IMG/VR virus record: IMGVR_UViG_3300008117_000010
Coordinates: 46,527-110,526 of that record
Source of the DNA: a virus
DNA length: 64,000 nt
Direction: 5' to 3' (one strand)
Below are positions 1 to 64,000 of this stretch, in pieces. The notes beneath the pieces were generated by a model, which was not told where the DNA came from, did no database searches, and was given only the letters and a program-made list of their open reading frames with translations. Within the stretch, counting starts at the first letter, position 1; the number at the start of each line of letters is the position of its first letter. The translations under genes and the position numbers were made by a program.

Positions 1-1
1 T

Positions 2-3000
2 ATGAGTGCTTTACCATTTGGTGTAGATCCAAAATATGTTAAGGAGCATGAAATGTTTCACCATCTGCAAAACATGACGGGTAACTTACATTATGGTACA
101 CCTGTAAAAAGAGCTACTATTCCATCAACCGATGAATTTGCGGCAGACTATTATAACAGAAAAGGATTAGAAGTAGGAGATCTTACTGATGAATTTAGAT
201 ATTATAATCCTGAATTTGGTTTTGTACCAGATGATGTTATATATAACACGTATATTGACTACGAACAATATAATAGACCGTATACTGTAGAGGGTGAAGC
301 TCAAGATTATGAAAACTATATACGTTCTGGTGGCAACTCTATATTTAGAAAAAATGGTGGATCATTAGATAAGTATCAATTTGGTAGACAATATAAAAAA
401 TTCAAAGAAAGCTTACCAGAAAACTTAAGAAATACAAATGAAAAAGATTATAATTTAAAGTATTTATGGAAAAAAGCTGGTAGACCTAGTGATATATTTG
501 AAGCACAACAATGGGATAGAAATAAATCATTTGAAGAAAATTATAATCAAGATATAGCAAACTTAAAAGCTGGAACATATGATTATACAAAAGGTCTTTT
601 TCCTTTAGTAGAGGATGTAGAACAAGACGGTAGTATTAGTTATAATTATCATGGTTCAAGTATTGAACCAACAACATTAAAGTTTTTAAAATCAAAAGAT
701 CATCCATCTTTAATAAAGGAATTAGAGTGGTATTATTCTAATGACCCAACTGCTGTTGATTTTAGAAATCAATATGATTTAGATAAAAGTGGTAAATTTT
801 ATCAGTATATACCAAAAAAACAAAATATAAAAAAGAAAGGTGGTACAACTCTAAAAAAATATCAAACCGGAAAAACAGTTTCACAAGAGTGGACTGAAAT
901 TACAGGAACACCTTGGGCACAAGCCAAAAAACTTGGACTAACTAAAGGAAGTGAAAAAGAAAATCTTAAACTTTTAAATGAAATTAAAAAAGATCCTGAA
1001 AAATATAGAACACTTGCAAGAGGTAATTCTAATTTGCAACCAATAGAAAGGATAGAAGTTCAACCAGAAGCTATAATAACAGAAGATGTAAAACCTGTTA
1101 CTACAGCTAAAAGTGTAACACAACCATTTGATCAAACATATAGAGAGTTATACGGAGAAGAAAAACAAGCACCACAAGATGTAATGAGGGTACCTTTAAT
1201 AGATGCTCCAAAATATACTATAACAAATCCTGATTTATTAAGTGTTCCTTTTGTATATGAAACGGGAGTTCAACCAGACTATTCATATGAAGATAGAGCA
1301 TTTGGTGAATCTGAGTGGAATAAACTTGCGGCTGTTGCATTACCTTCTCCAACTGGAGAATTTGCTCAAGAAATGTTTAATCCATTAAGTCAAGAAGCGA
1401 TAGGAGAATATATTCCTATGGTACAATCAACGCAATTAACAACTCCAGGACCAAATGCATATAAACCAGATTTATCTAATTGTGATCAAGAGCAATGTTC
1501 TGCAGGATTACAATATAACCTAGCATCACAATTAAAAGGTGGTTTTAACGAAGCTCATAATAAATTAGGACTTCAAGGTAATGCTTGGACAATGGGTGAA
1601 AATATTATAAAACATGGTGGACAAAGAATATATGGTCTTGGTTCTGAAATGAATATAAATAGAAGTAAAAATTATGATACTAAAGATATAAGGAAAAAAT
1701 TATATGAGGCAAGAAAATCATATGACTTAGATAAAATATACGAAACCTCACAGGTAGGTGATATTGTTGAAATGTATTATCCCGGTAGTGACTATCAAAC
1801 CGAAGCAATACGTGATGGTAAAGATAATACTGTTACAACACATATAGGACATATTACTGAGAAAGATGGCGTTAAATATGTTACACATAATGTCCATGGT
1901 ACATGGCATACAGATAAATTAGAAACATTATTATCTAGATCAGGAAATAATAAAGGTACAAAAGGAACAGTAATTTCAGGTATTGTAAGACCAGATTATG
2001 GTTGGAGAGATAAGCAAGATGAAAATAGAGCTGTATCTATATCTCCAAATCCTGTACAAGCAATATCTGCTAGTGGTGATAGAAACTATTATCAATTTGG
2101 ACCTGCTGATACAGATAATGATGGTAAAGAAGATGTAGTATCTAGATGGCAAAACAAAGCTATTAATCCGACATCTCAACAATTTGTTAAAGGAATAGAA
2201 GCTGTAGCACCAACTATTGCTAAAGACTTTGGATTATCAAATGATCAACTTGAATTAGTAATGAGAACATCATTTGGTGCATTAGGTAAAGAAAGTTCAT
2301 TCGGTGTAGGAGAAGGATATCTTAAAAAAGCTCGAGCAAGAAAACCTTTAAGAGAATATAAAAAGACTGCTCCAGATTGGTTTCTTGAAGGTGATCCATT
2401 AAGTGAGGGTCTTTCCCAAATAAAATATGATGAGATTTTTAAAGATCCAAAAACAAAATCTCTTCTAAATAAATATGGAATTAAATCAGAAGATCAATTA
2501 TATGATCCAATGTATGCATCTATTGCAACTATGATATTAGGAGCAATGAATTATAAACAATTTGAATTAGCAACAGGATTAAAAGCAGAAGATGTTGATC
2601 CAATAACATTACAAAATATAATGTTACTTGGTCATAATAAAGGAATGCAAAATGTAATAAATAAAGATTTTACAAATGAAGGTGAATTAAAAACTTTTAG
2701 TTTCTTAAATAGAAAAGGTAATAAATATAAAGAGGGTAAGGAACCAACAATATCAGATGCATCAATTATAAGAGGACTCGAAACGTACTCCAATGCGCAT
2801 ATGAATCGAAAATCATATACTAATGAAGGTGGAGATTTTGCAGCCTCTTTAAATATTGATATGGATAAATTAATGGGTCCAAGCAATAATGAAAACTTAG
2901 TTGAATATACTCAACAAGAACTTCCTGAAGAATATGGTCTTGGTGAAGCTCTTCTTGCTGGTGCATATGATAAAGCTTCAGGTAGAGATTATCAAAAAGA

Positions 3001-3496
3001 TAGAGATAAAATAAATGCTGAAATTGAAGCAGCTAAATTAAAAGCAATAAAAAATGCAGAAAAATTATATAAGGGAAGTAAAAGAAAATTAAGACAAGCC
3101 GTAAATAAAATTGAAAAAGAAGCTGCAATAGCCAAATCAACAATTTTAAATCAAGCAAGAAAAGTTAAAAGAAAAGTATCTTCTTTTGAAGAGGGTGGAC
3201 AAATTGATAAAATATATATAGGTAAATATACAATGACACCAAAGATGGAAGATGGTGGTGGATTGAAGAGATGGTTTGCAGAAGAATGGACAGATATTAA
3301 AACAGGTAAAGAATGTGGTAGATCTGGAAAAGAAAAAGGTTCACGTCCATATCCTGCTTGTAGACCAAAAAATAGAATAACTTCTGAAACTCCTAAAACA
3401 GTAAGTGAATTATCTTCTGCTGAAAAAGCTAAATTTAAAAAAGCAAAAAGAGGAAAAGAAAGAATAAAATACAATCATCAAAGGAAAAATAAATAA
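2..3496 (+). CDS. Multidomain virion lysin/protease-like protein (5' end probably outside window)
   Basis: Probably a virion protein that opens the host cell wall. The first Met is at base 2, so the true start may lie upstream. A zincin motif HEMFH sits at residues 16-20, unusually close to this start, which also suggests missing N-terminal sequence. Around residues 490-640 there is a papain-fold (CHAP or NlpC/P60-like) pattern: Cys499 in QEQCSAG and His614/His617 in THIGHI. Around residues 740-890 there is a lysozyme/lytic-transglycosylase-like segment with GKESSFG (Glu764) followed by LSEGLSQIK. The last about 80 residues are basic and match a small conserved viral domain (CGRSGK, RPYPACRPK) that I associate with DUF5872. 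Gly-Gly motifs (KNGGSLDKYQ, KKGGTTLKKYQ) recur. The ORF is certain; the zincin and transglycosylase calls are moderate and the papain-like call is tentative. Confidence 0.75.
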   Translation: MSALPFGVDPKYVKEHEMFHHLQNMTGNLHYGTPVKRATIPSTDEFAADYYNRKGLEVGDLTDEFRYYNPEFGFVPDDVIYNTYIDYEQYNRPYTVEGEAQDYENYIRSGGNSIFRKNGGSLDKYQFGRQYKKFKESLPENLRNTNEKDYNLKYLWKKAGRPSDIFEAQQWDRNKSFEENYNQDIANLKAGTYDYTKGLFPLVEDVEQDGSISYNYHGSSIEPTTLKFLKSKDHPSLIKELEWYYSNDPTAVDFRNQYDLDKSGKFYQYIPKKQNIKKKGGTTLKKYQTGKTVSQEWTEITGTPWAQAKKLGLTKGSEKENLKLLNEIKKDPEKYRTLARGNSNLQPIERIEVQPEAIITEDVKPVTTAKSVTQPFDQTYRELYGEEKQAPQDVMRVPLIDAPKYTITNPDLLSVPFVYETGVQPDYSYEDRAFGESEWNKLAAVALPSPTGEFAQEMFNPLSQEAIGEYIPMVQSTQLTTPGPNAYKPDLSNCDQEQCSAGLQYNLASQLKGGFNEAHNKLGLQGNAWTMGENIIKHGGQRIYGLGSEMNINRSKNYDTKDIRKKLYEARKSYDLDKIYETSQVGDIVEMYYPGSDYQTEAIRDGKDNTVTTHIGHITEKDGVKYVTHNVHGTWHTDKLETLLSRSGNNKGTKGTVISGIVRPDYGWRDKQDENRAVSISPNPVQAISASGDRNYYQFGPADTDNDGKEDVVSRWQNKAINPTSQQFVKGIEAVAPTIAKDFGLSNDQLELVMRTSFGALGKESSFGVGEGYLKKARARKPLREYKKTAPDWFLEGDPLSEGLSQIKYDEIFKDPKTKSLLNKYGIKSEDQLYDPMYASIATMILGAMNYKQFELATGLKAEDVDPITLQNIMLLGHNKGMQNVINKDFTNEGELKTFSFLNRKGNKYKEGKEPTISDASIIRGLETYSNAHMNRKSYTNEGGDFAASLNIDMDKLMGPSNNENLVEYTQQELPEEYGLGEALLAGAYDKASGRDYQKDRDKINAEIEAAKLKAIKNAEKLYKGSKRKLRQAVNKIEKEAAIAKSTILNQARKVKRKVSSFEEGGQIDKIYIGKYTMTPKMEDGGGLKRWFAEEWTDIKTGKECGRSGKEKGSRPYPACRPKNRITSETPKTVSELSSAEKAKFKKAKRGKERIKYNHQRKNK

Positions 3497-3538
3497 TATT
3501 TATTATCTTGTAATATAATTCTAACTATAAATATAACT

Positions 3539-3907
3539 ATGGCAACTTTAAACGCAACCTTGGTATTAACTAGCACCACAACTTCATCCGCTAGTTTAAA
3601 TTTAAATGTATCAAAAGTACTTACTGTAGATGTTGATCTTGTAAATACTGGACGCATTTCTTGTCCAACAGTTACGAATACAACTTTGATTCCTAATACT
3701 GTAACAGACAATAAATATGTTTATTTAAAAAATCTTGACCCTGTTAATTTTATTACTGTTAAAGATGATGACCCTATAGCAATTGGTGACTTTATGGAAT
3801 TAAAAGCTGGGGAGTTTGCATTCTTTGTAGTAAAAGGTGGCATAGGATTAAACATTGAATCTGATACAGCTCCATGTATCGTAGAGTATGGTTTTTGGAA
3901 TGAATAA
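3539..3907 (+). CDS. Small beta-rich virion protein
   Basis: A 122-aa protein rich in Thr, Val and Ser in short alternating stretches, predicted to be almost all beta strand, with a conserved-looking C-terminal part (DNKYVYLKNLD, GEFAFFVVKGG, CIVEYGFW). Proteins of this kind occur next to virion genes in Bacteroidota phages and are most likely small decoration, fibre or head-tail accessory subunits. No catalytic motif is visible. It starts in the AT-rich context typical of this genome, 42 bases after the preceding stop, and the next gene begins 2 bases after its stop, so it is part of the same late operon. The precise structural role is inferred. Confidence 0.7.
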   Translation: MATLNATLVLTSTTTSSASLNLNVSKVLTVDVDLVNTGRISCPTVTNTTLIPNTVTDNKYVYLKNLDPVNFITVKDDDPIAIGDFMELKAGEFAFFVVKGGIGLNIESDTAPCIVEYGFWNE

Positions 3908-3909
3908 TT

Positions 3910-6720
3910 ATGGCAAATGAACCAATAAATAAAGCTCTTTATAATAGAGTTAAAAGTGAAGCCAAACGAAAATTCGATAGATGGCCAAGTGCTTATGGCT
4001 CTGCGTGGCTAGTAAAAGAATATAAAAGACGCGGTGGCAAGTATAAGCAAGATGGTGGTGGTATGTCACAAGACGCACTTAAATCAATGCAATCTTTCTA
4101 TGAAGATTTTCAATCAAATAAATTTGATGCTGATGCATTTAAAAAGACTACAAATAATCTGTATGATTTAGGTTTAAAAAATGAAGGTACTAAAACCAGT
4201 TATTTAAAAAGTGTAAAAGGTCCTGGTCTTTTTGGAACAGGATTGTTTGGTAAAAACTATTATAAGAGACCTGGTCTTTTTTCTAAGGATACATACTATA
4301 CAGATGTAAATGTTCAAAAAGGTTTAGATCAAAAAGGTAATCCTTATTATGTTCCTTTCGATGAATATAATAATGAAAATCTTATTGAACCTATAAATGA
4401 TTTACCTGAATTTCCAGAAATGGCACAAGGTGGCGGTATACCTGAAAGGTATCGTAATATGGGCTTTAATAAAGTTGGTGCTAAAAAACAATCCAATCGT
4501 CCAGGTAAAAAATGGATGGTACTCGCAAAGAAAGGTGATAAATATAAAGTTGTTCATGGTGGCTATAAAGGAATGAAAGATTTTACTCAACATGGTAATC
4601 CTAAAAGACGTGAACGTTTTTGGGATAGAATGGGTGGTCGTGATTCCGCAAAAGCAAAGGATCCATTTTCACCATTGTACTGGCACAAACGCTTTGGTAC
4701 TTGGCAAGAAGGTGGTCAATATAATTATGATATAAATAATCCAATACCCCAATTTGAAATGGGAAATTCAATATTATCTAAAATGCAAAATGAAGCTATG
4801 AGAAAAGGATATCTCAAACAAGGTGGAACTCCATGCTATGAATGTGGTGGTTCTTATGCTAAAGGTGGAACAAATAATCCAGGTTTTAAAGCACTACCGC
4901 CTTACGTTCAACAAAAGATTAAATCAAATATGCAAACAGGAGGAATGACTCCTTTTAATGCAAATCCAGATTATTATAATGAGCGTCTACGCAACTTTAT
5001 TGATTTGGTTAATGGCACCGCTAGTGATAGTCTTTTCTCTGAAATGGAACAAGAAGGTATGATGCCACAAGCACGTTACGGAATGTCATATCTTCCATTA
5101 GCACAAAACGGTAAAGAACAAAAAGTACCCTACGTTTATTACAAAGGTAAACTAATGCCCTATGATGAAGCTGATAGAATGTTACCACAGTTTAACCGCT
5201 TTCCGAAAGGAACTAAAATATATAATGAATATGGTGATGAAATTGGAACTATAAGAGATTATGGTCAAACTGTAAAAGGTGGTAAACCAAAGTTTGAATT
5301 TAAAGCTGCTGATCCAAATCTTACTCAAGAAAAATTAGAAGAGTTTGCAAACTTATATGGACAAGAAGCGTTAGCTAACGCAATGGCTGAAGGATTAATA
5401 GACGAGTACACACCTGTTTCACGTTTTATAGATCAGACAATGGGAAGAGGAGTTACAGCGGCAACTAATCCTTTTGCTGAAGCATCTACAATAAATTATA
5501 ATAACATTGCTGATGATAACATATTAACAGATCCAGATATAAAACGTGCATATGCAGATAATAAAGCTGCAAATAATCAAAATAATAGTAGAACTGGTAG
5601 CGGTACAGGTAGTAATACTGGAAGTGGTGCAGCAACAAGTACAGGAGCAAGTGGTGCACGTGCAACTGTTAAACAACAATTTGAAGAAATCAATGGTCCT
5701 GGTTCTTGGCAAAGAGCAAAAGATGCAGGATTAACAGATGGAAGTGCAGAAGCTAATTTAGCTCTTCTTGAACGCGCACAAAATAATGAAGATGTTTTCG
5801 CAGATGTAGATGAAATAGAAGAAACAACTGTTCCAGAAACAACTGATGAAACAGTAGAAGGAGAAGTAGAAACAAAAGCAGAAGGAGAAGCAGAAACTAC
5901 ACCAGGTACAAGTGGTACAACAGATCAAATTGGATTACAACAAGCACCCGAATTTGCTAATATTAGCTCCTGGACAAATTTTGGAAATGAACCAGTAATG
6001 TATTCAGATCCAGAAACTGGAATGGTAATGAATGTTCCACAAGAAATGCTTAATCAAGGTGCTGGTCAAATGTATGGTCAACAGTTTCCTGTTTATCTTA
6101 AGAAATTTCGTCAAGGACCTTTTGGTACTGTTGCTAAATTTAGACCATATCCAACAGCAGGTGGTTCAGGTAATCTATTTGATAGAATAGCTAATGTATT
6201 TAGCCCTAATCAAGCAGGACCTCAAGTACCACCAAATATAATGGAAGGAGATGAAGATATAATATCTCAATTACAAGAGCAAAAATTATTACGTCCAAGA
6301 GATGTTCGTAAAATGCGTCGTCAAGAATCAAGAGAAATGCGTAGAGATCAACGTGGAAATTTAAGAGAGATGCGTAATGCTGCAAATGATATTATCAAAG
6401 GTAGTAATATGCAAAAAAGAGGAGAGATGTTTGATGCCAGAATGGATATGCGTGATGAGCGTTTTAATGATAGAATGGATAGAAGAGCAAATAGAATTAA
6501 TGAAAGATTTGATAGAAGAATAGAAAGAAATCAAGATCAACTTGAACGATTCCAGGATAGAATGCAAAGAAAAGAAGAAAGAAGAAATAGAAAAGCAGAA
6601 TATGGTGGTATGTCTAATCCATATCTTTATATGTATAAAGAAGGCGGTGAATATTATATGGATGAAAATACTATTAATATGATACTTGCAATGGGTGGTA
6701 ATATTGAATTTATAGATTAA
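3910..6720 (+). CDS. Gly-Gly-motif virion protein with Arg/Met-rich C-terminus
   Basis: A 936-aa protein, probably packaged or structural. Residues about 8-45 carry a small viral domain (KRKFDRWPSAYGSAWLVKEY). Residues about 195-270 carry another (KKWMVLAKKGDKYKVVHGG, then PFSPLYWHKRFGTW), similar to short domains found in several large-phage and giant-virus proteins. The middle is dotted with xGG motifs and a pair of CxxC-like cysteines (CYECGG, near residue 310). Residues 586-626 repeat a short motif (W..AK..GLT.GS...NL.LL) also present in the first gene of the window. Residues about 795-900 form a long Arg/Met-rich helix (EMRRDQRGNLREMR, DRMDRRANRINERF) that could bind nucleic acid. No enzyme motif is seen. 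ATG is 2 bases after the upstream stop. The virion assignment rests on position and motif sharing. Confidence 0.7.
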   Translation: MANEPINKALYNRVKSEAKRKFDRWPSAYGSAWLVKEYKRRGGKYKQDGGGMSQDALKSMQSFYEDFQSNKFDADAFKKTTNNLYDLGLKNEGTKTSYLKSVKGPGLFGTGLFGKNYYKRPGLFSKDTYYTDVNVQKGLDQKGNPYYVPFDEYNNENLIEPINDLPEFPEMAQGGGIPERYRNMGFNKVGAKKQSNRPGKKWMVLAKKGDKYKVVHGGYKGMKDFTQHGNPKRRERFWDRMGGRDSAKAKDPFSPLYWHKRFGTWQEGGQYNYDINNPIPQFEMGNSILSKMQNEAMRKGYLKQGGTPCYECGGSYAKGGTNNPGFKALPPYVQQKIKSNMQTGGMTPFNANPDYYNERLRNFIDLVNGTASDSLFSEMEQEGMMPQARYGMSYLPLAQNGKEQKVPYVYYKGKLMPYDEADRMLPQFNRFPKGTKIYNEYGDEIGTIRDYGQTVKGGKPKFEFKAADPNLTQEKLEEFANLYGQEALANAMAEGLIDEYTPVSRFIDQTMGRGVTAATNPFAEASTINYNNIADDNILTDPDIKRAYADNKAANNQNNSRTGSGTGSNTGSGAATSTGASGARATVKQQFEEINGPGSWQRAKDAGLTDGSAEANLALLERAQNNEDVFADVDEIEETTVPETTDETVEGEVETKAEGEAETTPGTSGTTDQIGLQQAPEFANISSWTNFGNEPVMYSDPETGMVMNVPQEMLNQGAGQMYGQQFPVYLKKFRQGPFGTVAKFRPYPTAGGSGNLFDRIANVFSPNQAGPQVPPNIMEGDEDIISQLQEQKLLRPRDVRKMRRQESREMRRDQRGNLREMRNAANDIIKGSNMQKRGEMFDARMDMRDERFNDRMDRRANRINERFDRRIERNQDQLERFQDRMQRKEERRNRKAEYGGMSNPYLYMYKEGGEYYMDENTINMILAMGGNIEFID

Positions 6721-6724
6721 ACTA

Positions 6725-9547
6725 ATGAGAAAAGTAAGAATAAAAAAACTAGCATATGGGGGCAATACTATTGCCCCTCCATATATGCCAGATCAATATA
6801 GCGTACCCGAAACTAAATTTAATAATACATTAACTAAGGTACCAATACCTGAAGCAAATATAGAAGCTGAAGGTGGTGAAACTGCATTGTTGCCTGATGT
6901 TGGTGGAACTAGTGCATTATATAATATTCGTGGACCTCGACACAGCGAAGGTGGTGTAGCTTTAAATGTACCTGAAAATTCATTTATATATAGCGACACT
7001 GCTAAAATGAAAATTAAAAACGAGGAGATATTAAAAATGTTTGGATACTCTGATGGTGAAATTAAAAAGATTAGAAAATCAAAAGGAATTACACCAGCAG
7101 AAATTTCTAAGAAATATCAAATAAATAAATTTCGCGAAGTATTACAAGATCCTAATAGTAATAAAAGAGAAAGAAAAACTGCAGAGTTAAATATTAAAAA
7201 TGCTAATATTAAATTAGCTATTCTTGCTCTTTATCAAGAATCAATGAAAGGTTTCCCTGATGGTATTCCTATTGTTGCTTTACCATTTATTGCTAAATTC
7301 GGAATAGATCCTTCAAGCTTTTTACCTGTTACACCAGAATCCATAAATCAAGCTCAACCTAATCAACCAATGATGGAAGAAGAGGAGAATGAGGAAATGG
7401 AAAACTATGAAGAAGGTGAAGAAGAAGAATATGAAGAGGAGGGAATGGAAGAAGAATATAATGAAGAATATGAGGAGGGTGAAGGAATGCCAATGGCAGA
7501 AGATGGAATGGCTAATGCAGGTAATCTTTTAGATTTTTTAGCTAACTTTGATCCAACTGTAACACAACAAGAACCTGATATTACTATACCCGATGCTAAT
7601 TTTAATGTTAAATTAAAAGAAATAGGTAAGTATGATGCAGATATGATGTTAGCTGGTTTAGATCTAGCAAATAATTTAGCACGACTACCAGAAGAAAAAA
7701 GAAGAGAGGAAGCATTTAGAAAAAAAACAGGAGCAGATGAATTATATGCGGATGCTGAAGGAAGTCAAGGATCATATGATGTTAATACAGGAGAATTTAT
7801 ACCTACTACAGAAGAACAAACACCTGTACAATTTACAGGTGATGCAACATACGGTAAATATGGTGGAGGTTTAAGAAAGTTTGTTTATCAAGATGGAGGA
7901 GAATTTGACCCAGAACTAGGAGTTTATATGACATACCAAAACGGTAGAGAAGTTTATATGGATGCTAATGATGTACCTGCACCTGCGGGTTGGAGTCCTG
8001 ATGATTATAATAGAATTCTTGAAGATGAATATGAAATGCCTCAAGCTCGATATGGAATGCAAATAGCACAAAATGGTGCAGAAAAAAAAGGAATGTATAA
8101 TCGAGTAGAAGAAACTTTTAAAGGGAATGAAAAACTAAAACAACTATTGTATGAAAAAACTTTAGCTGCTTTAAAAAATGAATCATATATAAATAAAAAT
8201 GCCCTTAAAAGAAAAGGAGTAGATATAGATAAAGCAATTAAAGAACTTACTCCCGAAAAAGCACTTGAAGCATTTTTAGCAATGCAGAAAAGAAACTATG
8301 GGGTAGTAGAAAATAAAGGAGCTGAATGGATACGTTCACAATCACAATCAAATAGTAAAGCATTTGATGATGCATATGGTGAATTAGAACTTGGTTCTGC
8401 TGATCCATTAAATGTAGCACTTGGTCAAGCTTCTTATTTAGGATATCGTGACTTGTTAGAAGATCGTGATGCAGGAAAACTTGAAGAAGATGTTAATGCT
8501 GATCTTGCTCCTTTTATTGTAAGACAAGTAGGTAAACAAGATGAAAAATATGGATTTGATCCAGAACAAGATATAAGTAAAATTGATGCAATTGGTACTA
8601 ATACTACTGTAGGACAGTTAGCAGGGATTAAACAAGATGAGGATGTAGAAGAGACACCTGAAGCAACAACACCAAAAACTCCTGCTCCAGAATTAATGCC
8701 TCAAACTTTAGGTGAAGCAGCAGCTGCACCACCATCAGTAGGACCATATCCACAAGATGTTCTTAGCATGGGTGAAGCATTTGCTAATCGTATGGGATTG
8801 CGAAGAACTTTTCCATGGGCTCCTAAAATTGAACCTGTATTACCTCAAGCAACATTCTTTGATCCACGTAGAGCAGAAGCTAATACAATGGCAGCATATA
8901 ATACTGCACTTAATGAATTAGGTGCATATGCAACACCACAGTTTTTAAGTTCACGTGCAGGTTCCGTTGCAGCAAATGCAATGAACTCTGCTGCAGATAT
9001 CATTAGTCAAGTACAAAATAATAATGTACAAATAGCAAATTCATTTGAAACTCAAAAAGCTAGTATATTAAATAATGCTAACTTAACAAATGCAGCACAA
9101 GCAAAACAATTGTATGATGACACAACAATGTTAAATCAACAATATGAAAATGCTAAAAGAGATACAAGAAATAAACTTTTGAGTACTATTAAAAATAGTA
9201 TAACCAATATGGCTACTACGGATGTAATAAACCAAATATATGGTGATAGGTTTATGATTGATCCGACAATAGGCGGTGGATTAAGATTTTATAATCCACC
9301 TGAATCTATTTCTCCTGCTGCTCAAACACAAAGCATGGGTGAACAATTTGCTCAATTTGCAAAACAGTTTGAGGGACTTGATATTGAAGATAAAACTTTA
9401 TTAGAATTGTTTCTTAAGGGACAAACTGGTACAGCTTCTACAAATAAAGAAGTTGATGCTCTGGCAGCAATGAGTTCAATACCACAAGCAGCATACGGAG
9501 GTAGTAGAAAACTTAGAAAAGTTAGAATAAAAAAAGCACCTAGATAA
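6725..9547 (+). CDS. Gly-Gly-motif virion protein with acidic linker
   Basis: A 940-aa protein of the virion block. It begins MRKVRIKKLAYGG and ends AAYGGSRKLRKVRIKKAPR, so the basic heptamer RKVRIKK beside YGG is present at both ends. Residues about 215-258 are a low-complexity Glu/Tyr/Met acidic stretch. Segments such as SYDVNTGEF and PVQFTGDATYGKYGG look like motifs I know from virion proteins of other Bacteroidota phages. The string PQARYGM followed by AQNG (about residue 440) is shared with the preceding gene, indicating a related module. The C-terminal 300 residues are Ala/Gln/Asn-rich helices. No enzymatic motif is apparent. It is spaced 4 bases from the gene before and 14 from the gene after. 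Function beyond probable virion component is unknown. Confidence 0.7.
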   Translation: MRKVRIKKLAYGGNTIAPPYMPDQYSVPETKFNNTLTKVPIPEANIEAEGGETALLPDVGGTSALYNIRGPRHSEGGVALNVPENSFIYSDTAKMKIKNEEILKMFGYSDGEIKKIRKSKGITPAEISKKYQINKFREVLQDPNSNKRERKTAELNIKNANIKLAILALYQESMKGFPDGIPIVALPFIAKFGIDPSSFLPVTPESINQAQPNQPMMEEEENEEMENYEEGEEEEYEEEGMEEEYNEEYEEGEGMPMAEDGMANAGNLLDFLANFDPTVTQQEPDITIPDANFNVKLKEIGKYDADMMLAGLDLANNLARLPEEKRREEAFRKKTGADELYADAEGSQGSYDVNTGEFIPTTEEQTPVQFTGDATYGKYGGGLRKFVYQDGGEFDPELGVYMTYQNGREVYMDANDVPAPAGWSPDDYNRILEDEYEMPQARYGMQIAQNGAEKKGMYNRVEETFKGNEKLKQLLYEKTLAALKNESYINKNALKRKGVDIDKAIKELTPEKALEAFLAMQKRNYGVVENKGAEWIRSQSQSNSKAFDDAYGELELGSADPLNVALGQASYLGYRDLLEDRDAGKLEEDVNADLAPFIVRQVGKQDEKYGFDPEQDISKIDAIGTNTTVGQLAGIKQDEDVEETPEATTPKTPAPELMPQTLGEAAAAPPSVGPYPQDVLSMGEAFANRMGLRRTFPWAPKIEPVLPQATFFDPRRAEANTMAAYNTALNELGAYATPQFLSSRAGSVAANAMNSAADIISQVQNNNVQIANSFETQKASILNNANLTNAAQAKQLYDDTTMLNQQYENAKRDTRNKLLSTIKNSITNMATTDVINQIYGDRFMIDPTIGGGLRFYNPPESISPAAQTQSMGEQFAQFAKQFEGLDIEDKTLLELFLKGQTGTASTNKEVDALAAMSSIPQAAYGGSRKLRKVRIKKAPR

Positions 9548-9561
9548 ATCTAGATTAAATT

Positions 9562-12500
9562 ATGGCAACTTATATACAAGGAGTAACAGATTATATTCCT
9601 GAAATTCAACCGTTTCAACCTGACTATAATATTTTAGCACAGGCGCTTAGTACAAAAGAAGCGCAATATCAAGCAGGCTATGATAAAATAAGTGGAATAT
9701 ACGGTACACTTTTGAATTCAAATATGACGCACTCAGAGAATATTGAGAGGCGTAATAAATACTTTACTCAAATAGAAAATGAAATTCAAAAGATTGCAGG
9801 TCTAGATCTTAGTAGACAAGATAATGTTATAAGTGCTCAACAAGTTTTTAAACCATTAATAAATGATAAGTACATTCATAAGGATATGTCCTTTACTAAA
9901 TCATTTGAAGATAGTTTATTAGCTTCTGAAAATTATAAAAGATGTGTTGGAGAAAATTGTGGTGGTCAATGGTGGGAAACTGGAGATTTAGAATTAGCAT
10001 ATAAAAGGGAAGAGTTTGCAAATGCATCACTTGACCAAACCTTAGGTATGCAAAATTTAAATTACACTCCATTTCAGAATGCTTACAAAATGGGGATGGA
10101 TTTTGCAAAAGAAATGAATTTTGAATCACAATCAGTAGAAATAACACCTGATGGTAGATATCAAATAACGAGGACAAATGGTCAACAAATGGTTCCCGAT
10201 CTATCTCAATATATGATGGCAACTGTAGGTAATGATCCTAAAGTAGCTGATACATATAAAACACAAGCATATGTAGATAGAAAAAATTATATAAAAGCAA
10301 ATGCACAACAATACGGTAGTGAAGAAGCTGCTGAGCGTCAATACTTTACAGAAGTATTTACTGCAGTTGAAGAATCAAATGCACGACGCCAAGCAGAATT
10401 AGAAAAACAAAATCAACAAATTGATAATAAGAAAAAACTTGTTGAAGAAAATAAAAAGACAGGAATTAATCCTGCATATGATACAGATCCAGAAGCTTTA
10501 TTATTAGGTCTTGATACTCAAAAAGAAGTTGTTAGTATAAATAAAAAACAAGCAGATGATATAGCTGATTTATCAAATCCAAGTATTGTTCCAAATCTTC
10601 CAATAGATGTACTAAGAAGTAGAGTTGATGCTATTACTGCAAGTAATTCATTACAAGAAACTTTGATTACTGCAGCATCTAACTATGCTAACCTCACTCA
10701 AAAGGTTGAAATAAAAGCCGATGAGTATGGTAAAATGCAAGTACAGCATCAATATAATATGGCTGAAATTGCATATAAAGCACAGCTTGATGCAGAAAAA
10801 GAAAAAAAGGAAAGTGAAACAATGGCAGATGCTTTAGGCATTACTGATGGTGTTATTGTTCCTGGAGATGTGGGTCAAACAGATCCCAATTATAATGTTC
10901 AGGAAGAAATGATTAAAAGAGAAGAATCATTGCGTGGAGATGGAACTGCTAAAACTGAACATTTAAGCCAAGTAGTAGTAAGTCAATTACAATCAGTTGC
11001 TAATGATCCAAATGCAAGTCCAGAAAGAAGACAAGAAGCAAGAAGATTATTAGAAGATACATATGGTGTATTAGAAACCTCAACTACATATAAAGAAAAA
11101 ACTTATTTAGATGAGTTTGTTGAGGAAATGAAACAAGATTGGGAATCTGATGATGAGTTTACATGGTATAATCCACTAGATTTATTTGATATTGCTAAAC
11201 AAGCTGCTGATGCCAGTTGGGATTATATGTTTGATGATGAAAAAAAGGAATCAGTAAAAGTTGAAAAAGAAGGATACTTAAGAAAAGATGCAAGTGGTAA
11301 TTTATCACTTGTAAAAGATTGGCAAAATAAAGCTAAAACACCTTTCATAAATGATATGAAAAGTGCTAATAATGTTTTAGAACTTCAGGGAAGAATTAAG
11401 AATTTAATAACAAGTGAAGATTTTAAACAAGTAATTAAAGGTCGTGAAGATGTTATTTTACCCGATCTTTATCAAGCTTATAATGATATACAAGGAACGG
11501 AAGCAGAATTACTTGCAGTGCAACAAGCACATTTAAATAATAATAAAGCTGTTTTAAGTTATATTCAATCAACACCAACAGATGAATATGATCCATTTAT
11601 AATGGAAGCACGCGAACAGTTTTTAGATGATAAAGGAAACATAAGATCATTAGAAGAATTTGCACAAGCAGTAATGCCTGTTGTTGCTAATCATCCAGAT
11701 AGAGAAGTATGGGATTGGTCTAGTGCAGCAAAAGGTGCTATGACTGCTAATCTAATACCAATTGTTGGACCAGTAGCAGGAGTAGTAAGTGGATATAGAT
11801 CTGGAAAAGTTCCAATGGGTGAATTAGATCAAGAAGATATGATGGATGAAATCGAATCTATATATGATGAATTTAAAGAAGACTTTAGTGATGCATATGC
11901 AAACAAAGATATTCCAGGTATTACAACAGAGTTTAGTCCGTTAGGTGGACACACTGGAGCATTTTCACAAGGTGTAAGTTATCAAGTTGATTCAATGCTT
12001 GGTGGTATGGCTCCATCAAATAGAGCAGCTGGTGAATTATTATCAGCAATAAATCAAAGTGGTGCATTAGCTAATCCTAAAGCAGCTGAAGCAACATGGA
12101 TAATGGGAGATGGTTCTATGATTACTCCAGATGTAATTGATGATCAATATAGTGAAGATAAAGAAAATGCTATTAGAGCAATGATGCAACAAATGAGCAT
12201 GGATTTTTTAAGTAGTAATCCAAAAAATACCACAGACGGTAGACCAAGATTTAAAATAACTAGTTATGGTACCGGAGCTCAAAATCGTAATAATGTTGCA
12301 ATAACCTTTACACCGTCTCAAGCATATTTAAAAGGATTAATAGGTTCAGAAAATTTACCTGGGGTATATAGATCTGCCTTTGGTAAAAATATGGATCAAG
12401 CTACATTCACATTAATTATACCACGTGAAAAATTAGCCCAACATACTGGTTCTGATGGTAGACCTCGTGAAACAGCTATTATTTCTAGACATACTAATAC

Positions 12501-12777
12501 GCGTGTTGAAAGAGTATTTAACTTAACAAATCAATATAACATTGATTATGGTAATTTAGGTGGTAGTTCTTCTATAAGAAGAGATTCAAATGGTAATGTT
12601 TTCTTATATCAAACATCTGCAGAATATGATCCACAAACAGGAAGAATAATAAATACTCCGTTAGCACCTGTTTATTTAAAAGATTTTGATATTAATCAAA
12701 CTGTGGAAACGTTAAATCAAACCCATAAAGAAATCTTACAAGACAATAGTATTAACATAAAAAGAGATAGAAGATAA
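9562..12777 (+). CDS. Putative virion cargo/internal protein
   Basis: A 1071-aa protein starting MATYIQGVTDYIPEIQPFQP, a start I recognise as typical of a large conserved protein in crAss-like and related Bacteroidota phages. The first about 250 residues are helical. Residues about 270-430 are Gln/Lys/Glu-rich and likely coiled coil. A Gly/Ala-rich stretch near residues 725-755 (MTANLIPIVGPVAGVVSG) could insert in or contact a membrane. No catalytic motif is visible. Its stop overlaps the start of the 3239-codon gene (TAATG), so the two are translationally coupled. By position just upstream of the giant RNA-polymerase-bearing genes it is a candidate for one of the capsid/tail cargo proteins ejected with the DNA in crAss-like phages; that role is inferred. 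Confidence 0.65.
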   Translation: MATYIQGVTDYIPEIQPFQPDYNILAQALSTKEAQYQAGYDKISGIYGTLLNSNMTHSENIERRNKYFTQIENEIQKIAGLDLSRQDNVISAQQVFKPLINDKYIHKDMSFTKSFEDSLLASENYKRCVGENCGGQWWETGDLELAYKREEFANASLDQTLGMQNLNYTPFQNAYKMGMDFAKEMNFESQSVEITPDGRYQITRTNGQQMVPDLSQYMMATVGNDPKVADTYKTQAYVDRKNYIKANAQQYGSEEAAERQYFTEVFTAVEESNARRQAELEKQNQQIDNKKKLVEENKKTGINPAYDTDPEALLLGLDTQKEVVSINKKQADDIADLSNPSIVPNLPIDVLRSRVDAITASNSLQETLITAASNYANLTQKVEIKADEYGKMQVQHQYNMAEIAYKAQLDAEKEKKESETMADALGITDGVIVPGDVGQTDPNYNVQEEMIKREESLRGDGTAKTEHLSQVVVSQLQSVANDPNASPERRQEARRLLEDTYGVLETSTTYKEKTYLDEFVEEMKQDWESDDEFTWYNPLDLFDIAKQAADASWDYMFDDEKKESVKVEKEGYLRKDASGNLSLVKDWQNKAKTPFINDMKSANNVLELQGRIKNLITSEDFKQVIKGREDVILPDLYQAYNDIQGTEAELLAVQQAHLNNNKAVLSYIQSTPTDEYDPFIMEAREQFLDDKGNIRSLEEFAQAVMPVVANHPDREVWDWSSAAKGAMTANLIPIVGPVAGVVSGYRSGKVPMGELDQEDMMDEIESIYDEFKEDFSDAYANKDIPGITTEFSPLGGHTGAFSQGVSYQVDSMLGGMAPSNRAAGELLSAINQSGALANPKAAEATWIMGDGSMITPDVIDDQYSEDKENAIRAMMQQMSMDFLSSNPKNTTDGRPRFKITSYGTGAQNRNNVAITFTPSQAYLKGLIGSENLPGVYRSAFGKNMDQATFTLIIPREKLAQHTGSDGRPRETAIISRHTNTRVERVFNLTNQYNIDYGNLGGSSSIRRDSNGNVFLYQTSAEYDPQTGRIINTPLAPVYLKDFDINQTVETLNQTHKEILQDNSINIKRDRR

Positions 12778-15700
12778 TGGCTGAAGTAAATAGTACTCCA
12801 AATACTTTTGAAGTAAAAAGTGATTCAGGAAATACAATTAATGTTATTCCAAAAACACCAAGTACTTCATCCTCTAAATTATATGATGAACAAGCAACAG
12901 TTGGTAATAGTGTAAGTGGACCTAATCCTTCACCTACAGGTGTATCATCTACTGATCGTCTTAATAATGCGGTATTAAAAATAAAAGATACTACCGATCC
13001 ATATGCATATGCTAAACCATCAGCTTTTAATTCAACTCATACAGGATTAAACTTTGATAGATATTCAAATCATAGTCAATTTAGAAATTTAGGATTCAGT
13101 CCCTTTAGGGATAATGAAACTATTTATAATAATAATAGTTCATGGTTTGATGATTTTGGAAGAGCAGCGAGTCAATATGGAACATTGTTTTCTGCAGGTG
13201 CAACATCCCTTTTTAAAAACTGGGGTTCATTAAGTAATACCACTCCAGACTTTGATTCTGCAAATACTATGGAAAAAGCCATGGCAATTGGTAGTTCTAG
13301 TAAATCAGGATTTGGAGCAAGCTTTACAAATTTCTTTTTAAATTCAGCATACACTGTTGGTGTAATTGCAGAAATAGCTGCAGAAGAAATTGCACTTGGA
13401 TTAGCAACGGGTGCATCTGGTGGTGGTGCTGCACCAGCAGCACTAACAAGAACAGGATTAAATATTGGTCGATTTACAAAAGCAATTGGTCAATTATTTA
13501 AAGGTGCAAATAATATTTCTACCGCTCGTAAAGTTTGGAATGTTGCAAAAAAGATAACACCCTTTGGTGATACTGCTGATTTAGCACGTGGATTAATAAA
13601 AGGAGAACGTGCAACATTAAGAGGAATTTATAAAGACTATAACTCTCTAGATAATTTTGCAAAATCAAAAGCATTATTTGGTCAATTCTATCGTGATGTA
13701 CGCGAAATAAATGCTGCCTCATCAGAATCTAAATTAGAAGCAGGAATGGTTAGTAATGAAGTTTCTGCTAAACTAATTGATGAATTCTACAGAGATAATG
13801 GTAGAATGCCTAACTTTAATGAATCACAAGTTATTCATAGTCAAGCACTTCAAGCTGGATCAGAAGCATATTTATATAATATGCCTGCTATATACTTTAG
13901 TAATAAATTAGTTTTAGAAGGTGCTCTAAAAGGTATTAAACCTTTTAGATCAATAATGAATAAAGTACCTAATAATCTTAGACCTGTTATTAAAACCGTG
14001 GATGGTAAAAAAACAGCAAAGGTTTATGATATGAATAATATCAAGAGTTATTTAAATCTTGATTCAATAAGAATGTTAGGTAAAGCTTTACGTCCTAAAA
14101 ATTTAGTTGGTACTGGTATCAGATATACTAGTGCAAATTTTGCAGAAGGTTTACAAGAAGTTTATCAAGAATCATTATCTGCTGGACTTATAGATCACTA
14201 TACAAATAAAAACTTTGGTCAAGAACGTCTTGGTCAAGCTGGATTATTAAATAGTTTAAGATTAGGTGCAGCAGAACTTGATAAGCAAAATATGGCTTTA
14301 GAAACATTTTTATCAGGTTTCTTTATGGCAGCTCCTATTGGAGGACTTCAAACAATTGCATTTAAGAAAGCTCCTAGATTATATCAAAAATATAGAAATC
14401 CAGAAAAGTATAAGCAATATATTGATGATAGAAAAAATGCAATTACAAAATTAGAAAATTCATTAAATGCAATTATTAATGATCCAGCAAAATTTGCAAA
14501 TGATTTTTATGCAAATGCAACTGAACAAAATAATTTAATTACAAGACAATTAGAATCAGAAGAAGCAGGAGATATCGCCGGAGCAAAGAATATTAAAGAG
14601 CAATCTTTCTTTGAGCATGTTCACACTTTACTTAAACATAACATGCTTGATGAGTTTCAAACTCAAATGCGTGATTTATTAAAGTTAGATGATACTTCAT
14701 TAAAAGAAGCATTTGGTAATGGTCGTGAAAGCATAGAAGGGGATTCATTTAATGCTGGATTACGTGATCGTATAAATAAAGCTATATCACGTGCAGATCG
14801 TCTTAAAGAAAGATATGAAGAATCAAATGAAAAGTTTGTTAATGATTATAATCCAGATACTGAACGTGATTTATATGAGGCATTTGAAGAAGGAAAGAAA
14901 GCCTATTTATTTAATGAGTTTATGTTTGAACGAGTTGGCTCTAGAATACAATCAATGACTGGTTCATTAGCTAGTAATCCAAAACTATCACAAGTATTAG
15001 GTGGTGATATTGCAATATTATTTGATACAACTGCAGGAGGAGCATTACAAAGCAAAATAAAAAACTTAGAATCTGAAATTAAAATATACGAACAAGCAAC
15101 TACAGCCGAAGACAAAGAAATTTTAAAACAAAAACAAGAAGAATACGAAGGGTTAAATACTTGGTATTCAGCTATAACTGCATTTGAAAGAACATATGAT
15201 GAAAGTGTTAAGTTAGAAAACTTTGATCCAAGCAAAGCAGAAAAATTTGTATTACAATTTCCAAAGGGATCTCCTATTGAATATACAAATACTAAAGGTG
15301 AAAAGGTTGAAGGTAAATTTGTAGGTGTATTAGGTAAAAATATATTAATTGAAATAGTAAATAAGAAAGGTAAAAAACAAAGAGTTGCAGTAGATAGATC
15401 AAAAACTGCATTTATGGGTGAGCAAGATATTGATTTATCAGCTCAAGAAATACAGTTTGGTGATCAAACTACTTTAGTAGATTCAATGGTTTATATGCTT
15501 GAAGCTTTATTTGGGCAAGTAGATAGCAGTTTTCAAATTAAAGGTATTGAACCATTAAAAGGATATCTTAATACTCTTGCTGGACCCAATGGTCTTAATA
15601 TGACCAAAGATGAAATGGGTGAGATATTTGCTAATGTTTTAGACATTGTGCGTTTAAGAAAAGATTCAGCACGACACATTAATGCATTAAATATATTAAC

Positions 15701-18700
15701 TGATCCTGATTACTTTAATTCAAATGTTGAAAAAATTGGCCAATTAATTAGTACAGCAAATCGCTTAGCTAAAATAAAAGTAAAAGCTATGCTGGATGAT
15801 TATGAAAGAATGATGGATAATCATCACTTACTACAAGAACTTTATGAGATTGGAATATTTTTAGATCCAAATAACGTTGATGCTCTTGTTAATAAAAATA
15901 AAATACCATCAAGTTTTTATGCAGCAACAAATCTACCAAACATTCCTGAACTAACACAAATTGATCCTAGTAATCCTCAGCACAAAGATATATATAATAA
16001 AATCTTAGAAGTTCTAGAATCATATGAGGCTTTAAAAGGAATTGAGTTTGTAGGTAAAGTTGATCCTACAGCAATTAGTCAAACAATTCCTTTAGGACAA
16101 CAGTTTCAAAAACAAAAAGGTGATGAAAGAACTATTCTTGATTTAGCTACTGAATATGGATTTAATAAAGATAATCCTACAGATATAAGTGCAAAGGAGT
16201 TATTACAAAAAATAATAGACAGTCAATTTGGTTATTTACCTGATAAACAATTAGCACGTAGATTATTATCTGTTATAAAAGATGATATTAATATTAGCTT
16301 TAATAGAAACCATCCTGTCGCAGTATCATATGATACTACTAACGGTATAGTAATCAATCCTAATTTCAGTGCTGCTAATTACAGAACTGGAATATTAAAT
16401 ATTGAAAAAGTTATTCTTAATGGATTGATGCAAAAGTTAGTTAATGATAATTTAACTAATGCAAAATTTAAAGCAGATATTGAAAATATTAAAACCAAGG
16501 TTCAAGAAGCTATTGTTAGTGGTAAATTAAATGCTATTATTGAACAGCTTGAACAACAATGGAATGTTGTATTTCCAAAAAATGAAAAAGGAGATATTAT
16601 TATTGATGATGTAGTTGGATTAAAAAGCATTGAACAGTTTGTTGCAATGGCAATGACTGATCTCTCATTTCAATCTATACTAGCTAATACAATTACTGAA
16701 GAAACAAATAAAAGTGTATGGCAAGAATTTTTGGAGTCACTCAGAAACTTGCTTGAACAAATAACTGGATTATATAAAGGTGGTAATGCATTAGAAGAAA
16801 CATTAAGAATTACTTCTACTGCAATACTTGGTGAACAAATAACTGAAACTCAAACAACTGCTGAAGAAATAAATGTCGCTACACCTTTACAACAACTACC
16901 AGAAGATTTAACAGATGCACTTAATGTTGCATGGAATGAATTATCACCTGAAGATAAACAAAGTTACGGTAGCATTGATTCATGGATTCAAGGTTCATCT
17001 GCAGCAGCAACCATAATTAATAATTATAAAAAGAAGAAAGAAAAGAAAGAAGTTGGAGATGATAAAAAAGGATTGATACAAAATACATTAACAGTTGCAC
17101 AGTTAAGTTATCTTAGAAATAAGTCGGGATTAGAAGAGAGTGACATATTTTCTATGGAACTTCCCGAGTTAATTGAAATTGTTAATGGTAAATTTAGAGT
17201 TCTTGCTCCAAATGAAAATCAAAATTTAACTAGTGCCCAATTACAAGAAGGAAGAATAATCAAAACCTTCAATGGAATTACAATGACTAATGTTCCTATT
17301 GGAACGCAAAATGTTGTAAATCCTGCAGTTCAACAACAACTCGTACAAATTGGTTCAAAGCTAGAAGCAATCTTTTCTAATGTATTAGGTAGAGGAGATG
17401 CTTCAAAAGTTGCACTTCTAAAAAATCAAGCAAAAGCGGTTGGTGATAATATTATAAATCAAATTAAACAGATCTATAATATTAATCAATTACAATATGA
17501 TGAGAATATTAGTTCTAAAATAAGAACACTTTTAAGTGATCCTAGTAAATATTTCTTTCGAGTAACAAGTCTAAATAATATTGTTGAAGAAATAAGAAAA
17601 TCAACAAAAGATAATATTCAAGCTAAACTTAGTGAAGCTATTGAAAAAGTTTTAAAAGAACCAGACTTAAGCGAAACTTCAAAAAATTATACAGATAGAG
17701 GAACAGTTATAGATGAGTTTTTTAGAATGGGTTTACGTGGTATGTTAGACCAAGAAATTAATGACACATATGTTAATCGATTATTAGATCTCGCATATCA
17801 AAATGTTCAATCTAAACTTAATGTTCAAACGCCTATTATCTTTTCAGATAAATTTAAAAAGGATTTAACTAAAACATTAAAGCATGTTGTTGATTACATG
17901 CGTATTAATAATTATCGTGCATTAACAGATACTAATGAGCTCTTTGGATCTATAGGTATAATTCCTGTTAGTGGTCAAGTAGACTTAGTGCTCTATAATG
18001 ATAAAGGTGATTTATTGATTTTAGATATTAAAACAATGATGCCTAAAAATGATAGAGCTAAATTTAAAGGGTACGCAGAATCATTTGAAGAAACATTAGT
18101 TGAAGATAGAGTAGGTTATGTAGAAAAAGATACAGCACAATTAAACATCTATAGAGAGTTAATACAATCTTTAGTTGGTACTGAACTCAATAAGAACAAT
18201 ATGAGAATTCAAGGAATGGGTATTCTGCCTTTACTTGTTAATATGTCTATTGCGGGTAATGGTACTAGAACTATCAGTTCAATTGAAATATCTCCTAGCG
18301 TAAGTAATGTCAACAATAAAAATAAACCTATTGGTTTATATATTCCTATAATAGAAAAGACAACAGTTGAATTATTCCCAGAACTTTATCCACAAGCTCC
18401 ACCTGCTACAGGTATTGATGCAACTGAATTAGCTCGAAGAAAAAAATTAGTTGGATGGACCGCATCATATGAACTAGCTACAATTGCAAAAAGAGAAGGT
18501 ATAGATTTATCTAAATTATCTAGAGAAGAATATGCTAACTACGCTATTAAAAACGGATTAAAAATAGATGACTCACAGCTTAGAACAAATCCTAAACATA
18601 GAAATGCAACTAGTTCACAAGAGGTAGGAGAGATGCTGAAAGCTGATAGAGCATCATTATCTGATGTAACAAAGAAAGCATTTAATTCTTTTTACAATGC

Positions 18701-21700
18701 AATAATGGCTATTGTGAATAAACCTCAAGCAGAGAGGTACTTAGCTCAAAATGTAAGACTATATTCAGATACTAAAAATTCTAACTCATGGTTATACTTT
18801 GGTATAAATAATGGAACTAATACCAATGAATCTTTTACTCATAAAAGTTATTTCTCATTAAAAAATTTAAATGATTTTTCTCCAGAACTTTTTAGAGACT
18901 TTATGATAGAGCTTCAAAAAAGAGGTTATAATGGAGGAGTTAAAATATTTCAAGATTTAGAAGTTCAAGGTCCTGCTTTAAGTGATCAGGTAGTAATGCA
19001 TGGTTATTCAGAAAATGATGCTAAACTAGCTTTACAAGTAGCTAAAGAGTTTTATGGAGATAAAATATTAGAATCATCTTATGGTAAAGATGAAGTTATA
19101 AACGGTAAAAATATGTCTTATAGTCAAATTCTTTCTGATAAAATAAAAGAAAGAGTTGACTCTGGAAATACACAACCATTAGAAGGAACTACACCACCAC
19201 CAGCAGCTCCTGTTGTTGATGTTGTAACTGTTTATCATCATACAAATGTAAAACCTGAAGATTTTAATTTTGGAACTTTTCAAAGAGGTAAAGAACAAGT
19301 TAGCCAATTTGGTGATGGTTTAAACGCATCTTCTACAACTACTCCTTTTTTAGTCCAGAGATACGGTCAGCCAATACAAGGAGAAATTAAAGATTCTGAT
19401 TTTATTGTAATTGATGCTAATAAAACAGAGAAAGAACTGTATAACGAACTTAGAGCTAAAGGATATAATTTTAATAATCCAGCTACAGGTTCTTATATTG
19501 GAAATGATCCAGCTAAAGAATATGATGGAACTGAAAAAGCAAATGAACAACCTGCCATAATATCTTTATTTAATGATTTTCAAAAATCTAATCCTGAAGT
19601 AAAAGGAGTTAAAGTTGTAAATCATATTATTGGTAATCAAAAAGTTGATCCTTTTTACGTCATATATGATGCTAAGTCATTTTATGGACCAGGTTCATTA
19701 TCTAAAAAAGCTCCTGTTTCTGATCAAGCTAAGAAAGCTGATATAGAAATAGGCAAAATAGCAAACACAGAATATGAAGTTAAATCTGATGGAGTTTATT
19801 ATCAAGGTAAAAAACTTAATAATCCTCAAAATAAAACACACAGACAACTTATTGAAACTGATATAGAAAGAAGAAAACAATCAGAGCTTAAGTTTTATAC
19901 TGGAAATGATTTAAAACAACAAATAACAGACCTTCTAAATTCTGAAGTACCAGTTCCTGAAATAACTGTAAAGATTAATAATCCTCTTTGGAATAAGCAA
20001 AGAGCTGCACAATTAGAAGCTTTAGATAATAATGCAAGAATACCAAAAAAAATAATCAGAGCTGCGTTTATAAACACACAGTTTATTGTTAATGGTGAAA
20101 AATATATTATTGAAAAAGATTCTAAGTATGCTTATAGTAATGTAAGAAAAGAGTCTAATAATGAGATTATAGGTAAAATAACTGATGGTGGATATGATTA
20201 TGATGGTGAAACAATAAACAAAGATGCTTTCTTAAAACTCTTAAAAAATGTAGATTCTCCTAAGATTAGTGAGTTCATGGAGAATAAAATTAACGCTAAG
20301 TATAAAGCAGAACTAGCTGCTTTAGAAGGAGCTAAATCTACAACTCCTGTTTCTGATATAGAAAGAAGAAGACAAGAGTCTATAAACTCTATTGTAGAAA
20401 CTTATAATAAGGGAAATGATTTAATTATAGGAAATGCAATAATTACTAAAGCAGATGGTACTACAGAATCAATATCTGATTTAAAAGATGTTGTTACAAC
20501 CGGAGATCCTTTTCAAAGATTAAAAGATAAAATTAATTCTAGATACAAAGAACTAGCTGCTTTAGAAGCTTCTGTTTCTAATGTAGAAGTTAAAAATACT
20601 ATATCAAATGGTGATAAAATTATTAGTGTACAAACAAAACCTGTTACAGATGAAATAACAGATACAGCAGAAGATTTATTTATTCTTCCAGACAATAATC
20701 CAGAAGGTAGAATCCATATAAATATGGAACCCTTAAAAGATATTTTAGTTGTTCCAAATAATACTCTGACTATTATAGACAAAAAAACAGGTAAAGAAAT
20801 AATTAATAAAGAGCTTAATCCAGAGGGAGCTGTAATATTTGAAGCTATGCAAGGAAGACTCTTTGTTGTAGCTAATATTAATGGACAACTCGTTCCATTT
20901 TATAAATCATCTGCAGGTACATCTGGTAAAACACAAGGTGCTTGGTATCCTTTCTTTGGTTATACAGGAGCTTGGTTAGTAAAAGGAGGTATTGATAAAG
21001 CTACTGGTAAAATGTCTTATTCTCCTGAGATTGATAAAGTTACAGATCTTTTAAATGAAAATTTAGTATTTCCTGATAAGTATATAGACAGAGCTACAAA
21101 TAGTATAAAAAATACAAAAGGTGAGATAATTATTGATATGAACCAAGCTTTCAAAGTAAATAGACTTTGGCAAAAAGAGTTTGGATCTCAAACAGGTACA
21201 GGAACTAATTATGAAATAAAAGGGTTAAAAGAAAATACAAGAAGTGAATCAGGACTAGTTGCTCTTATTACAGGACTGAATACTACAGAATTAGATAGTT
21301 CTAAAACACCAAAAGAAAACTCTGAGTGGTTTAATCTTATAAGTAAAAATGCAGAACTAGCTACTTCAGAAGGTAAAAAAGAAGAACCCATACCAAGTAT
21401 TATTAATAGTAAAACATTAAGAGATAATAAAATCATTTACATATCACCAGTATTAACTATTCCTAATGAAATTAAAGATGATAGTGCAGTATTGTTTTAT
21501 GATGATTATGCAATTGCAGCAATTAATAATTTAGGATTTTTAAAGGAAGCTGTAACTCGTGATAATTATTATCAAGTTATTAATGATGTCTTTTATAGTG
21601 GCGGATATACATCAGAACAAGTATTAGCATTTAGAAATGCTATAAATGAGACAGCATATAATTCAATAATTAATGCATTAAATGAATCTCCTGAAAAAGT

Positions 21701-22496
21701 TATTATTACAAGTAATATAACATTTTTAGATGCTAGAGCAAAAGATGTATCAATTGCTATTGTATATGATAATATTGAAGAGTATCCACAAAAGAAATTA
21801 GCCGTACTAGAACAAACTTTTAAGAAACAAAATCGTTTACGAGTTGCAGATTCAAAGAATATTGTCGATATTCTTGATAAGGACTTAGATACACTTCCAA
21901 GTCAAAGAAAGGAAACAGTTAAAATATCTGGTGAGAATTATGAATCATGGATAAAAACTGCTGAACTACCTTCTTTGTTTTTATTAATTAATGAAATAGA
22001 TTCAATGGAAGATCTTGATTTTCAATTTGAAAAAACAGATTTAGGTAATTTATCGGAAAAAAATTATCTTTATCTATTAGTTCGAAATGAAATCATTAGT
22101 AGAATGAAAAAGGGTATTGTAGATAAAAAGACATTAAAGAGTTTAGCACCTGCAGGTTCAGTAGTTATAATGGAAAATAGTCAGCTTTATCCTAGAGGAT
22201 TTGGGTATGTTACAAAATCAGGCAATGTTATGCCTTTATATCCTGAACAATCTTCAGGAGATACTGATTTTAAAACATATGGTAAAGCCCCATCTAGTTC
22301 TAATAAAGTAATTGCAATAATGCAATCTATGGAATTAGGTGAAGGAGAAACTACCACTGATGAAAATATACAAGCAAAAGAAAACTTAGAATCAATAAAA
22401 GGTAATCCTTTATCTACTGATGAGCTTAGTGAAATTGCTAATAACCCAGAGGATATAACAGATGCCCTAAATAATTTTAAAGATAATCTTTGTTAA
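12777..22496 (+). CDS. Giant polyvalent virion protein: decayed zincin, PD-(D/E)XK nuclease, ART-like domain
   Basis: A 3239-aa polyprotein-like virion component. Residues about 1200-1335 align in layout with the zincin domains of the next two genes but lack HExxH. Residues about 1640-1800 contain a PD-(D/E)XK nuclease core: Asp1736 in GQVDLVLY, Asp1750-Ile-Lys1752 in DLLILDIKT, and a downstream QLNIY (Q-x3-Y, RecB/Cas4 style). Residues about 1970-2110 resemble a type III effector HopA1-type fold (weak). Residues about 2147-2305 match the ADP-ribosyltransferase domain of polyvalent proteins (VYHHTNVKPEDFNFG, LVQRYGQP, VIYDAKSF). Linkers with DIERRR and YKxELAALE repeats follow. The start overlaps the upstream stop. 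Polyvalent proteins of phages carry such domains to be delivered into the host; the exact targets are unknown. ORF certain; nuclease well supported, ART-like moderate. Confidence 0.8.
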   Translation: MAEVNSTPNTFEVKSDSGNTINVIPKTPSTSSSKLYDEQATVGNSVSGPNPSPTGVSSTDRLNNAVLKIKDTTDPYAYAKPSAFNSTHTGLNFDRYSNHSQFRNLGFSPFRDNETIYNNNSSWFDDFGRAASQYGTLFSAGATSLFKNWGSLSNTTPDFDSANTMEKAMAIGSSSKSGFGASFTNFFLNSAYTVGVIAEIAAEEIALGLATGASGGGAAPAALTRTGLNIGRFTKAIGQLFKGANNISTARKVWNVAKKITPFGDTADLARGLIKGERATLRGIYKDYNSLDNFAKSKALFGQFYRDVREINAASSESKLEAGMVSNEVSAKLIDEFYRDNGRMPNFNESQVIHSQALQAGSEAYLYNMPAIYFSNKLVLEGALKGIKPFRSIMNKVPNNLRPVIKTVDGKKTAKVYDMNNIKSYLNLDSIRMLGKALRPKNLVGTGIRYTSANFAEGLQEVYQESLSAGLIDHYTNKNFGQERLGQAGLLNSLRLGAAELDKQNMALETFLSGFFMAAPIGGLQTIAFKKAPRLYQKYRNPEKYKQYIDDRKNAITKLENSLNAIINDPAKFANDFYANATEQNNLITRQLESEEAGDIAGAKNIKEQSFFEHVHTLLKHNMLDEFQTQMRDLLKLDDTSLKEAFGNGRESIEGDSFNAGLRDRINKAISRADRLKERYEESNEKFVNDYNPDTERDLYEAFEEGKKAYLFNEFMFERVGSRIQSMTGSLASNPKLSQVLGGDIAILFDTTAGGALQSKIKNLESEIKIYEQATTAEDKEILKQKQEEYEGLNTWYSAITAFERTYDESVKLENFDPSKAEKFVLQFPKGSPIEYTNTKGEKVEGKFVGVLGKNILIEIVNKKGKKQRVAVDRSKTAFMGEQDIDLSAQEIQFGDQTTLVDSMVYMLEALFGQVDSSFQIKGIEPLKGYLNTLAGPNGLNMTKDEMGEIFANVLDIVRLRKDSARHINALNILTDPDYFNSNVEKIGQLISTANRLAKIKVKAMLDDYERMMDNHHLLQELYEIGIFLDPNNVDALVNKNKIPSSFYAATNLPNIPELTQIDPSNPQHKDIYNKILEVLESYEALKGIEFVGKVDPTAISQTIPLGQQFQKQKGDERTILDLATEYGFNKDNPTDISAKELLQKIIDSQFGYLPDKQLARRLLSVIKDDINISFNRNHPVAVSYDTTNGIVINPNFSAANYRTGILNIEKVILNGLMQKLVNDNLTNAKFKADIENIKTKVQEAIVSGKLNAIIEQLEQQWNVVFPKNEKGDIIIDDVVGLKSIEQFVAMAMTDLSFQSILANTITEETNKSVWQEFLESLRNLLEQITGLYKGGNALEETLRITSTAILGEQITETQTTAEEINVATPLQQLPEDLTDALNVAWNELSPEDKQSYGSIDSWIQGSSAAATIINNYKKKKEKKEVGDDKKGLIQNTLTVAQLSYLRNKSGLEESDIFSMELPELIEIVNGKFRVLAPNENQNLTSAQLQEGRIIKTFNGITMTNVPIGTQNVVNPAVQQQLVQIGSKLEAIFSNVLGRGDASKVALLKNQAKAVGDNIINQIKQIYNINQLQYDENISSKIRTLLSDPSKYFFRVTSLNNIVEEIRKSTKDNIQAKLSEAIEKVLKEPDLSETSKNYTDRGTVIDEFFRMGLRGMLDQEINDTYVNRLLDLAYQNVQSKLNVQTPIIFSDKFKKDLTKTLKHVVDYMRINNYRALTDTNELFGSIGIIPVSGQVDLVLYNDKGDLLILDIKTMMPKNDRAKFKGYAESFEETLVEDRVGYVEKDTAQLNIYRELIQSLVGTELNKNNMRIQGMGILPLLVNMSIAGNGTRTISSIEISPSVSNVNNKNKPIGLYIPIIEKTTVELFPELYPQAPPATGIDATELARRKKLVGWTASYELATIAKREGIDLSKLSREEYANYAIKNGLKIDDSQLRTNPKHRNATSSQEVGEMLKADRASLSDVTKKAFNSFYNAIMAIVNKPQAERYLAQNVRLYSDTKNSNSWLYFGINNGTNTNESFTHKSYFSLKNLNDFSPELFRDFMIELQKRGYNGGVKIFQDLEVQGPALSDQVVMHGYSENDAKLALQVAKEFYGDKILESSYGKDEVINGKNMSYSQILSDKIKERVDSGNTQPLEGTTPPPAAPVVDVVTVYHHTNVKPEDFNFGTFQRGKEQVSQFGDGLNASSTTTPFLVQRYGQPIQGEIKDSDFIVIDANKTEKELYNELRAKGYNFNNPATGSYIGNDPAKEYDGTEKANEQPAIISLFNDFQKSNPEVKGVKVVNHIIGNQKVDPFYVIYDAKSFYGPGSLSKKAPVSDQAKKADIEIGKIANTEYEVKSDGVYYQGKKLNNPQNKTHRQLIETDIERRKQSELKFYTGNDLKQQITDLLNSEVPVPEITVKINNPLWNKQRAAQLEALDNNARIPKKIIRAAFINTQFIVNGEKYIIEKDSKYAYSNVRKESNNEIIGKITDGGYDYDGETINKDAFLKLLKNVDSPKISEFMENKINAKYKAELAALEGAKSTTPVSDIERRRQESINSIVETYNKGNDLIIGNAIITKADGTTESISDLKDVVTTGDPFQRLKDKINSRYKELAALEASVSNVEVKNTISNGDKIISVQTKPVTDEITDTAEDLFILPDNNPEGRIHINMEPLKDILVVPNNTLTIIDKKTGKEIINKELNPEGAVIFEAMQGRLFVVANINGQLVPFYKSSAGTSGKTQGAWYPFFGYTGAWLVKGGIDKATGKMSYSPEIDKVTDLLNENLVFPDKYIDRATNSIKNTKGEIIIDMNQAFKVNRLWQKEFGSQTGTGTNYEIKGLKENTRSESGLVALITGLNTTELDSSKTPKENSEWFNLISKNAELATSEGKKEEPIPSIINSKTLRDNKIIYISPVLTIPNEIKDDSAVLFYDDYAIAAINNLGFLKEAVTRDNYYQVINDVFYSGGYTSEQVLAFRNAINETAYNSIINALNESPEKVIITSNITFLDARAKDVSIAIVYDNIEEYPQKKLAVLEQTFKKQNRLRVADSKNIVDILDKDLDTLPSQRKETVKISGENYESWIKTAELPSLFLLINEIDSMEDLDFQFEKTDLGNLSEKNYLYLLVRNEIISRMKKGIVDKKTLKSLAPAGSVVIMENSQLYPRGFGYVTKSGNVMPLYPEQSSGDTDFKTYGKAPSSSNKVIAIMQSMELGEGETTTDENIQAKENLESIKGNPLSTDELSEIANNPEDITDALNNFKDNLC
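16360..16780 (+). other. Degenerate zincin-like domain in giant protein
   Basis: This segment has the same order of elements as the HExxH domains of the two downstream giant genes: a strand leading to the position of the metal-binding helix, a middle helix (SIEQFVAMAMTDLSF) and a terminal amphipathic helix (WQEFLESLRNLLEQITG). Where the others read YHEAWHAF or LHEFAHPI, this copy reads IEKVILNGL, so both zinc-binding histidines are gone. I infer an inactive paralogue kept for structure or substrate binding. The relationship is from visual comparison only. Confidence 0.5.
17690..18190 (+). other. PD-(D/E)XK nuclease domain in giant protein
   Basis: The core is GQVDLVLY (Asp1736) followed 14 residues later by DLLILDIKT (Asp1750, Lys1752), then a QLNIY helix typical of RecB/Cas4-type nucleases. 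An upstream helix with GTVIDEFF occupies the place of the usual N-terminal active-site helix, although its histidine is missing. The domain most likely cuts DNA. Confidence 0.7.
19215..19690 (+). other. ADP-ribosyltransferase-like (ART-PolyVal type) domain
   Basis: The start VYHHTN, an F-x-FG stretch, a G-D-G-L region, LVQRYG and a late VIYDAKSF strand follow the layout of the ART domain found in phage polyvalent proteins, where the first motif is usually YHGT. The reaction would be transfer of ADP-ribose from NAD to a host target. The Gly of YHGT is a His here, so activity is uncertain. Confidence 0.5.
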
Positions 22497-22506
22497 TTAA
22501 AAAACT

Positions 22507-25500
22507 ATGCAACTTTGTAATATTGATAAGAGTCAAAGAGAATTACTATATAGAGCTATTGCAGCTATAATTAACGACGCAATACAAAATAAACAACCAA
22601 TTGATACTAAAAAAATTGGTAATCAAATATATGATATAGTTTATAAAAAATCTCAGGATAATGCAAAAGCCTTGTCATATGTTTTATTAGTTCCAAAAGC
22701 AATAGATCAAATATTATCATTCAATGATAATTTCAAAGACTACGCCGTAGATAACAAGTTCGAATTTGATGAGTTAGCTAAATTAGTATCATCATTAAAT
22801 AAGTCTTCAGAAGAAACTATATTAAATGATATATCTACTTTCTTAGGAAAGATGTCTAATAAAAATTCATTTGAAGATGCACAAAAGGATTTACAAAATC
22901 TTCAAAGTGAACAAGCTAAAAATAAAAACTCTAAAATATTAGTACCATCATCTTATTTAGCTAAGCCCGAATCTCTTTATACAACAACTGGTCAACAAGG
23001 TTTGCGTGAAGATATCAATATACCAGATCCTTCAATGCAATTTTATTATGATATCATAAAAAAATTAAATACTAATTATATTAATGAAGAGGGCGGAGTA
23101 GTATATCCAAATGTTAAGAGCGGTTTATTTCTAAGTATAATTTCAGGAGTAAATATTGCTGATAATGAAATGTATACTAGAGATGCTGGAAATCGTAATG
23201 AGTATAATAAAAATTTCTTTCTAGCACTTACCGATAACCTTGGTAAAATAATGTATTTCGACACTAACTATAATGTAGTTGAAAGGAGTGCTGGTAAACC
23301 TATATACTTTCCGTTAAGAACTAATCTTGATTCTATTGTTGACAAATTAAATATTGGGCAATCACAACTAGAATCATTAAGAGAAGCCGCTAAATTTATT
23401 AATCAAGATAAGGTTAATAATAGAGTAGTAAATAAAATAACATTTAAGAGTGACGGATATCTTAGTACAAGTAATAGTCTACCTAAAGTAGATATAGCTA
23501 GTATTAAAAATAATAATATACTAACTTTTGTTACCGTACCAGGTAGCAATCAATTATATGTAAGCTCTAAAGGAGAATATCATTTTACAGTAGATGTTTC
23601 TTTTAAAGATTTTACAACAGTAAGAGCTAATCTCATTGCTGATTTAATTCTTAATCCAGTTTATAAAGATGGTAAACTGTTAAGTAATAATGATAAATAT
23701 AATATTCTAAGTAATTGGCTCTTTCAAAGAGAAATGAAATTTGGCCAAAAGAATAAAAAGTTTTATGTAACCCTTAATGGTCAATCACTTAATCTAGAGG
23801 ATAAAGAAGATTCAAAAGAAAAGATTGTTAACTTCTTAACTAGAAAGATTAAAACAGATAAAACAGAATATCAAAATAAATTTACATGGCAAAGCCGCTT
23901 ACTTGAAAATAATGAAACAATATCATTATTTAGTTTAAGTGTTGAAGACGGTAAATATATTTATACAGATAATCCAGTCTCTTATCAAGAATATTTAAAG
24001 CAAATAACATTTGCTAAAATTCAAACTGTTGATGGAGAAATATTTCCAATGAATGGATATATTGGTTATGAGCTTGGTAATAGAATTAGTAAGCCAAAAC
24101 CAGTTGAAACAAAAGTTGAAATAAAAAAACAAACTCCAGTTACATTAGATACGAATGAATATAATCGTGCAGTAAAAGAAGCAGATAGTAAAAAACCAAT
24201 TGAACAAAACTTCTTTGATGGTTATAGACCTAATTCAGATAAAACAAAAATCCATACCATACGACCTGAAATCACATCTATATATGGTAAAGGTGTAAAA
24301 ACACTTAAACTTGTTCAAGAAGGTATTAGAACAAGATCAACTCGCTTAGCTAATTGGATGAAAGAAAATAATCCCAAAGTAGGTGATTATTTTTGGCAAA
24401 TAAATAAAAAGAATCCAAGTGAAAAAGTACTAACTCGAATTACTGCAGTTTATGATAAAACTGATCCCCGCTTTAAAAACAATTGGTTTAAAGAAGGATG
24501 GGTTGATTCAGATTTTAAATATGTAGAAGACTATGCAGGTGCTATAGAATTTGAAGTTATTAAATCAGTTGTTGCAATAGGTGTTCAACCTCAAGTTACT
24601 ACTGAAGAAAAATTCGATTTAATACCAACTCGTCCGATTTCAGAAATAGAAAAGGAAATTGAATCATTTGAAAGTGAAATTAGATATGCAGCTGGCCAAT
24701 TAGAACAGCTTCAAACAAAAATGGAGCTTGTAGAAGATGAAGAAACTATTGAATCTTTTATTTTATCTCAATTTACTCCTGTTAATCCTGAGTCAGCTAG
24801 AAAAGAAACAGGAACAAACATTGGAACAAAACAAGATATTAATCCAGCATTATTAAATAAAAGAGGTCCAAGTGTTGAAAGACTTGCTGAAGAAATTGGT
24901 TCATTAGCAAGAGGAGTACCTTATCATTTTAGAGCAGAGGATGATTATATCCGTGATCAAATTATTGAAATTTTAGTAAAAGGTAAAGCTAAATATAAAG
25001 AAGAATTACAAGGTGGTAATCTTCAAGATATAAAATATTATGAAGAAAGAATTAATGATATATCAAAAAAACTTGATGAGTTAAATGTTGAATTAGAAAA
25101 TGCTAAACTAGCGCCACCAGTTTCTACTCCTCAAGAAACAGTTCAAATAGAATCAATTGAAGAATCAATTGTTAATGAATCTGAGACTAAAGAAGAAGAC
25201 ATTGATTTAGGTGAAATTGATCCTAATGATTTAAAGAATTTATTAGAAAAAAGAATTCTTCAAAAAGAAAGCGAAGTAAAAGCAACAAATGAAAAAATTA
25301 AAAAAGCACTACCGTGGTATAATAGTATAAAAACTAAGAGCGGTAAAAAACTCTCTAGTTTTTTACCAATTAAAGAAATGTTTGATGCAGTTAATACATC
25401 AAATCCAAATGCTGTTGCACACTGGTCAATGTCCGGTATAACATTATTTAATGGTAGTGATTACTCTGATTTATATCATGAAGCTTGGCACGCATTTACT

Positions 25501-28500
25501 CAGCAGTTTTTAACTACTGAAGAAAGAAATAATTTATATAATGCTGTTCGTGGTAAATCAGGAACATTTGAAGACTACAATGGAAATATTGTTGAGTTTT
25601 CATTAGCCTCAAAAAAACAAATAGAAGAATTTCTTGCAGAAGAATTTAGAGAGTTCATGTTGCGAGATGGTAAAGGTATGTATGAAAAGAAATCAATCTT
25701 TTCTAAAATCTTTAATAAAATTCGTGAGTTACTATTATGGTTATTTGATCGTACAACTTATTATGATGTCTACAATAATAGTAAAGCAACTAGAAATATT
25801 TCAAGACTTTTTAATGAACTTCGTATTGGAGAGTTAGCAGAACCTGTAAATGAAGTTGATCCAGACTTTGCTATTAAAGGTTTAGATAGAGTAATTAAAG
25901 TAAAAGATAGTAGCGATACATTTACAATAGAGGAGAGTAAAACTATAAGTGATACAATAGATAGTTTATTTAGTGAGTATAGTGATAAAGTAAATAACGC
26001 AACAAAAGTTAAATCAGCATCTATTCAATTACAAATAAGTCCAACATTCCAATTAAATGCATATAAGTATGCAAAGAATAGATTAATTCAAAGGAAAAAT
26101 GAATTAGTTCAAAAAGTAAAAACAAAACTAAGTGAAAAGAAAATTGATGATCTTAATACAGAAGAACTCAATTTATTTCGTAAAGACATTAAAAATATCA
26201 ACTTATTAAAAAAAGCGATTAAAGCTTTTATAATTCCTGAGAATCTTAACAATGTAAAAAGTGCAAAAGAAATTGATGGAATTATTAGTAGTCACCAACA
26301 ATTATCTGAATACTTAAAAGATATTGTTCAATTAGAAGAAGAATATAACATTCTTAATAATAATGTTATTGCAGATAGAGCAGGTAATGCAAACTCATTT
26401 GAACAACTTACAGATCCCAAACTCTTATATACATTTGGTGGTGTATTTGAAAGAGATGAGAAAGGAGAAATTATAAAAAATTCTTTAGGTTTTAATAAAA
26501 CAATGGCTCCTAAGCGTGTATTTAACAAGCTTAGTAACATACTGGAGACAAATGATAATGAAAAAAGACCGAATAATATAACGGCGCTTTATAAAAAAAT
26601 GGAATCTTTACAAAAAACAGATCCATTTATTAAGGACATACTAAATAAATTAGGTAGTCCATATACTACTAATACAAATGTTAATAGCTTATGGTCAGCT
26701 TTAGAAGTTTTAATCTTACCTGTAGCACATGTAATGCGTGCTGAAATTGTAAAGGGAGATAACAATTCTATATCTGCTGTATTTGTAACAAATGCTTCGC
26801 TTGAAACAGAATCAGCAATCCGTTCATTTGCAAACTATACTGCTGTACTTGACTCCTCAGATCCAAATAACTTTTTATTTGAGAATGCTGATGGTGTTAA
26901 TATAATAGACCTGAGATCTATTTTTGTACCAACAGAGGGTAGACCAAAAAATTATGGTAACAGTAAAGCTGCTCAAGAAAACCCTTTAGAATTTTTAAGA
27001 GCCATTGGTATATATTTACCAAATGATCCTAATGTCATAAAAGAGTTAATGACAGAGGAAGCACAGGAATATATAAATCGTTTATATAATGCCGCTTTAG
27101 AAATTAAAAATTATAATTATAGTAAAGGCACTAAAGAAAGTGACAAAATAGAAGTCTTTAGTATTAAAGAAATACTAAAAGATTATTCAAAAGATCCAAA
27201 ATATAAAAATGTTAAGAAGCTTCCTAAAGGACAAAGCGTTGCCAAAAAATTCTTTACAAAACTTTACTTAAAGTATTCTGATCAATCAAATAACTTAAGT
27301 ATTACAACAGTTGATGATAAAACTGTATTCCAAAGATCTTTGCCTAATACATTAATGATGAAAGCACAAATTATAAATAGTGCTGATTCATTTAATAATT
27401 TAGTAAGTATTCCTGAAACTGAAGATTTAGCAAAAGAAATAAACGGTAAAACAAAAAACCCTTGGTCAAAGGCATCTCAATTATTAAACAAAGTTTTGTT
27501 TGATGAAAAGGGTAATAAAAGAGAAGGTGCTAGAATAGATATTGCTTCTTTAGATGGATTAAAAATAAGATTAGATGAAGTAGATTTAGCTGCCATTAAA
27601 TCATCAGACTCAGATCCATACTCAAAACAATTATTAGATATTATTTTCACATTAGAATATGGTGTATCTGAAGCAACACGACACGCGGGTAAAAGTTCAA
27701 CATTCCTTTTTGAGATAACAAGAAGTGATGGCTCTAAACATTATATTAATCTTGAAAAGTTTACAAGAAATATTAGTAAAGGTGAAAATATATTTAATAG
27801 TGGTATTGTAGATGCCGTAAATATTTTTGTAAATTATTTAGCTTCAGAATATGAGCGCATTCAACTTGCAACCAATGATCCAGAAAATAAAAATATAAGA
27901 ACTGGTAATGGTAAATCCATGGCCGAAGTAGGATCAGAATTTTTATTGTTTAAAGATATTATACCTAAATCAATACTAGACAATATTAAGTCTATTGAAG
28001 GTGTTGAAACATATGAAGATTTTTTACAGCATTTAGATAATAATGTTTCTTTAAGAGACTCTATAAAGAAAAACATATATAATTACTTAAACAACGTAGT
28101 TAAACAAGAATTAAATGATTTCAATAAACTAAATGTTAAAAAAGAATTCAATGATATTCTTCATAAGAAAATGAAATCAGCAAGTCAAAGAGCATTAAAG
28201 GGTGGTAAAATAACTAAAGAAACAGAACTCAATTATAATCAATTACGCAATAGTGCTATTACTGCTTATACAATAAATTCATTAATACATAACATTGAGA
28301 CTGGATTACTTTTTTATGGTGATCCAGCAATATTTAATAATAATAAACAGGATTATCAGAAACGAAATTCGGGTGCAGGATCAACAGGTATTGTAACCCG
28401 TACAGATGATGCCTATTTACAATTCATTAATAGCAAAGGTGGTCTAGGAAAAGTAAAGAATGAACAAAGAAATTTTGATGGTACCTTAAATACGGTAGTA

Positions 28501-31500
28501 TTAAATGATCCTAAGACTACTGCAAAACTATATAATGAATATATAAAAGCAGCTAAAAATAAAGAAAGTGAAAGATTAAAAAAGCTTAAAAAATCACAGA
28601 AAGAAATAGATATAGCACTTAAAAAAATAGAAGAAAAGTTTTCTGAGGCATATGAAAATATGAAAGAAGCAGATGCCCAAGGATATATTTCTTTTTCTGC
28701 ATATAGAGCTTTGTCTTGGGGTATGAATAAATGGACCCTAGCTCAAGAGCTTGGATATCAAAAAATAATGAATGGTGAAAAAATAGATAATGCTGATATT
28801 CTTTATCCTGTTCGTAAATACCAATATTGGGGATCTTTACAAACAAAAGGATTACCAGCAACAGCCTTTCATAAATTCTCATTATTACCACTAATTCCAA
28901 CATTAACGGAGAATGCACCACACCTGAATGCACTTCGAATGAAAATGGAAAATGAAGGTATTGACTACTTAACATTTGAAACAGGATCTAAAGCAGGTAC
29001 AATCGCAATAGATAATAAACTTGATAATCTTTATAAGGGAGATTCAAGCGATCGTATTTTAGATTTACCAGTAGAGTTTACAAAGAATGTAGTATTTGCA
29101 AAATTTTTAAAGGAACAGTTATCTATTGCTCCTCAATTTAAAGAGACTGTTACCTTCTCTACGCAGTTAAGAAAACTTGTGATTGAAGGTTTATGGGAAG
29201 AAGGGGAACCTGTTGGTAAAAATGAAGAAGAAAAAAATAATGTAAAACAAAAAACTGCAGCATATATTAATGCAGTTAATAACTTAACTGAACTTCTATT
29301 TATAGAATTAAAAGATAAAGCAGGTATAAATCCAGAGACAAATAAGGTTGAAAATAAAGTAAAACTTATTGATTATCTAACTAATGCTCTTGAAAATAAG
29401 GATACACCTTATCATATAATTGAACAAATAGCAAGTCTTAAGACTCGATTACAAACCGGAATATCATTTGACTATTTAATTCAAGCAAGTGATATTGAAA
29501 AACTTATAACAGGTCTTGTATATAAGAAAGTTATTAATCAAAAAGTATATGGTGAAGGACTTATTCAAGTTTCAACTGCAGGATGGGCAGTTAAAAAAGA
29601 TGACAACCTAAAATTCTATCGAACAGAAAATGGTGTTGTTAAACCAATGCAAGTTAAAATTGCAATGCAAGGTGAGTTTCTTAATCTTCTACAACATCCT
29701 GATGTATTAGATATAGTTAGTGCAGAAGAAAATATAACTGAATTACAAGCCTTAAATCGTTTATTAAAAGATGAAGCATGGGTAAATAAAAACCGTGAGA
29801 TGATTACTTTAATGGGTCCTCGTATTCCAGTACAAGGATTGAACTCCATGGAAGTAATGGAAATTGCTGAATTCTTACCACGCAATTATGGAAACGTTAT
29901 TGTTGTGCCATCAGAAATTGTTGGTAAAGCAGGTTCAGACTTTGACGTTGATAAACTTAGTATTGTATTCCCAGGAATTAAAGTATATAATGGAGTACCA
30001 CAAGTAGTTAATTTTAATAAAAATTTATTTAAGCAAACAACTAGAAGTCAATTAATAAAAGAAAAAGTAAGATTAGAAAAACTTGTTGATGTTACATATG
30101 AAACTCGTCGTGGTCTTTATGAAATGATAAAAGACGATGCAATCTTTACAGATGAACAAAGAGTAGCACTTGAAAGATTATACGCAGAACATAAAGAACA
30201 AATGGCTGAAGTTAATATACGTATTAAAGAACTTGAAGCACAATGGGAAGAAACAGGAGGAGCTGAAGTATTATTAAAGGGAACTATTCCTGATGACTAT
30301 TCATTACAAAATACTCTTTTAAATACCTATGCTGAAAGAGCTAGAATACGAAAGCAATTCCAAAATAATAGATATCTATATAAGTCAACGTTTATTGACG
30401 AAGATTTTAAGAATGATTTAGAAGCAATTGAAAATAAGATAGATGATGTTACTAAGCAGATTGATTCTATATCTATAGCTGCAGCAGAATATGATGTATT
30501 AAAATCTACAATTGATATACTATTATTACCACAAAACTTTGTAAGCTTAATTACTCCAAATACAACCATAGACGCAAAAGGATTATCAAAAGAAATGCGT
30601 AAAAGAGTAGACTTTGGATATTCTACAGAAGATAACTTTCTTAAAGAGAACAAAGGGTTTTCACCTACTCGTATATATGAACCAAAATATAATAGAGAAA
30701 AATTAGATTACAATAAAGTAGGTAAAGATTCACTTGGTATTGGTGCAGTAGATAATACCTTTAATGTATTATTAAATTATGTTGGAGCATATTTAAACAA
30801 TGATGTCGCTATAACAAAGGATTATTCCCGTAGAATTGTAATTCGTGGTTTAAAGCATAATAAATATAAGGATACAGAAAACATATCATTAAGTAAAATA
30901 TACGATGCTAACAATGAATTTAAAATATCTGATATTATAAGCCAGTTTATTAATGGTTGGGTGGATGTTGAAAAGGATGAGTGGATATTCTTTATTCAAG
31001 GTAATAAAGAATTAAGTAGTACACTTCTTTTTATGATACAGGCAGGTATCCCATTAAACGATGCTGTGGTATTTCTAAATCAACCAATTATACGAGATTA
31101 TTATAATCGTGTAAGATTAGCACTTTCACCAGCTTCTGAAATTTTAGAAGAAGGTAAAAAAGATAAGTATGTTCGAAATAAAGTATTTGATGACTTAATG
31201 TATAATAATGATATATACAGAAATATTTATGATGGTGAAAAGGAAAAAACAAAAAAATCATTTTCAAAAGCAGGAAGATTTTATGCAATATCAACTATAG
31301 CAGAAAAATATAAGTTTAATAAAGAGTCTTTAGAGAGCAAGCTATCTAATCCAATTGGTACTTATAGTCAAGACGACTATGCTATTTTAGGACACTTTTT
31401 TGAATTAAGAGAAAATGCCAATTCATTAACAAATATTAAAATGGCATTAAACTTTGATACAAAAAGAGAAACAAGTATTGACGAAGTAAAAGAAAAACTA

Positions 31501-34500
31501 AATAAAAGAGGTCAAATATACGGATCAATTTTACCTAAAGAGATTATTAATAAGTTATTAAATGAATCTCCAATATCTAGCTTTAATATCCAAAAAGATA
31601 TTGTAGCAATGATGGAAGCATTATTTCCAGTAAGAATGAGTGACGTAGTTGAGGATGCAATAAATGATACAGATGAAACTGTATGGAAAAACATTGGTGA
31701 AAATTTAAACTTTGATGATAGAACAAAAATTGTTGATGCAAAAAATGCATTCAGAAATGCTTTAATTCCCTATTTGTTTCAAGAATCATATTATAGTCTA
31801 AATGAAGAAGAGTATAGAGGATATAAAATAAAATATACTTCAGACTATGCAGATAGAGTTGTTGTTATTTCTCCTACTGAACCAGATGTAATATTAATTA
31901 ATCAGACTGCAGTAGATAACTTAATTACTAGTACAAATAATAATTCTAAGAAATTATATATGCCAGAGTTTATGCTTACTGCTTACGGTGTAGCATCACT
32001 TCCGGTAAATACATTTAAAAACATTAATGAAAATATTGGTTTAAGAAAATATTTAATTGAAAGAGAAATTCAAAGAACGTTAGATGAAAACAGTTTTGAA
32101 AAAATTTCAAAGTCATTATTATATAAGACATATAAAAATAAGCTTAAAATAGAAGATGTAAATAATCCATATCTGTCAGTAAATAATCAATTAACTTCTT
32201 TAACTAGTCAATTAAATATTTCTAAAGAAGAAGCCTATAATTTATTAGCATATGAATTAGTGTTAAGAGATAAAAGTCTTAATAATCTTAATTTCCCAGG
32301 CTGGCTTTTCTATGATACTAAGAATGAACAAACTTCATATGGTTCTCAATTAAATTATATTAAAAGAAAATATAACTTTTTAGAAAGAGAATTTTCTGTA
32401 TTAGATGCACTTGAAGTTAGAAGAAATAAAAATACTAATGAAGTTAATATAAAACTGAAAGACACACGTATTACTGGTAGTGAAAAGAATATATTCCAAA
32501 GCCAGATTAATATGTTAAGTGATCCTCAAAAACTGCTAGAAATAAAATCAAGTCTAAGTGAAGCAGATATAAATGAAATAACATCTTTCTTTAAAAGGTT
32601 TCATGTATTTGCTTATTTGCAAAGTGCTGCAAATTCAACTAGTAGCACATATAATTTATTACCAATTGCTAACCCAATGGTAATTGAAAATTTAATTGCA
32701 CAACCAATTCAAGACTTTGCTAGTTTTGAATATGATCAGTTTTCGGAAAATAATGAGGAAGTAACAAATTACATTATTGAGCGGGATAATAAAATAGAAA
32801 CAGTTGAAACTGCAATTAAAAATTATAATAATATATTATCGGCTCAATTTAAAACTAATCATGTCACATTAATAAAACAACGGTTTGAATGGAATGCTGA
32901 TACATTATCACTACAAGAACAACAAGCTGCTGAAGAAGATAATCTAAAGTTATTAAAAGCTCAAAATCCTTTAGGATTAGTTGAAGTACCAACTAAAGCT
33001 GAAAAAAATATTATTAAAAATAAAGGTAAAAAAACAGTATTTTCTTTAATTACTAATTCGCTTGGTCAAGCTTATTTATATGAATCAGAAGCTAAAGGTT
33101 TAGATGCTGTAGTAATAGAAAATCTAGATACCTTAAAAGATGATTATTTATTTATTGGTAATACTGGAACTGAAACTTTTACTGATGGAACTATTTCTAA
33201 AGTAGATGATGGAAAGTTATTACAGAGTCAAGCATTTCTTGGTGTTCCCTCTAGAAAAATCAAAGGAGATTTAACTGATGAAACTCTTGAGGAAAATAAA
33301 AAATTAATAGATGATGCTATTCAAAATATACTTAATCGTAGGTCTAATAAGCTTTTAGTATTTAATAAAAACGGATACGGTCAAAACTTAATTGGAAGAA
33401 ATCCAAATAATGCATCAGAACTTAAAGGTAAAGTTACAGCACCAAAAACTTTCCAATACTTATCTCAGAAATTAGCACAACATTTTGGTTTTGTAAATCC
33501 AAATTCAACTTTACAATCAACAGTTGATGAGTCCAAAGTAAAAACTATATCAACAGATTATGGGGTAGTTCAAGCTGAAACTAATCCTACTAAAGAATTT
33601 GATCAAAAATTAGCAGATGCTATTTATCAAGATGTTAAAGATAATTCTTATGTTGAAAATGGTAGTAACACTGCACAAAGAATGTGGGCTAATGGATTGA
33701 TGTGGAAAGGTAATAACACTAAAAAACCAACAGGTCAAGTTTTAAAGGTTCAACCAGCACAAGTAGATTATAATGCTAATGGTAAACTTACTCCTGTAAA
33801 AACCCCGTATTTTTATGATTCTGAGTACAATGATGGAACACCGGTAGCACCAATAACTAACTTAGATTTCTTAAAAAAACACATTGAAAATACTTTGGGT
33901 ATTGATATGTCAGACTATGATGTAAGCTTAAATAACATATATGAAGAAGGTCATGATTTATTTAGACATACTGACATTGATGAATCAAACACAGCTAAAA
34001 ATTATCCTGTAATTGTATACGTTTTTGGCAATAATCATAAAGTAAGATTTGATGATAACGGTGGTAAAAGAGCGATGGGTAAAATGGTAAATCCAAAAAC
34101 TCTTACATTAAAAAATGGAGATATATATGCTTTTGGTGTAAATGGTAAAGGTAGATTTGAAACTGTTCATGATGTAGTGGCTTCACCAAAAACAAATGAT
34201 AATTTTCCTGAATTAATAGGAAGTGATGGTAAACCAACTAAAAAATATACTGTTACTTTTACATTTAGAAGAGCTGCTGATTTAGAACCGGGTATGCCTA
34301 AAACACCCGCTAATTTTAATACTACAAATACTAATACAACAGTAACTGTAAATAAACCTAGTGAATATACTAATCATTCAGGTGGTGCTAAAGGTGCAGA
34401 TACTGCATGGGATGTAGAAGCTAAAAAATTAGGATACCTTACAAATGATGTTCATTGGCGTGAACCTGGTAAAACTGAAATTGATAGTCTAGAATTAAAA

Positions 34501-35052
34501 AAACTTGGACGAACAGCTACTCCAATGTCTCCTGAACTATATGCTAGAGGTAAACAAATAGCAGATATAATTGATGAATCATTTGGTGAAGATCCAAATA
34601 GAGCAGGTTCTCATTATAGATATCGTAATTATGCTCAAGTTGCAAATTCAGATGCCATATTTGCAATATCACAAGGTTTTGGTGTAAGACCTAAGGATCC
34701 TAAAAAACGATATGCACCATTAGATAGAGGTACTTTATATGCAATTTACGGTGCTATTTATGATGGTAAACCAGTATATGTATATGATCAGATGGCAAGT
34801 GTTTGGCGTACATTTAATAGAGAAACAAAAAAATGGCAAGAAACAGGTATTCCAAAACTTACTCAAAATTTTGCTGGTGTCGGTTCAAGAAATTTAGAAG
34901 AAAATGGTAGACAAGCAATAATAGATGTACTAAAAAATACATTTGGTCAAAACGCTCCATCCTCAATAACTCCATCAAAAATTTCAGTACCTTTAACATC
35001 ATTAGAAATATACAATGCAATAATTAACGATATTAAATCCTGTGGAATATAA
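22507..35052 (+). CDS. Giant crAss-like virion RNA polymerase polyprotein with zincin, AlkB-like and SLOG-like domains
   Basis: A 4181-aa protein. Residues about 560-695 resemble an ASCH/PUA-like fold (weak). Residues about 980-1090 hold a zincin (HEAWH, His991-His995). The segment around residues 2370-2500 carries the polymerase signature: a DPBB-like strand set (GPRIPVQGLNSM, FLPRNYGNVIVVPSEIVG) leading into GSDFDVDKL with Asp2478, Asp2480 and Asp2482, equivalent to the DFDGD metal site of the crAss-like phi14:2 virion RNA polymerase and YonO. Residues about 3750-3930 are an AlkB-like 2OG-Fe(II) oxygenase (HxD at 3821-3823, His3888, Arg3921). Residues about 3955-4150 are SLOG-like. It would be ejected to transcribe early genes. 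It is roughly twice the size of phi14:2 gp66 (about 2180 aa). Its stop overlaps the next start (TAATG). The polymerase call is strong. Confidence 0.88.
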   Translation: MQLCNIDKSQRELLYRAIAAIINDAIQNKQPIDTKKIGNQIYDIVYKKSQDNAKALSYVLLVPKAIDQILSFNDNFKDYAVDNKFEFDELAKLVSSLNKSSEETILNDISTFLGKMSNKNSFEDAQKDLQNLQSEQAKNKNSKILVPSSYLAKPESLYTTTGQQGLREDINIPDPSMQFYYDIIKKLNTNYINEEGGVVYPNVKSGLFLSIISGVNIADNEMYTRDAGNRNEYNKNFFLALTDNLGKIMYFDTNYNVVERSAGKPIYFPLRTNLDSIVDKLNIGQSQLESLREAAKFINQDKVNNRVVNKITFKSDGYLSTSNSLPKVDIASIKNNNILTFVTVPGSNQLYVSSKGEYHFTVDVSFKDFTTVRANLIADLILNPVYKDGKLLSNNDKYNILSNWLFQREMKFGQKNKKFYVTLNGQSLNLEDKEDSKEKIVNFLTRKIKTDKTEYQNKFTWQSRLLENNETISLFSLSVEDGKYIYTDNPVSYQEYLKQITFAKIQTVDGEIFPMNGYIGYELGNRISKPKPVETKVEIKKQTPVTLDTNEYNRAVKEADSKKPIEQNFFDGYRPNSDKTKIHTIRPEITSIYGKGVKTLKLVQEGIRTRSTRLANWMKENNPKVGDYFWQINKKNPSEKVLTRITAVYDKTDPRFKNNWFKEGWVDSDFKYVEDYAGAIEFEVIKSVVAIGVQPQVTTEEKFDLIPTRPISEIEKEIESFESEIRYAAGQLEQLQTKMELVEDEETIESFILSQFTPVNPESARKETGTNIGTKQDINPALLNKRGPSVERLAEEIGSLARGVPYHFRAEDDYIRDQIIEILVKGKAKYKEELQGGNLQDIKYYEERINDISKKLDELNVELENAKLAPPVSTPQETVQIESIEESIVNESETKEEDIDLGEIDPNDLKNLLEKRILQKESEVKATNEKIKKALPWYNSIKTKSGKKLSSFLPIKEMFDAVNTSNPNAVAHWSMSGITLFNGSDYSDLYHEAWHAFTQQFLTTEERNNLYNAVRGKSGTFEDYNGNIVEFSLASKKQIEEFLAEEFREFMLRDGKGMYEKKSIFSKIFNKIRELLLWLFDRTTYYDVYNNSKATRNISRLFNELRIGELAEPVNEVDPDFAIKGLDRVIKVKDSSDTFTIEESKTISDTIDSLFSEYSDKVNNATKVKSASIQLQISPTFQLNAYKYAKNRLIQRKNELVQKVKTKLSEKKIDDLNTEELNLFRKDIKNINLLKKAIKAFIIPENLNNVKSAKEIDGIISSHQQLSEYLKDIVQLEEEYNILNNNVIADRAGNANSFEQLTDPKLLYTFGGVFERDEKGEIIKNSLGFNKTMAPKRVFNKLSNILETNDNEKRPNNITALYKKMESLQKTDPFIKDILNKLGSPYTTNTNVNSLWSALEVLILPVAHVMRAEIVKGDNNSISAVFVTNASLETESAIRSFANYTAVLDSSDPNNFLFENADGVNIIDLRSIFVPTEGRPKNYGNSKAAQENPLEFLRAIGIYLPNDPNVIKELMTEEAQEYINRLYNAALEIKNYNYSKGTKESDKIEVFSIKEILKDYSKDPKYKNVKKLPKGQSVAKKFFTKLYLKYSDQSNNLSITTVDDKTVFQRSLPNTLMMKAQIINSADSFNNLVSIPETEDLAKEINGKTKNPWSKASQLLNKVLFDEKGNKREGARIDIASLDGLKIRLDEVDLAAIKSSDSDPYSKQLLDIIFTLEYGVSEATRHAGKSSTFLFEITRSDGSKHYINLEKFTRNISKGENIFNSGIVDAVNIFVNYLASEYERIQLATNDPENKNIRTGNGKSMAEVGSEFLLFKDIIPKSILDNIKSIEGVETYEDFLQHLDNNVSLRDSIKKNIYNYLNNVVKQELNDFNKLNVKKEFNDILHKKMKSASQRALKGGKITKETELNYNQLRNSAITAYTINSLIHNIETGLLFYGDPAIFNNNKQDYQKRNSGAGSTGIVTRTDDAYLQFINSKGGLGKVKNEQRNFDGTLNTVVLNDPKTTAKLYNEYIKAAKNKESERLKKLKKSQKEIDIALKKIEEKFSEAYENMKEADAQGYISFSAYRALSWGMNKWTLAQELGYQKIMNGEKIDNADILYPVRKYQYWGSLQTKGLPATAFHKFSLLPLIPTLTENAPHLNALRMKMENEGIDYLTFETGSKAGTIAIDNKLDNLYKGDSSDRILDLPVEFTKNVVFAKFLKEQLSIAPQFKETVTFSTQLRKLVIEGLWEEGEPVGKNEEEKNNVKQKTAAYINAVNNLTELLFIELKDKAGINPETNKVENKVKLIDYLTNALENKDTPYHIIEQIASLKTRLQTGISFDYLIQASDIEKLITGLVYKKVINQKVYGEGLIQVSTAGWAVKKDDNLKFYRTENGVVKPMQVKIAMQGEFLNLLQHPDVLDIVSAEENITELQALNRLLKDEAWVNKNREMITLMGPRIPVQGLNSMEVMEIAEFLPRNYGNVIVVPSEIVGKAGSDFDVDKLSIVFPGIKVYNGVPQVVNFNKNLFKQTTRSQLIKEKVRLEKLVDVTYETRRGLYEMIKDDAIFTDEQRVALERLYAEHKEQMAEVNIRIKELEAQWEETGGAEVLLKGTIPDDYSLQNTLLNTYAERARIRKQFQNNRYLYKSTFIDEDFKNDLEAIENKIDDVTKQIDSISIAAAEYDVLKSTIDILLLPQNFVSLITPNTTIDAKGLSKEMRKRVDFGYSTEDNFLKENKGFSPTRIYEPKYNREKLDYNKVGKDSLGIGAVDNTFNVLLNYVGAYLNNDVAITKDYSRRIVIRGLKHNKYKDTENISLSKIYDANNEFKISDIISQFINGWVDVEKDEWIFFIQGNKELSSTLLFMIQAGIPLNDAVVFLNQPIIRDYYNRVRLALSPASEILEEGKKDKYVRNKVFDDLMYNNDIYRNIYDGEKEKTKKSFSKAGRFYAISTIAEKYKFNKESLESKLSNPIGTYSQDDYAILGHFFELRENANSLTNIKMALNFDTKRETSIDEVKEKLNKRGQIYGSILPKEIINKLLNESPISSFNIQKDIVAMMEALFPVRMSDVVEDAINDTDETVWKNIGENLNFDDRTKIVDAKNAFRNALIPYLFQESYYSLNEEEYRGYKIKYTSDYADRVVVISPTEPDVILINQTAVDNLITSTNNNSKKLYMPEFMLTAYGVASLPVNTFKNINENIGLRKYLIEREIQRTLDENSFEKISKSLLYKTYKNKLKIEDVNNPYLSVNNQLTSLTSQLNISKEEAYNLLAYELVLRDKSLNNLNFPGWLFYDTKNEQTSYGSQLNYIKRKYNFLEREFSVLDALEVRRNKNTNEVNIKLKDTRITGSEKNIFQSQINMLSDPQKLLEIKSSLSEADINEITSFFKRFHVFAYLQSAANSTSSTYNLLPIANPMVIENLIAQPIQDFASFEYDQFSENNEEVTNYIIERDNKIETVETAIKNYNNILSAQFKTNHVTLIKQRFEWNADTLSLQEQQAAEEDNLKLLKAQNPLGLVEVPTKAEKNIIKNKGKKTVFSLITNSLGQAYLYESEAKGLDAVVIENLDTLKDDYLFIGNTGTETFTDGTISKVDDGKLLQSQAFLGVPSRKIKGDLTDETLEENKKLIDDAIQNILNRRSNKLLVFNKNGYGQNLIGRNPNNASELKGKVTAPKTFQYLSQKLAQHFGFVNPNSTLQSTVDESKVKTISTDYGVVQAETNPTKEFDQKLADAIYQDVKDNSYVENGSNTAQRMWANGLMWKGNNTKKPTGQVLKVQPAQVDYNANGKLTPVKTPYFYDSEYNDGTPVAPITNLDFLKKHIENTLGIDMSDYDVSLNNIYEEGHDLFRHTDIDESNTAKNYPVIVYVFGNNHKVRFDDNGGKRAMGKMVNPKTLTLKNGDIYAFGVNGKGRFETVHDVVASPKTNDNFPELIGSDGKPTKKYTVTFTFRRAADLEPGMPKTPANFNTTNTNTTVTVNKPSEYTNHSGGAKGADTAWDVEAKKLGYLTNDVHWREPGKTEIDSLELKKLGRTATPMSPELYARGKQIADIIDESFGEDPNRAGSHYRYRNYAQVANSDAIFAISQGFGVRPKDPKKRYAPLDRGTLYAIYGAIYDGKPVYVYDQMASVWRTFNRETKKWQETGIPKLTQNFAGVGSRNLEENGRQAIIDVLKNTFGQNAPSSITPSKISVPLTSLEIYNAIINDIKSCGI
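25440..25770 (+). other. Zincin metallopeptidase domain
   Basis: The motif HEAWH (residues 991-995) follows a hydrophobic strand, with a downstream helix containing EEFLAEEFREF that may provide the third ligand, and a terminal helix (FNKIRELLLWLF). This is the layout of the MPTase-PolyVal family of phage polyvalent proteins. It may release domains from the giant proteins; that is inferred. Confidence 0.7.
29938..29955 (+). other. RNA polymerase catalytic metal-binding loop (DFDVDK)
   Basis: Three aspartates spaced one residue apart (2478, 2480, 2482) follow a Gly-Ser turn at the end of a double-psi beta-barrel-like strand. This is the magnesium-binding centre of two-barrel RNA polymerases, here with Val where DFDGD has Gly. 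Confidence 0.85.
33750..34300 (+). other. AlkB-like 2OG-Fe(II) oxygenase domain
   Basis: Iron ligands HxD (RHTDIDES, His3821/Asp3823) and His3888 (ETVHDV) and a 2-oxoglutarate-binding Arg (TFTFRRA, near 3921) occur in correct order and spacing, with the usual preceding loop (NNIYEEGHDLF). AlkB-type enzymes demethylate or hydroxylate nucleic acid bases. In a virion RNA polymerase protein it could repair or strip modifications from the entering DNA; that is a hypothesis. Confidence 0.75.
34370..35045 (+). other. SLOG-like (Rossmann, DprA/YspA-related) domain, apparently permuted
   Basis: SGGAKGADTAWD (from about residue 3957) is the nucleotide-binding loop of SLOG-type folds. A middle strand (NSDAIFAISQGFG) and KPVYVYDQ follow, and the strand FAGVGSRNLEENGRQAI, normally at the N-terminus, comes last. 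The order suggests a circular permutation or an incomplete second copy. Confidence 0.65.
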
Positions 35053-38000
35053 TGGCAACATGTGTAATAAATACTCCTGAATTTGAAGCAATAGAAAAAG
35101 TAACTAATAGTGCTACCGCATGGAAAGAATTTGCTAGATCAAAAATTACTGGAGAAGCAATGCGCTCTCCAGAAACAGTGCTAGAAGAATCATGGTATAG
35201 AGGACAATTTCTAAATAAAAAACCAGGTGAACCATGGATAGATAGAATGGATGGTTTTCAACAACAAATGAATTCATGGCCTGAGTATAATCTTTTAGCT
35301 AATCCAATTAAATATGATTTTAAAGGTCATAATGATGCAGTTAGTCTTTCTGCTATAAGACAATTAGCAGATAGGCTAAAAGAAAAAACTGGAATTAATT
35401 ATGAAATTATTTCACAAGAACAAGCAATTGAGTTAACAAAGCATTTAGATATTAAACAACAATATGTTACTGGTAAGCCAGCATTTTATTTAGGAGGTGT
35501 AGCTTATTTAGTTAGTGATTTTGTTTCTGCAACTAATGTGCTACACGAATTTGCACACCCTATTATTAAAGCAATTGCTGTAGATAATCCAAAACTATTC
35601 AATAATCTTTATACACAGATACAAAATCAATATCCTGATATAATAGAATACCTTAAGAGTGAATATGATTATCTAGATATTAATTCAAGTGAATTTAAAG
35701 AAGAAGCAATTGTTACTGCACTTGATTTATTTCATAGCATAAAACAAGAAAATCCTAAAGCAAAAGGTCCATTTATAGATTTATTAAATGATATACTTTA
35801 TGCTATAAGAAAATTTTTAAGAAAGATTACTAATAATAAAGTAAAGGTTGAAAATATAAATGAGTTCTCAACTTTAGAAGACCTAGCTAATCTAATGACT
35901 GATGATACTACATTTGAGTTAGATGATCAAATAATTACTAATAGTGACTTTGCAGCATATGCTTCGACATATAATGATTATTTAAATGAATTGAGAAAAG
36001 CTGCTAGTCCTGCGGATATACAGGGGGCATTACTTAATACATATGATATTGTAATTGAGCAATTAAAAGCATTAGAAAATAATCCTAATTATCGTTTTGC
36101 AGCTGAAATATTAAAAGATAAATATGGTGAATTAGAAGTTCAAAATATTGTTAAAAATATTAATCGTGTTAAAGATGATGCAAAAGCTTTAAAAGATCAG
36201 GCTAAAATGGATAGAGCTCGTGCTAGTGAGTTTCTTAAATCTATTTTACTATTAGAAGAAATGATTAAAAAAACTAATGCTAGTTTAAGAACACTCGAAA
36301 AAGAAGCAAAAGAAAACGAAAATAATAATAGAGATAACCGAGATGTTCTTCAGAATGTTTATTATCTCAATAATCTTTTAAACGGTTGGAATGAATTAAT
36401 AAACGAATATATAAATACACTTGAAGAGAATAATGTAGATATAGAAAATGATTTCTATAAAATGCTTAGTGCAATAAAAAGAAAAATAGAAAACACACAA
36501 TCAATTGCAAATAACATATACACATATAAAATTACCGATGTTTTAAGTGCTGAAATTCAACCATTGATGGAAGCTATTGACATGCGTTATGAAGCTCTAT
36601 TAAAATTTTATAAAGATCGTAATGCGCCACAATGGAAAATAGCAGATGTAGAAAAAGAATATGCAGAAATAAAACTTAATCCTGGAAAAATCCAGGAAAT
36701 GCTAAAAGGAGATTTAGGAGATGCACATTTCTTGAATTCATTTTTAGAAGGTTATATGAATAACCAAGATCCGGTTGTATTTGCATTTGCTTCTTATGTT
36801 AAAAATGGATTGAATGATCTTAATTCTAATTCATTAGAAAAAATGAATAAGTTTCTAGTTGAGCTAGAACCATTATTACAAGCAGCTGGATTTAATCGTA
36901 ACAGATTATCTGATTTAGGTGAGCGTTTAACTCAAATAGATTCAACACCATATAGAGAAAGAAAAGAATTAAAATTTAAAAAGGTATATAAGTTCATTAA
37001 TCCTTGGAAAGGTCAAGATGAAGCAATTGCAAAAATGAACGAGGCAATTAATAATGCTCGTAACGTAGCAAGAGAGTCAGGTGATTACACAGAAGTTCAA
37101 AGATTAATGCAAGAGAAAGAAGACTTTCAGCGTAAGTATTTTTATACAGAGTACACTCAAAAATATTACGATAGATATAACATCTTAAATAAAGACGAGT
37201 TAGGTAGAGAAGCAAAAGATTTATTAACTACAATTGATTTTAAAATAAAAGAATTACAAAACTCTATTCTTTCACCAACTCAAGATATTGTTGGACTAGA
37301 TGAACTTGATGCATTACAGCGTGAGAGAAAATATCTTTTTTCTCTTACTGATGAGAATGGTAAACTAAAGTCAGGTAGAGATCTTGAAATTGCAAAGCGT
37401 TTACAAGAGTATAATGCTTCTGCAAAAGATATGTTTACTAAAATAACTTTTCCAGGATTATTTGAACAAGCATATCGTGAAGCAGAAAACTATTTTATCG
37501 ATCAAGGATATGAAAGAGGTACGCCTGCCTATGAGCAGTTAATGAACGAATGGTTAAAAAAGAATTCTAAAATAGAATTAAGTTCTGATTTCTATGTAAT
37601 GCGTGCTAATTTATACGCTGAGATTCAAGAACTTGAAGAACAATATAGAGACCTCGTATCTCAACTTGGATACGATCAAGGAATAGCGAGAACAGAAGAA
37701 GAAATGCTAGATCTATATAAAGAATTAAATGATATTCTATATAGACATAGAGATGAAAGTGGTCAACCACAGGGATCACTAATGAATAAAGAAACACTTG
37801 AAAGAGTTTTCTTTTTAGAAAGTGAAATTGAACGTATAAAAACTGAAGCTCCAAGTTTTAATAATCTTACACGAGATGAAAATTCTTGGTTAAGAGATTA
37901 CTTTGATCGTATTAAAGCTGGTGAAGAAATATCAGATGAAGATAAAGCTAGAGCAAGAGAGTTAAATAAAAAGAAAGTATCATTAAAAGGTAAAAAGTAT

Positions 38001-40730
38001 AATCGTCTTTCTGATGATAAAAAACTAATTGCAGATCAAGCTGAAGAAATTAAAAATTTAATATACTCAAAGTTTGATGAGCTTCGCGACATGCAAACTA
38101 ATGTTCCAACAGAAGATTATCTAGATATTATTAATAATCTTACTGCTGGATTACCAGATGATGTTAGAGAAACTCTTGAAGATCTAACACTTCATAAAGA
38201 AATAACTGAAGATATTGCTAATGAACTATTAGAATCCGGTTATGATCTAATAAATACAATGAGAAACGCATCTCCAGAATTTAAAGAATGGTTTGATGCT
38301 AATCACTACTTAAAAGAATATTATGACATAACCTCTGAAACACAAGTTAAGTACTATGTTCGTTCAAAAGCATGGAATAGAATTGTTCCTACACAATCTA
38401 ATTTTATAAATAGTACTACAATCACAAATAGTTTAGGTGAAGAAGTAGTTATACCAAGAGTTCCAAATAGAAAGTATATTACTTATAAGCTTAAAGATAA
38501 ACCAGAAGATGGTTATGTAACACCAAAGATTTCTATTCTAGATGCTATTAGAATGGGAGATATTACTAAAGCAAATTGGGATGGAGATAATTGGTTACCA
38601 AAACTTGATGCAGTAGATCCTGAAACAGGAGAACTACTTACTGACTTTGTATCAAATGAATTTTTTCTATTAAAATCTACAAAGCCTGCGGAATATCAGC
38701 TTTTAATGAAGCTGCTTGAATTTCACTTTGCTAATCAGCAAGGACATAGTAGAGCTGATAGATTAGGATTTGAAATTCCTAGATTTATAAGATCAAAGCT
38801 TGAAACATTACAACGTAGAAAAAATAGACCGATTAATCCTGATACTGGTGAACCAGTAAAAGATAATCCATTTTCTATTCTTGCAAACAAGATTAGAAGA
38901 TTTTTCACTCGTTCTTCTGAAGACATGGAAGAAGGAATGAATCCTATGGATAATGCTAAAGTAATGATCTACACCGAATCAATTGATGAAGACACATCAA
39001 AGATTAAAGTGCGTGGATTATATGATATGGAATTAGATGTAACATCATTAGATATTCTTACTAGTCTTACTCGATATTCATATAGTCTTGACCGTAAAGC
39101 AAAGTTGGTTGAAATGAATCCTGTTGCAAGAACATTACAATCAATACTAAGTGATCCTAAAAATGCTGTTAAAGATTTAAATAAATATGATAAACGTAAG
39201 TTTAAAAATCAAAACGTATTAGTTAATCTTCCAAAAAAAGGAAGATACGTTAGAAAATATGCTATTGATAATTTTATAGAAAGAGAGTTTGAAAGTATTG
39301 TTCAAACTGGATGGGGATCTGAAAACGCATTTCTACAATCATTATCAAATTCAATGATGAAGTTTTCTGCATTAGGTTACTTTGCATTAAACATTCAGTC
39401 AGCAATTAAAAACTCAATGGGTGCTCGAATGCAAGCACTAATAGAAGGTGCTGCAGGTAAGTATTATAATAATAGGGATTATGCAAAAGGTACATATTGG
39501 GCAAATAAAACAATGGCAGAAGTGTCATTTCAAATTTATAAATATGGACCTAAGAGTTTGAATATTCAGATTACAGAATTATTTGATCCTGTTCAAGGTA
39601 GATTTGAAGAAAAACTTTGGTCAGGAGAAAAAATAATGCGTACCGGTCTTAGCGATGTTGCAAATAATCCACTTGGATTATTAACTAACACTCGTAAGTG
39701 GACCGAATTAAATGCACAGTATAGCATATTTGCTGCAATGATGTACTCACAAAAAGTAGATCAAACAATTAATGGAGTTACAAAACAGATATCATACATA
39801 GATGCATTTGAAATTAAAGATGGTACAATAGTTCTAAAAGAAGGGATTGATAAAGAATGGGGTGCTGGCGGTAAGAAGTTTAAGATGATGAAGAATAGAA
39901 TCCATGCAGTATCTAATGATTTGAATGGAGCCTTTGCTAAGTTTGATTATGCAGAAGCAGATAGATATTTCTTATTTAGACAATTAATGTTCTTAAGAAG
40001 ATGGTTCACGCGAATGCTTATGAATCGTTTTCAGGCTTCAGGTTCATTGAATCCAAGATCATGGAGACCAAGATATGATGTTGGTCGTAATGATATTTAC
40101 ATGGGTTATTATACTGAAGCTATTAAATTCTTATTAGTAGATTTACTTGGTACTGGTGGCAAAGCATTTAACATGATGACTCCAGAACAGAAAGCAGCAT
40201 TTAAAAGAATTGGTATGGATGTGGCTATTATAATATTATTTAGTCTACTTATATCTATGGTGTTTGGATTTAATGAAGATGATGAAGACAAATATGAAAA
40301 ACTTCGTGAAAGAAGTGGACCTTTCCCAATATTTTTTACAGCCGATTCTGAACATCCATTTAATTTTGGAGGATGGGTAGCTAATAATGCTTTAATTACT
40401 ATGATGGGTATTAGACAAGAGCAATTACAATGGATACCTATTCCTGGAATTGGACTTTCAAGTTATATGGAATGGCTTGAATTACAACCACTTGCAATGA
40501 GAAATACAATTATCAATATGGCTAAAACAAGTAACCAACTTGTCAATCTAATGACAGGAGATGATAGTGCTTTTTATGTGAGGAGTGTTGGTCCTTACGC
40601 TTGGCAACAGGAAGGTGCACCAAAGATCTTAAATAGCCTAGCTAAATTTATTGGTCTTACCGGATCTCAAACCGATGCAGTTAAAGCTACTAAAGATTTT
40701 GTTGCTATTCAGAACTTAAAAGGTAACTAA
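35052..40730 (+). CDS. Giant virion protein with N-terminal zincin and long coiled coils
   Basis: An 1892-aa protein. Residues about 155-260 contain a zincin (LHEFAHPII, His165 to His169; a helix with EEAIVTALDLF follows; then a terminal helix IRKFLRKI), paralogous to the domain in the preceding gene. Residues about 330-1100 are mostly Lys/Glu-rich helices and coiled coil. The C-terminal third is more aromatic and basic, with a single hydrophobic segment at about residues 1720-1738 (VAIIILFSLLISMVFGF), which could span or penetrate a membrane during ejection. The start overlaps the stop of the polymerase gene, so production of the two is coupled. In crAss-like phages the partner of the RNA polymerase protein is likewise a large cargo protein. 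No polymerase motif is visible here. Packaging with the polymerase is inferred. Confidence 0.75.
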   Translation: MATCVINTPEFEAIEKVTNSATAWKEFARSKITGEAMRSPETVLEESWYRGQFLNKKPGEPWIDRMDGFQQQMNSWPEYNLLANPIKYDFKGHNDAVSLSAIRQLADRLKEKTGINYEIISQEQAIELTKHLDIKQQYVTGKPAFYLGGVAYLVSDFVSATNVLHEFAHPIIKAIAVDNPKLFNNLYTQIQNQYPDIIEYLKSEYDYLDINSSEFKEEAIVTALDLFHSIKQENPKAKGPFIDLLNDILYAIRKFLRKITNNKVKVENINEFSTLEDLANLMTDDTTFELDDQIITNSDFAAYASTYNDYLNELRKAASPADIQGALLNTYDIVIEQLKALENNPNYRFAAEILKDKYGELEVQNIVKNINRVKDDAKALKDQAKMDRARASEFLKSILLLEEMIKKTNASLRTLEKEAKENENNNRDNRDVLQNVYYLNNLLNGWNELINEYINTLEENNVDIENDFYKMLSAIKRKIENTQSIANNIYTYKITDVLSAEIQPLMEAIDMRYEALLKFYKDRNAPQWKIADVEKEYAEIKLNPGKIQEMLKGDLGDAHFLNSFLEGYMNNQDPVVFAFASYVKNGLNDLNSNSLEKMNKFLVELEPLLQAAGFNRNRLSDLGERLTQIDSTPYRERKELKFKKVYKFINPWKGQDEAIAKMNEAINNARNVARESGDYTEVQRLMQEKEDFQRKYFYTEYTQKYYDRYNILNKDELGREAKDLLTTIDFKIKELQNSILSPTQDIVGLDELDALQRERKYLFSLTDENGKLKSGRDLEIAKRLQEYNASAKDMFTKITFPGLFEQAYREAENYFIDQGYERGTPAYEQLMNEWLKKNSKIELSSDFYVMRANLYAEIQELEEQYRDLVSQLGYDQGIARTEEEMLDLYKELNDILYRHRDESGQPQGSLMNKETLERVFFLESEIERIKTEAPSFNNLTRDENSWLRDYFDRIKAGEEISDEDKARARELNKKKVSLKGKKYNRLSDDKKLIADQAEEIKNLIYSKFDELRDMQTNVPTEDYLDIINNLTAGLPDDVRETLEDLTLHKEITEDIANELLESGYDLINTMRNASPEFKEWFDANHYLKEYYDITSETQVKYYVRSKAWNRIVPTQSNFINSTTITNSLGEEVVIPRVPNRKYITYKLKDKPEDGYVTPKISILDAIRMGDITKANWDGDNWLPKLDAVDPETGELLTDFVSNEFFLLKSTKPAEYQLLMKLLEFHFANQQGHSRADRLGFEIPRFIRSKLETLQRRKNRPINPDTGEPVKDNPFSILANKIRRFFTRSSEDMEEGMNPMDNAKVMIYTESIDEDTSKIKVRGLYDMELDVTSLDILTSLTRYSYSLDRKAKLVEMNPVARTLQSILSDPKNAVKDLNKYDKRKFKNQNVLVNLPKKGRYVRKYAIDNFIEREFESIVQTGWGSENAFLQSLSNSMMKFSALGYFALNIQSAIKNSMGARMQALIEGAAGKYYNNRDYAKGTYWANKTMAEVSFQIYKYGPKSLNIQITELFDPVQGRFEEKLWSGEKIMRTGLSDVANNPLGLLTNTRKWTELNAQYSIFAAMMYSQKVDQTINGVTKQISYIDAFEIKDGTIVLKEGIDKEWGAGGKKFKMMKNRIHAVSNDLNGAFAKFDYAEADRYFLFRQLMFLRRWFTRMLMNRFQASGSLNPRSWRPRYDVGRNDIYMGYYTEAIKFLLVDLLGTGGKAFNMMTPEQKAAFKRIGMDVAIIILFSLLISMVFGFNEDDEDKYEKLRERSGPFPIFFTADSEHPFNFGGWVANNALITMMGIRQEQLQWIPIPGIGLSSYMEWLELQPLAMRNTIINMAKTSNQLVNLMTGDDSAFYVRSVGPYAWQQEGAPKILNSLAKFIGLTGSQTDAVKATKDFVAIQNLKGN
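35530..35835 (+). other. Zincin metallopeptidase domain
   Basis: HEFAH at residues 165-169, a downstream acidic helix and the terminal IRKFLRKI helix give the same arrangement as in the preceding giant protein. Both histidines and the glutamate are present, so this copy may be active. Confidence 0.7.
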
Positions 40731-40762
40731 TTATTTTGTATATTATTTTATATACAAAATAA
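40731..40762. repeat. Perfect AT-only hairpin between two late genes
   Basis: A 12-bp perfect inverted repeat (TTATTTTGTATA and its complement) with an 8-base loop fills the gap between the stop of the 1892-codon gene and the ATG of the 46-codon gene. No T-tract follows on either strand, so it is not a classical terminator. It could slow polymerase, mark an RNA-processing site or shape the start site of the small gene. Confidence 0.5.
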
Positions 40763-40766
40763 AATA

Positions 40767-40907
40767 ATGGCAAAAACAAAAAAGCAATCTGAAAAGGTAT
40801 TTATTCCAAAGCCAAAAGTTAAGAACCCTAACGTCCACTCCAAAAAAAAGACTTCAAAATTGAAGTCTAGTAAGAACTATGTAAAAGCTTACAGAGGACA
40901 AGGTTAA
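40767..40907 (+). CDS. Small basic protein (46 aa), last gene of the late block
   Basis: A 46-aa Lys-rich protein ending KNYVKAYRGQG. Short basic proteins ending with a similar YRGQG tail are, as far as I recall, common at the end of late operons in crAss-like phages; their function is unknown, with nucleic-acid or capsid-interior binding possible. The ATG lies 36 bases after the upstream stop, just past an AT hairpin, in the AATAATGGC context used elsewhere here. The stop is 3 bases from the convergent minus-strand gene. Its coding sequence also contains, on the other strand, a hairpin followed by eight T residues. Confidence 0.7.
   Translation: MAKTKKQSEKVFIPKPKVKNPNVHSKKKTSKLKSSKNYVKAYRGQG
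40842..40867 (-). terminator. Rho-independent terminator of the minus-strand block, inside a plus-strand CDS
   Basis: Read on the minus strand, an 8-bp stem (GACTTCAA, loop of 2 A-T pairs' worth of bases, TTGAAGTC) is followed directly by eight T residues. It lies 44 bases beyond the stop of the last minus-strand gene (NTP pyrophosphohydrolase), exactly where that operon should end, but within the 46-codon plus-strand gene. On the plus strand the T-tract is absent, so it is directional. Confidence 0.75.
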
Positions 40908-40910
40908 TAA

Positions 40911-41492
40911 CTATTTTTTATTAAGGCTCATAAAGAATTCATATTCTTCAGGATCAATATATTTCAATTGTTCGAGAAGCTCTGCTTCTTTACGATATGC
41001 TTCTGCTTTTTCTTCAGCAGTACTCTCTTTGCCTAGGTTAGCAAAGAGCATTACGCATTGCTTAAATATTTCATCTTTAGTTAAAAACGCTGTCTCTTTA
41101 ATTTCATAATGACTATCAAATATCTTTTGAATATTTGGTTTAAAGTAATTATGACTCTTTAATATTTTACCATCTTCTCTAAAAATTGGTAAGCCCTCAT
41201 CATCTAACTTAGACATATTACTTGCATGTATCTCATTAAATACATCTTCAATAATATCTTGCATTCCGTGACGAAGAATAGTACCAAGTAATATATACAA
41301 CTGATCACCTAATGAATCAGCAATTTCAATTAGATTTCCATCCTGACAGGCTTTTTTATATTCATCTAATTCTTCAAGTGCTAAATCATATCTTAATTGA
41401 TAACCTTTACTTCCAATTAACTGTGGAGTATTGTTATTAATTATTTTAAAGGTATCATGAAATAACTGGACTTTATTTATCGCTTCCTTCAT
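40911..41492 (-). CDS. All-alpha NTP pyrophosphohydrolase (MazG/HisE-like)
   Basis: A 193-aa protein of the MazG-like superfamily, which hydrolyses nucleoside triphosphates to monophosphates and pyrophosphate and so cleans or shapes the nucleotide pool. The metal-binding pattern is visible: EELDEY (Glu40, Glu41, Glu44) and, after one turn, EIADSLGD (Glu56, Asp59, Asp63). The conserved C-terminal signature NMSKLDDEG...REDGKILK...NYFKP is typical of the phosphoribosyl-ATP-diphosphatase-like phage branch. It overlaps the upstream gene by 20 bases and ends with TAG, a stop seldom used in this window. Phage MazG proteins may also lower (p)ppGpp, but that is not shown here. Confidence 0.85.
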   Translation of the reverse strand: MKEAINKVQLFHDTFKIINNNTPQLIGSKGYQLRYDLALEELDEYKKACQDGNLIEIADSLGDQLYILLGTILRHGMQDIIEDVFNEIHASNMSKLDDEGLPIFREDGKILKSHNYFKPNIQKIFDSHYEIKETAFLTKDEIFKQCVMLFANLGKESTAEEKAEAYRKEAELLEQLKYIDPEEYEFFMSLNKK

Positions 41493-41865
41493 TGGAATTA
41501 TTTAATGTATTTGTAATATAATATTTATAAAAATCACAGCTAGAATCATAATATTTATACTTATCTACCGGAGTATACATAGTTTCTAGGATTAGCATAT
41601 ATGCTACTACATCTCCAATCTTTTCTTGGATTGTTTCATAACTAGCTTCTTTTCCCTCAACTATATCTTTAATGGATTGTAAATGCTTTACACAATATTC
41701 CCAAAGTACTTTTTGTGGAGTATCATGAAAAGATAAACCAGTTGCAGTTTTAAAATTAATATGAACGTCATCTATATTAGCATACTCACTATTTTTTCTA
41801 GAGAGTAATGATTTAATTTGACGCAAACGATTTCTAATAATGTTGTTAAAATCTTCTTGTTTCAT
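41473..41865 (-). CDS. Nucleotide-modification-associated protein (Nmad1/DUF1599-like)
   Basis: A 130-aa helical protein with the pattern of the DUF1599 (Nmad1) family: R-x-IKSLLSRKNSEYA, then FKTATGLSF, KHLQSIKDIVEG and a final EKIGDVVAYMLILE helix. This family is related in fold to MazG-type enzymes and is found in phages that modify or salvage nucleotides. It overlaps the MazG-like gene by 20 bases, so the two act as a nucleotide-metabolism pair at the end of the minus-strand block. A hairpin lies between it and the upstream gene. The biochemical activity is not known. Confidence 0.75.
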   Translation of the reverse strand: MKQEDFNNIIRNRLRQIKSLLSRKNSEYANIDDVHINFKTATGLSFHDTPQKVLWEYCVKHLQSIKDIVEGKEASYETIQEKIGDVVAYMLILETMYTPVDKYKYYDSSCDFYKYYITNTLNNSNEGSDK

Positions 41866-41879
41866 AGAATAAAGTTAAT

Positions 41880-41906
41880 AGTGGGGTGACGAATTGCCAC
41901 CCCACT
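41880..41906 (-). terminator. GC-rich hairpin, possible attenuator/terminator
   Basis: A 9-bp perfect stem (AGTGGGGTG with its complement) and a 9-base loop sit just downstream of the DUF932-like gene. On the minus strand it is followed by ATTAACTTTATTCT, a weak T-tract, so it may be a leaky terminator or a transcript stabiliser. Confidence 0.5.
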
Positions 41907-41913
41907 AATATAA

Positions 41914-42849
41914 TTATAAATCTGATAAATTGATCTCGTCTCCTTCGAAATTTAAATCATCAATATCAAAAACATCATCATCATTATCATTTGATGTTTC
42001 AGTTTCTAATTTTAAAACTTCTAAATCTTGAGATAATTTCTCACTTGTATTCTTTAATAAATCAAATATTGAAAGCTGATTTGGATCTACAATAATAGGA
42101 GTAACAACCGTGTCAACTAAATCAGCATTTTTTCTTTCATTCATATAATTTATTAAGAAGTTATGAATTTGAGATTGCTGTACCATCCACGTTTTAGGAT
42201 GTCCAAATCGTAGTGCATAATTAAAGTGATTATAGAATGACCAAAAAGAATTTGGATCACTGTTATAATCAAACTCACACTTGCGTATTTGATCTCGAAT
42301 GATTCCAAGCTGCTCTTTATTTATATCCTCTAGTTCAATAAAGATTCTTCCCGCAATTTCTGCTTGCTCTTGTTTAGTCAAGAGGTGTTGCTTCATTACA
42401 TCTTTATCTGCAACCAGTGTATTAAAATATAGATCAGCTTTACTAATCTGTTGATCAATAGTATTGATAGCTTCTTGATCAGCATTACCCATATGCTTAC
42501 GGCTAAATGTATTCAAGTTATTACCAACAATATGACTTGAGTTAGCATGTACATAACCACCTACAACAGATAAGAATCTTACCATTTTATTATAGGAGTT
42601 TGTCCATGACATCATCATAGATATATCTGGATCATTACTACGACTTAACCAATATGTACCTGTGGCAATTTGTCCATCGTTAGTAGAACGATATAATTCA
42701 TTTACAATACTTAAACCTGCTGCTTCAAGTTTAGATTTAATGGTATCAATAATTAATCCATGAGTAATTACAGTATATCTACCCCCATGATTGGGAGTAG
42801 CTACTGCTTTTAATTCTGCTTCTGTTGAAAATAATGTTCTTCTTGGCAT
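41914..42849 (-). CDS. DUF932-like phage protein
   Basis: A 311-aa protein that looks like the DUF932 (phage/plasmid-like TIGR03299) group: an early THGLIIDTIKSKLEAAG segment, a central SYNKMVRFLSVVGGYVHANSS block and a histidine-containing SRKHMG that ends the core. The C-terminal about 60 residues are acidic (DNDDDVFDIDDLNFEGDE), resembling the acidic tails of SSB-type partners. The family is widespread in phages and plasmids beside replication genes, but no activity is established. It starts 1 base after the DNA polymerase stop. The family assignment is from pattern recognition only. Confidence 0.55.
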   Translation of the reverse strand: MPRRTLFSTEAELKAVATPNHGGRYTVITHGLIIDTIKSKLEAAGLSIVNELYRSTNDGQIATGTYWLSRSNDPDISMMMSWTNSYNKMVRFLSVVGGYVHANSSHIVGNNLNTFSRKHMGNADQEAINTIDQQISKADLYFNTLVADKDVMKQHLLTKQEQAEIAGRIFIELEDINKEQLGIIRDQIRKCEFDYNSDPNSFWSFYNHFNYALRFGHPKTWMVQQSQIHNFLINYMNERKNADLVDTVVTPIIVDPNQLSIFDLLKNTSEKLSQDLEVLKLETETSNDNDDDVFDIDDLNFEGDEINLSDL

Positions 42850-42850
42850 T

Positions 42851-44761
42851 TTAAAATAATTTTAATTGTGAATCTTCGATTACATGAGTAATATTTTCTA
42901 TTTCTTTATTACACTTTTGTATATAAAAAGCATAGTCAATATTATATTCATGCCATTCTTTTTCTTGATGTAAATTATATACCGTTTGCAACCATCTTCC
43001 TGCTTCTATTTGAATTTCACGACCATCATTACTAACCTTAACTAACTTACAGCCAGAATTAGATACATAATATCTAACTGTTTTTTGTAATTTTTTCCTA
43101 GTTAGTTCATTGTTTATGAAACTCAATTCATTAAATACCCAACCATGCGTTGCTTTTACTGCACCACAAAAATCAAAGATATTTCTAGAAGACATTATAG
43201 TTTCTTCGATAGGAATGTTATTTATAAAGTAGTTGTAGATAGCTTTACGAATAATAAGAAAACTTTTATTCTTATGTAACATTAGATTTTCAAATTCAAA
43301 TCTACCTTTACATTTAGTCTTACCACTTTTAAAAATTCCAATATAGTTATTTACATCTGCAAGAATAATTTTTTTATACTCATCATGTTCAAGTTGTAGT
43401 TGTGTTATATCTTCCCATTCTTTACAAATACTTAGATATAATTCTTTTTGATTTGTAGGAATTATCATCTCTAGACCATCTGTATTCTGCATTAACGGAA
43501 TAGAATTTGGAATTCTAGTAGATAACATTTCATATAACATTAACAAACTTAACTGACCATTAATAGTAATACTCATAGTGAGTTGTGGGTCATATAAGAA
43601 AGCATTCTTATCATTACTCAAACCATAAGTACTATTGAGAATAATTTTATATACATAATTACGTGGATCACTTTTCGGAATCTTTTTTCTTTCTTGGAAA
43701 AACCATTCATACTGGGCACAAAATGCTTCTTTTGGAATATGTGCTGGAGACCACCTATTTATAATAGCAAGGTTAGGATAAAAACTAACAACATCACTAG
43801 ACATAATAATTGTGTCTTCGCTTTCTTCATATATACCAGAAGTTCTAGCACCATGAAGTCCGCCTAAACCAAAATCGGTTACAACATCTTTATGTTTTAG
43901 TGAATAATGAAAAGCATTTTTAGTCTCTTCAGGATTAATACATAGCTCTTCAAACTTTTGACGTATTTCATCAAAGTCCGGTGTGTTAAATTTAATATAT
44001 GGTAGTATTAAATCTTTGACTGCAATGTTGTATCGTTTAGTTCTTGAGTTACGTAAATCATATTTACTATACCCTGTTGCCTGACTTAAGAAGTGAAGAA
44101 ATAATTCTTTTGAAATTCTTGGCTCTGAAGCATTGTACAAATTAATTTTATATTCAGTTGATAAGGCTTTACGTAAATTAATTTGATCTTTACTTAACTC
44201 CATTATTTGTTTAGTACTGAATATATCATTTTTACAATAGTCAATTATTTCTTGTAATTCTTCAAATGTTTGAATTTTAGTAGTATGATGTATTGGCATA
44301 TCTTGTAGATTATACCAATCCATTGAAAACTGAATCCATTTTAAGCTAGATAACTTAGCCTTATTATCCCAATGATTTAGTTTAAATACATCTAACTGTT
44401 TAATTTTAATATCACTTTCTTTAAAATCAAGAAAGTCATTATTATTTCTAGCAGTAATAATGTATTGTGCTTTTTGATAAATCCACTCCGCAAATTTTGT
44501 AGGAGATAGAGACATCAAATATTCTTGATTCTCAAGTATATGCTGCGTCAATTGAGCATCAAAAGCTAAACCATTAAAAGAAATATGCCATTCTGTATAG
44601 CGAATATTATTATGTAGAAACTTTATAAAATCCTCTAAATCATTTCTTAGTTCATGAACAACAAACACTTTTGTATTATCTGATTTATAATCTACAAATA
44701 CAGCTACAAAACAATTACTAAGTGTTTCATAGTCCATTACCCAGTTTGTTCTTTTATACAT
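42851..44761 (-). CDS. Family B DNA polymerase
   Basis: The phage replicative DNA polymerase with 3'-5' proofreading. Exonuclease motifs are Exo I (Asp10, Glu12 in MDYET), Exo II (FNGLAFD, Asp68) and Exo III (YCKND, Tyr175/Asp179). Polymerase motif A is SDVVSFYPNL (Asp323), motif B is YKIILNSTYG (Lys372, Asn376), and motif C is QNTDGLEM (Asn426, Asp428), so the first Asp of the usual DTD is Asn while the metal-binding second Asp is kept. A GLGGLHG segment precedes motif A. At 636 aa it is short for the family but complete. Many crAss-like phages have either a family B or a family A enzyme at this position. A terminator-like hairpin sits just upstream. Confidence 0.93.
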   Translation of the reverse strand: MYKRTNWVMDYETLSNCFVAVFVDYKSDNTKVFVVHELRNDLEDFIKFLHNNIRYTEWHISFNGLAFDAQLTQHILENQEYLMSLSPTKFAEWIYQKAQYIITARNNNDFLDFKESDIKIKQLDVFKLNHWDNKAKLSSLKWIQFSMDWYNLQDMPIHHTTKIQTFEELQEIIDYCKNDIFSTKQIMELSKDQINLRKALSTEYKINLYNASEPRISKELFLHFLSQATGYSKYDLRNSRTKRYNIAVKDLILPYIKFNTPDFDEIRQKFEELCINPEETKNAFHYSLKHKDVVTDFGLGGLHGARTSGIYEESEDTIIMSSDVVSFYPNLAIINRWSPAHIPKEAFCAQYEWFFQERKKIPKSDPRNYVYKIILNSTYGLSNDKNAFLYDPQLTMSITINGQLSLLMLYEMLSTRIPNSIPLMQNTDGLEMIIPTNQKELYLSICKEWEDITQLQLEHDEYKKIILADVNNYIGIFKSGKTKCKGRFEFENLMLHKNKSFLIIRKAIYNYFINNIPIEETIMSSRNIFDFCGAVKATHGWVFNELSFINNELTRKKLQKTVRYYVSNSGCKLVKVSNDGREIQIEAGRWLQTVYNLHQEKEWHEYNIDYAFYIQKCNKEIENITHVIEDSQLKLF

Positions 44762-44773
44762 AAATAGAGAAAT

Positions 44774-44794
44774 AAAAAGGGGAATTGCTTCCCC
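44774..44794 (-). terminator. Rho-independent terminator upstream of DNA polymerase
   Basis: On the minus strand a 6-bp stem GGGGAA/TTCCCC with a 4-base loop is followed by TTTTT. It separates the 142-codon gene from the DNA polymerase gene, implying a separate promoter for the polymerase or partial read-through. Confidence 0.75.
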
Positions 44795-44818
44795 TATATT
44801 TATTGTATGTACTTACAA

Positions 44819-45247
44819 TTATTGTTGAGATACAAGCTTCATCATATTAGGAATAGATCCTAATTGACTCGCATCTGGTTGTGGTAGTGGTGCAAAAAAT
44901 TCTTTGTAATTAAAACCATCCTTATTAACTGCAAAGCTATTTATAAAATAATCTATGTCAGCAGGATCTTCTAAGTAATATTCCTGGAAGGTTTCAATTG
45001 CTCTACGCTCTTCTTTAAAAGGACGTTGATTACCTTCTTTTGAAGATTTACGAACTTCAGGATCACCATTTGCATCAATCTTTGGTAACATATGAAATTG
45101 TTGTTTTTTAATGTTACCAATAAGAGCAAGTACATTTAATTCCCGGTCATAAATACCTTCCACATAAACACAGTTTTCAGTTGTTGGAATTAGTTTAAAT
45201 GTTGGATGTCCTTTCCACGAGGACTTAATTAGCATCATATTGTTCAT
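44819..45247 (-). CDS. Hypothetical protein of replication block
   Basis: A 142-aa protein I do not recognise. It has an N-terminal beta-rich half (WKGHPTFKLIPTTENCVYVEG, ELNVLALIGNIKKQQFHMLP) and a helical C-terminal half with many acidic and aromatic residues. No catalytic motif or membrane segment. It lies between a terminator (downstream) and a 187-codon gene (12 bases upstream), inside the replication and recombination block, so a DNA-metabolism accessory role is possible but unproven. The ATG was chosen because it follows an AT-rich leader like its neighbours. Confidence 0.6.
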   Translation of the reverse strand: MNNMMLIKSSWKGHPTFKLIPTTENCVYVEGIYDRELNVLALIGNIKKQQFHMLPKIDANGDPEVRKSSKEGNQRPFKEERRAIETFQEYYLEDPADIDYFINSFAVNKDGFNYKEFFAPLPQPDASQLGSIPNMMKLVSQQ

Positions 45248-45259
45248 AATAAATTTTTG

Positions 45260-45823
45260 TCAAAGATAATCAATCAAATCAATTTTGACTGCAGGTTCTG
45301 TAAATTTTTCTTGATCTAAATCTGGTAAAGCACATAATTCACCTACAGATTTCAACAGTTCTTCAGTAACACCTAGTAAATTTGCATAGTCTTTAATATA
45401 CTTTTGTGGATTAAGATAACTATCAATATAAATAAGGCTACTATTATTATTAGAAAAGAACTGTAGAATTTTATCTTTATGGTTTTTACTTATTGTGGAA
45501 TACTTACCAGCGATTATTTTATCAAATAAATCATTTTCATCAGAAAAATCAAAGACATAAAGACCTCTATCTTCAGATATATAAAAAAAGTTTTCAAATT
45601 TTGGATGAGATAGTAAAACCTTCTTTTCAAAGTTCTTAAATTCTAAATCATCCCGTAAATAATACAAGCACAATAACTTTCGATCTGTCACTTTGTAAGT
45701 ATCTAACCATTCCATATAAGTTTGAATTGGTGTAACACTTCCTCCTCTCTTAATTTCTAAAAGTGGATAGAGAAAGATCTTTGATTTTTGTGCATACTTC
45801 GTATACAATTTTTTAATTCTCAT
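45260..45823 (-). CDS. Hypothetical protein
   Basis: A 187-aa protein of unknown function. The N-terminus is basic (MRIKKLYTKYAQKSK). The middle alternates strands and helices (KLLCLYYLRDDLEF, RGLYVFDFSDENDLF), and the C-terminus is acidic and hydrophobic (VGELCALPDLDQEKF). No known motif is visible. The start codon overlaps the stop of the upstream PD-(D/E)XK nuclease gene (ATGA), so it is translationally coupled to it and may be a partner of that nuclease. Confidence 0.6.
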   Translation of the reverse strand: MRIKKLYTKYAQKSKIFLYPLLEIKRGGSVTPIQTYMEWLDTYKVTDRKLLCLYYLRDDLEFKNFEKKVLLSHPKFENFFYISEDRGLYVFDFSDENDLFDKIIAGKYSTISKNHKDKILQFFSNNNSSLIYIDSYLNPQKYIKDYANLLGVTEELLKSVGELCALPDLDQEKFTEPAVKIDLIDYL

Positions 45824-46812
45824 TTAAATTCAATTAAATTGTGAATGACATCGTAGGGTAAACAAAAATTTCTATTTGCATAATGCCAATCCGCTTTATT
45901 AAAGATATCACTTGCTTTGGCTTGCCATCTCACTAATACATCCTGCGCTACTGGGAAACATTTTATTTGCTTATACTTATCAATCACACAAAAATTAAAC
46001 TTAATGTTTTGCAAGGGCACATTATAGATTTTTGAAACAAGTGTAACATATATTGCAGCTTGTAACCAATATGAATAATATTCAACAGAGTCTGGAAATT
46101 CTAATAATGATTTAGATGTAGTCTTGATATCATTAATGTAATAGATTCCATCTTTGATTGTTAAGTTATCTAAATAACCATGCAATCCCCAAGAATATTG
46201 CAAAAATTTATCAACATTTAAATGCAATTCATTTAGCTTTTCAACGTCTTCATCTAAAAATAAAGTTCGTTTAATTTCTAAATTAGATTTCATTTGAGAT
46301 GCTACATCTTTACATCGATCATATGTCTCTTGGTCAATTACACTTTTATTTTCTTTCTCACATAAGAATTTAAAATAGTCTTTATTCTCATCGACCAAGA
46401 CTTTTTCAAGTCTCTGTTCATCAGTTTTTAATTTCTGATGTAAATTCAAATCAATTAATATGCTTAATAGCTCTTGTTCATAACTACTTAAGTCTGGATT
46501 ACTATTACCATATGTTTGATAAATTAATTCAACAACTTTTTTATTATTTGCAGCTGGTAAATTACCTGGCAATACTAAATAATTATTATTGAAATTATCT
46601 TCTTCAAGAAATAATAAGTGAATAAGTCTTCCTTCAATTAAATGGGCATCGAGCTTTTCTTCTCTTTGTCTTAAAATATAATATTCATAAAATAATTTTG
46701 GTGAGTATAATAGTTTATTTAAACTACTATAACTAAAAGAGAAGTTCTTCGAAAAGAACCTCTCTTCAGCAATCACATCACTTAAAATTCCTTGACCTGA
46801 ATAATCAATCAT
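45820..46812 (-). CDS. PD-(D/E)XK exonuclease (RecB/Exo VIII-like)
   Basis: A 330-aa nuclease likely to resect double-stranded DNA ends for recombination or replication. It has a helix with SYSSLNKLLYSPKLFYEYY, then EGRLIHLLFLE (His65), HGYLDNL (Asp215), YYINDIKTT (Asp228, Lys230) and LQAAIYV (Gln251, Tyr255), which is the full active-site set of the RecB/Exo VIII-type family. It overlaps the gene on each side by 4-8 bases. With the Sak4-like ATPase and SSB encoded further upstream it would form a recombination set. I do not see a helicase domain attached. The exact substrate preference is inferred from the family. Confidence 0.85.
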   Translation of the reverse strand: MIDYSGQGILSDVIAEERFFSKNFSFSYSSLNKLLYSPKLFYEYYILRQREEKLDAHLIEGRLIHLLFLEEDNFNNNYLVLPGNLPAANNKKVVELIYQTYGNSNPDLSSYEQELLSILIDLNLHQKLKTDEQRLEKVLVDENKDYFKFLCEKENKSVIDQETYDRCKDVASQMKSNLEIKRTLFLDEDVEKLNELHLNVDKFLQYSWGLHGYLDNLTIKDGIYYINDIKTTSKSLLEFPDSVEYYSYWLQAAIYVTLVSKIYNVPLQNIKFNFCVIDKYKQIKCFPVAQDVLVRWQAKASDIFNKADWHYANRNFCLPYDVIHNLIEFK

Positions 46813-47944
46813 AATTATAATCTAGTTTATTAATTGATACAATATCTGTAATATTACATACTCTATTATTTATAAAGTCTCTTACTTCTTGATCTAAAAG
46901 ATCTTGAAACTCATCAGTTAATAACTCCTTTTTTTCTTTTACAATAGTAAGAAGTGTATTTATTCTCCAATGTTTTGCATCACCATATTTATTAAAGTAA
47001 TTTAAAAGACTCTTATAATTCTTATGTCTATATGCAGGAAAATTATATATAATATTATTATACTTATAAATAAACATTGCTAGGTATAATGCGCTTTGTT
47101 CAAAATTACATTGAGTAATAATACCTAAAACAACATTAATATTATCTAAACTTCCTGTTTCAACCATTAAAGCAATACTTTGATATGATTCACGAGTTAA
47201 TACGGTCTCACCAATATGTTTTGAAATTACTGCATCAGAAATTAATTTCTTTCTGTAATTTAATATAGTAGAAATTGTATCATTACTTAGTGAATATATT
47301 GGTCCACGTGATATTAAACATTTATTATTTTCTTCAAATAAATATATCTCTGAATTGATTGCATTTCTTTCATTATATCCAGTACTACTATCACTATATA
47401 ATAAAAATGAAACATAATGATAGTCCGATATATTAAAGTTTGGACAATCATATTCGATAGTTTTTATTATAGAATTATAAGTATGGTTCTTATAAAAATA
47501 ATTTGAAAATAATTTATATTGTTTTACTTCATTATAAAGCTTACTGGTTACATCAAACATATTTTCTAATTCAGAAGCTAGAATAGTTATATAATTATAT
47601 ATTTGACTACCATGATATTTTGGGAAAAAATAATCATTCGGTATAACATAAGCCGTTGCCTCATCAATTTTTCTTGATATTTTCCATCCTTTATTTAAAC
47701 CATATTCTCTAAACTTAGATCTTGGTATTTTAGAATTTCTATCAAAATAACAATTAGAGAGATCAATATTTTCATTACTAACTTTATCTACAATTAGATT
47801 AGAAATATCAATTAAATCAGTATAACCTGATGTAAAGGAGTTCTCCTTTACATTATATACACCATAATGATTTCCGATTTTTTGTGTTGCAACTTTAACT
47901 AATTGGAAGTCATCTGTTATATTAATTATCTTGGGCATTAACAT
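46805..47944 (-). CDS. BRCT-like paralogue A, unknown function
   Basis: A 379-aa protein related to its upstream neighbour. Residues about 60-105 have a BRCT-like arrangement: a strand (IDLSNCYFD), a helix (SKFREYGLNKGWKI) and ATAYVIPNDY, similar to how BRCT domains place lysine-rich helix and T-A-x-x-I strand. The C-terminal 130 residues are helical (ESYQSIALMVETGS, NINVVLGIITQCNFEQ) and align by pattern with the neighbour. Two start codons are possible (Met1 or Met3). It overlaps both neighbours. I do not know a function; a DNA- or phosphoprotein-binding adaptor is conceivable. Confidence 0.5.
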   Translation of the reverse strand: MLMPKIINITDDFQLVKVATQKIGNHYGVYNVKENSFTSGYTDLIDISNLIVDKVSNENIDLSNCYFDRNSKIPRSKFREYGLNKGWKISRKIDEATAYVIPNDYFFPKYHGSQIYNYITILASELENMFDVTSKLYNEVKQYKLFSNYFYKNHTYNSIIKTIEYDCPNFNISDYHYVSFLLYSDSSTGYNERNAINSEIYLFEENNKCLISRGPIYSLSNDTISTILNYRKKLISDAVISKHIGETVLTRESYQSIALMVETGSLDNINVVLGIITQCNFEQSALYLAMFIYKYNNIIYNFPAYRHKNYKSLLNYFNKYGDAKHWRINTLLTIVKEKKELLTDEFQDLLDQEVRDFINNRVCNITDIVSINKLDYNYD

Positions 47945-48995
47945 AAGCTTCTATTTTTTGAAAATCCACTTTAAAATTTATATCCACACCATTATAATAC
48001 TTATCGCTTATTCTATCTAAATCATATTGAATCTCATCATTTAATTCTTTTATTATTATATTTTTAACATCATCTGTTAATACTTTTCTTTTTATACACT
48101 CCCCTATAAATTTTAGTACTGTCATATATTGAAAATCTGAAATTTCACAAGCTCGTTTTTCAAATGATTGATATAATTTAAGTTTTTTAAACCTATTTAA
48201 TCTCCAACCATCTTCCTTTATTAATTTCCAGAGATAATAAAATGATTTATTAATATCACATGTAAATATTAAAGAAGCAGCAGTTGATTGATCATCAGGT
48301 TGTCCACGCAACATATTTCTTATTGTGTAATAATTCTCTTCATTAATATAAAAAGTTGCACAATTATTAAGAAAATCGTTTTCGTTAATAACCTTAAGTT
48401 TATTCTGAAGTAAATTATATAATATAACTAATCCTTCACTGGTTAAAAAACAATAAGAATTATCACAACGATTATTATAGTTGTTATTTTTAATACTATA
48501 ACTATAATTATCTGAGACATCTTCTGAATAAAATAAACCAGAACTAATATCTAAATCTGATATTAATATATCTGATTTTCTATATACCGCTTGATTAAAT
48601 GAATCAATTTCTTCAGTTACATTAAAATGAAGATTAACTCCATTAGATTCTATAATATAGTTACAAGTAGATTGATATGTATTAGTATTACCAATAGTAT
48701 TATTACTTAGTATAACTGTAGCTTTTGTAATATTATTTGTAATTCTAGCTCCAGCTTGTCTAATATATTCTTTTAAATCTGATTGTTTGGAATTATATCC
48801 ATCTAATATATACACCCTATCATTTGTTGAAATAGATTGTGACCCGCCTTTTAAGCGAGCCACAATCTTATCAATAGCATCTTTAGAAACTTTATGAATA
48901 ACCTTAGAGTATAAGTGATTATTCATTGTTTCTAAATACCAATATGATCCTTCAACAAACTTTAGTTTTTTAACTAAAGCATTATCTATTGTCAT
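47922..48995 (-). CDS. BRCT-like paralogue B, unknown function
   Basis: A 357-aa protein paralogous to the next gene downstream. Residues about 52-95 show the BRCT-like pattern most clearly: VYILDGYNSKQSDLKEYI, then AGARITNNITKATVILSNN. The C-terminal half shares helical stretches with its paralogue (ENYYTIRNML, DDQSTAASLIFTCDINKS, RKVLTDDVKN). It overlaps the AAA+ ATPase start by 4 bases and its paralogue by 23, so all three are expected in one transcript. The family is unknown to me; the BRCT suggestion rests on pattern only. Confidence 0.5.
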   Translation of the reverse strand: MTIDNALVKKLKFVEGSYWYLETMNNHLYSKVIHKVSKDAIDKIVARLKGGSQSISTNDRVYILDGYNSKQSDLKEYIRQAGARITNNITKATVILSNNTIGNTNTYQSTCNYIIESNGVNLHFNVTEEIDSFNQAVYRKSDILISDLDISSGLFYSEDVSDNYSYSIKNNNYNNRCDNSYCFLTSEGLVILYNLLQNKLKVINENDFLNNCATFYINEENYYTIRNMLRGQPDDQSTAASLIFTCDINKSFYYLWKLIKEDGWRLNRFKKLKLYQSFEKRACEISDFQYMTVLKFIGECIKRKVLTDDVKNIIIKELNDEIQYDLDRISDKYYNGVDINFKVDFQKIEAYVNAQDN

Positions 48996-50179
48996 TGAAT
49001 TGTCATTTCTACAATTTTTGGATCAAGTAATAATTTTTGAAACTTATTCTTATTACCATTAACAATACCACGAATCAAATAATATTTCAGATCATTTGTA
49101 AAGATGTCCTGATCATTAATTAATTCTTTTACTCTATCAATAAATGATTGATTGATTGTATTATCTTTTGCATATGTCAATGCCGTATTTAGTATACGGG
49201 TTGTCATTATGCTTGCAATATCTGCACGATAACTACCAAATTCATTTACAGCTTTCATCAATTGACCTTTGATACTTGGCCAATCTTTTTCAGTCAAGAC
49301 TTTTATTGGCGTAATAAGTTTATCTAGTTTATTATTAATAAACATATTAAACATAGTAGTAAACTCTGGACCAACAGAACCTTCACCAATCATTTGAATC
49401 ATAGGAAGATTGCTTTCAAAAGTTTCAAATGAACTAATAGAATTAAAGAAAGTGGTAATACTACGAGCATTAGTATCTTTCGTTACAAGTTCAGGATGTA
49501 ACAATAAGAAATTAATACAGCGTGAATCAATAGTATTTTCTTCTGCCCACCTTGCCCAACATTGAATATCAAATTCAAGATTAGCAGTAATGAATCGAGT
49601 CTTTTGTGCAGAGTCAATACTATTTACAAGATACTCACCATTATCTGGATTCGTAGTCAAAATAATATGCCAATCTTTTGGAAGAGACCAAGAATAATAT
49701 TTTTGCCTATCTATCAATTCCATACATGCTTGCAAAAATCTTTGATCTGCTCGCGTATAGTCATCAAGAATTAGAATACCACCTTCTCCTTTACCTTCTA
49801 TCCATTCTGGTGCAGCATGTGTCATACGCTTACGACCAGATGGACGATACTTTGCTTGGATGTAAGTATTCATAATTGATTCTGGAACCCATTTAATATT
49901 TTGTTTTCCATCTTCATCCTTAATAAGCTCAAACTCTTTCATTGGAAAACCAGTTAGATCACCAATTTCCTCAATCTGCGCAAGGTTCACCTTAACTACA
50001 TTAAGACCTAGCTCTTCTCCAATTTGCAATATTGTAGATGTTTTACCAATACCAGCTTCACCTTCTACCGCACAAGCGACGGGCATCTTATTTCTTTCTT
50101 GTAAATAGCGATTGTTGCTTACGATGTGCTTAATAAAATCTTTCAGCTCGTCCGTGTTCAAATTAATTTGTTTGCTCAT
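48992..50179 (-). CDS. MoxR-like AAA+ ATPase
   Basis: A 395-aa AAA+ ATPase of the MoxR/CbbQ type, which remodels or activates protein targets and usually works with a VWA protein. The Walker A is GEAGIGKTS (Lys46, Thr47), the Walker B is ILILDD (Asp139, Asp140), and sensor 1 is ILTTNPDNG. A helix-rich lid follows. The next gene upstream (1 base away) encodes a VWA protein with a metallopeptidase-like N-terminus, the usual partner of this family. Two BRCT-like paralogues lie downstream in the same overlap chain. What it acts on is unknown; insertion of a metal ion into or assembly of a replication factor is possible. Confidence 0.85.
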   Translation of the reverse strand: MSKQINLNTDELKDFIKHIVSNNRYLQERNKMPVACAVEGEAGIGKTSTILQIGEELGLNVVKVNLAQIEEIGDLTGFPMKEFELIKDEDGKQNIKWVPESIMNTYIQAKYRPSGRKRMTHAAPEWIEGKGEGGILILDDYTRADQRFLQACMELIDRQKYYSWSLPKDWHIILTTNPDNGEYLVNSIDSAQKTRFITANLEFDIQCWARWAEENTIDSRCINFLLLHPELVTKDTNARSITTFFNSISSFETFESNLPMIQMIGEGSVGPEFTTMFNMFINNKLDKLITPIKVLTEKDWPSIKGQLMKAVNEFGSYRADIASIMTTRILNTALTYAKDNTINQSFIDRVKELINDQDIFTNDLKYYLIRGIVNGNKNKFQKLLLDPKIVEMTIQ

Positions 50180-50180
50180 T

Positions 50181-51371
50181 TTAATTAAGTTTAATTACTT
50201 TACCTGGTAAATTATCATTCATGGGAGATGAAGAAGATAGTACCCATAGTACTCTTCCTCTTACATTATCTGGAGCCCATGCTTCTCCATCTGTAAAATA
50301 TACAAGAGATGTAAACTTATGTATGTTTTCATTATAGTAATCAATAACAGGTTGAAAACTCGTACCACCTCTACCATATATTTTAATTTCATGGTTTGGT
50401 TTATACGTAGCTATGTTACTGATTGCTGTATCACATTGAATTACTGTTATATCAGATCCCGTTTTATGAATATGATCAATCTCATTAAAGAACTCTTTCA
50501 GTTCATTATCATTAACGGAACCTGATGTATCAATAGCCAATAGCATGTGACGCTTTTGCTTAATTTTCAGTCCTGGATTTTCTTCAAATCTCTTATTAGG
50601 TTTTCTCTTAAGTTTTTTTGTAAATACTTTTTGAGATCCTCCTGAAAATTTTCTAAGATAACTGCGCCAATCAAACTTTGGTGGTTCTTTTTCAAGTAGT
50701 TTTAATAGTCCTGCTACTTCACCTGGAATATTTCCACATGATTTAGCTACTGCATTTGCAATATCAGTAAGAATATGTTGTGTTTGACTTTCAAGTAATT
50801 TCTTTTCTGCTTCTGAAAGTCCTTGAAAATCTTTCCAATCATGATTTGGAATAGTATTTCCATTAGAATCAGTAACCTCTTGATTATCACCTCCCTGAGA
50901 ATCCATTAGACTTTTTAGTTCTGGAGAGTTTTGAAAATTATTATCAACTTCTTGTTGAAGTAATTTATAATATTCTCTACAACCAGCTTTCAAAGGTAAA
51001 TTTAGTTCTGGAAAAGTTTCTGGTAGTAATGCACCATTAGGTAAATATTCAGAATTAATATATTGATTGATCTCAATGTCCATCGCAATATTAGCTAGAC
51101 GTTTATCTCTAAACTCTTCGTGAATATTCACATGAAAAAATACAATATGTAAAAGTTCATGCTTGAGTAATCCTAATTTGTGATCATCAATTAAGTTATT
51201 CCAAAAATTAGTATTAATCTTTAGTTTATATCCAATATTATGTTTACAAACACCTGCTGTAGATATTCTTTCGTCCCATTCTTTATTCAATGAAACAAGA
51301 AAGAGCCCATAAAAAGGCTCTTTTAACATCAAGGTCTTTGCTATTTTTGATAATGATTTATGTTTATCCAT
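50181..51371 (-). CDS. VWA protein with metallopeptidase-like N-terminus (DUF2201/VWA-like)
   Basis: A 396-aa protein. The N-terminal domain carries LLKHELLHIVFFH (His71, Glu72, His75) and, further on, NIAMDIEINQY (Asp98, Glu100), the pattern of the DUF2201 putative metallopeptidase. The C-terminal domain is a von Willebrand A-like fold with a MIDAS motif AIDTSGS, a Thr (RGGTSF) and TDGE. A linker near residues 160-200 is rich in Gln/Asp/Asn. MoxR ATPase plus VWA-protein pairs act as chaperone systems, and its partner gene is 1 base downstream. The VWA domain probably binds the client. Both metal-binding motifs are intact. Confidence 0.85.
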   Translation of the reverse strand: MDKHKSLSKIAKTLMLKEPFYGLFLVSLNKEWDERISTAGVCKHNIGYKLKINTNFWNNLIDDHKLGLLKHELLHIVFFHVNIHEEFRDKRLANIAMDIEINQYINSEYLPNGALLPETFPELNLPLKAGCREYYKLLQQEVDNNFQNSPELKSLMDSQGGDNQEVTDSNGNTIPNHDWKDFQGLSEAEKKLLESQTQHILTDIANAVAKSCGNIPGEVAGLLKLLEKEPPKFDWRSYLRKFSGGSQKVFTKKLKRKPNKRFEENPGLKIKQKRHMLLAIDTSGSVNDNELKEFFNEIDHIHKTGSDITVIQCDTAISNIATYKPNHEIKIYGRGGTSFQPVIDYYNENIHKFTSLVYFTDGEAWAPDNVRGRVLWVLSSSSPMNDNLPGKVIKLN

Positions 51372-51762
51372 TATAAATCAATTTTAATTTAAACTTTTCT
51401 ATAGGTAAAATCTTATATCCATCAGATGAGAATAAAGTATTCTGTAATTCATCAGCAAAAATATCTGCTAGCATTTGAACAGAGTCTTCATTACCATTTT
51501 CAGTTTCATCTAATAAAATATTTTGCCACCTATTATTAGTGAACAATATTTTTTCGGTAAAATCCTTTGAAAAATTATACTTATCTAAGTCAGCATTTAT
51601 TTTAGCAATTTTAAATAATGACTTAATCTGATTCTTATACTTTAGATAGTCACTTTGATCTAAAATTGTAAAAGCTAAATTTCTATTTTCATTATCAGAA
51701 CTTAATAATAATTCTAATATACGATTATACTGGTCTCTATCTTTTAAATTAATATTTTCCAT
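51364..51762 (-). CDS. Hypothetical protein, MoxR/VWA operon
   Basis: A 132-aa mostly helical acidic protein with no motif that I recognise (DRDQYNRILELLLSSDNENR at the start, IFADELQNTLF near the end). It overlaps the VWA gene by 8 bases and the upstream DUF6915-like gene by 1 base, so it is co-translated with them. Function unknown; it may be an adaptor for the ATPase/VWA pair. Confidence 0.55.
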   Translation of the reverse strand: MENINLKDRDQYNRILELLLSSDNENRNLAFTILDQSDYLKYKNQIKSLFKIAKINADLDKYNFSKDFTEKILFTNNRWQNILLDETENGNEDSVQMLADIFADELQNTLFSSDGYKILPIEKFKLKLIYNG

Positions 51763-52109
51763 CAGTCTTCAATTTTAATTGTTCTTAACATCCATTGTGG
51801 TTTTGTTTCAGCATGAAATGCATTAATCCATTCTTTAGCAGAAGGTATATATCCGTTACAATCTTCTTTAACATGTTGCTCACCAACATATCTTGTATAA
51901 ACTACCTTACCTTCTGAATTAATAAACTTTGAACCAAAGTGTTTTTCCATTTCAAATATACCTTCTGAATGATGTCTAAAACAACGATGTGCACTATGTC
52001 CTAACCAACTTTTAGTTTCATCAAACCACTCATGAATTCTTATATAATCTTCTTCTTTACCACCAAATTTTTTTACCGATGACTTAGCATGTGATTGTGG
52101 ATGAGCCAT
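51762..52109 (-). CDS. DUF6915-like protein
   Basis: A 115-aa protein matching the pattern of the DUF6915 family: MAHPQSHAKSSVKKFGG, IHEWFDETKSWLGHSAHR, RHHSEGIFEMEKHFG and a later VGEQHVKEDCNGYIPS. It is His-rich, with eleven or so histidines, several of them conserved in spacing, so metal binding is likely though unproven. Members occur in bacteria and phages. It is 2 bases from the upstream DUF6878-like gene and overlaps the downstream one by 1 base. Role unknown. Confidence 0.65.
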   Translation of the reverse strand: MAHPQSHAKSSVKKFGGKEEDYIRIHEWFDETKSWLGHSAHRCFRHHSEGIFEMEKHFGSKFINSEGKVVYTRYVGEQHVKEDCNGYIPSAKEWINAFHAETKPQWMLRTIKIED

Positions 52110-52111
52110 AA

Positions 52112-52492
52112 TTAAATTATATTATCCGTATATTCTTCTTCTTCTATATTTGTAATTCGAACATTATTATTAATAGTATAAGTGTTTGCATATAAATCTA
52201 AAATGATTGTTCCAAAACCACCTTCATTATTATACCAGTCACTTACATTATTTAAAACTTTATAAGCCCAATTTTCTAAAACACCATTACCTGTAGGAAT
52301 AGGCTCATGATTTATTTGATTATAATAGTCTATTTCAACTTCATTTGAATATCCAACATAATCAATAGATCCGCTATCTCCAGCTCCTTCATATGCAATA
52401 ACAATATACTTATATCCTAAATCTTTAGCTTGTAAGATTTCTGCTAACATTAAATTATTATCATTGTCAGCATCATTAAATACTTTATTCAT
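52112..52492 (-). CDS. DUF6878-like protein
   Basis: A 126-aa protein with the pattern that I associate with DUF6878: a central strand IVIAYEGAGDSGSIDYV, a helix (VLENWAYKVLNNVSDWYNNEGG) and a final FGTIILDLYANT-type strand. It overlaps the RuvC-like gene by 4 bases (ATGA) and lies 2 bases upstream of the DUF6915-like gene. I know no biochemical activity for the family. The conserved GDSG loop is worth noting but does not look like a serine protease. Confidence 0.6.
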   Translation of the reverse strand: MNKVFNDADNDNNLMLAEILQAKDLGYKYIVIAYEGAGDSGSIDYVGYSNEVEIDYYNQINHEPIPTGNGVLENWAYKVLNNVSDWYNNEGGFGTIILDLYANTYTINNNVRITNIEEEEYTDNII

Positions 52493-52926
52493 AATTGATT
52501 ATTCATTAAGTTCCACATATGTATTGCATCTGCTTCATTATCATCATTACCTAAATAACCATACTTACTTTTAGCAGATTCAATCATTTCTTCTTTACTA
52601 GCATTACCTTTTCCAGTAGCAAATTTTTTAATTTCACTAGCGGATAATGCTGAATATTGAATATTATTCACTTCACAAAACTCTTCAAGAATTGCAATTA
52701 ATTTTGCTTGGTGAATAATTGAATTAGCATGTCTACCTGCTGGTCTTTCATACACAATAAGATTTAAATTTTCTAATGAATGAATTTCAGATAACTTAGA
52801 TTTAAATCTAATTAGTTTCATACCCATTGATTCATCTTTTTTAGTTTTTAAATCCCAAGTACCATAAGTCAAGTTATTTAAACACCAACCTGTAGTAGAC
52901 GCTACATCAAGAGCTAAAGTTTTCAT
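52489..52926 (-). CDS. RuvC-like Holliday junction resolvase
   Basis: A 145-aa RNase H-fold nuclease. The catalytic acidic residues are Asp7 (LALDVASTTGW), Glu60 (IVYERPAG), and the C-terminal pair in NDDNEADAIH (Asp129, Asp133). The KGNASKEEM segment is the usual RuvC surface before the last helix. It would cleave branched DNA made during replication and recombination so that it can be packaged. It overlaps the primase gene by 20 bases and the DUF6878-like gene by 4. Length is right for phage members. Confidence 0.9.
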   Translation of the reverse strand: MKTLALDVASTTGWCLNNLTYGTWDLKTKKDESMGMKLIRFKSKLSEIHSLENLNLIVYERPAGRHANSIIHQAKLIAILEEFCEVNNIQYSALSASEIKKFATGKGNASKEEMIESAKSKYGYLGNDDNEADAIHMWNLMNNQL

Positions 52927-53875
52927 TTTTGTACTTTCTTAATTCAGTTAACAATTCTAATCTTACCTCATCAATACCATAATTCATAATCGAATCACTG
53001 ATATCTTTAGATAAGTTCAAAGTTATAGAATAAATATTGTAAATCTGATATCTATTAGCGGCTTCTTTACCCGGCTTATCATTATCAAATAAAACAATAA
53101 CGTGTTTATATCTATTCTTTAACCATTTAATTGTTGATTCTTTAAGTAAAGTATTCTCACTATTTGGTGCAATAGCATCAGCTTTAATTTTAGTCGCTTT
53201 AAAAGACATAATATCTTTTAATGAGCTACAAATAATGATATACTCGTTTTGAAAACTTAGTTGATCTAGTCCTTGAATATAATCTCCATTTATAATAGTA
53301 AACTTATTAGTGGAATATGGTTGATAAATTCTATACAGAGACCCATCATTTTTAAAATAACCATAACAATTTGCAGATGCTATTTTAATATCGGGATACT
53401 CTGGTTTCTTTAGTACAGCTTCAGCAATTGGCTTAACGTTATATTGTTCTAATAAATATGAACCAATACCAAATTGTGTCCAATACTTTTCATCAAGTTT
53501 ATTCCACAAGCGTAGTTTAAACTCATCCAGTTTATACTTTTCTTCTGGTTTAAATTCAATAACTTTAAATTTACCTTTATCTTTTATGTAGTTATTATAA
53601 TCCTTAAGTATTCTTATAACCGCTGCATGATTCGATTCATTAAATAGTTCAGCAACTAAATTAATGTGGTTACCGCCTTTACCTGAAGAAAAATCTTTAA
53701 AGAAATAAATACCATTTGACATGGCAATATACATACTTGGGGTATTCTCTTTATTCCAAAGAGATTTAATTTTAATAGATTGCCCTGCAAGAGTAATAGG
53801 TAAATTACAATAATACTCATAAACCCATGCATGTGGTACTTCTTCTATATCAGTAATAATCTTTGTTCTAATCAC
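52907..53875 (-). CDS. DnaG-type (Toprim) primase, zinc finger lacking
   Basis: A 322-aa primase-like protein that makes RNA primers for replication. The N-terminal part has the zinc-domain-like layout (IKSLWNKENTPSMYI, YFFKDFSSGKGGNHINLV) without the zinc-binding cysteines. The Toprim part begins EYIIICSSLKDIMSF, where Ser218 or nearby replaces the usual acid, with Glu240 in APNSE, and continues to VIVLFDNDKPGKEAA (Asp264, Asp266). This version is recognisable among phages of Bacteroidota. A terminator-like hairpin separates it from SSB. It overlaps RuvC by 20 bases. It works with the DnaB-type helicase encoded 2 kb upstream. Confidence 0.85.
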   Translation of the reverse strand: MIRTKIITDIEEVPHAWVYEYYCNLPITLAGQSIKIKSLWNKENTPSMYIAMSNGIYFFKDFSSGKGGNHINLVAELFNESNHAAVIRILKDYNNYIKDKGKFKVIEFKPEEKYKLDEFKLRLWNKLDEKYWTQFGIGSYLLEQYNVKPIAEAVLKKPEYPDIKIASANCYGYFKNDGSLYRIYQPYSTNKFTIINGDYIQGLDQLSFQNEYIIICSSLKDIMSFKATKIKADAIAPNSENTLLKESTIKWLKNRYKHVIVLFDNDKPGKEAANRYQIYNIYSITLNLSKDISDSIMNYGIDEVRLELLTELRKYKNENFSS

Positions 53876-53888
53876 TGTAGTAAGAATT

Positions 53889-53920
53889 AAAAAGGGGTAG
53901 CTTATTAGGCCACCCCTTTT
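53889..53920 (-). terminator. Hairpin terminator between SSB and primase
   Basis: A 9-bp stem AAAAGGGGT with its complement and a 13-base loop lies in the 62-base gap. On the minus strand the stem ends in a run of T residues (CCCCTTTTT), giving a terminator form; the other strand also ends in TTTT. It may reduce expression of the primase and downstream genes relative to SSB. Confidence 0.65.
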
Positions 53921-53937
53921 AACCTAGGGCAACCTAA

Positions 53938-54621
53938 TTATATATCAAAATCATCACCAGTCATAGTGGTGTTACCGAATGTCTCAACGGATTCAGAAAC
54001 TTTTTGTTTAATAAGATGTGTACTTTCATTAAAAGTAATCAGCTTACTATACTCTTTCTGCACCTTTGTTGATTCAAATGGCTTACCTTGCTTGCTTACT
54101 CGTGGAAAGAATAAATCATAATTCATATAACCATTACGATTTGTATATTCTTTACCACCAATACACATTCTCAAAGGAATTCCTTTAAAAGGTTTATCCT
54201 CATTAAATTTAGTAAACAAACTTTCAATAGTATCATGTTGATTATCTTGTGCTTCAAGCCAAGCTTCGCAACCTAATTCTACACATAGTCCTTTAAGTGC
54301 ACGCAACATTGAAACGTCACGATCTACTTTAATTCCTGTTTTAGTTTCGCCACTTGAGAAAGAATACTGACTCATTCTTACACGACCAACTTGTCCTTTA
54401 TGTCGACCAAGACTTTCATTATCCTTATCAATAAAGAAACCCTCAAAATCAGGACCTAAATCAGGACCTTCACACGATAAAACAATATCATATGCCTTCT
54501 GATCATAAGGTGGTTTACGTAATTCAACATTGTAAATGGTACAATCTAAATTACCAGGCTCAATTACTTTAGAGATAAGATCGCCAGAATTCTTAATCTC
54601 GATGTCTTTTGTACTAATCAT
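53938..54621 (-). CDS. Single-stranded DNA-binding protein
   Basis: A 227-aa protein that fits an SSB of crAss-like phages: beta-rich N-terminal half (GNLDCTIYNVELRKPP, DIVLSCEGP, VGRVRMSQYSF), no catalytic motif, and a C-terminal acidic tail ending MTGDDFDI, the hallmark by which SSBs recruit partners. It lies between the Sak4-like ATPase and the primase, as expected. The highly expressed role of SSB agrees with a terminator placed right after it. I did not find an exact OB-fold signature by eye, so the call rests on tail, context and beta pattern. Confidence 0.75.
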   Translation of the reverse strand: MISTKDIEIKNSGDLISKVIEPGNLDCTIYNVELRKPPYDQKAYDIVLSCEGPDLGPDFEGFFIDKDNESLGRHKGQVGRVRMSQYSFSSGETKTGIKVDRDVSMLRALKGLCVELGCEAWLEAQDNQHDTIESLFTKFNEDKPFKGIPLRMCIGGKEYTNRNGYMNYDLFFPRVSKQGKPFESTKVQKEYSKLITFNESTHLIKQKVSESVETFGNTTMTGDDFDI

Positions 54622-54641
54622 GTTTTTAAAAAATTAATTAA

Positions 54642-55388
54642 TTAATCAATATATACTTTATCCCAGTGAGTAATATACTCACCGTTTTCATTTATTTCAC
54701 TAATCACAAACTCTTGGTTACACAAATGTTCGGGACGCGCACCACATGCTACTGTATCACTAGTCTTAAAACTAATCATATTTTTATTTCCCTTACGATA
54801 TAGATAACCAATGGCATCTGATTGTGAAGTACTAATTCTTTTAAGCTTACCTGTTAAATCAAGCTCAACTGAATTAATTTCGGAACCTTCTTTTTCTAAG
54901 AGTACATCTTTAATATGACCAACCAAAATAACTTTTGGTGCCCATGTCTTGATGTATTCAATTACTTTAAAGAAAGCTTCTCTTAACCAGTTATAACCTG
55001 ATCCATTAGGAAGATTAATAATAGAACCATATTTAATCTTACCATCAGTAAACCAATTTTTACCACCTGGAGATTTAGAATAGAGTTCTTCTGCATACGG
55101 AATACACATATCTTCTAATGCAGTAATAGTATCTACCGCAATATACTCATAAGGTTTTCCCGCTTCTTTAATCTTAACTCCTATTTCTTTAATTTCTTTT
55201 ACACTCGATGCTTTGATCTTCAATGCATCTACATAATCGCTACCACCTTCTAAATCAAGTAATAAACAGTTATCAAGCTTTGAAAGCAAACTGGTCTTAC
55301 CAACTTTTGGTTTCGCAATAAGAATTAAATTTTTAGGACTTTTTGTTGAAGCTTTAACAATTTGCGTAGGCAAAATTATTTCACTCAT
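54642..55388 (-). CDS. Sak4-like RecA-fold recombinase/ATPase
   Basis: A 248-aa P-loop ATPase of the Sak4 (AAA_24) type, a short RecA-like protein used by phages in single-strand annealing and recombination. The Walker A is AKPKVGKTS (Lys31, Thr32), followed by LLLDLEGGSDYV and IAVDTITALED (Walker B Asp), then KVILVGHIKD (sensor). It sits beside SSB, its usual partner, and overlaps the gene upstream by 4 bases (ATGA). Family members lack the DNA-binding N-terminal domain of RecA, as here. Confidence 0.85.
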   Translation of the reverse strand: MSEIILPTQIVKASTKSPKNLILIAKPKVGKTSLLSKLDNCLLLDLEGGSDYVDALKIKASSVKEIKEIGVKIKEAGKPYEYIAVDTITALEDMCIPYAEELYSKSPGGKNWFTDGKIKYGSIINLPNGSGYNWLREAFFKVIEYIKTWAPKVILVGHIKDVLLEKEGSEINSVELDLTGKLKRISTSQSDAIGYLYRKGNKNMISFKTSDTVACGARPEHLCNQEFVISEINENGEYITHWDKVYID

Positions 55389-55900
55389 TTACTTAGGCTT
55401 TTAGCTATTAATTCAAGATTACGATTAATCTTCTCTAGTACTTTAACAAGGTCGGTTGTTTCCTTGTTGCTCTGAAGTATTTCTTCAAAGGTATTTACGA
55501 TCTCTACTTTACTTGGTAGAGGTCTCTCGACTTTACTTAATTCTGAAACAGGAACAGCATATCTTACATATCCATCACTATTAGCTTCTATTTGACCATA
55601 TTCTTCTTCCCAATGTGGATTAAAATGATACTTCCATAATGTTCTATTGGGATCTTCTGGTTCATAGTTTCTATCAATAAATTCAGTATATATATCTACA
55701 CCTTTTCTTAATTCACTAGGAAAAAATGTAACACATACTTCATTAAAACCGTGAGGTTTATAGGCTAACTTAGGATAGAAATATGCATTTGATTCACCAA
55801 TATGATCAAATGTAATTTGATGATAGTTTCTGAGATCAGATATTTTTTCTCTGTTATCAGAATTAGATTGATTTGGTTTTTTAGTGCTTATTGACATCAT
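55385..55900 (-). CDS. Hypothetical protein between helicase and recombinase
   Basis: A 171-aa protein without a recognised domain. The N-terminus is polar (STKKPNQSNSDNREK). The middle is aromatic and beta-like (GESNAYFYPKLAYKPHGF, ALWKYHFNPHWEEEYG-type segments), and the last 40 residues form an amphipathic helix (NTFEEILQSNKETTDLVKVL, then LEKINRNLELIAKSL), likely a coiled coil for oligomerisation. It overlaps both the helicase and the Sak4-like gene by 4 bases, so it is made with them and may be an accessory factor of replication or recombination. Confidence 0.6.
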   Translation of the reverse strand: MMSISTKKPNQSNSDNREKISDLRNYHQITFDHIGESNAYFYPKLAYKPHGFNEVCVTFFPSELRKGVDIYTEFIDRNYEPEDPNRTLWKYHFNPHWEEEYGQIEANSDGYVRYAVPVSELSKVERPLPSKVEIVNTFEEILQSNKETTDLVKVLEKINRNLELIAKSLSK

Positions 55901-56895
55901 TTATAAGTATTTATTCTTTTTTCTTGTTGTGCAGGTGTAGCTGTTTCAATTATTCTCATCTTATCATATTGAGCTCTAAAGAAACTCATTCTAGTATCAC
56001 CATTTCTACACTTAAGAAAGTGCATTACTAGTATGTTATCATCTTCAATTATATACCTATCAGGTCCATAATATCGAATACGCATAAGACCTGGACGATT
56101 CAAACCTACTACTAAATCAGCGTGTTGTAACAAAGCATCTGCTCCCATAATATCAGAAGTAAGAATATAGTTACCTATTTTACCTTCTTCTGCTCTCTCA
56201 GGATTATCTATATTACGATTAAGCTGACTTAAAATAATAAAATGAATAGGAAACTTTCTTTTCAAATCAGTACATGCCTCACCAAAATTATATAATACCT
56301 CCATCTTATCTTTTTCGTATGAAGATTTCTTTAATAAAAGTGAGTGATCCAAAGTTACAATAGTATTTACATACACGTAACGACCTTCGTCATTTTTTTC
56401 TGCGTGTGCATTCATATACTTAGTAACAATATCAACAAACTCATGTACAGTTGGCGCTTCTTCTACAATATCTATAGGATCATTAGCTCTTTGTTTAGCA
56501 TATTCAGCGCAAAGTTTTAAATCTACATTAGATAATGTTCCTTCAGCACTACATAAATACTTATAACTCTTACCAATAACACTAGAATATTGTCGAATAG
56601 CTGATGTTCTACCAACCATTTCTAATTGAAATTCTAACACCCTAAATTTTTCTTCGGGGTTTAAAACAAAAATCTCTCTAATAATTTGATCCTTAAGTAG
56701 TGTTTTACCAGCACCAGGTCTACCACCAATCACAGTCATAGAATGCCACTCTAATCCATCTGTTGTCGCATCATTAAATTTTAACCATGGAGTTTTAAGG
56801 CTACGGATTTGACCATCCATACGCCCTTTAAGATAATACAGTGACTCACGATATGCTTCCTTTTGATTTTTCCAAGGAAGATTTTTATCTGACAT
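55897..56895 (-). CDS. DnaB-type replicative helicase
   Basis: A 332-aa RecA-fold helicase that unwinds DNA at the fork. The Walker A is GGRPGAGKT (Lys64, Thr65); then LEFQLEMVG, typical of DnaB family members (usual form LEM). Walker B is IVTLDH (Asp183), followed by HFIILSQLNRNID and a late arginine region (IRYYGPDRY). It lacks the DnaB N-terminal domain, consistent with the short phage forms. A gene that looks like a helicase loader or initiator is directly upstream (18 bases). It is the likely partner of the primase. Confidence 0.9.
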   Translation of the reverse strand: MSDKNLPWKNQKEAYRESLYYLKGRMDGQIRSLKTPWLKFNDATTDGLEWHSMTVIGGRPGAGKTLLKDQIIREIFVLNPEEKFRVLEFQLEMVGRTSAIRQYSSVIGKSYKYLCSAEGTLSNVDLKLCAEYAKQRANDPIDIVEEAPTVHEFVDIVTKYMNAHAEKNDEGRYVYVNTIVTLDHSLLLKKSSYEKDKMEVLYNFGEACTDLKRKFPIHFIILSQLNRNIDNPERAEEGKIGNYILTSDIMGADALLQHADLVVGLNRPGLMRIRYYGPDRYIIEDDNILVMHFLKCRNGDTRMSFFRAQYDKMRIIETATPAQQEKRINTYK

Positions 56896-56913
56896 ACAAG
56901 GTTATTTAACTAC

Positions 56914-57483
56914 TTATACTACTTTCTCTTTAAAAAACGAATCGTTTTCCTCGTCAATGCCGCTTTGTATTATTTCACAATAGTTTGCTAATTCAGAATC
57001 CCTAGTCTTATCAGGGTTTGTTTTAACAATAAAGTATTGTGAATTGCGCATGTAAAGGTAATTCTTTTTCTCGTAAGAGTCAATATAATAAGCGGTGGCT
57101 TTTAAAATAATTTCCCAAGAGTAATCGTAGTTACTAAAAAACCATTTAAAACAATTCTCAATGTTTTTATATGCTGATCTAGCAAGTTTACCACTTGGTA
57201 ATTTTTTGGCAGGAAACAATTCAATATATGTTCTAATCATATCTTGAGACTGCTCTACAGTAGGGGTACTACTGTCTAAAATTTTTAAGCCTTCTTTTAT
57301 TAATTCATTAGCTTTTGCACTTAACTTATTATTATCTGTAATAAGTTTAGCATTTTTAAGATGTCTTATTTCCAAATGCACATTCATAATACTTGGACGC
57401 TTTTCATTTTGAATAGCAATCAAAGTATAGAACATATTTGGAGTTATCTTATGTAGTTCAAAGAAGGCAAATATTCTATGCAT
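56914..57483 (-). CDS. Winged-helix-like replication protein, possible helicase loader
   Basis: A 189-aa helical, basic protein. Residues about 12-65 look like a winged helix (TPNMFYTLIAIQNEK, VHLEIRHLKNAKLITDNNK), and the C-terminal part has a conserved pattern KKLPSGKLARSAYKNI, CFKWFFSNYDYSWE, YYLYMRNSQYFIVK-like. Phage replisome organisers of the DnaD type combine a winged helix with a helical domain of this kind, and the position next to the DnaB-type helicase supports it. No ATPase motif, so it is not a DnaC-type loader. I am moderately sure of the wHTH and unsure of the loader role. Confidence 0.55.
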   Translation of the reverse strand: MHRIFAFFELHKITPNMFYTLIAIQNEKRPSIMNVHLEIRHLKNAKLITDNNKLSAKANELIKEGLKILDSSTPTVEQSQDMIRTYIELFPAKKLPSGKLARSAYKNIENCFKWFFSNYDYSWEIILKATAYYIDSYEKKNYLYMRNSQYFIVKTNPDKTRDSELANYCEIIQSGIDEENDSFFKEKVV

Positions 57484-57485
57484 GG

Positions 57486-58202
57486 TTACCAGTTTATAGG
57501 GTTTTTATTTTGCGCAATTAAATTTTCATTTACTCTATTCCAAATATTATCATATTCCCATTTACCTCCTTTATATGCAGCACTAGCAGGATGAGGAATA
57601 AAAAACTTTGGATGTCGATTATTTACATTTAAATTAAATTCTTTTGCAATATTACCCATAAAAACAAATGGTACACCAACTTTTGTTTGAGAAATTCTAG
57701 TTAGTAAATGACATGTAAAGCCATCCCAAATAAGTTTATGAGCTCCAATGTTATTAACTTGGGTAGTTAAAGCCGTATTATACATTAGCACGCCTTGGTT
57801 AGACCATCGTCTTAAATCAGGACTAAAACTAGTATAATCTTTTACACTTTCTTCTATAGACTTTAGAATATATTGTAAAGACTTTTCAGCTTTCATTTTA
57901 TTACTACACGAAAAAGCAATACCATCAGCTACACCTTTTTGAGGATATGGATCTTGACCAACTATAACACACTTTAGTTTATCAAAGGGACATTCCACAA
58001 AGGCATTAAATACTTTAGACAAGTTTGGTGTAAATTCTCTTGATTGCACGCTTTCCTTATATAAGAAATTAATTATCTCATAAAATTCATCAGAATCAAG
58101 ATACTCATTTAATACGTCATACCAACCACAATTTTTAAGATTATAAATTATTTTTTCTTTAACCTCATTGATCTTTGGATTTTTTGTTATTTTTATCTCC
58201 AT
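57486..58202 (-). CDS. ung: Uracil-DNA glycosylase (family 1)
   Basis: A 238-aa family 1 uracil-DNA glycosylase that removes uracil from DNA. The water-activating motif GQDPYP is at 82-87 (Asp84), LMYNTALT (Asn142) recognises uracil, GFTCHLLTRIS is a conserved helix, and HPASAAY (His204) is the Leu-loop/HPSPLS equivalent. crAss-like phages commonly keep this gene in their replication block. The length is the usual one for the family. It is 2 bases from the downstream gene; the ATG is 11 bases from a divergent plus-strand gene, so any promoter must lie inside that gene. Confidence 0.93.
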   Translation of the reverse strand: MEIKITKNPKINEVKEKIIYNLKNCGWYDVLNEYLDSDEFYEIINFLYKESVQSREFTPNLSKVFNAFVECPFDKLKCVIVGQDPYPQKGVADGIAFSCSNKMKAEKSLQYILKSIEESVKDYTSFSPDLRRWSNQGVLMYNTALTTQVNNIGAHKLIWDGFTCHLLTRISQTKVGVPFVFMGNIAKEFNLNVNNRHPKFFIPHPASAAYKGGKWEYDNIWNRVNENLIAQNKNPINW

Positions 58203-58213
58203 AAAATTATAAT

Positions 58214-58528
58214 ATGTCTGAAAATAATATAGAATACACAGAAGTCGAAGTAATGTCAGAAAACGAAGAGGTAACTATTAAGATACCAATTAATTATTAC
58301 ATTCGAGTTAATCAATTAATTTATCATTACTTTCCTTTTCGTGATGAAGAACACATGCAGGAAACAATAAAGAAAGTTAGTGAAGAAACAGATGATACTC
58401 CGGAGACATATCATCTACGCACACTTTTAAGTCTTCAACTTTTAATTGAAGATCAAGCAAGAGTAGAAAATAAAATCAAAAAAATAAAAGTTAATAAAGA
58501 AACTGGTGAGCCTATTAATGAAGACTAA
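58214..58528 (+). CDS. Small charged protein, only plus-strand gene of the right half
   Basis: A 104-aa acidic protein (VMSENEEVTIKIPINYYIRV, TPETYHLRTLLSLQLLI), with an IPINYYIRVNQLI helix and a lysine-rich tail. I recognise the general style from small phage proteins in Bacteroidota, but no function is known. It runs against all its neighbours: its start is 11 bases from the divergent ung gene, and its last 14 bases overlap the convergent minus-strand gene. Its length, composition and lack of stops over 104 codons make it more likely to be real than the other plus-strand ORFs here. No motif is seen. Confidence 0.65.
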   Translation: MSENNIEYTEVEVMSENEEVTIKIPINYYIRVNQLIYHYFPFRDEEHMQETIKKVSEETDDTPETYHLRTLLSLQLLIEDQARVENKIKKIKVNKETGEPINED

Positions 58529-58889
58529 AACCAACATCATCACCAATTTCAATACATGCCTGAATAGCTAGAGATAATTCATCTTTACTACAATCGGCAA
58601 AAGATTTAAGAGCTGTGTTAGAACATAACCCAGCTCTTTGCTTTACTAGCTCTTTCATTTCTTCAAAGGTTACACCTGTATACAAAGCAAGTTCACGTAT
58701 TACTTTATGAACCTTTGATAACTGAGCATAACTATGATTTGATTCAATCGATTCATAAGTTATTTCAAACTCTTCATTATCATTAAGTTCTGATAAAAAT
58801 AAACTAAACTTAGTTTGTTGAAATGCATTTGATGGTTTAAACTCACCATCAATAAACTTAAATTTAAATGATTGTGGAAGCCTGTTCAT
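58515..58889 (-). CDS. Hypothetical protein, NinB-like pattern
   Basis: A 124-aa protein. Residues about 50-90 (SYAQLSKVHKVIRELALYTG and FEEMKELVKQRAGL) resemble the helical core seen in phage recombination proteins of the NinB/NinG neighbourhood or in phage helical accessory proteins. The end SFADCSKDELSLAIQACIE is similar. I cannot fix the family. It overlaps the DnaA-C-like gene by 26 bases, so it is coupled to it, and its last 14 bases overlap the convergent plus-strand gene. Confidence 0.5.
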   Translation of the reverse strand: MNRLPQSFKFKFIDGEFKPSNAFQQTKFSLFLSELNDNEEFEITYESIESNHSYAQLSKVHKVIRELALYTGVTFEEMKELVKQRAGLCSNTALKSFADCSKDELSLAIQACIEIGDDVGFSLH

Positions 58890-59268
58890 ATTGTTCTTGT
58901 AATGTCTTACAATATTGCTTAATTAAATTATATTCTTTAGCATAAGCAGGATAAACCTTTAACCAATTATTTGATTTCTTAACATTGTGTAAAGGAGTAG
59001 TATGATTACTACTCTTAAATACTTTACCAATCTCTACGTAAGAATATTCAAGTAGTTCTTTAATAAGAGCTTGTGTACAAGTTCTTGCTTTAACAACATT
59101 ATGAAGTCTAGACTTACCTAAAATATCAGCTTCAGAAAGGTTATAAAAATCAGCTACAATACTTATTATTTGATCATAAGTTAAAAGTTTCCTACTTATA
59201 AAAGACTTCCTTCTATAAGCAGTTTGTTTCTGATGATCTAAACCTGGATAAACATATACATTATACAT
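58864..59268 (-). CDS. DnaA C-terminal (domain IV)-like DNA-binding protein
   Basis: A 134-aa protein with the DnaA domain IV layout: ILGKSRLHNVVKARTCTQAL (usual form R-x4-V-x-ARQ), YSYVEIGKVFKSSNHTTPLH (usual form IG-x2-F-x-x-R-DH-T-T-VLH) and a following lysine-rich helix. DnaA uses this domain to read DnaA boxes. The AAA+ domain is absent, so it is not an initiator by itself, but it could mark an origin or act as a repressor by competing with host DnaA. It overlaps the downstream gene by 26 bases. The basic Arg of RDH is Asn here. No gene upstream shares its strand junction (11 bases). Confidence 0.75.
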   Translation of the reverse strand: MYNVYVYPGLDHQKQTAYRRKSFISRKLLTYDQIISIVADFYNLSEADILGKSRLHNVVKARTCTQALIKELLEYSYVEIGKVFKSSNHTTPLHNVKKSNNWLKVYPAYAKEYNLIKQYCKTLQEQYEQASTII

Positions 59269-59279
59269 ATTAGTTGGTT

Positions 59280-60113
59280 TTAAAAAATGTATCTAATTGT
59301 ATCTAAAGGAAAGTACTGCGAATATAACTCTTTAAATTCATTTATGAGTCTTGTTTTATGTATAATTGGATATCTCATAATTCCAGAATCATTTTTTATT
59401 TCACAAGAGTATTTCATTATTTCTTTTGCTTCTTCGGAAGATCTTTGCATTTGATTCTTATGATTTGTTAATGCAATAACTTCACATTTATTAATACCAG
59501 CAGTTTGTTTTACTTCGTGAAAGAGTTTTTTATACTCATCATTCCAATCCTTATAAAAAATTAAAGGACTGTAATTAATATGTACTTCCCATCCTAATTC
59601 TTTTAAACGATTAATATCACCAATACGACTTGAAATCTTTTGCATCTTAGGTTCAAGTATATTAGAATAAACTTGAGGCATTAAACTAACTCTAACCCTT
59701 GGCTTTTTATTAAATGAAGTAACATCTAAATCTAATAAGCTAGGATATTTAGTTGCCATAGTTGTATTCAATCGAGGATGATTATCATATCGTTTAAGAT
59801 AGTCATATAAAGGTTCTGGTAAATGTTTTTGCATTAATACTAAATCACTATTACATGCAATGTCAACCATAACATAAACAGGATCTTGTTGATCAGGTTT
59901 TTTAATAAAAGTTTTTTCCCAATCAACTACAGATTGAAAGATCTCTTCAACATTAGTATTAACATAAACTCGATTACCATTGTATCGAGACATATAACAA
60001 TATGTTTCAACACATCCACCAAAACATCCATAAATTAAATTGGGAGCAATACAATTAGAACTATTATTATTCTCTTTAGTAATAAGAGTTTTCGTTGTTT
60101 GCGTTTTTATCAT
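59280..60113 (-). CDS. Spore photoproduct lyase-like radical SAM protein
   Basis: A 277-aa protein whose start resembles spore photoproduct lyase (SplB)-type radical SAM enzymes: IAPNLIYGCFGGCVETYCYM, followed by SRYNGNRVYVNTN. The cysteines 30, 34 and 39 would bind the 4Fe-4S cluster, but the spacing is C-x3-C-x4-C rather than the usual C-x3-C-x2-C. Later segments (RVRVSLMPQVYSNILEP, WEVHINYSPLIFYKDW, YPIIHKT) fit the barrel. SplB repairs a thymine photoproduct in spores; a phage form might repair DNA. It overlaps the next gene upstream by 4 bases. The superfamily call is good, the reaction is not known. Confidence 0.75.
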   Translation of the reverse strand: MIKTQTTKTLITKENNNSSNCIAPNLIYGCFGGCVETYCYMSRYNGNRVYVNTNVEEIFQSVVDWEKTFIKKPDQQDPVYVMVDIACNSDLVLMQKHLPEPLYDYLKRYDNHPRLNTTMATKYPSLLDLDVTSFNKKPRVRVSLMPQVYSNILEPKMQKISSRIGDINRLKELGWEVHINYSPLIFYKDWNDEYKKLFHEVKQTAGINKCEVIALTNHKNQMQRSSEEAKEIMKYSCEIKNDSGIMRYPIIHKTRLINEFKELYSQYFPLDTIRYIF

Positions 60114-60274
60114 AGATATTCAAAAACTTTTGAAACTATAAATAATGAAGTCATAATTATTACAATAGTAATTACAGTATATACTATGCCCCAAGTTAAT
60201 CCTGTTATAAATGATTCTTTTTTAATACTATCAATGACTTCAATTTGTTCTTCAGTAAACTGTATTTTATTCAT
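60110..60274 (-). CDS. Small single-pass membrane protein (54 aa)
   Basis: A 54-aa ORF. It begins MNKIQFTEEQIEVIDSIKKE and continues with one hydrophobic segment (residues about 23-46: GLTWGIVYTVITIVIIMTSL) then a short basic tail. Its stop overlaps the SplB-like start (ATGA), and its start overlaps the stop of the 70-codon gene upstream (ATGA), so the three neighbours are coupled. The overlap on both sides is the main evidence that it is real. Function unknown. Confidence 0.65.
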   Translation of the reverse strand: MNKIQFTEEQIEVIDSIKKESFITGLTWGIVYTVITIVIIMTSLFIVSKVFEYL

Positions 60275-60483
60275 GATAATCCATTTTTTCTTTTGTAATT
60301 CTTTACATTTTTACGCCAATAAAAATATTTACCAGTAATTAATACAGTAATTACAATACTTATAAAAGATAAAGCAATTAATTTATCAGTATCCCATTGC
60401 CATGTTAGCGCAATAACAATACAAGTAAATAAAATTATTAAATGAAACCAGGAGTTTCGTACAATCCACGGAATAAATTTCAT
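60271..60483 (-). CDS. Small membrane protein (70 aa)
   Basis: A 70-aa protein with two hydrophobic segments (residues about 13-29 and 36-52) and a basic C-terminal tail (KYFYWRKNVKNYKRK). It is predicted to sit in the inner membrane as a hairpin with the tail in the cytoplasm. It overlaps a 54-codon gene downstream and a 135-codon gene upstream by 4 bases each. It may be part of a holin, lysis or superinfection-exclusion set, which is inferred from size and clustering only. Confidence 0.65.
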   Translation of the reverse strand: MKFIPWIVRNSWFHLIILFTCIVIALTWQWDTDKLIALSFISIVITVLITGKYFYWRKNVKNYKRKNGLS

Positions 60484-60887
60484 TGTTTTCTAAATTTATT
60501 ATATGAGTATTCGAAGAATGCACCCACAGATAATGGAAATATTATAAATGATAATAATAATATTACCCAAATATTTTTAGTTATTCCAATTGCAATTGCT
60601 AAATAAAAACAATGCAATGTTAAAAATTGATATTTGTGCCATGCATCAGTTAGAAACACAAGTGCTGTGCTACTAAAAGGAAATTTTTCAGGAAAGCGTG
60701 GAGTGACTAAACCAAAGTACCACCAATGATTATAGTTTCCATCTTTAGTAAAATCATACTTTTTTTCCCAATCAAAATTATTTAATCTTGAATGAGCAAT
60801 AGCGTCCATTCTACCTTTAAAATATCCTGCTGTAATGAGCAGTATTAATATTAAAAGGTATTGTAATACTGAGCAACAAAGTTCCAT
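60480..60887 (-). CDS. Membrane protein (135 aa)
   Basis: A 135-aa protein with an N-terminal hydrophobic segment (residues about 6-23), a hydrophilic central part containing DAIAHSRLNNFDWEKKYDF and a W-rich stretch, and two further hydrophobic segments (about 88-103 and 105-126). The DAIAHSR-x3-F-x7-D layout resembles small phage or host proteins with an envelope association, but I do not recognise a family. It starts the overlapping chain that runs through the 70-aa, 54-aa and SplB-like genes. Function unknown. Confidence 0.65.
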   Translation of the reverse strand: MELCCSVLQYLLILILLITAGYFKGRMDAIAHSRLNNFDWEKKYDFTKDGNYNHWWYFGLVTPRFPEKFPFSSTALVFLTDAWHKYQFLTLHCFYLAIAIGITKNIWVILLLSFIIFPLSVGAFFEYSYNKFRKQ

Positions 60888-60909
60888 AATCTTAAATTAT
60901 TAATTAATA

Positions 60910-60938
60910 AAAAAGCACATCAATACGATGTGCTTTTT
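60910..60938 (-). terminator. Rho-independent terminator
   Basis: A 12-bp perfect stem AAAAAGCACATC with a 5-base loop and a following run of T residues on the minus strand (and on the plus strand) lies in the 69-base gap downstream of the 59-codon gene. It is a classical, possibly two-way, terminator. It implies a new promoter for the membrane-protein/SplB-like operon. Confidence 0.85.
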
Positions 60939-60956
60939 ATAGTTATTTTCATTTAA

Positions 60957-61136
60957 TTATGATACAACAACGTCAACCCATGCTTGGTTTGCATTACCAA
61001 ATACCGGAGTATTTACAATGGTATAGATAATACCGCTGTTTTTAATTTTACTACCAACTCCAAGAGTTGCTACAGTTTGAAATTGCCAATCAATCGGAGT
61101 GGTATTTCCAAGAACATTTACATAATAAGTGATCAT
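60957..61136 (-). CDS. Hypothetical small protein (59 aa)
   Basis: A 59-aa ORF, MITYYVNVLGNTTPIDWQFQ at the start and NANQAWVDVVVS at the end, of alternating polar and hydrophobic residues, probably beta-rich. It is followed by a strong terminator 19 bases downstream, which supports that it is a real, separately ended gene. It starts 43 bases after the secreted-protein gene stop. No signal peptide or motif. The style resembles small beta proteins of Bacteroidota phages. Function unknown. Confidence 0.6.
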   Translation of the reverse strand: MITYYVNVLGNTTPIDWQFQTVATLGVGSKIKNSGIIYTIVNTPVFGNANQAWVDVVVS

Positions 61137-61179
61137 ATTTTTTTATTTTAAATGGTTAATACAGTGCAATATACAAACT

Positions 61180-61557
61180 TTAATCTCTTTTCGCAACATA
61201 ATACCATGCAAAATCACTATAAGAAATCATTACCATAGTATAATTAGAATCTGGTATTGGTGTAAGAATAAATTTAGCATATATACCATTGTCATCTATT
61301 ACATCCCAAGACCATATATCTTCAACTTTATGTACATCACTTACAGTTCTATAGGTTTGTACTTCATTAGAATGTATTACTACTTTCTTAGGCTGTAGTT
61401 CTATTAATACTGTTGAAGGATTCTCTCCAAGGAAATTAATATTTCCATCTTTAAGTACTTCACCAATATTAAAGCTAACACTTCTTAGATATGTAATGTC
61501 TTGTGCATAACTAAATGAACTGATAAATATTAGTATAATTAAAATTACTTTTTTCAT
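61180..61557 (-). CDS. Secreted or periplasmic small protein
   Basis: A 125-aa protein with a clear type I signal peptide (residues 1-18, MKKVILIILIFISSFSYA, cleavage before Gln19 as is common in Bacteroidota). The mature part is beta-rich (VLIELQPKKVVIHSNEVQTY, SWDVIDDNG). There is no catalytic motif, and no cysteine to anchor a lipid. It overlaps the upstream 195-codon gene by 4 bases (ATGA). A phage-encoded exported protein might alter the host surface or block superinfection; that is inferred only. Confidence 0.75.
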   Translation of the reverse strand: MKKVILIILIFISSFSYAQDITYLRSVSFNIGEVLKDGNINFLGENPSTVLIELQPKKVVIHSNEVQTYRTVSDVHKVEDIWSWDVIDDNGIYAKFILTPIPDSNYTMVMISYSDFAWYYVAKRD

Positions 61558-62141
61558 GATTTATTATTTTTTATCCATTTCTTTTTAAGTATTATATCCC
61601 AATAGTCTATGGTTTCTTGTGATAAGTTCTCACCTGTCTTAGGATCTTTATAATAAGTTGTCCAGGTACAAGGAAACTCTCTTCTTGCTTGTTCTATTCT
61701 CTTTGCAATGGGTTTAGACTTATCGGTATTCCTTTCATAATACAACCAACAAGTCCAATAATTATCTGGATGCGGTGCCCTTATAAAGATAACAAACTGC
61801 CACTTATAAAATACAAATGACATAAGTGGTTGCCATTCAAATCTATAATCTATACTATCCCATTTAGATTTCCATCCTAGTCCAACAAAATCAAAGCCAA
61901 ACTTTTTAGGAACAAATACCTTTTGATTTAATTTATTATGATAAATGTCATCAAAAGATATGTTCTTACCTTGCTCTTTGAACTTAGCATACTCTACAAA
62001 AGCTTCATGCATAGCATCATCCTTTGAGATCTTAACTGCTTTTCTAGGAAAGAAATAAGGAGTACCAATAGCTATCTTACCAAAGTAAAACTTTAGTTTA
62101 AATAGTTTAAACGGTGAGAATAATGCTTTCCAATAGTTCAT
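61554..62141 (-). CDS. Hypothetical aromatic-rich protein
   Basis: A 195-aa protein rich in Trp, Phe and Tyr. A central block (FDFVGLGWKSKWDSIDYRFE) followed by FVFYKWQFVIF-type strands is conserved in look with hypothetical proteins of Bacteroidota phages that I recall but that have no name. The C-terminal part (FPCTWTTYYKDPKTGENLS) is polar. No signal peptide or catalytic motif. It overlaps the gene for an exported protein downstream by 4 bases and lies 1 base from the next gene upstream. Function unknown. Confidence 0.6.
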   Translation of the reverse strand: MNYWKALFSPFKLFKLKFYFGKIAIGTPYFFPRKAVKISKDDAMHEAFVEYAKFKEQGKNISFDDIYHNKLNQKVFVPKKFGFDFVGLGWKSKWDSIDYRFEWQPLMSFVFYKWQFVIFIRAPHPDNYWTCWLYYERNTDKSKPIAKRIEQARREFPCTWTTYYKDPKTGENLSQETIDYWDIILKKKWIKNNKS

Positions 62142-62142
62142 A

Positions 62143-62514
62143 CTACTTTTTATTTAAGAAGTAAATAACTCCCCATTCACCATAGTTTATAAATAAAGTT
62201 AATGGGTCTGTATGTTTAAACAAAGTAACAGAACAAAGAGTACCATCATCATTACCTTCAAATAGTTTAGAGTCAGTTGTTTCTTTTTGTAATTCAAGAT
62301 CTATAAAAATATTAGTCTGAGAATTAATAATCAAAAGAGTATTAGATAAACAAAGATCATCTCTGTCTCTTAGTATTTCTTTTACCTTAAGTTTACTCTT
62401 CCCTTTTTTAGTAGTCTTTACTTTTACATAAGCCCTATAGTCAGATGTAAACTGTTGGGAATATCCACCAATACTTATAAGTAATGATGCTATAAATAAT
62501 AATTTCTTAATCAT
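62143..62514 (-). CDS. Secreted or periplasmic small protein
   Basis: A 123-aa protein with a signal peptide (residues 1-19, MIKKLLFIASLLISIGGYS, cleavage before Gln20-Gln21) and a Lys-rich beta-like mature part (RAYVKVKTTKKGKSKLKV, LFINYGEWGVIYFL). The end of the mature sequence resembles that of the other exported protein in the cluster (YSDFAWYYVAK versus YGEWGVIYFLNKK), suggesting that the two are related. It overlaps the upstream gene by 8 bases. Role unknown, possibly at the host envelope. Confidence 0.7.
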   Translation of the reverse strand: MIKKLLFIASLLISIGGYSQQFTSDYRAYVKVKTTKKGKSKLKVKEILRDRDDLCLSNTLLIINSQTNIFIDLELQKETTDSKLFEGNDDGTLCSVTLFKHTDPLTLFINYGEWGVIYFLNKK

Positions 62515-62797
62515 TGTGTTTAAGTTTTGCGTATTTAATAAATCCGGATTTACATGAACAATCAGTGCTCATATGTTTACCACTATAATGTGGACACTCT
62601 TCTATAATATCAAACTCAACTCTACGGAATGCAAAGATTCTTGACTCTACATTATCAAAAACTAAAGCATCATCTTCTATAGACTTAACATCATCCGGAT
62701 GTAATGGTAAATCTATAGGCCAAACTTCTGACATATTAGGATCAGATCCATATATCACAAGCCATTTATCTTTTGATTTATGTAGAGTACCTGTCAT
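62507..62797 (-). CDS. Hypothetical protein with possible zinc-binding Cys/His
   Basis: A 96-aa protein. It has a beta-rich N-terminal half (KDKWLVIYGSDPNMSEVWPI), and near the end three cysteines and histidines (ECPHYSGKHMSTDCSCKSGF) that could bind zinc. No known family. It overlaps the downstream gene by 8 bases and the upstream gene by 4 (ATGA). Confidence 0.55.
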   Translation of the reverse strand: MTGTLHKSKDKWLVIYGSDPNMSEVWPIDLPLHPDDVKSIEDDALVFDNVESRIFAFRRVEFDIIEECPHYSGKHMSTDCSCKSGFIKYAKLKHND

Positions 62798-63042
62798 AAT
62801 ACTTCTAGTTCTTGTTTAACTTGTTCATAATATTCTGTTAACCCAATAAAACCATGAGCTTTTGAATAATATAATACTTCATCTACACACAACCTTGCGT
62901 GATGCACTGCTGTAGATATATAAATTGTAGAATGATCTCCTATCTTAGGACTTTTGCTTTGGAACTTATCATAAAGTTCCAAAGCTTTATCCTTTGGAGA
63001 TAGACCATATGGATTCTCTCCAGTATAAGTATTCATATCCAT
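62794..63042 (-). CDS. Hypothetical small protein (82 aa)
   Basis: An 82-aa helical protein (KALELYDKFQSKSPKIGD, AVHHARLCVDEVLYYSKA, EYYEQVKQELEVL). Proteins with a YDKF-x13-A-x5-A-x4-DE helix layout are frequent in small-gene arrays of Bacteroidota phages, but have no function. It overlaps the genes on both sides by 1-4 bases. Confidence 0.6.
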   Translation of the reverse strand: MDMNTYTGENPYGLSPKDKALELYDKFQSKSPKIGDHSTIYISTAVHHARLCVDEVLYYSKAHGFIGLTEYYEQVKQELEVL

Positions 63043-63287
63043 TATTCTAAATTTAATCCTTGTTCATCTAATATTTCTCTAATAATATCTCTAATCTTTT
63101 CAGCTATCTCTACTTCAGCAGGTGTAGCTTCATTAGTTTTATGTAACATACTTACACCATACTTAGTTGTTTCTCTAAGCTTTTGGTCTAAGTTCCACAT
63201 AGCAAGTCTCCACTTTGTTCCATTCAAAGCATCTCTTGCATCCTCTGATTCCTCAAAGTTATCAAATTCCAGTACTATCTTTCCCAT
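63042..63287 (-). CDS. Hypothetical small protein (about 81 aa from the preferred start)
   Basis: The ORF is open from 63329, but I prefer the internal Met at 63287 (MGKIVLEFDNFEESEDARDA), because the upstream 14 residues are unlike the rest and lie inside the preceding gene. The protein then has the DAR-x-ALNG-x-KW-x5-W-x-LDQKLR pattern that I know from small phage proteins of Bacteroidota, and a final amphipathic helix. It overlaps the upstream gene by 26 bases. Function unknown. Confidence 0.6.
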   Translation of the reverse strand: MGKIVLEFDNFEESEDARDALNGTKWRLAMWNLDQKLRETTKYGVSMLHKTNEATPAEVEIAEKIRDIIREILDEQGLNLE

Positions 63288-63534
63288 ATGTTTCGTTGTA
63301 ATATTGTTCTGCCATATCATGATAACCAATCAATCTTGTAGATTCAACTTGGCATCCTACACCAAACGCATCAATTATCTGCTCCTTCTCCATTGCTAAC
63401 ATTTGAAGGTCAATATCATTCTGAATGTTGATAAGGCATTGTTTATAGCCACTTTCATAAAGGTTAAATTCGCCATTCATTTCACCAATAATGACTTGAA
63501 TCTTATCTTTTAGTTGTTGCATTGCTGTTTTCAT
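63262..63534 (-). CDS. Hypothetical small protein (90 aa)
   Basis: A 90-aa helical protein (MKTAMQQLKDKIQVIIGEMN, LINIQNDIDLQMLAMEKEQI, then GYHDMAEQYYNETYG). The MQQLK-x20-E-x-E-K-x-QI-x-DA and AEQYYN-x-TYG features are typical of short phage proteins seen in many Bacteroidota phages. Its start overlaps the stop of the 52-codon gene (ATGA) and is preceded by the SD-like sequence AAGGTGAGCAATG. Function unknown. Confidence 0.6.
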   Translation of the reverse strand: MKTAMQQLKDKIQVIIGEMNGEFNLYESGYKQCLINIQNDIDLQMLAMEKEQIIDAFGVGCQVESTRLIGYHDMAEQYYNETYGKDSTGI

Positions 63535-63689
63535 TGCTCACCTTCTATTGTTTTATGTTGTTTTGATTCTTTTCTATTCCAATAAAATCGGGAATAGTTT
63601 CTATAAAATTCTATTCCGCATATAGTATAAGACCAAAACTCAACCCATCTAAATTGAGAAACTCTGATAAATTCAATTAGTCGTTTCAT
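63531..63689 (-). CDS. Small basic/aromatic protein (52 aa)
   Basis: A 52-aa ORF starting MKRLIEFIRVSQFRWVEFWS and ending in GEQ, rich in Arg, Trp, Tyr and Phe, and probably membrane- or nucleic-acid-associated. A strong ribosome-binding site (GAGGTGAGCAATG) precedes the start, and the stop overlaps the next ATG. It is supported by that site and the overlap, not by any family. Confidence 0.6.
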   Translation of the reverse strand: MKRLIEFIRVSQFRWVEFWSYTICGIEFYRNYSRFYWNRKESKQHKTIEGEQ

Positions 63690-63700
63690 TGCTCACCTCT

Positions 63701-63856
63701 CTAATTTTTACTTAACTCTTTTACTTTTTCAACCATTTCTGATAGAATTTCTTTGGAATAAGTCCAATTATGATATAGCAATCCTCTGCCATCATCTGTT
63801 CCTTGGTTGTCAGAAATTTCTATTTCTGTTGCTAAATGTTTTACTATGATTTTCAT
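63701..63856 (-). CDS. Small hypothetical protein (51 aa)
   Basis: A 51-aa ORF, MKIIVKHLATEIEISDNQGT at the start, with a C-terminal helix (SKEILSEMVEKVKELSK). A full Shine-Dalgarno sequence (GGAGGTGAGAAATG) precedes it, and its start overlaps the stop of the partial gene at the window edge. No known function; the pattern of a beta hairpin followed by a helix is common in short phage proteins. Confidence 0.6.
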   Translation of the reverse strand: MKIIVKHLATEIEISDNQGTDDGRGLLYHNWTYSKEILSEMVEKVKELSKN

Positions 63857-64000
63857 TTCTCACCTCCTTGTATTTTATCACGCATCCATTTAGCACCTTC
63901 AATAAAACCATCTCTATCACCAACATAATAATCATGTGCATCTCTTGGGACATAAGGTGCTGCCATCTCTATCTCTTCATCACTTGGTAGTTCTATTGGT
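63853..64000 (-). CDS. Partial hypothetical protein at the right edge (C-terminal 48 aa)
   Basis: The reading frame enters from outside the window and ends at 63853. The visible 48 residues include PRDAHDYYVGDRDGFIEGAK and end in KWMRDKIQGGEK. A G-F-I-E-G-A-K-W-M-R segment is common at the C-terminus of short phage proteins in Bacteroidota phages. The stop overlaps the next ATG (ATGA), and the last codons encode the Shine-Dalgarno sequence of that gene. Confidence 0.6.
   Translation of the reverse strand, partial: PIELPSDEEIEMAAPYVPRDAHDYYVGDRDGFIEGAKWMRDKIQGGEK
63856..63870 (-). promoter_or_regulatory. Strong Shine-Dalgarno site
   Basis: On the minus strand GGAGGTGAGAAATG is close to the full complement of the 16S rRNA end. 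Most other starts in the window have only A/T-rich leaders, so this site stands out. It decides the start at 63856. Confidence 0.7.

Follow-up and report, generated by a model that had tools for sequence, protein, structure and literature searches.

Crassviruses are known to carry a transcription block of large multidomain proteins (PMC7886860). In phage phi14:2, gp66 (PDB 6vr4) is a virion RNA polymerase of 2180 aa with a single-chain core and the catalytic motif GSDFDxDK, and gp67 is a virion protein by mass spectrometry. In crAss001, gp47, gp49 and gp50, of 262.5, 154.5 and 276.9 kDa, respectively, are present in the virion, in which other disulfides have been seen by cryo-EM, and the cargo is thought to exit partly unfolded with the N end leading (PMC10172136). 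Longer chains are found among the fused polymerases of the Suoliviridae (cr113_1 gp38, cr130_1 gp79, cr4_1 gp26), which are amber-recoded and have a zincin motif that precedes DFDxD by about 1400-1600 residues and, in two of the three, a SLOG tail, with NADAR and DUF7831 in addition in cr130_1. Public polymerase proteins of this family with zincin motif, SLOG and NADAR reach 5801 aa, and the SLOG-bearing ones are named 'DprA-like'. The Schitoviridae (N4-like phages) also eject a giant polymerase (vRNAP) with an HExxH segment, though its single-subunit core is unrelated; for the N4 vRNAP, a domain with a conserved HExxH has been described (PMC12633501).

Here we analysed a window of 64,000 nucleotides, positions 46527-110526 of a 110,526-base IMG/VR virus record, and in it three consecutive genes whose products we call A, B and C. 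The locus shares with phi14:2 the arrangement of the three genes and the placement of cysteines at the protein ends, whereas gp66 lacks the zincin motif of B and could not be matched to its AlkB-, SLOG- and ASCH-like domains. With the Suoliviridae polymerases it has the zincin motif and the SLOG tail in common; in these, however, A and B form one chain without an N-terminal coupler cysteine, and an AlkB domain was not matched.

The polymerase and its neighbourhood

The reading frame of B, at 22507..35052 on the + strand, starts with ATG and is uninterrupted, and so the 4181-aa protein claimed in the first-pass annotation is real; its chain is indeed nearly twice as long as the 2180 aa of phi14:2 gp66. 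It is preceded by A (3239 aa, 12777..22496, +), homologous in part to phi14:2 gp67, and followed by C (1892 aa, 35052..40730, +), homologous in part to gp65. Genes for terminase, portal and major head protein lie upstream in the same record, and a block of small to mid-sized genes occupies 40911-62514 on the strand opposite to A-B-C. A has a weak PD-(D/E)XK match at residues 1632-1765 (17670-18071, +). C has its own HExxH (LHEFAH, residue 165), as do its homologues phi14:2 gp65, cr4_1 gp27 and cr130_1 gp80, and the sequence around this motif appears similar to that around HExxH in the vRNAPs of schitoviruses.

B is similar in sequence to crAss001 gp50 (E 5e-21) and phi14:2 gp66 (E 7e-16). Its conserved core, residues 1880-3010 (28144..31536, +), was modelled with AF2 from a 59-row alignment (pLDDT 84, pTM 0.83). 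The first-pass annotation had named beforehand a structure comparison around residue 2478 as the test of its polymerase claim, and in a structure search the core model found the phi14:2 virion RNA polymerase (6vr4_A, E 1.1e-31, prob 1.00, TMq 0.63), while no other solved structure was matched at E < 0.001. Both the conserved core of the gp66 family and its GSDFDxDK motif are present, with DFDVD at residues 2478-2482 (29938-29952, +). By sequence similarity and model match, B is thus identified as a crAss-like virion-type RNA polymerase of the gp66 family, as had been proposed.

Relatives of the polymerase segment in annotated phage records are essentially crAss-like phages, with best matches of 25-26% identity, and an alignment-based scan of IMG/VR yielded relatives of the B core with up to 38-40% identity. 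These low identities point to a distant, mainly environmental-type crassvirus. A DNA search of phage and plasmid records found no close relative, and an IMG/VR scan with the single protein as query found none either, while the alignment-based scans succeeded.

Accessory domains of the polymerase

Of the additional domains claimed for B, the AlkB-like 2OG-Fe(II) oxygenase domain at residues 3686-3935 (33562..34311, +) stands up well to comparison. The Pfam family 2OG-FeII_Oxy_2 matches B itself at E 1.8e-5, with a score that falls short of the family's curated cut-off, but relatives of B match the AlkB-type family down to E 6.8e-23, and a four-sequence profile of the domain matches the solved E. 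coli AlkB (E 7e-8). The HxD...H...R residues, i.e., the putative iron ligands and the C-terminal arginine, are invariant, with HTD at residue 3821. A SLOG-like domain is likewise predicted, at residues about 3945-4155 (34339..34971, +), where HSGGAKGAD at residue 3957 conforms to a GGAxGxD-type nucleotide-binding motif (HSGGAxGxD). The segment is 32-33% identical to crAss-like 'DprA-like' proteins and 36% identical to a segment of a schitovirus vRNAP, and the tail of one B relative matches Pfam cpYpsA SLOG (2.4e-9); by sequence, no solved structure was matched. SLOG-like segments were seen in the vRNAPs of Klebsiella phage Pylas (L002, residues 958-1160) and Alteromonas phage PT15-A5 (L005, 1118-1251). 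The presence of SLOG in schitovirus and crAss-like polymerases, whose cores are unrelated, suggests that it was recruited twice or passed between them.

The claimed zincin domain (25114..25896, +) fared less well. Its HExxH...E motif is conserved: the sequence HEAWH is found at residues 991-995 (25477-25491), and H141, E142, H145 and the downstream E191 (alignment numbering) are invariant among 34 aligned relatives. The zincin fold, however, was not confirmed, since neither a model of the segment (pLDDT 71) nor a profile found a match among solved structures, and the motif is absent from part of the family. An ASCH/PUA-like segment at residues about 536-698 (24112..24600, +), overlooked in the first-pass annotation, is proposed from motif resemblance; Pfam has no match for it in B or in L035, and in four relatives (L035, L040, L069, L070) a similar segment is placed in the C-terminal tail.

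Residues about 3570-3670 of B (33214..33516, +) correspond to a segment common to the tails of several relatives; DUF7831 was found in 10 of 60 such tails, while B has no Pfam match there. The AlkB-, SLOG- and ASCH-like domains are gained, lost and reordered among relatives, with the order of AlkB and SLOG swapped in L034, and other tails carry NADAR, ART-like, RNase H, helicase or DUF7831 families. Judged from this domain content, the C-terminal tail of the B family is a site of domain exchange, and the NADAR and ADP-ribosyltransferase-like families hint at an ADP-ribose-related counter-defence. In the 5801-aa cr130_1 gp79, the C-terminal part (L012) holds NADAR, DUF7831 and SLOG together. 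Neither the length of B nor its domain combination is exceptional, because cr130_1 gp79 and cr113_1 gp38 (4328 aa) already join zincin motif, polymerase and SLOG. In L068, L166 and L174, intervening reading frames seem to split the C-terminal part of B, possibly because of an intron or intein in the polymerase gene.

Terminal cysteines follow the fusion state of neighbouring chains

What is most unusual about the locus is where the cysteines of B and its two neighbours are placed. A, B and C together contain four cysteines in 9312 aa, where about 130 would be expected from the 1.4% cysteine in other reading frames of the same phage, and all four are at ends that would meet. The sole cysteine of A is its last residue (3239/3239; 22491..22493, +), B has Cys4 (22516..22518, +) and Cys4179, third from the end (35041..35043, +), and the sole cysteine of C is residue 4 (35061..35063, +), with none at its C terminus. 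The chance of finding one cysteine in each of four 12-aa ends is about 7e-11. The same pattern is present exactly in phi14:2, where the only cysteine of gp67 is residue 1797 of 1797, gp66 has residues 3 and 2179 of 2180, and gp65 has residue 3. In crAss001, gp47 has its cysteine at -3, gp50 at 5 and about -9 with one internal, and gp49 at 5.

Across the family, cysteines follow a simple grammar: the first protein has one at its C end only, the middle protein at both ends and the last at its N end only, with interiors nearly free of cysteine. Among B relatives, almost every end has a cysteine close to it, and overall cysteine content is 0.059%. Among the representatives, 15 middle proteins inserted into the chain have a cysteine near each of their two ends. 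In L033, for example, a B protein ending in ECY is followed by proteins of 762 aa (Cys 3 and -3) and 300 aa (3 and -1) and then by one starting with MKC; since the first Met following a stop was used as the start throughout, N-terminal positions could be wrong by a few residues. Furthermore, the tails of B in some phages are separate two-cysteine proteins in others.

To compare separate with fused chains, we kept 152 non-redundant representatives at <80% core identity and called A+B fusions by homology to the N-terminal part of A, blind to cysteine and limited by detectable homology; a PHROG-region profile of A had proved too narrow for this purpose. Within an end window of 12 residues, chosen on the discovery set, an N-terminal cysteine is present in 79 of 81 unfused B proteins and in 0 of 31 A+B fusions (Fisher 1e-25), i.e., in 44/44 versus 0/4 of the discovery set and 35/37 versus 0/27 of the validation set (<80% core identity). 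This comparison leaves out 15 proteins of uncertain fusion state, 13 of which have no N-terminal cysteine, while L105 and L117 have one together with an upstream protein ending in cysteine. The upstream reading frame ends in cysteine before 61 of 65 unfused B proteins and before none of 30 fusions. A+B fusions have lost the N-terminal cysteine and retain the C-terminal one.

The other junction behaves alike: a C-terminal cysteine is found in 137 of 139 B proteins not fused to C and in none of four that are, a comparison less blind than that for A+B, because the B+C fusions were sought after these proteins had appeared as exceptions. The B-C cysteines are gone in the B+C fusions L123 and L108 and in the single A+B+C chains L235 (5677 aa) and L196 (5547 aa), and the latter two have no terminal cysteine at all. 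A FastTree phylogeny of the core requires six changes of fusion state, and in all six independent pairs the cysteine changes along with it (p 0.031). Cysteine placement in these proteins therefore depends on whether the neighbouring chains are separate or fused.

There are exceptions. L114 has no terminal cysteine and 10 internal ones, L166 is perhaps an interrupted gene and L138 probably an undetected fusion, the reading frames upstream of L110, L249 and L255 may not be A, and some gut-phage proteins have many internal cysteines (e.g., 25 in cr130_1). At some B-C junctions (L109, L119, L207, L243, L174, L175), a short reading frame without terminal cysteine precedes the protein with the N-terminal cysteine. 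These intervening frames encode 162-171 aa and are possibly homing endonucleases.

A proposed coupling of the ejected proteins

We consider it likely that the cargo proteins are coupled head-to-tail in the virion, and that the couplers are disulfides. The constant C-end-to-N-end polarity, the exchange of cysteines for fusion and the cysteine-empty interiors fit a disulfide-joined thread. From this pattern we infer a bond, an order of ejection, an uncoupling step and roles for the accessory domains. The C-terminal cysteine of A would be joined to the N-terminal one of B, and the C-terminal cysteine of B to the N-terminal one of C, resulting in one continuous N-to-C thread that would exit via the tail in sequence, starting with A. 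Chain interiors would be kept free of cysteine so that wrong bonds do not form. The reducing host cytoplasm would open the bonds, whereupon the proteins could act separately and B could transcribe early genes. The AlkB-, SLOG- and ASCH-like domains of B would be co-delivered enzymes or binders, which perhaps protect or repair the entering DNA or oppose host nucleotide-signalling defences.

This proposal recalls two-chain (A-B) toxins, in which one disulfide ties a catalytic chain to a translocating chain until it is reduced in the cytosol of the target cell. There, too, a single thiol link keeps the parts connected while they are delivered and opens once they have arrived; however, the toxins are unrelated proteins, and the crassvirus couplers would connect separate phage gene products, several in series. 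In the literature searched, we found neither non-reducing gel or crosslink data on the bond nor a description of terminal cysteines in crassvirus cargo; the phi14:2 structure paper lay outside this search and may mention them.

A link of a different chemical nature would leave the thread intact. The terminal cysteines could share a metal ion, engage in other thiol chemistry or make a transient contact during assembly, and the genetic evidence fits any one-to-one contact of ends. Many crassvirus hosts are anaerobes, in which disulfides form less easily, and gut anaerobes may disfavour such bonds, which speaks against disulfides; yet the terminal cysteines persist in their phages. A gene of the thioredoxin/glutaredoxin family was not found in the genome of the window, but it may be missing from an incomplete record, or the enzyme could come from the host. 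Nevertheless, each end offers a single cysteine, beside which we saw no further conserved ligand, crAss001 virions are documented to contain disulfides (PMC10172136), and the depletion of internal cysteines is the outcome expected from avoiding wrong disulfides, such that we regard a non-disulfide link as unlikely, if worth keeping in mind. It is yet more improbable that the cysteines are packaging or sorting signals, read by a scaffold, portal or capsid protein on unlinked cargo. Some contexts at the N terminus, M(x)C-P-N for example, do recur, as a signal might, but the C-terminal contexts share no common motif, with the cysteine anywhere from -1 to -9. Moreover, there is no cysteine at the N end of A or at the C end of C, and fusion removes both partner cysteines precisely at the fused junction.

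That each protein closes on itself through its two ends would suit B and the inserted middle proteins, which have one cysteine per end, but we rejected such self-cyclisation as hardly credible, because A and C have a single cysteine each and A+B fusions drop the N-terminal one alone. Equally far-fetched is an origin in nucleotide signals at gene junctions, such as overlap or ribosome re-initiation. The A, B and C genes are closely spaced in most genomes; however, in crAss001, cr85 and cr128 the A gene lies apart from B on the opposite strand, and A keeps its C-terminal cysteine nonetheless. The location of crAss001 gp47 on the other strand, not adjoining gp50, thus argues against a gene-junction effect, as does the paired pattern at only 5 of 170 junctions of neighbouring genes outside the chain and the use of both TGT and TGC codons for the terminal cysteines. 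Native chemical ligation was rejected as well, since the N-terminal cysteine is at position 3-6 and not first. The first-pass annotation had instead pictured a self-excising polymerase, whose zincin cuts the chain and whose further domains protect DNA or modify it. Many relatives do conserve HExxH...E, and the AlkB- and SLOG-like domains are there; the motif, however, is missing in several others, including phi14:2 gp66 and crAss001 gp50, no cleavage site or other evidence of cleavage is known, and with the fold of the segment unmatched, we think that the polymerase is improbable as a protein that cuts itself out.

Coupling by disulfides remains the reading that we prefer, and it can be put more generally. 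On balance, the separately encoded ejected proteins of crassviruses probably form a single N-to-C disulfide train, extendable by proteins with one cysteine per end, which the different redox conditions of virion and cytoplasm would uncouple and in which gene fusion and disulfide would be interchangeable. Cysteines are entirely absent from the ejected proteins of N4 (gp50/51/52), T7 (gp15/gp16) and P22 (gp7/20/16), and from the vRNAPs of Pylas and PT15-A5. That N4, T7 and P22 eject their proteins without such couplers is a point against the proposal; on the other hand, ejected proteins may commonly avoid cysteine, and crassviruses would add couplers to this.

What is claimed as new here is the coupling only, the polymerase itself being of a known kind. 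How several giant proteins exit in order via a narrow tail is an open question in podovirus ejection. If true, a cysteine-coupled train would provide an answer for those phages that are most abundant in the human gut, and would explain why ejected proteins avoid cysteine. It would also provide a rule, applicable from sequence, by which new injected proteins could be recognized, namely little internal cysteine, one cysteine near each end and a position beside the polymerase, and such a rule could reveal possible counter-defence factors as well.
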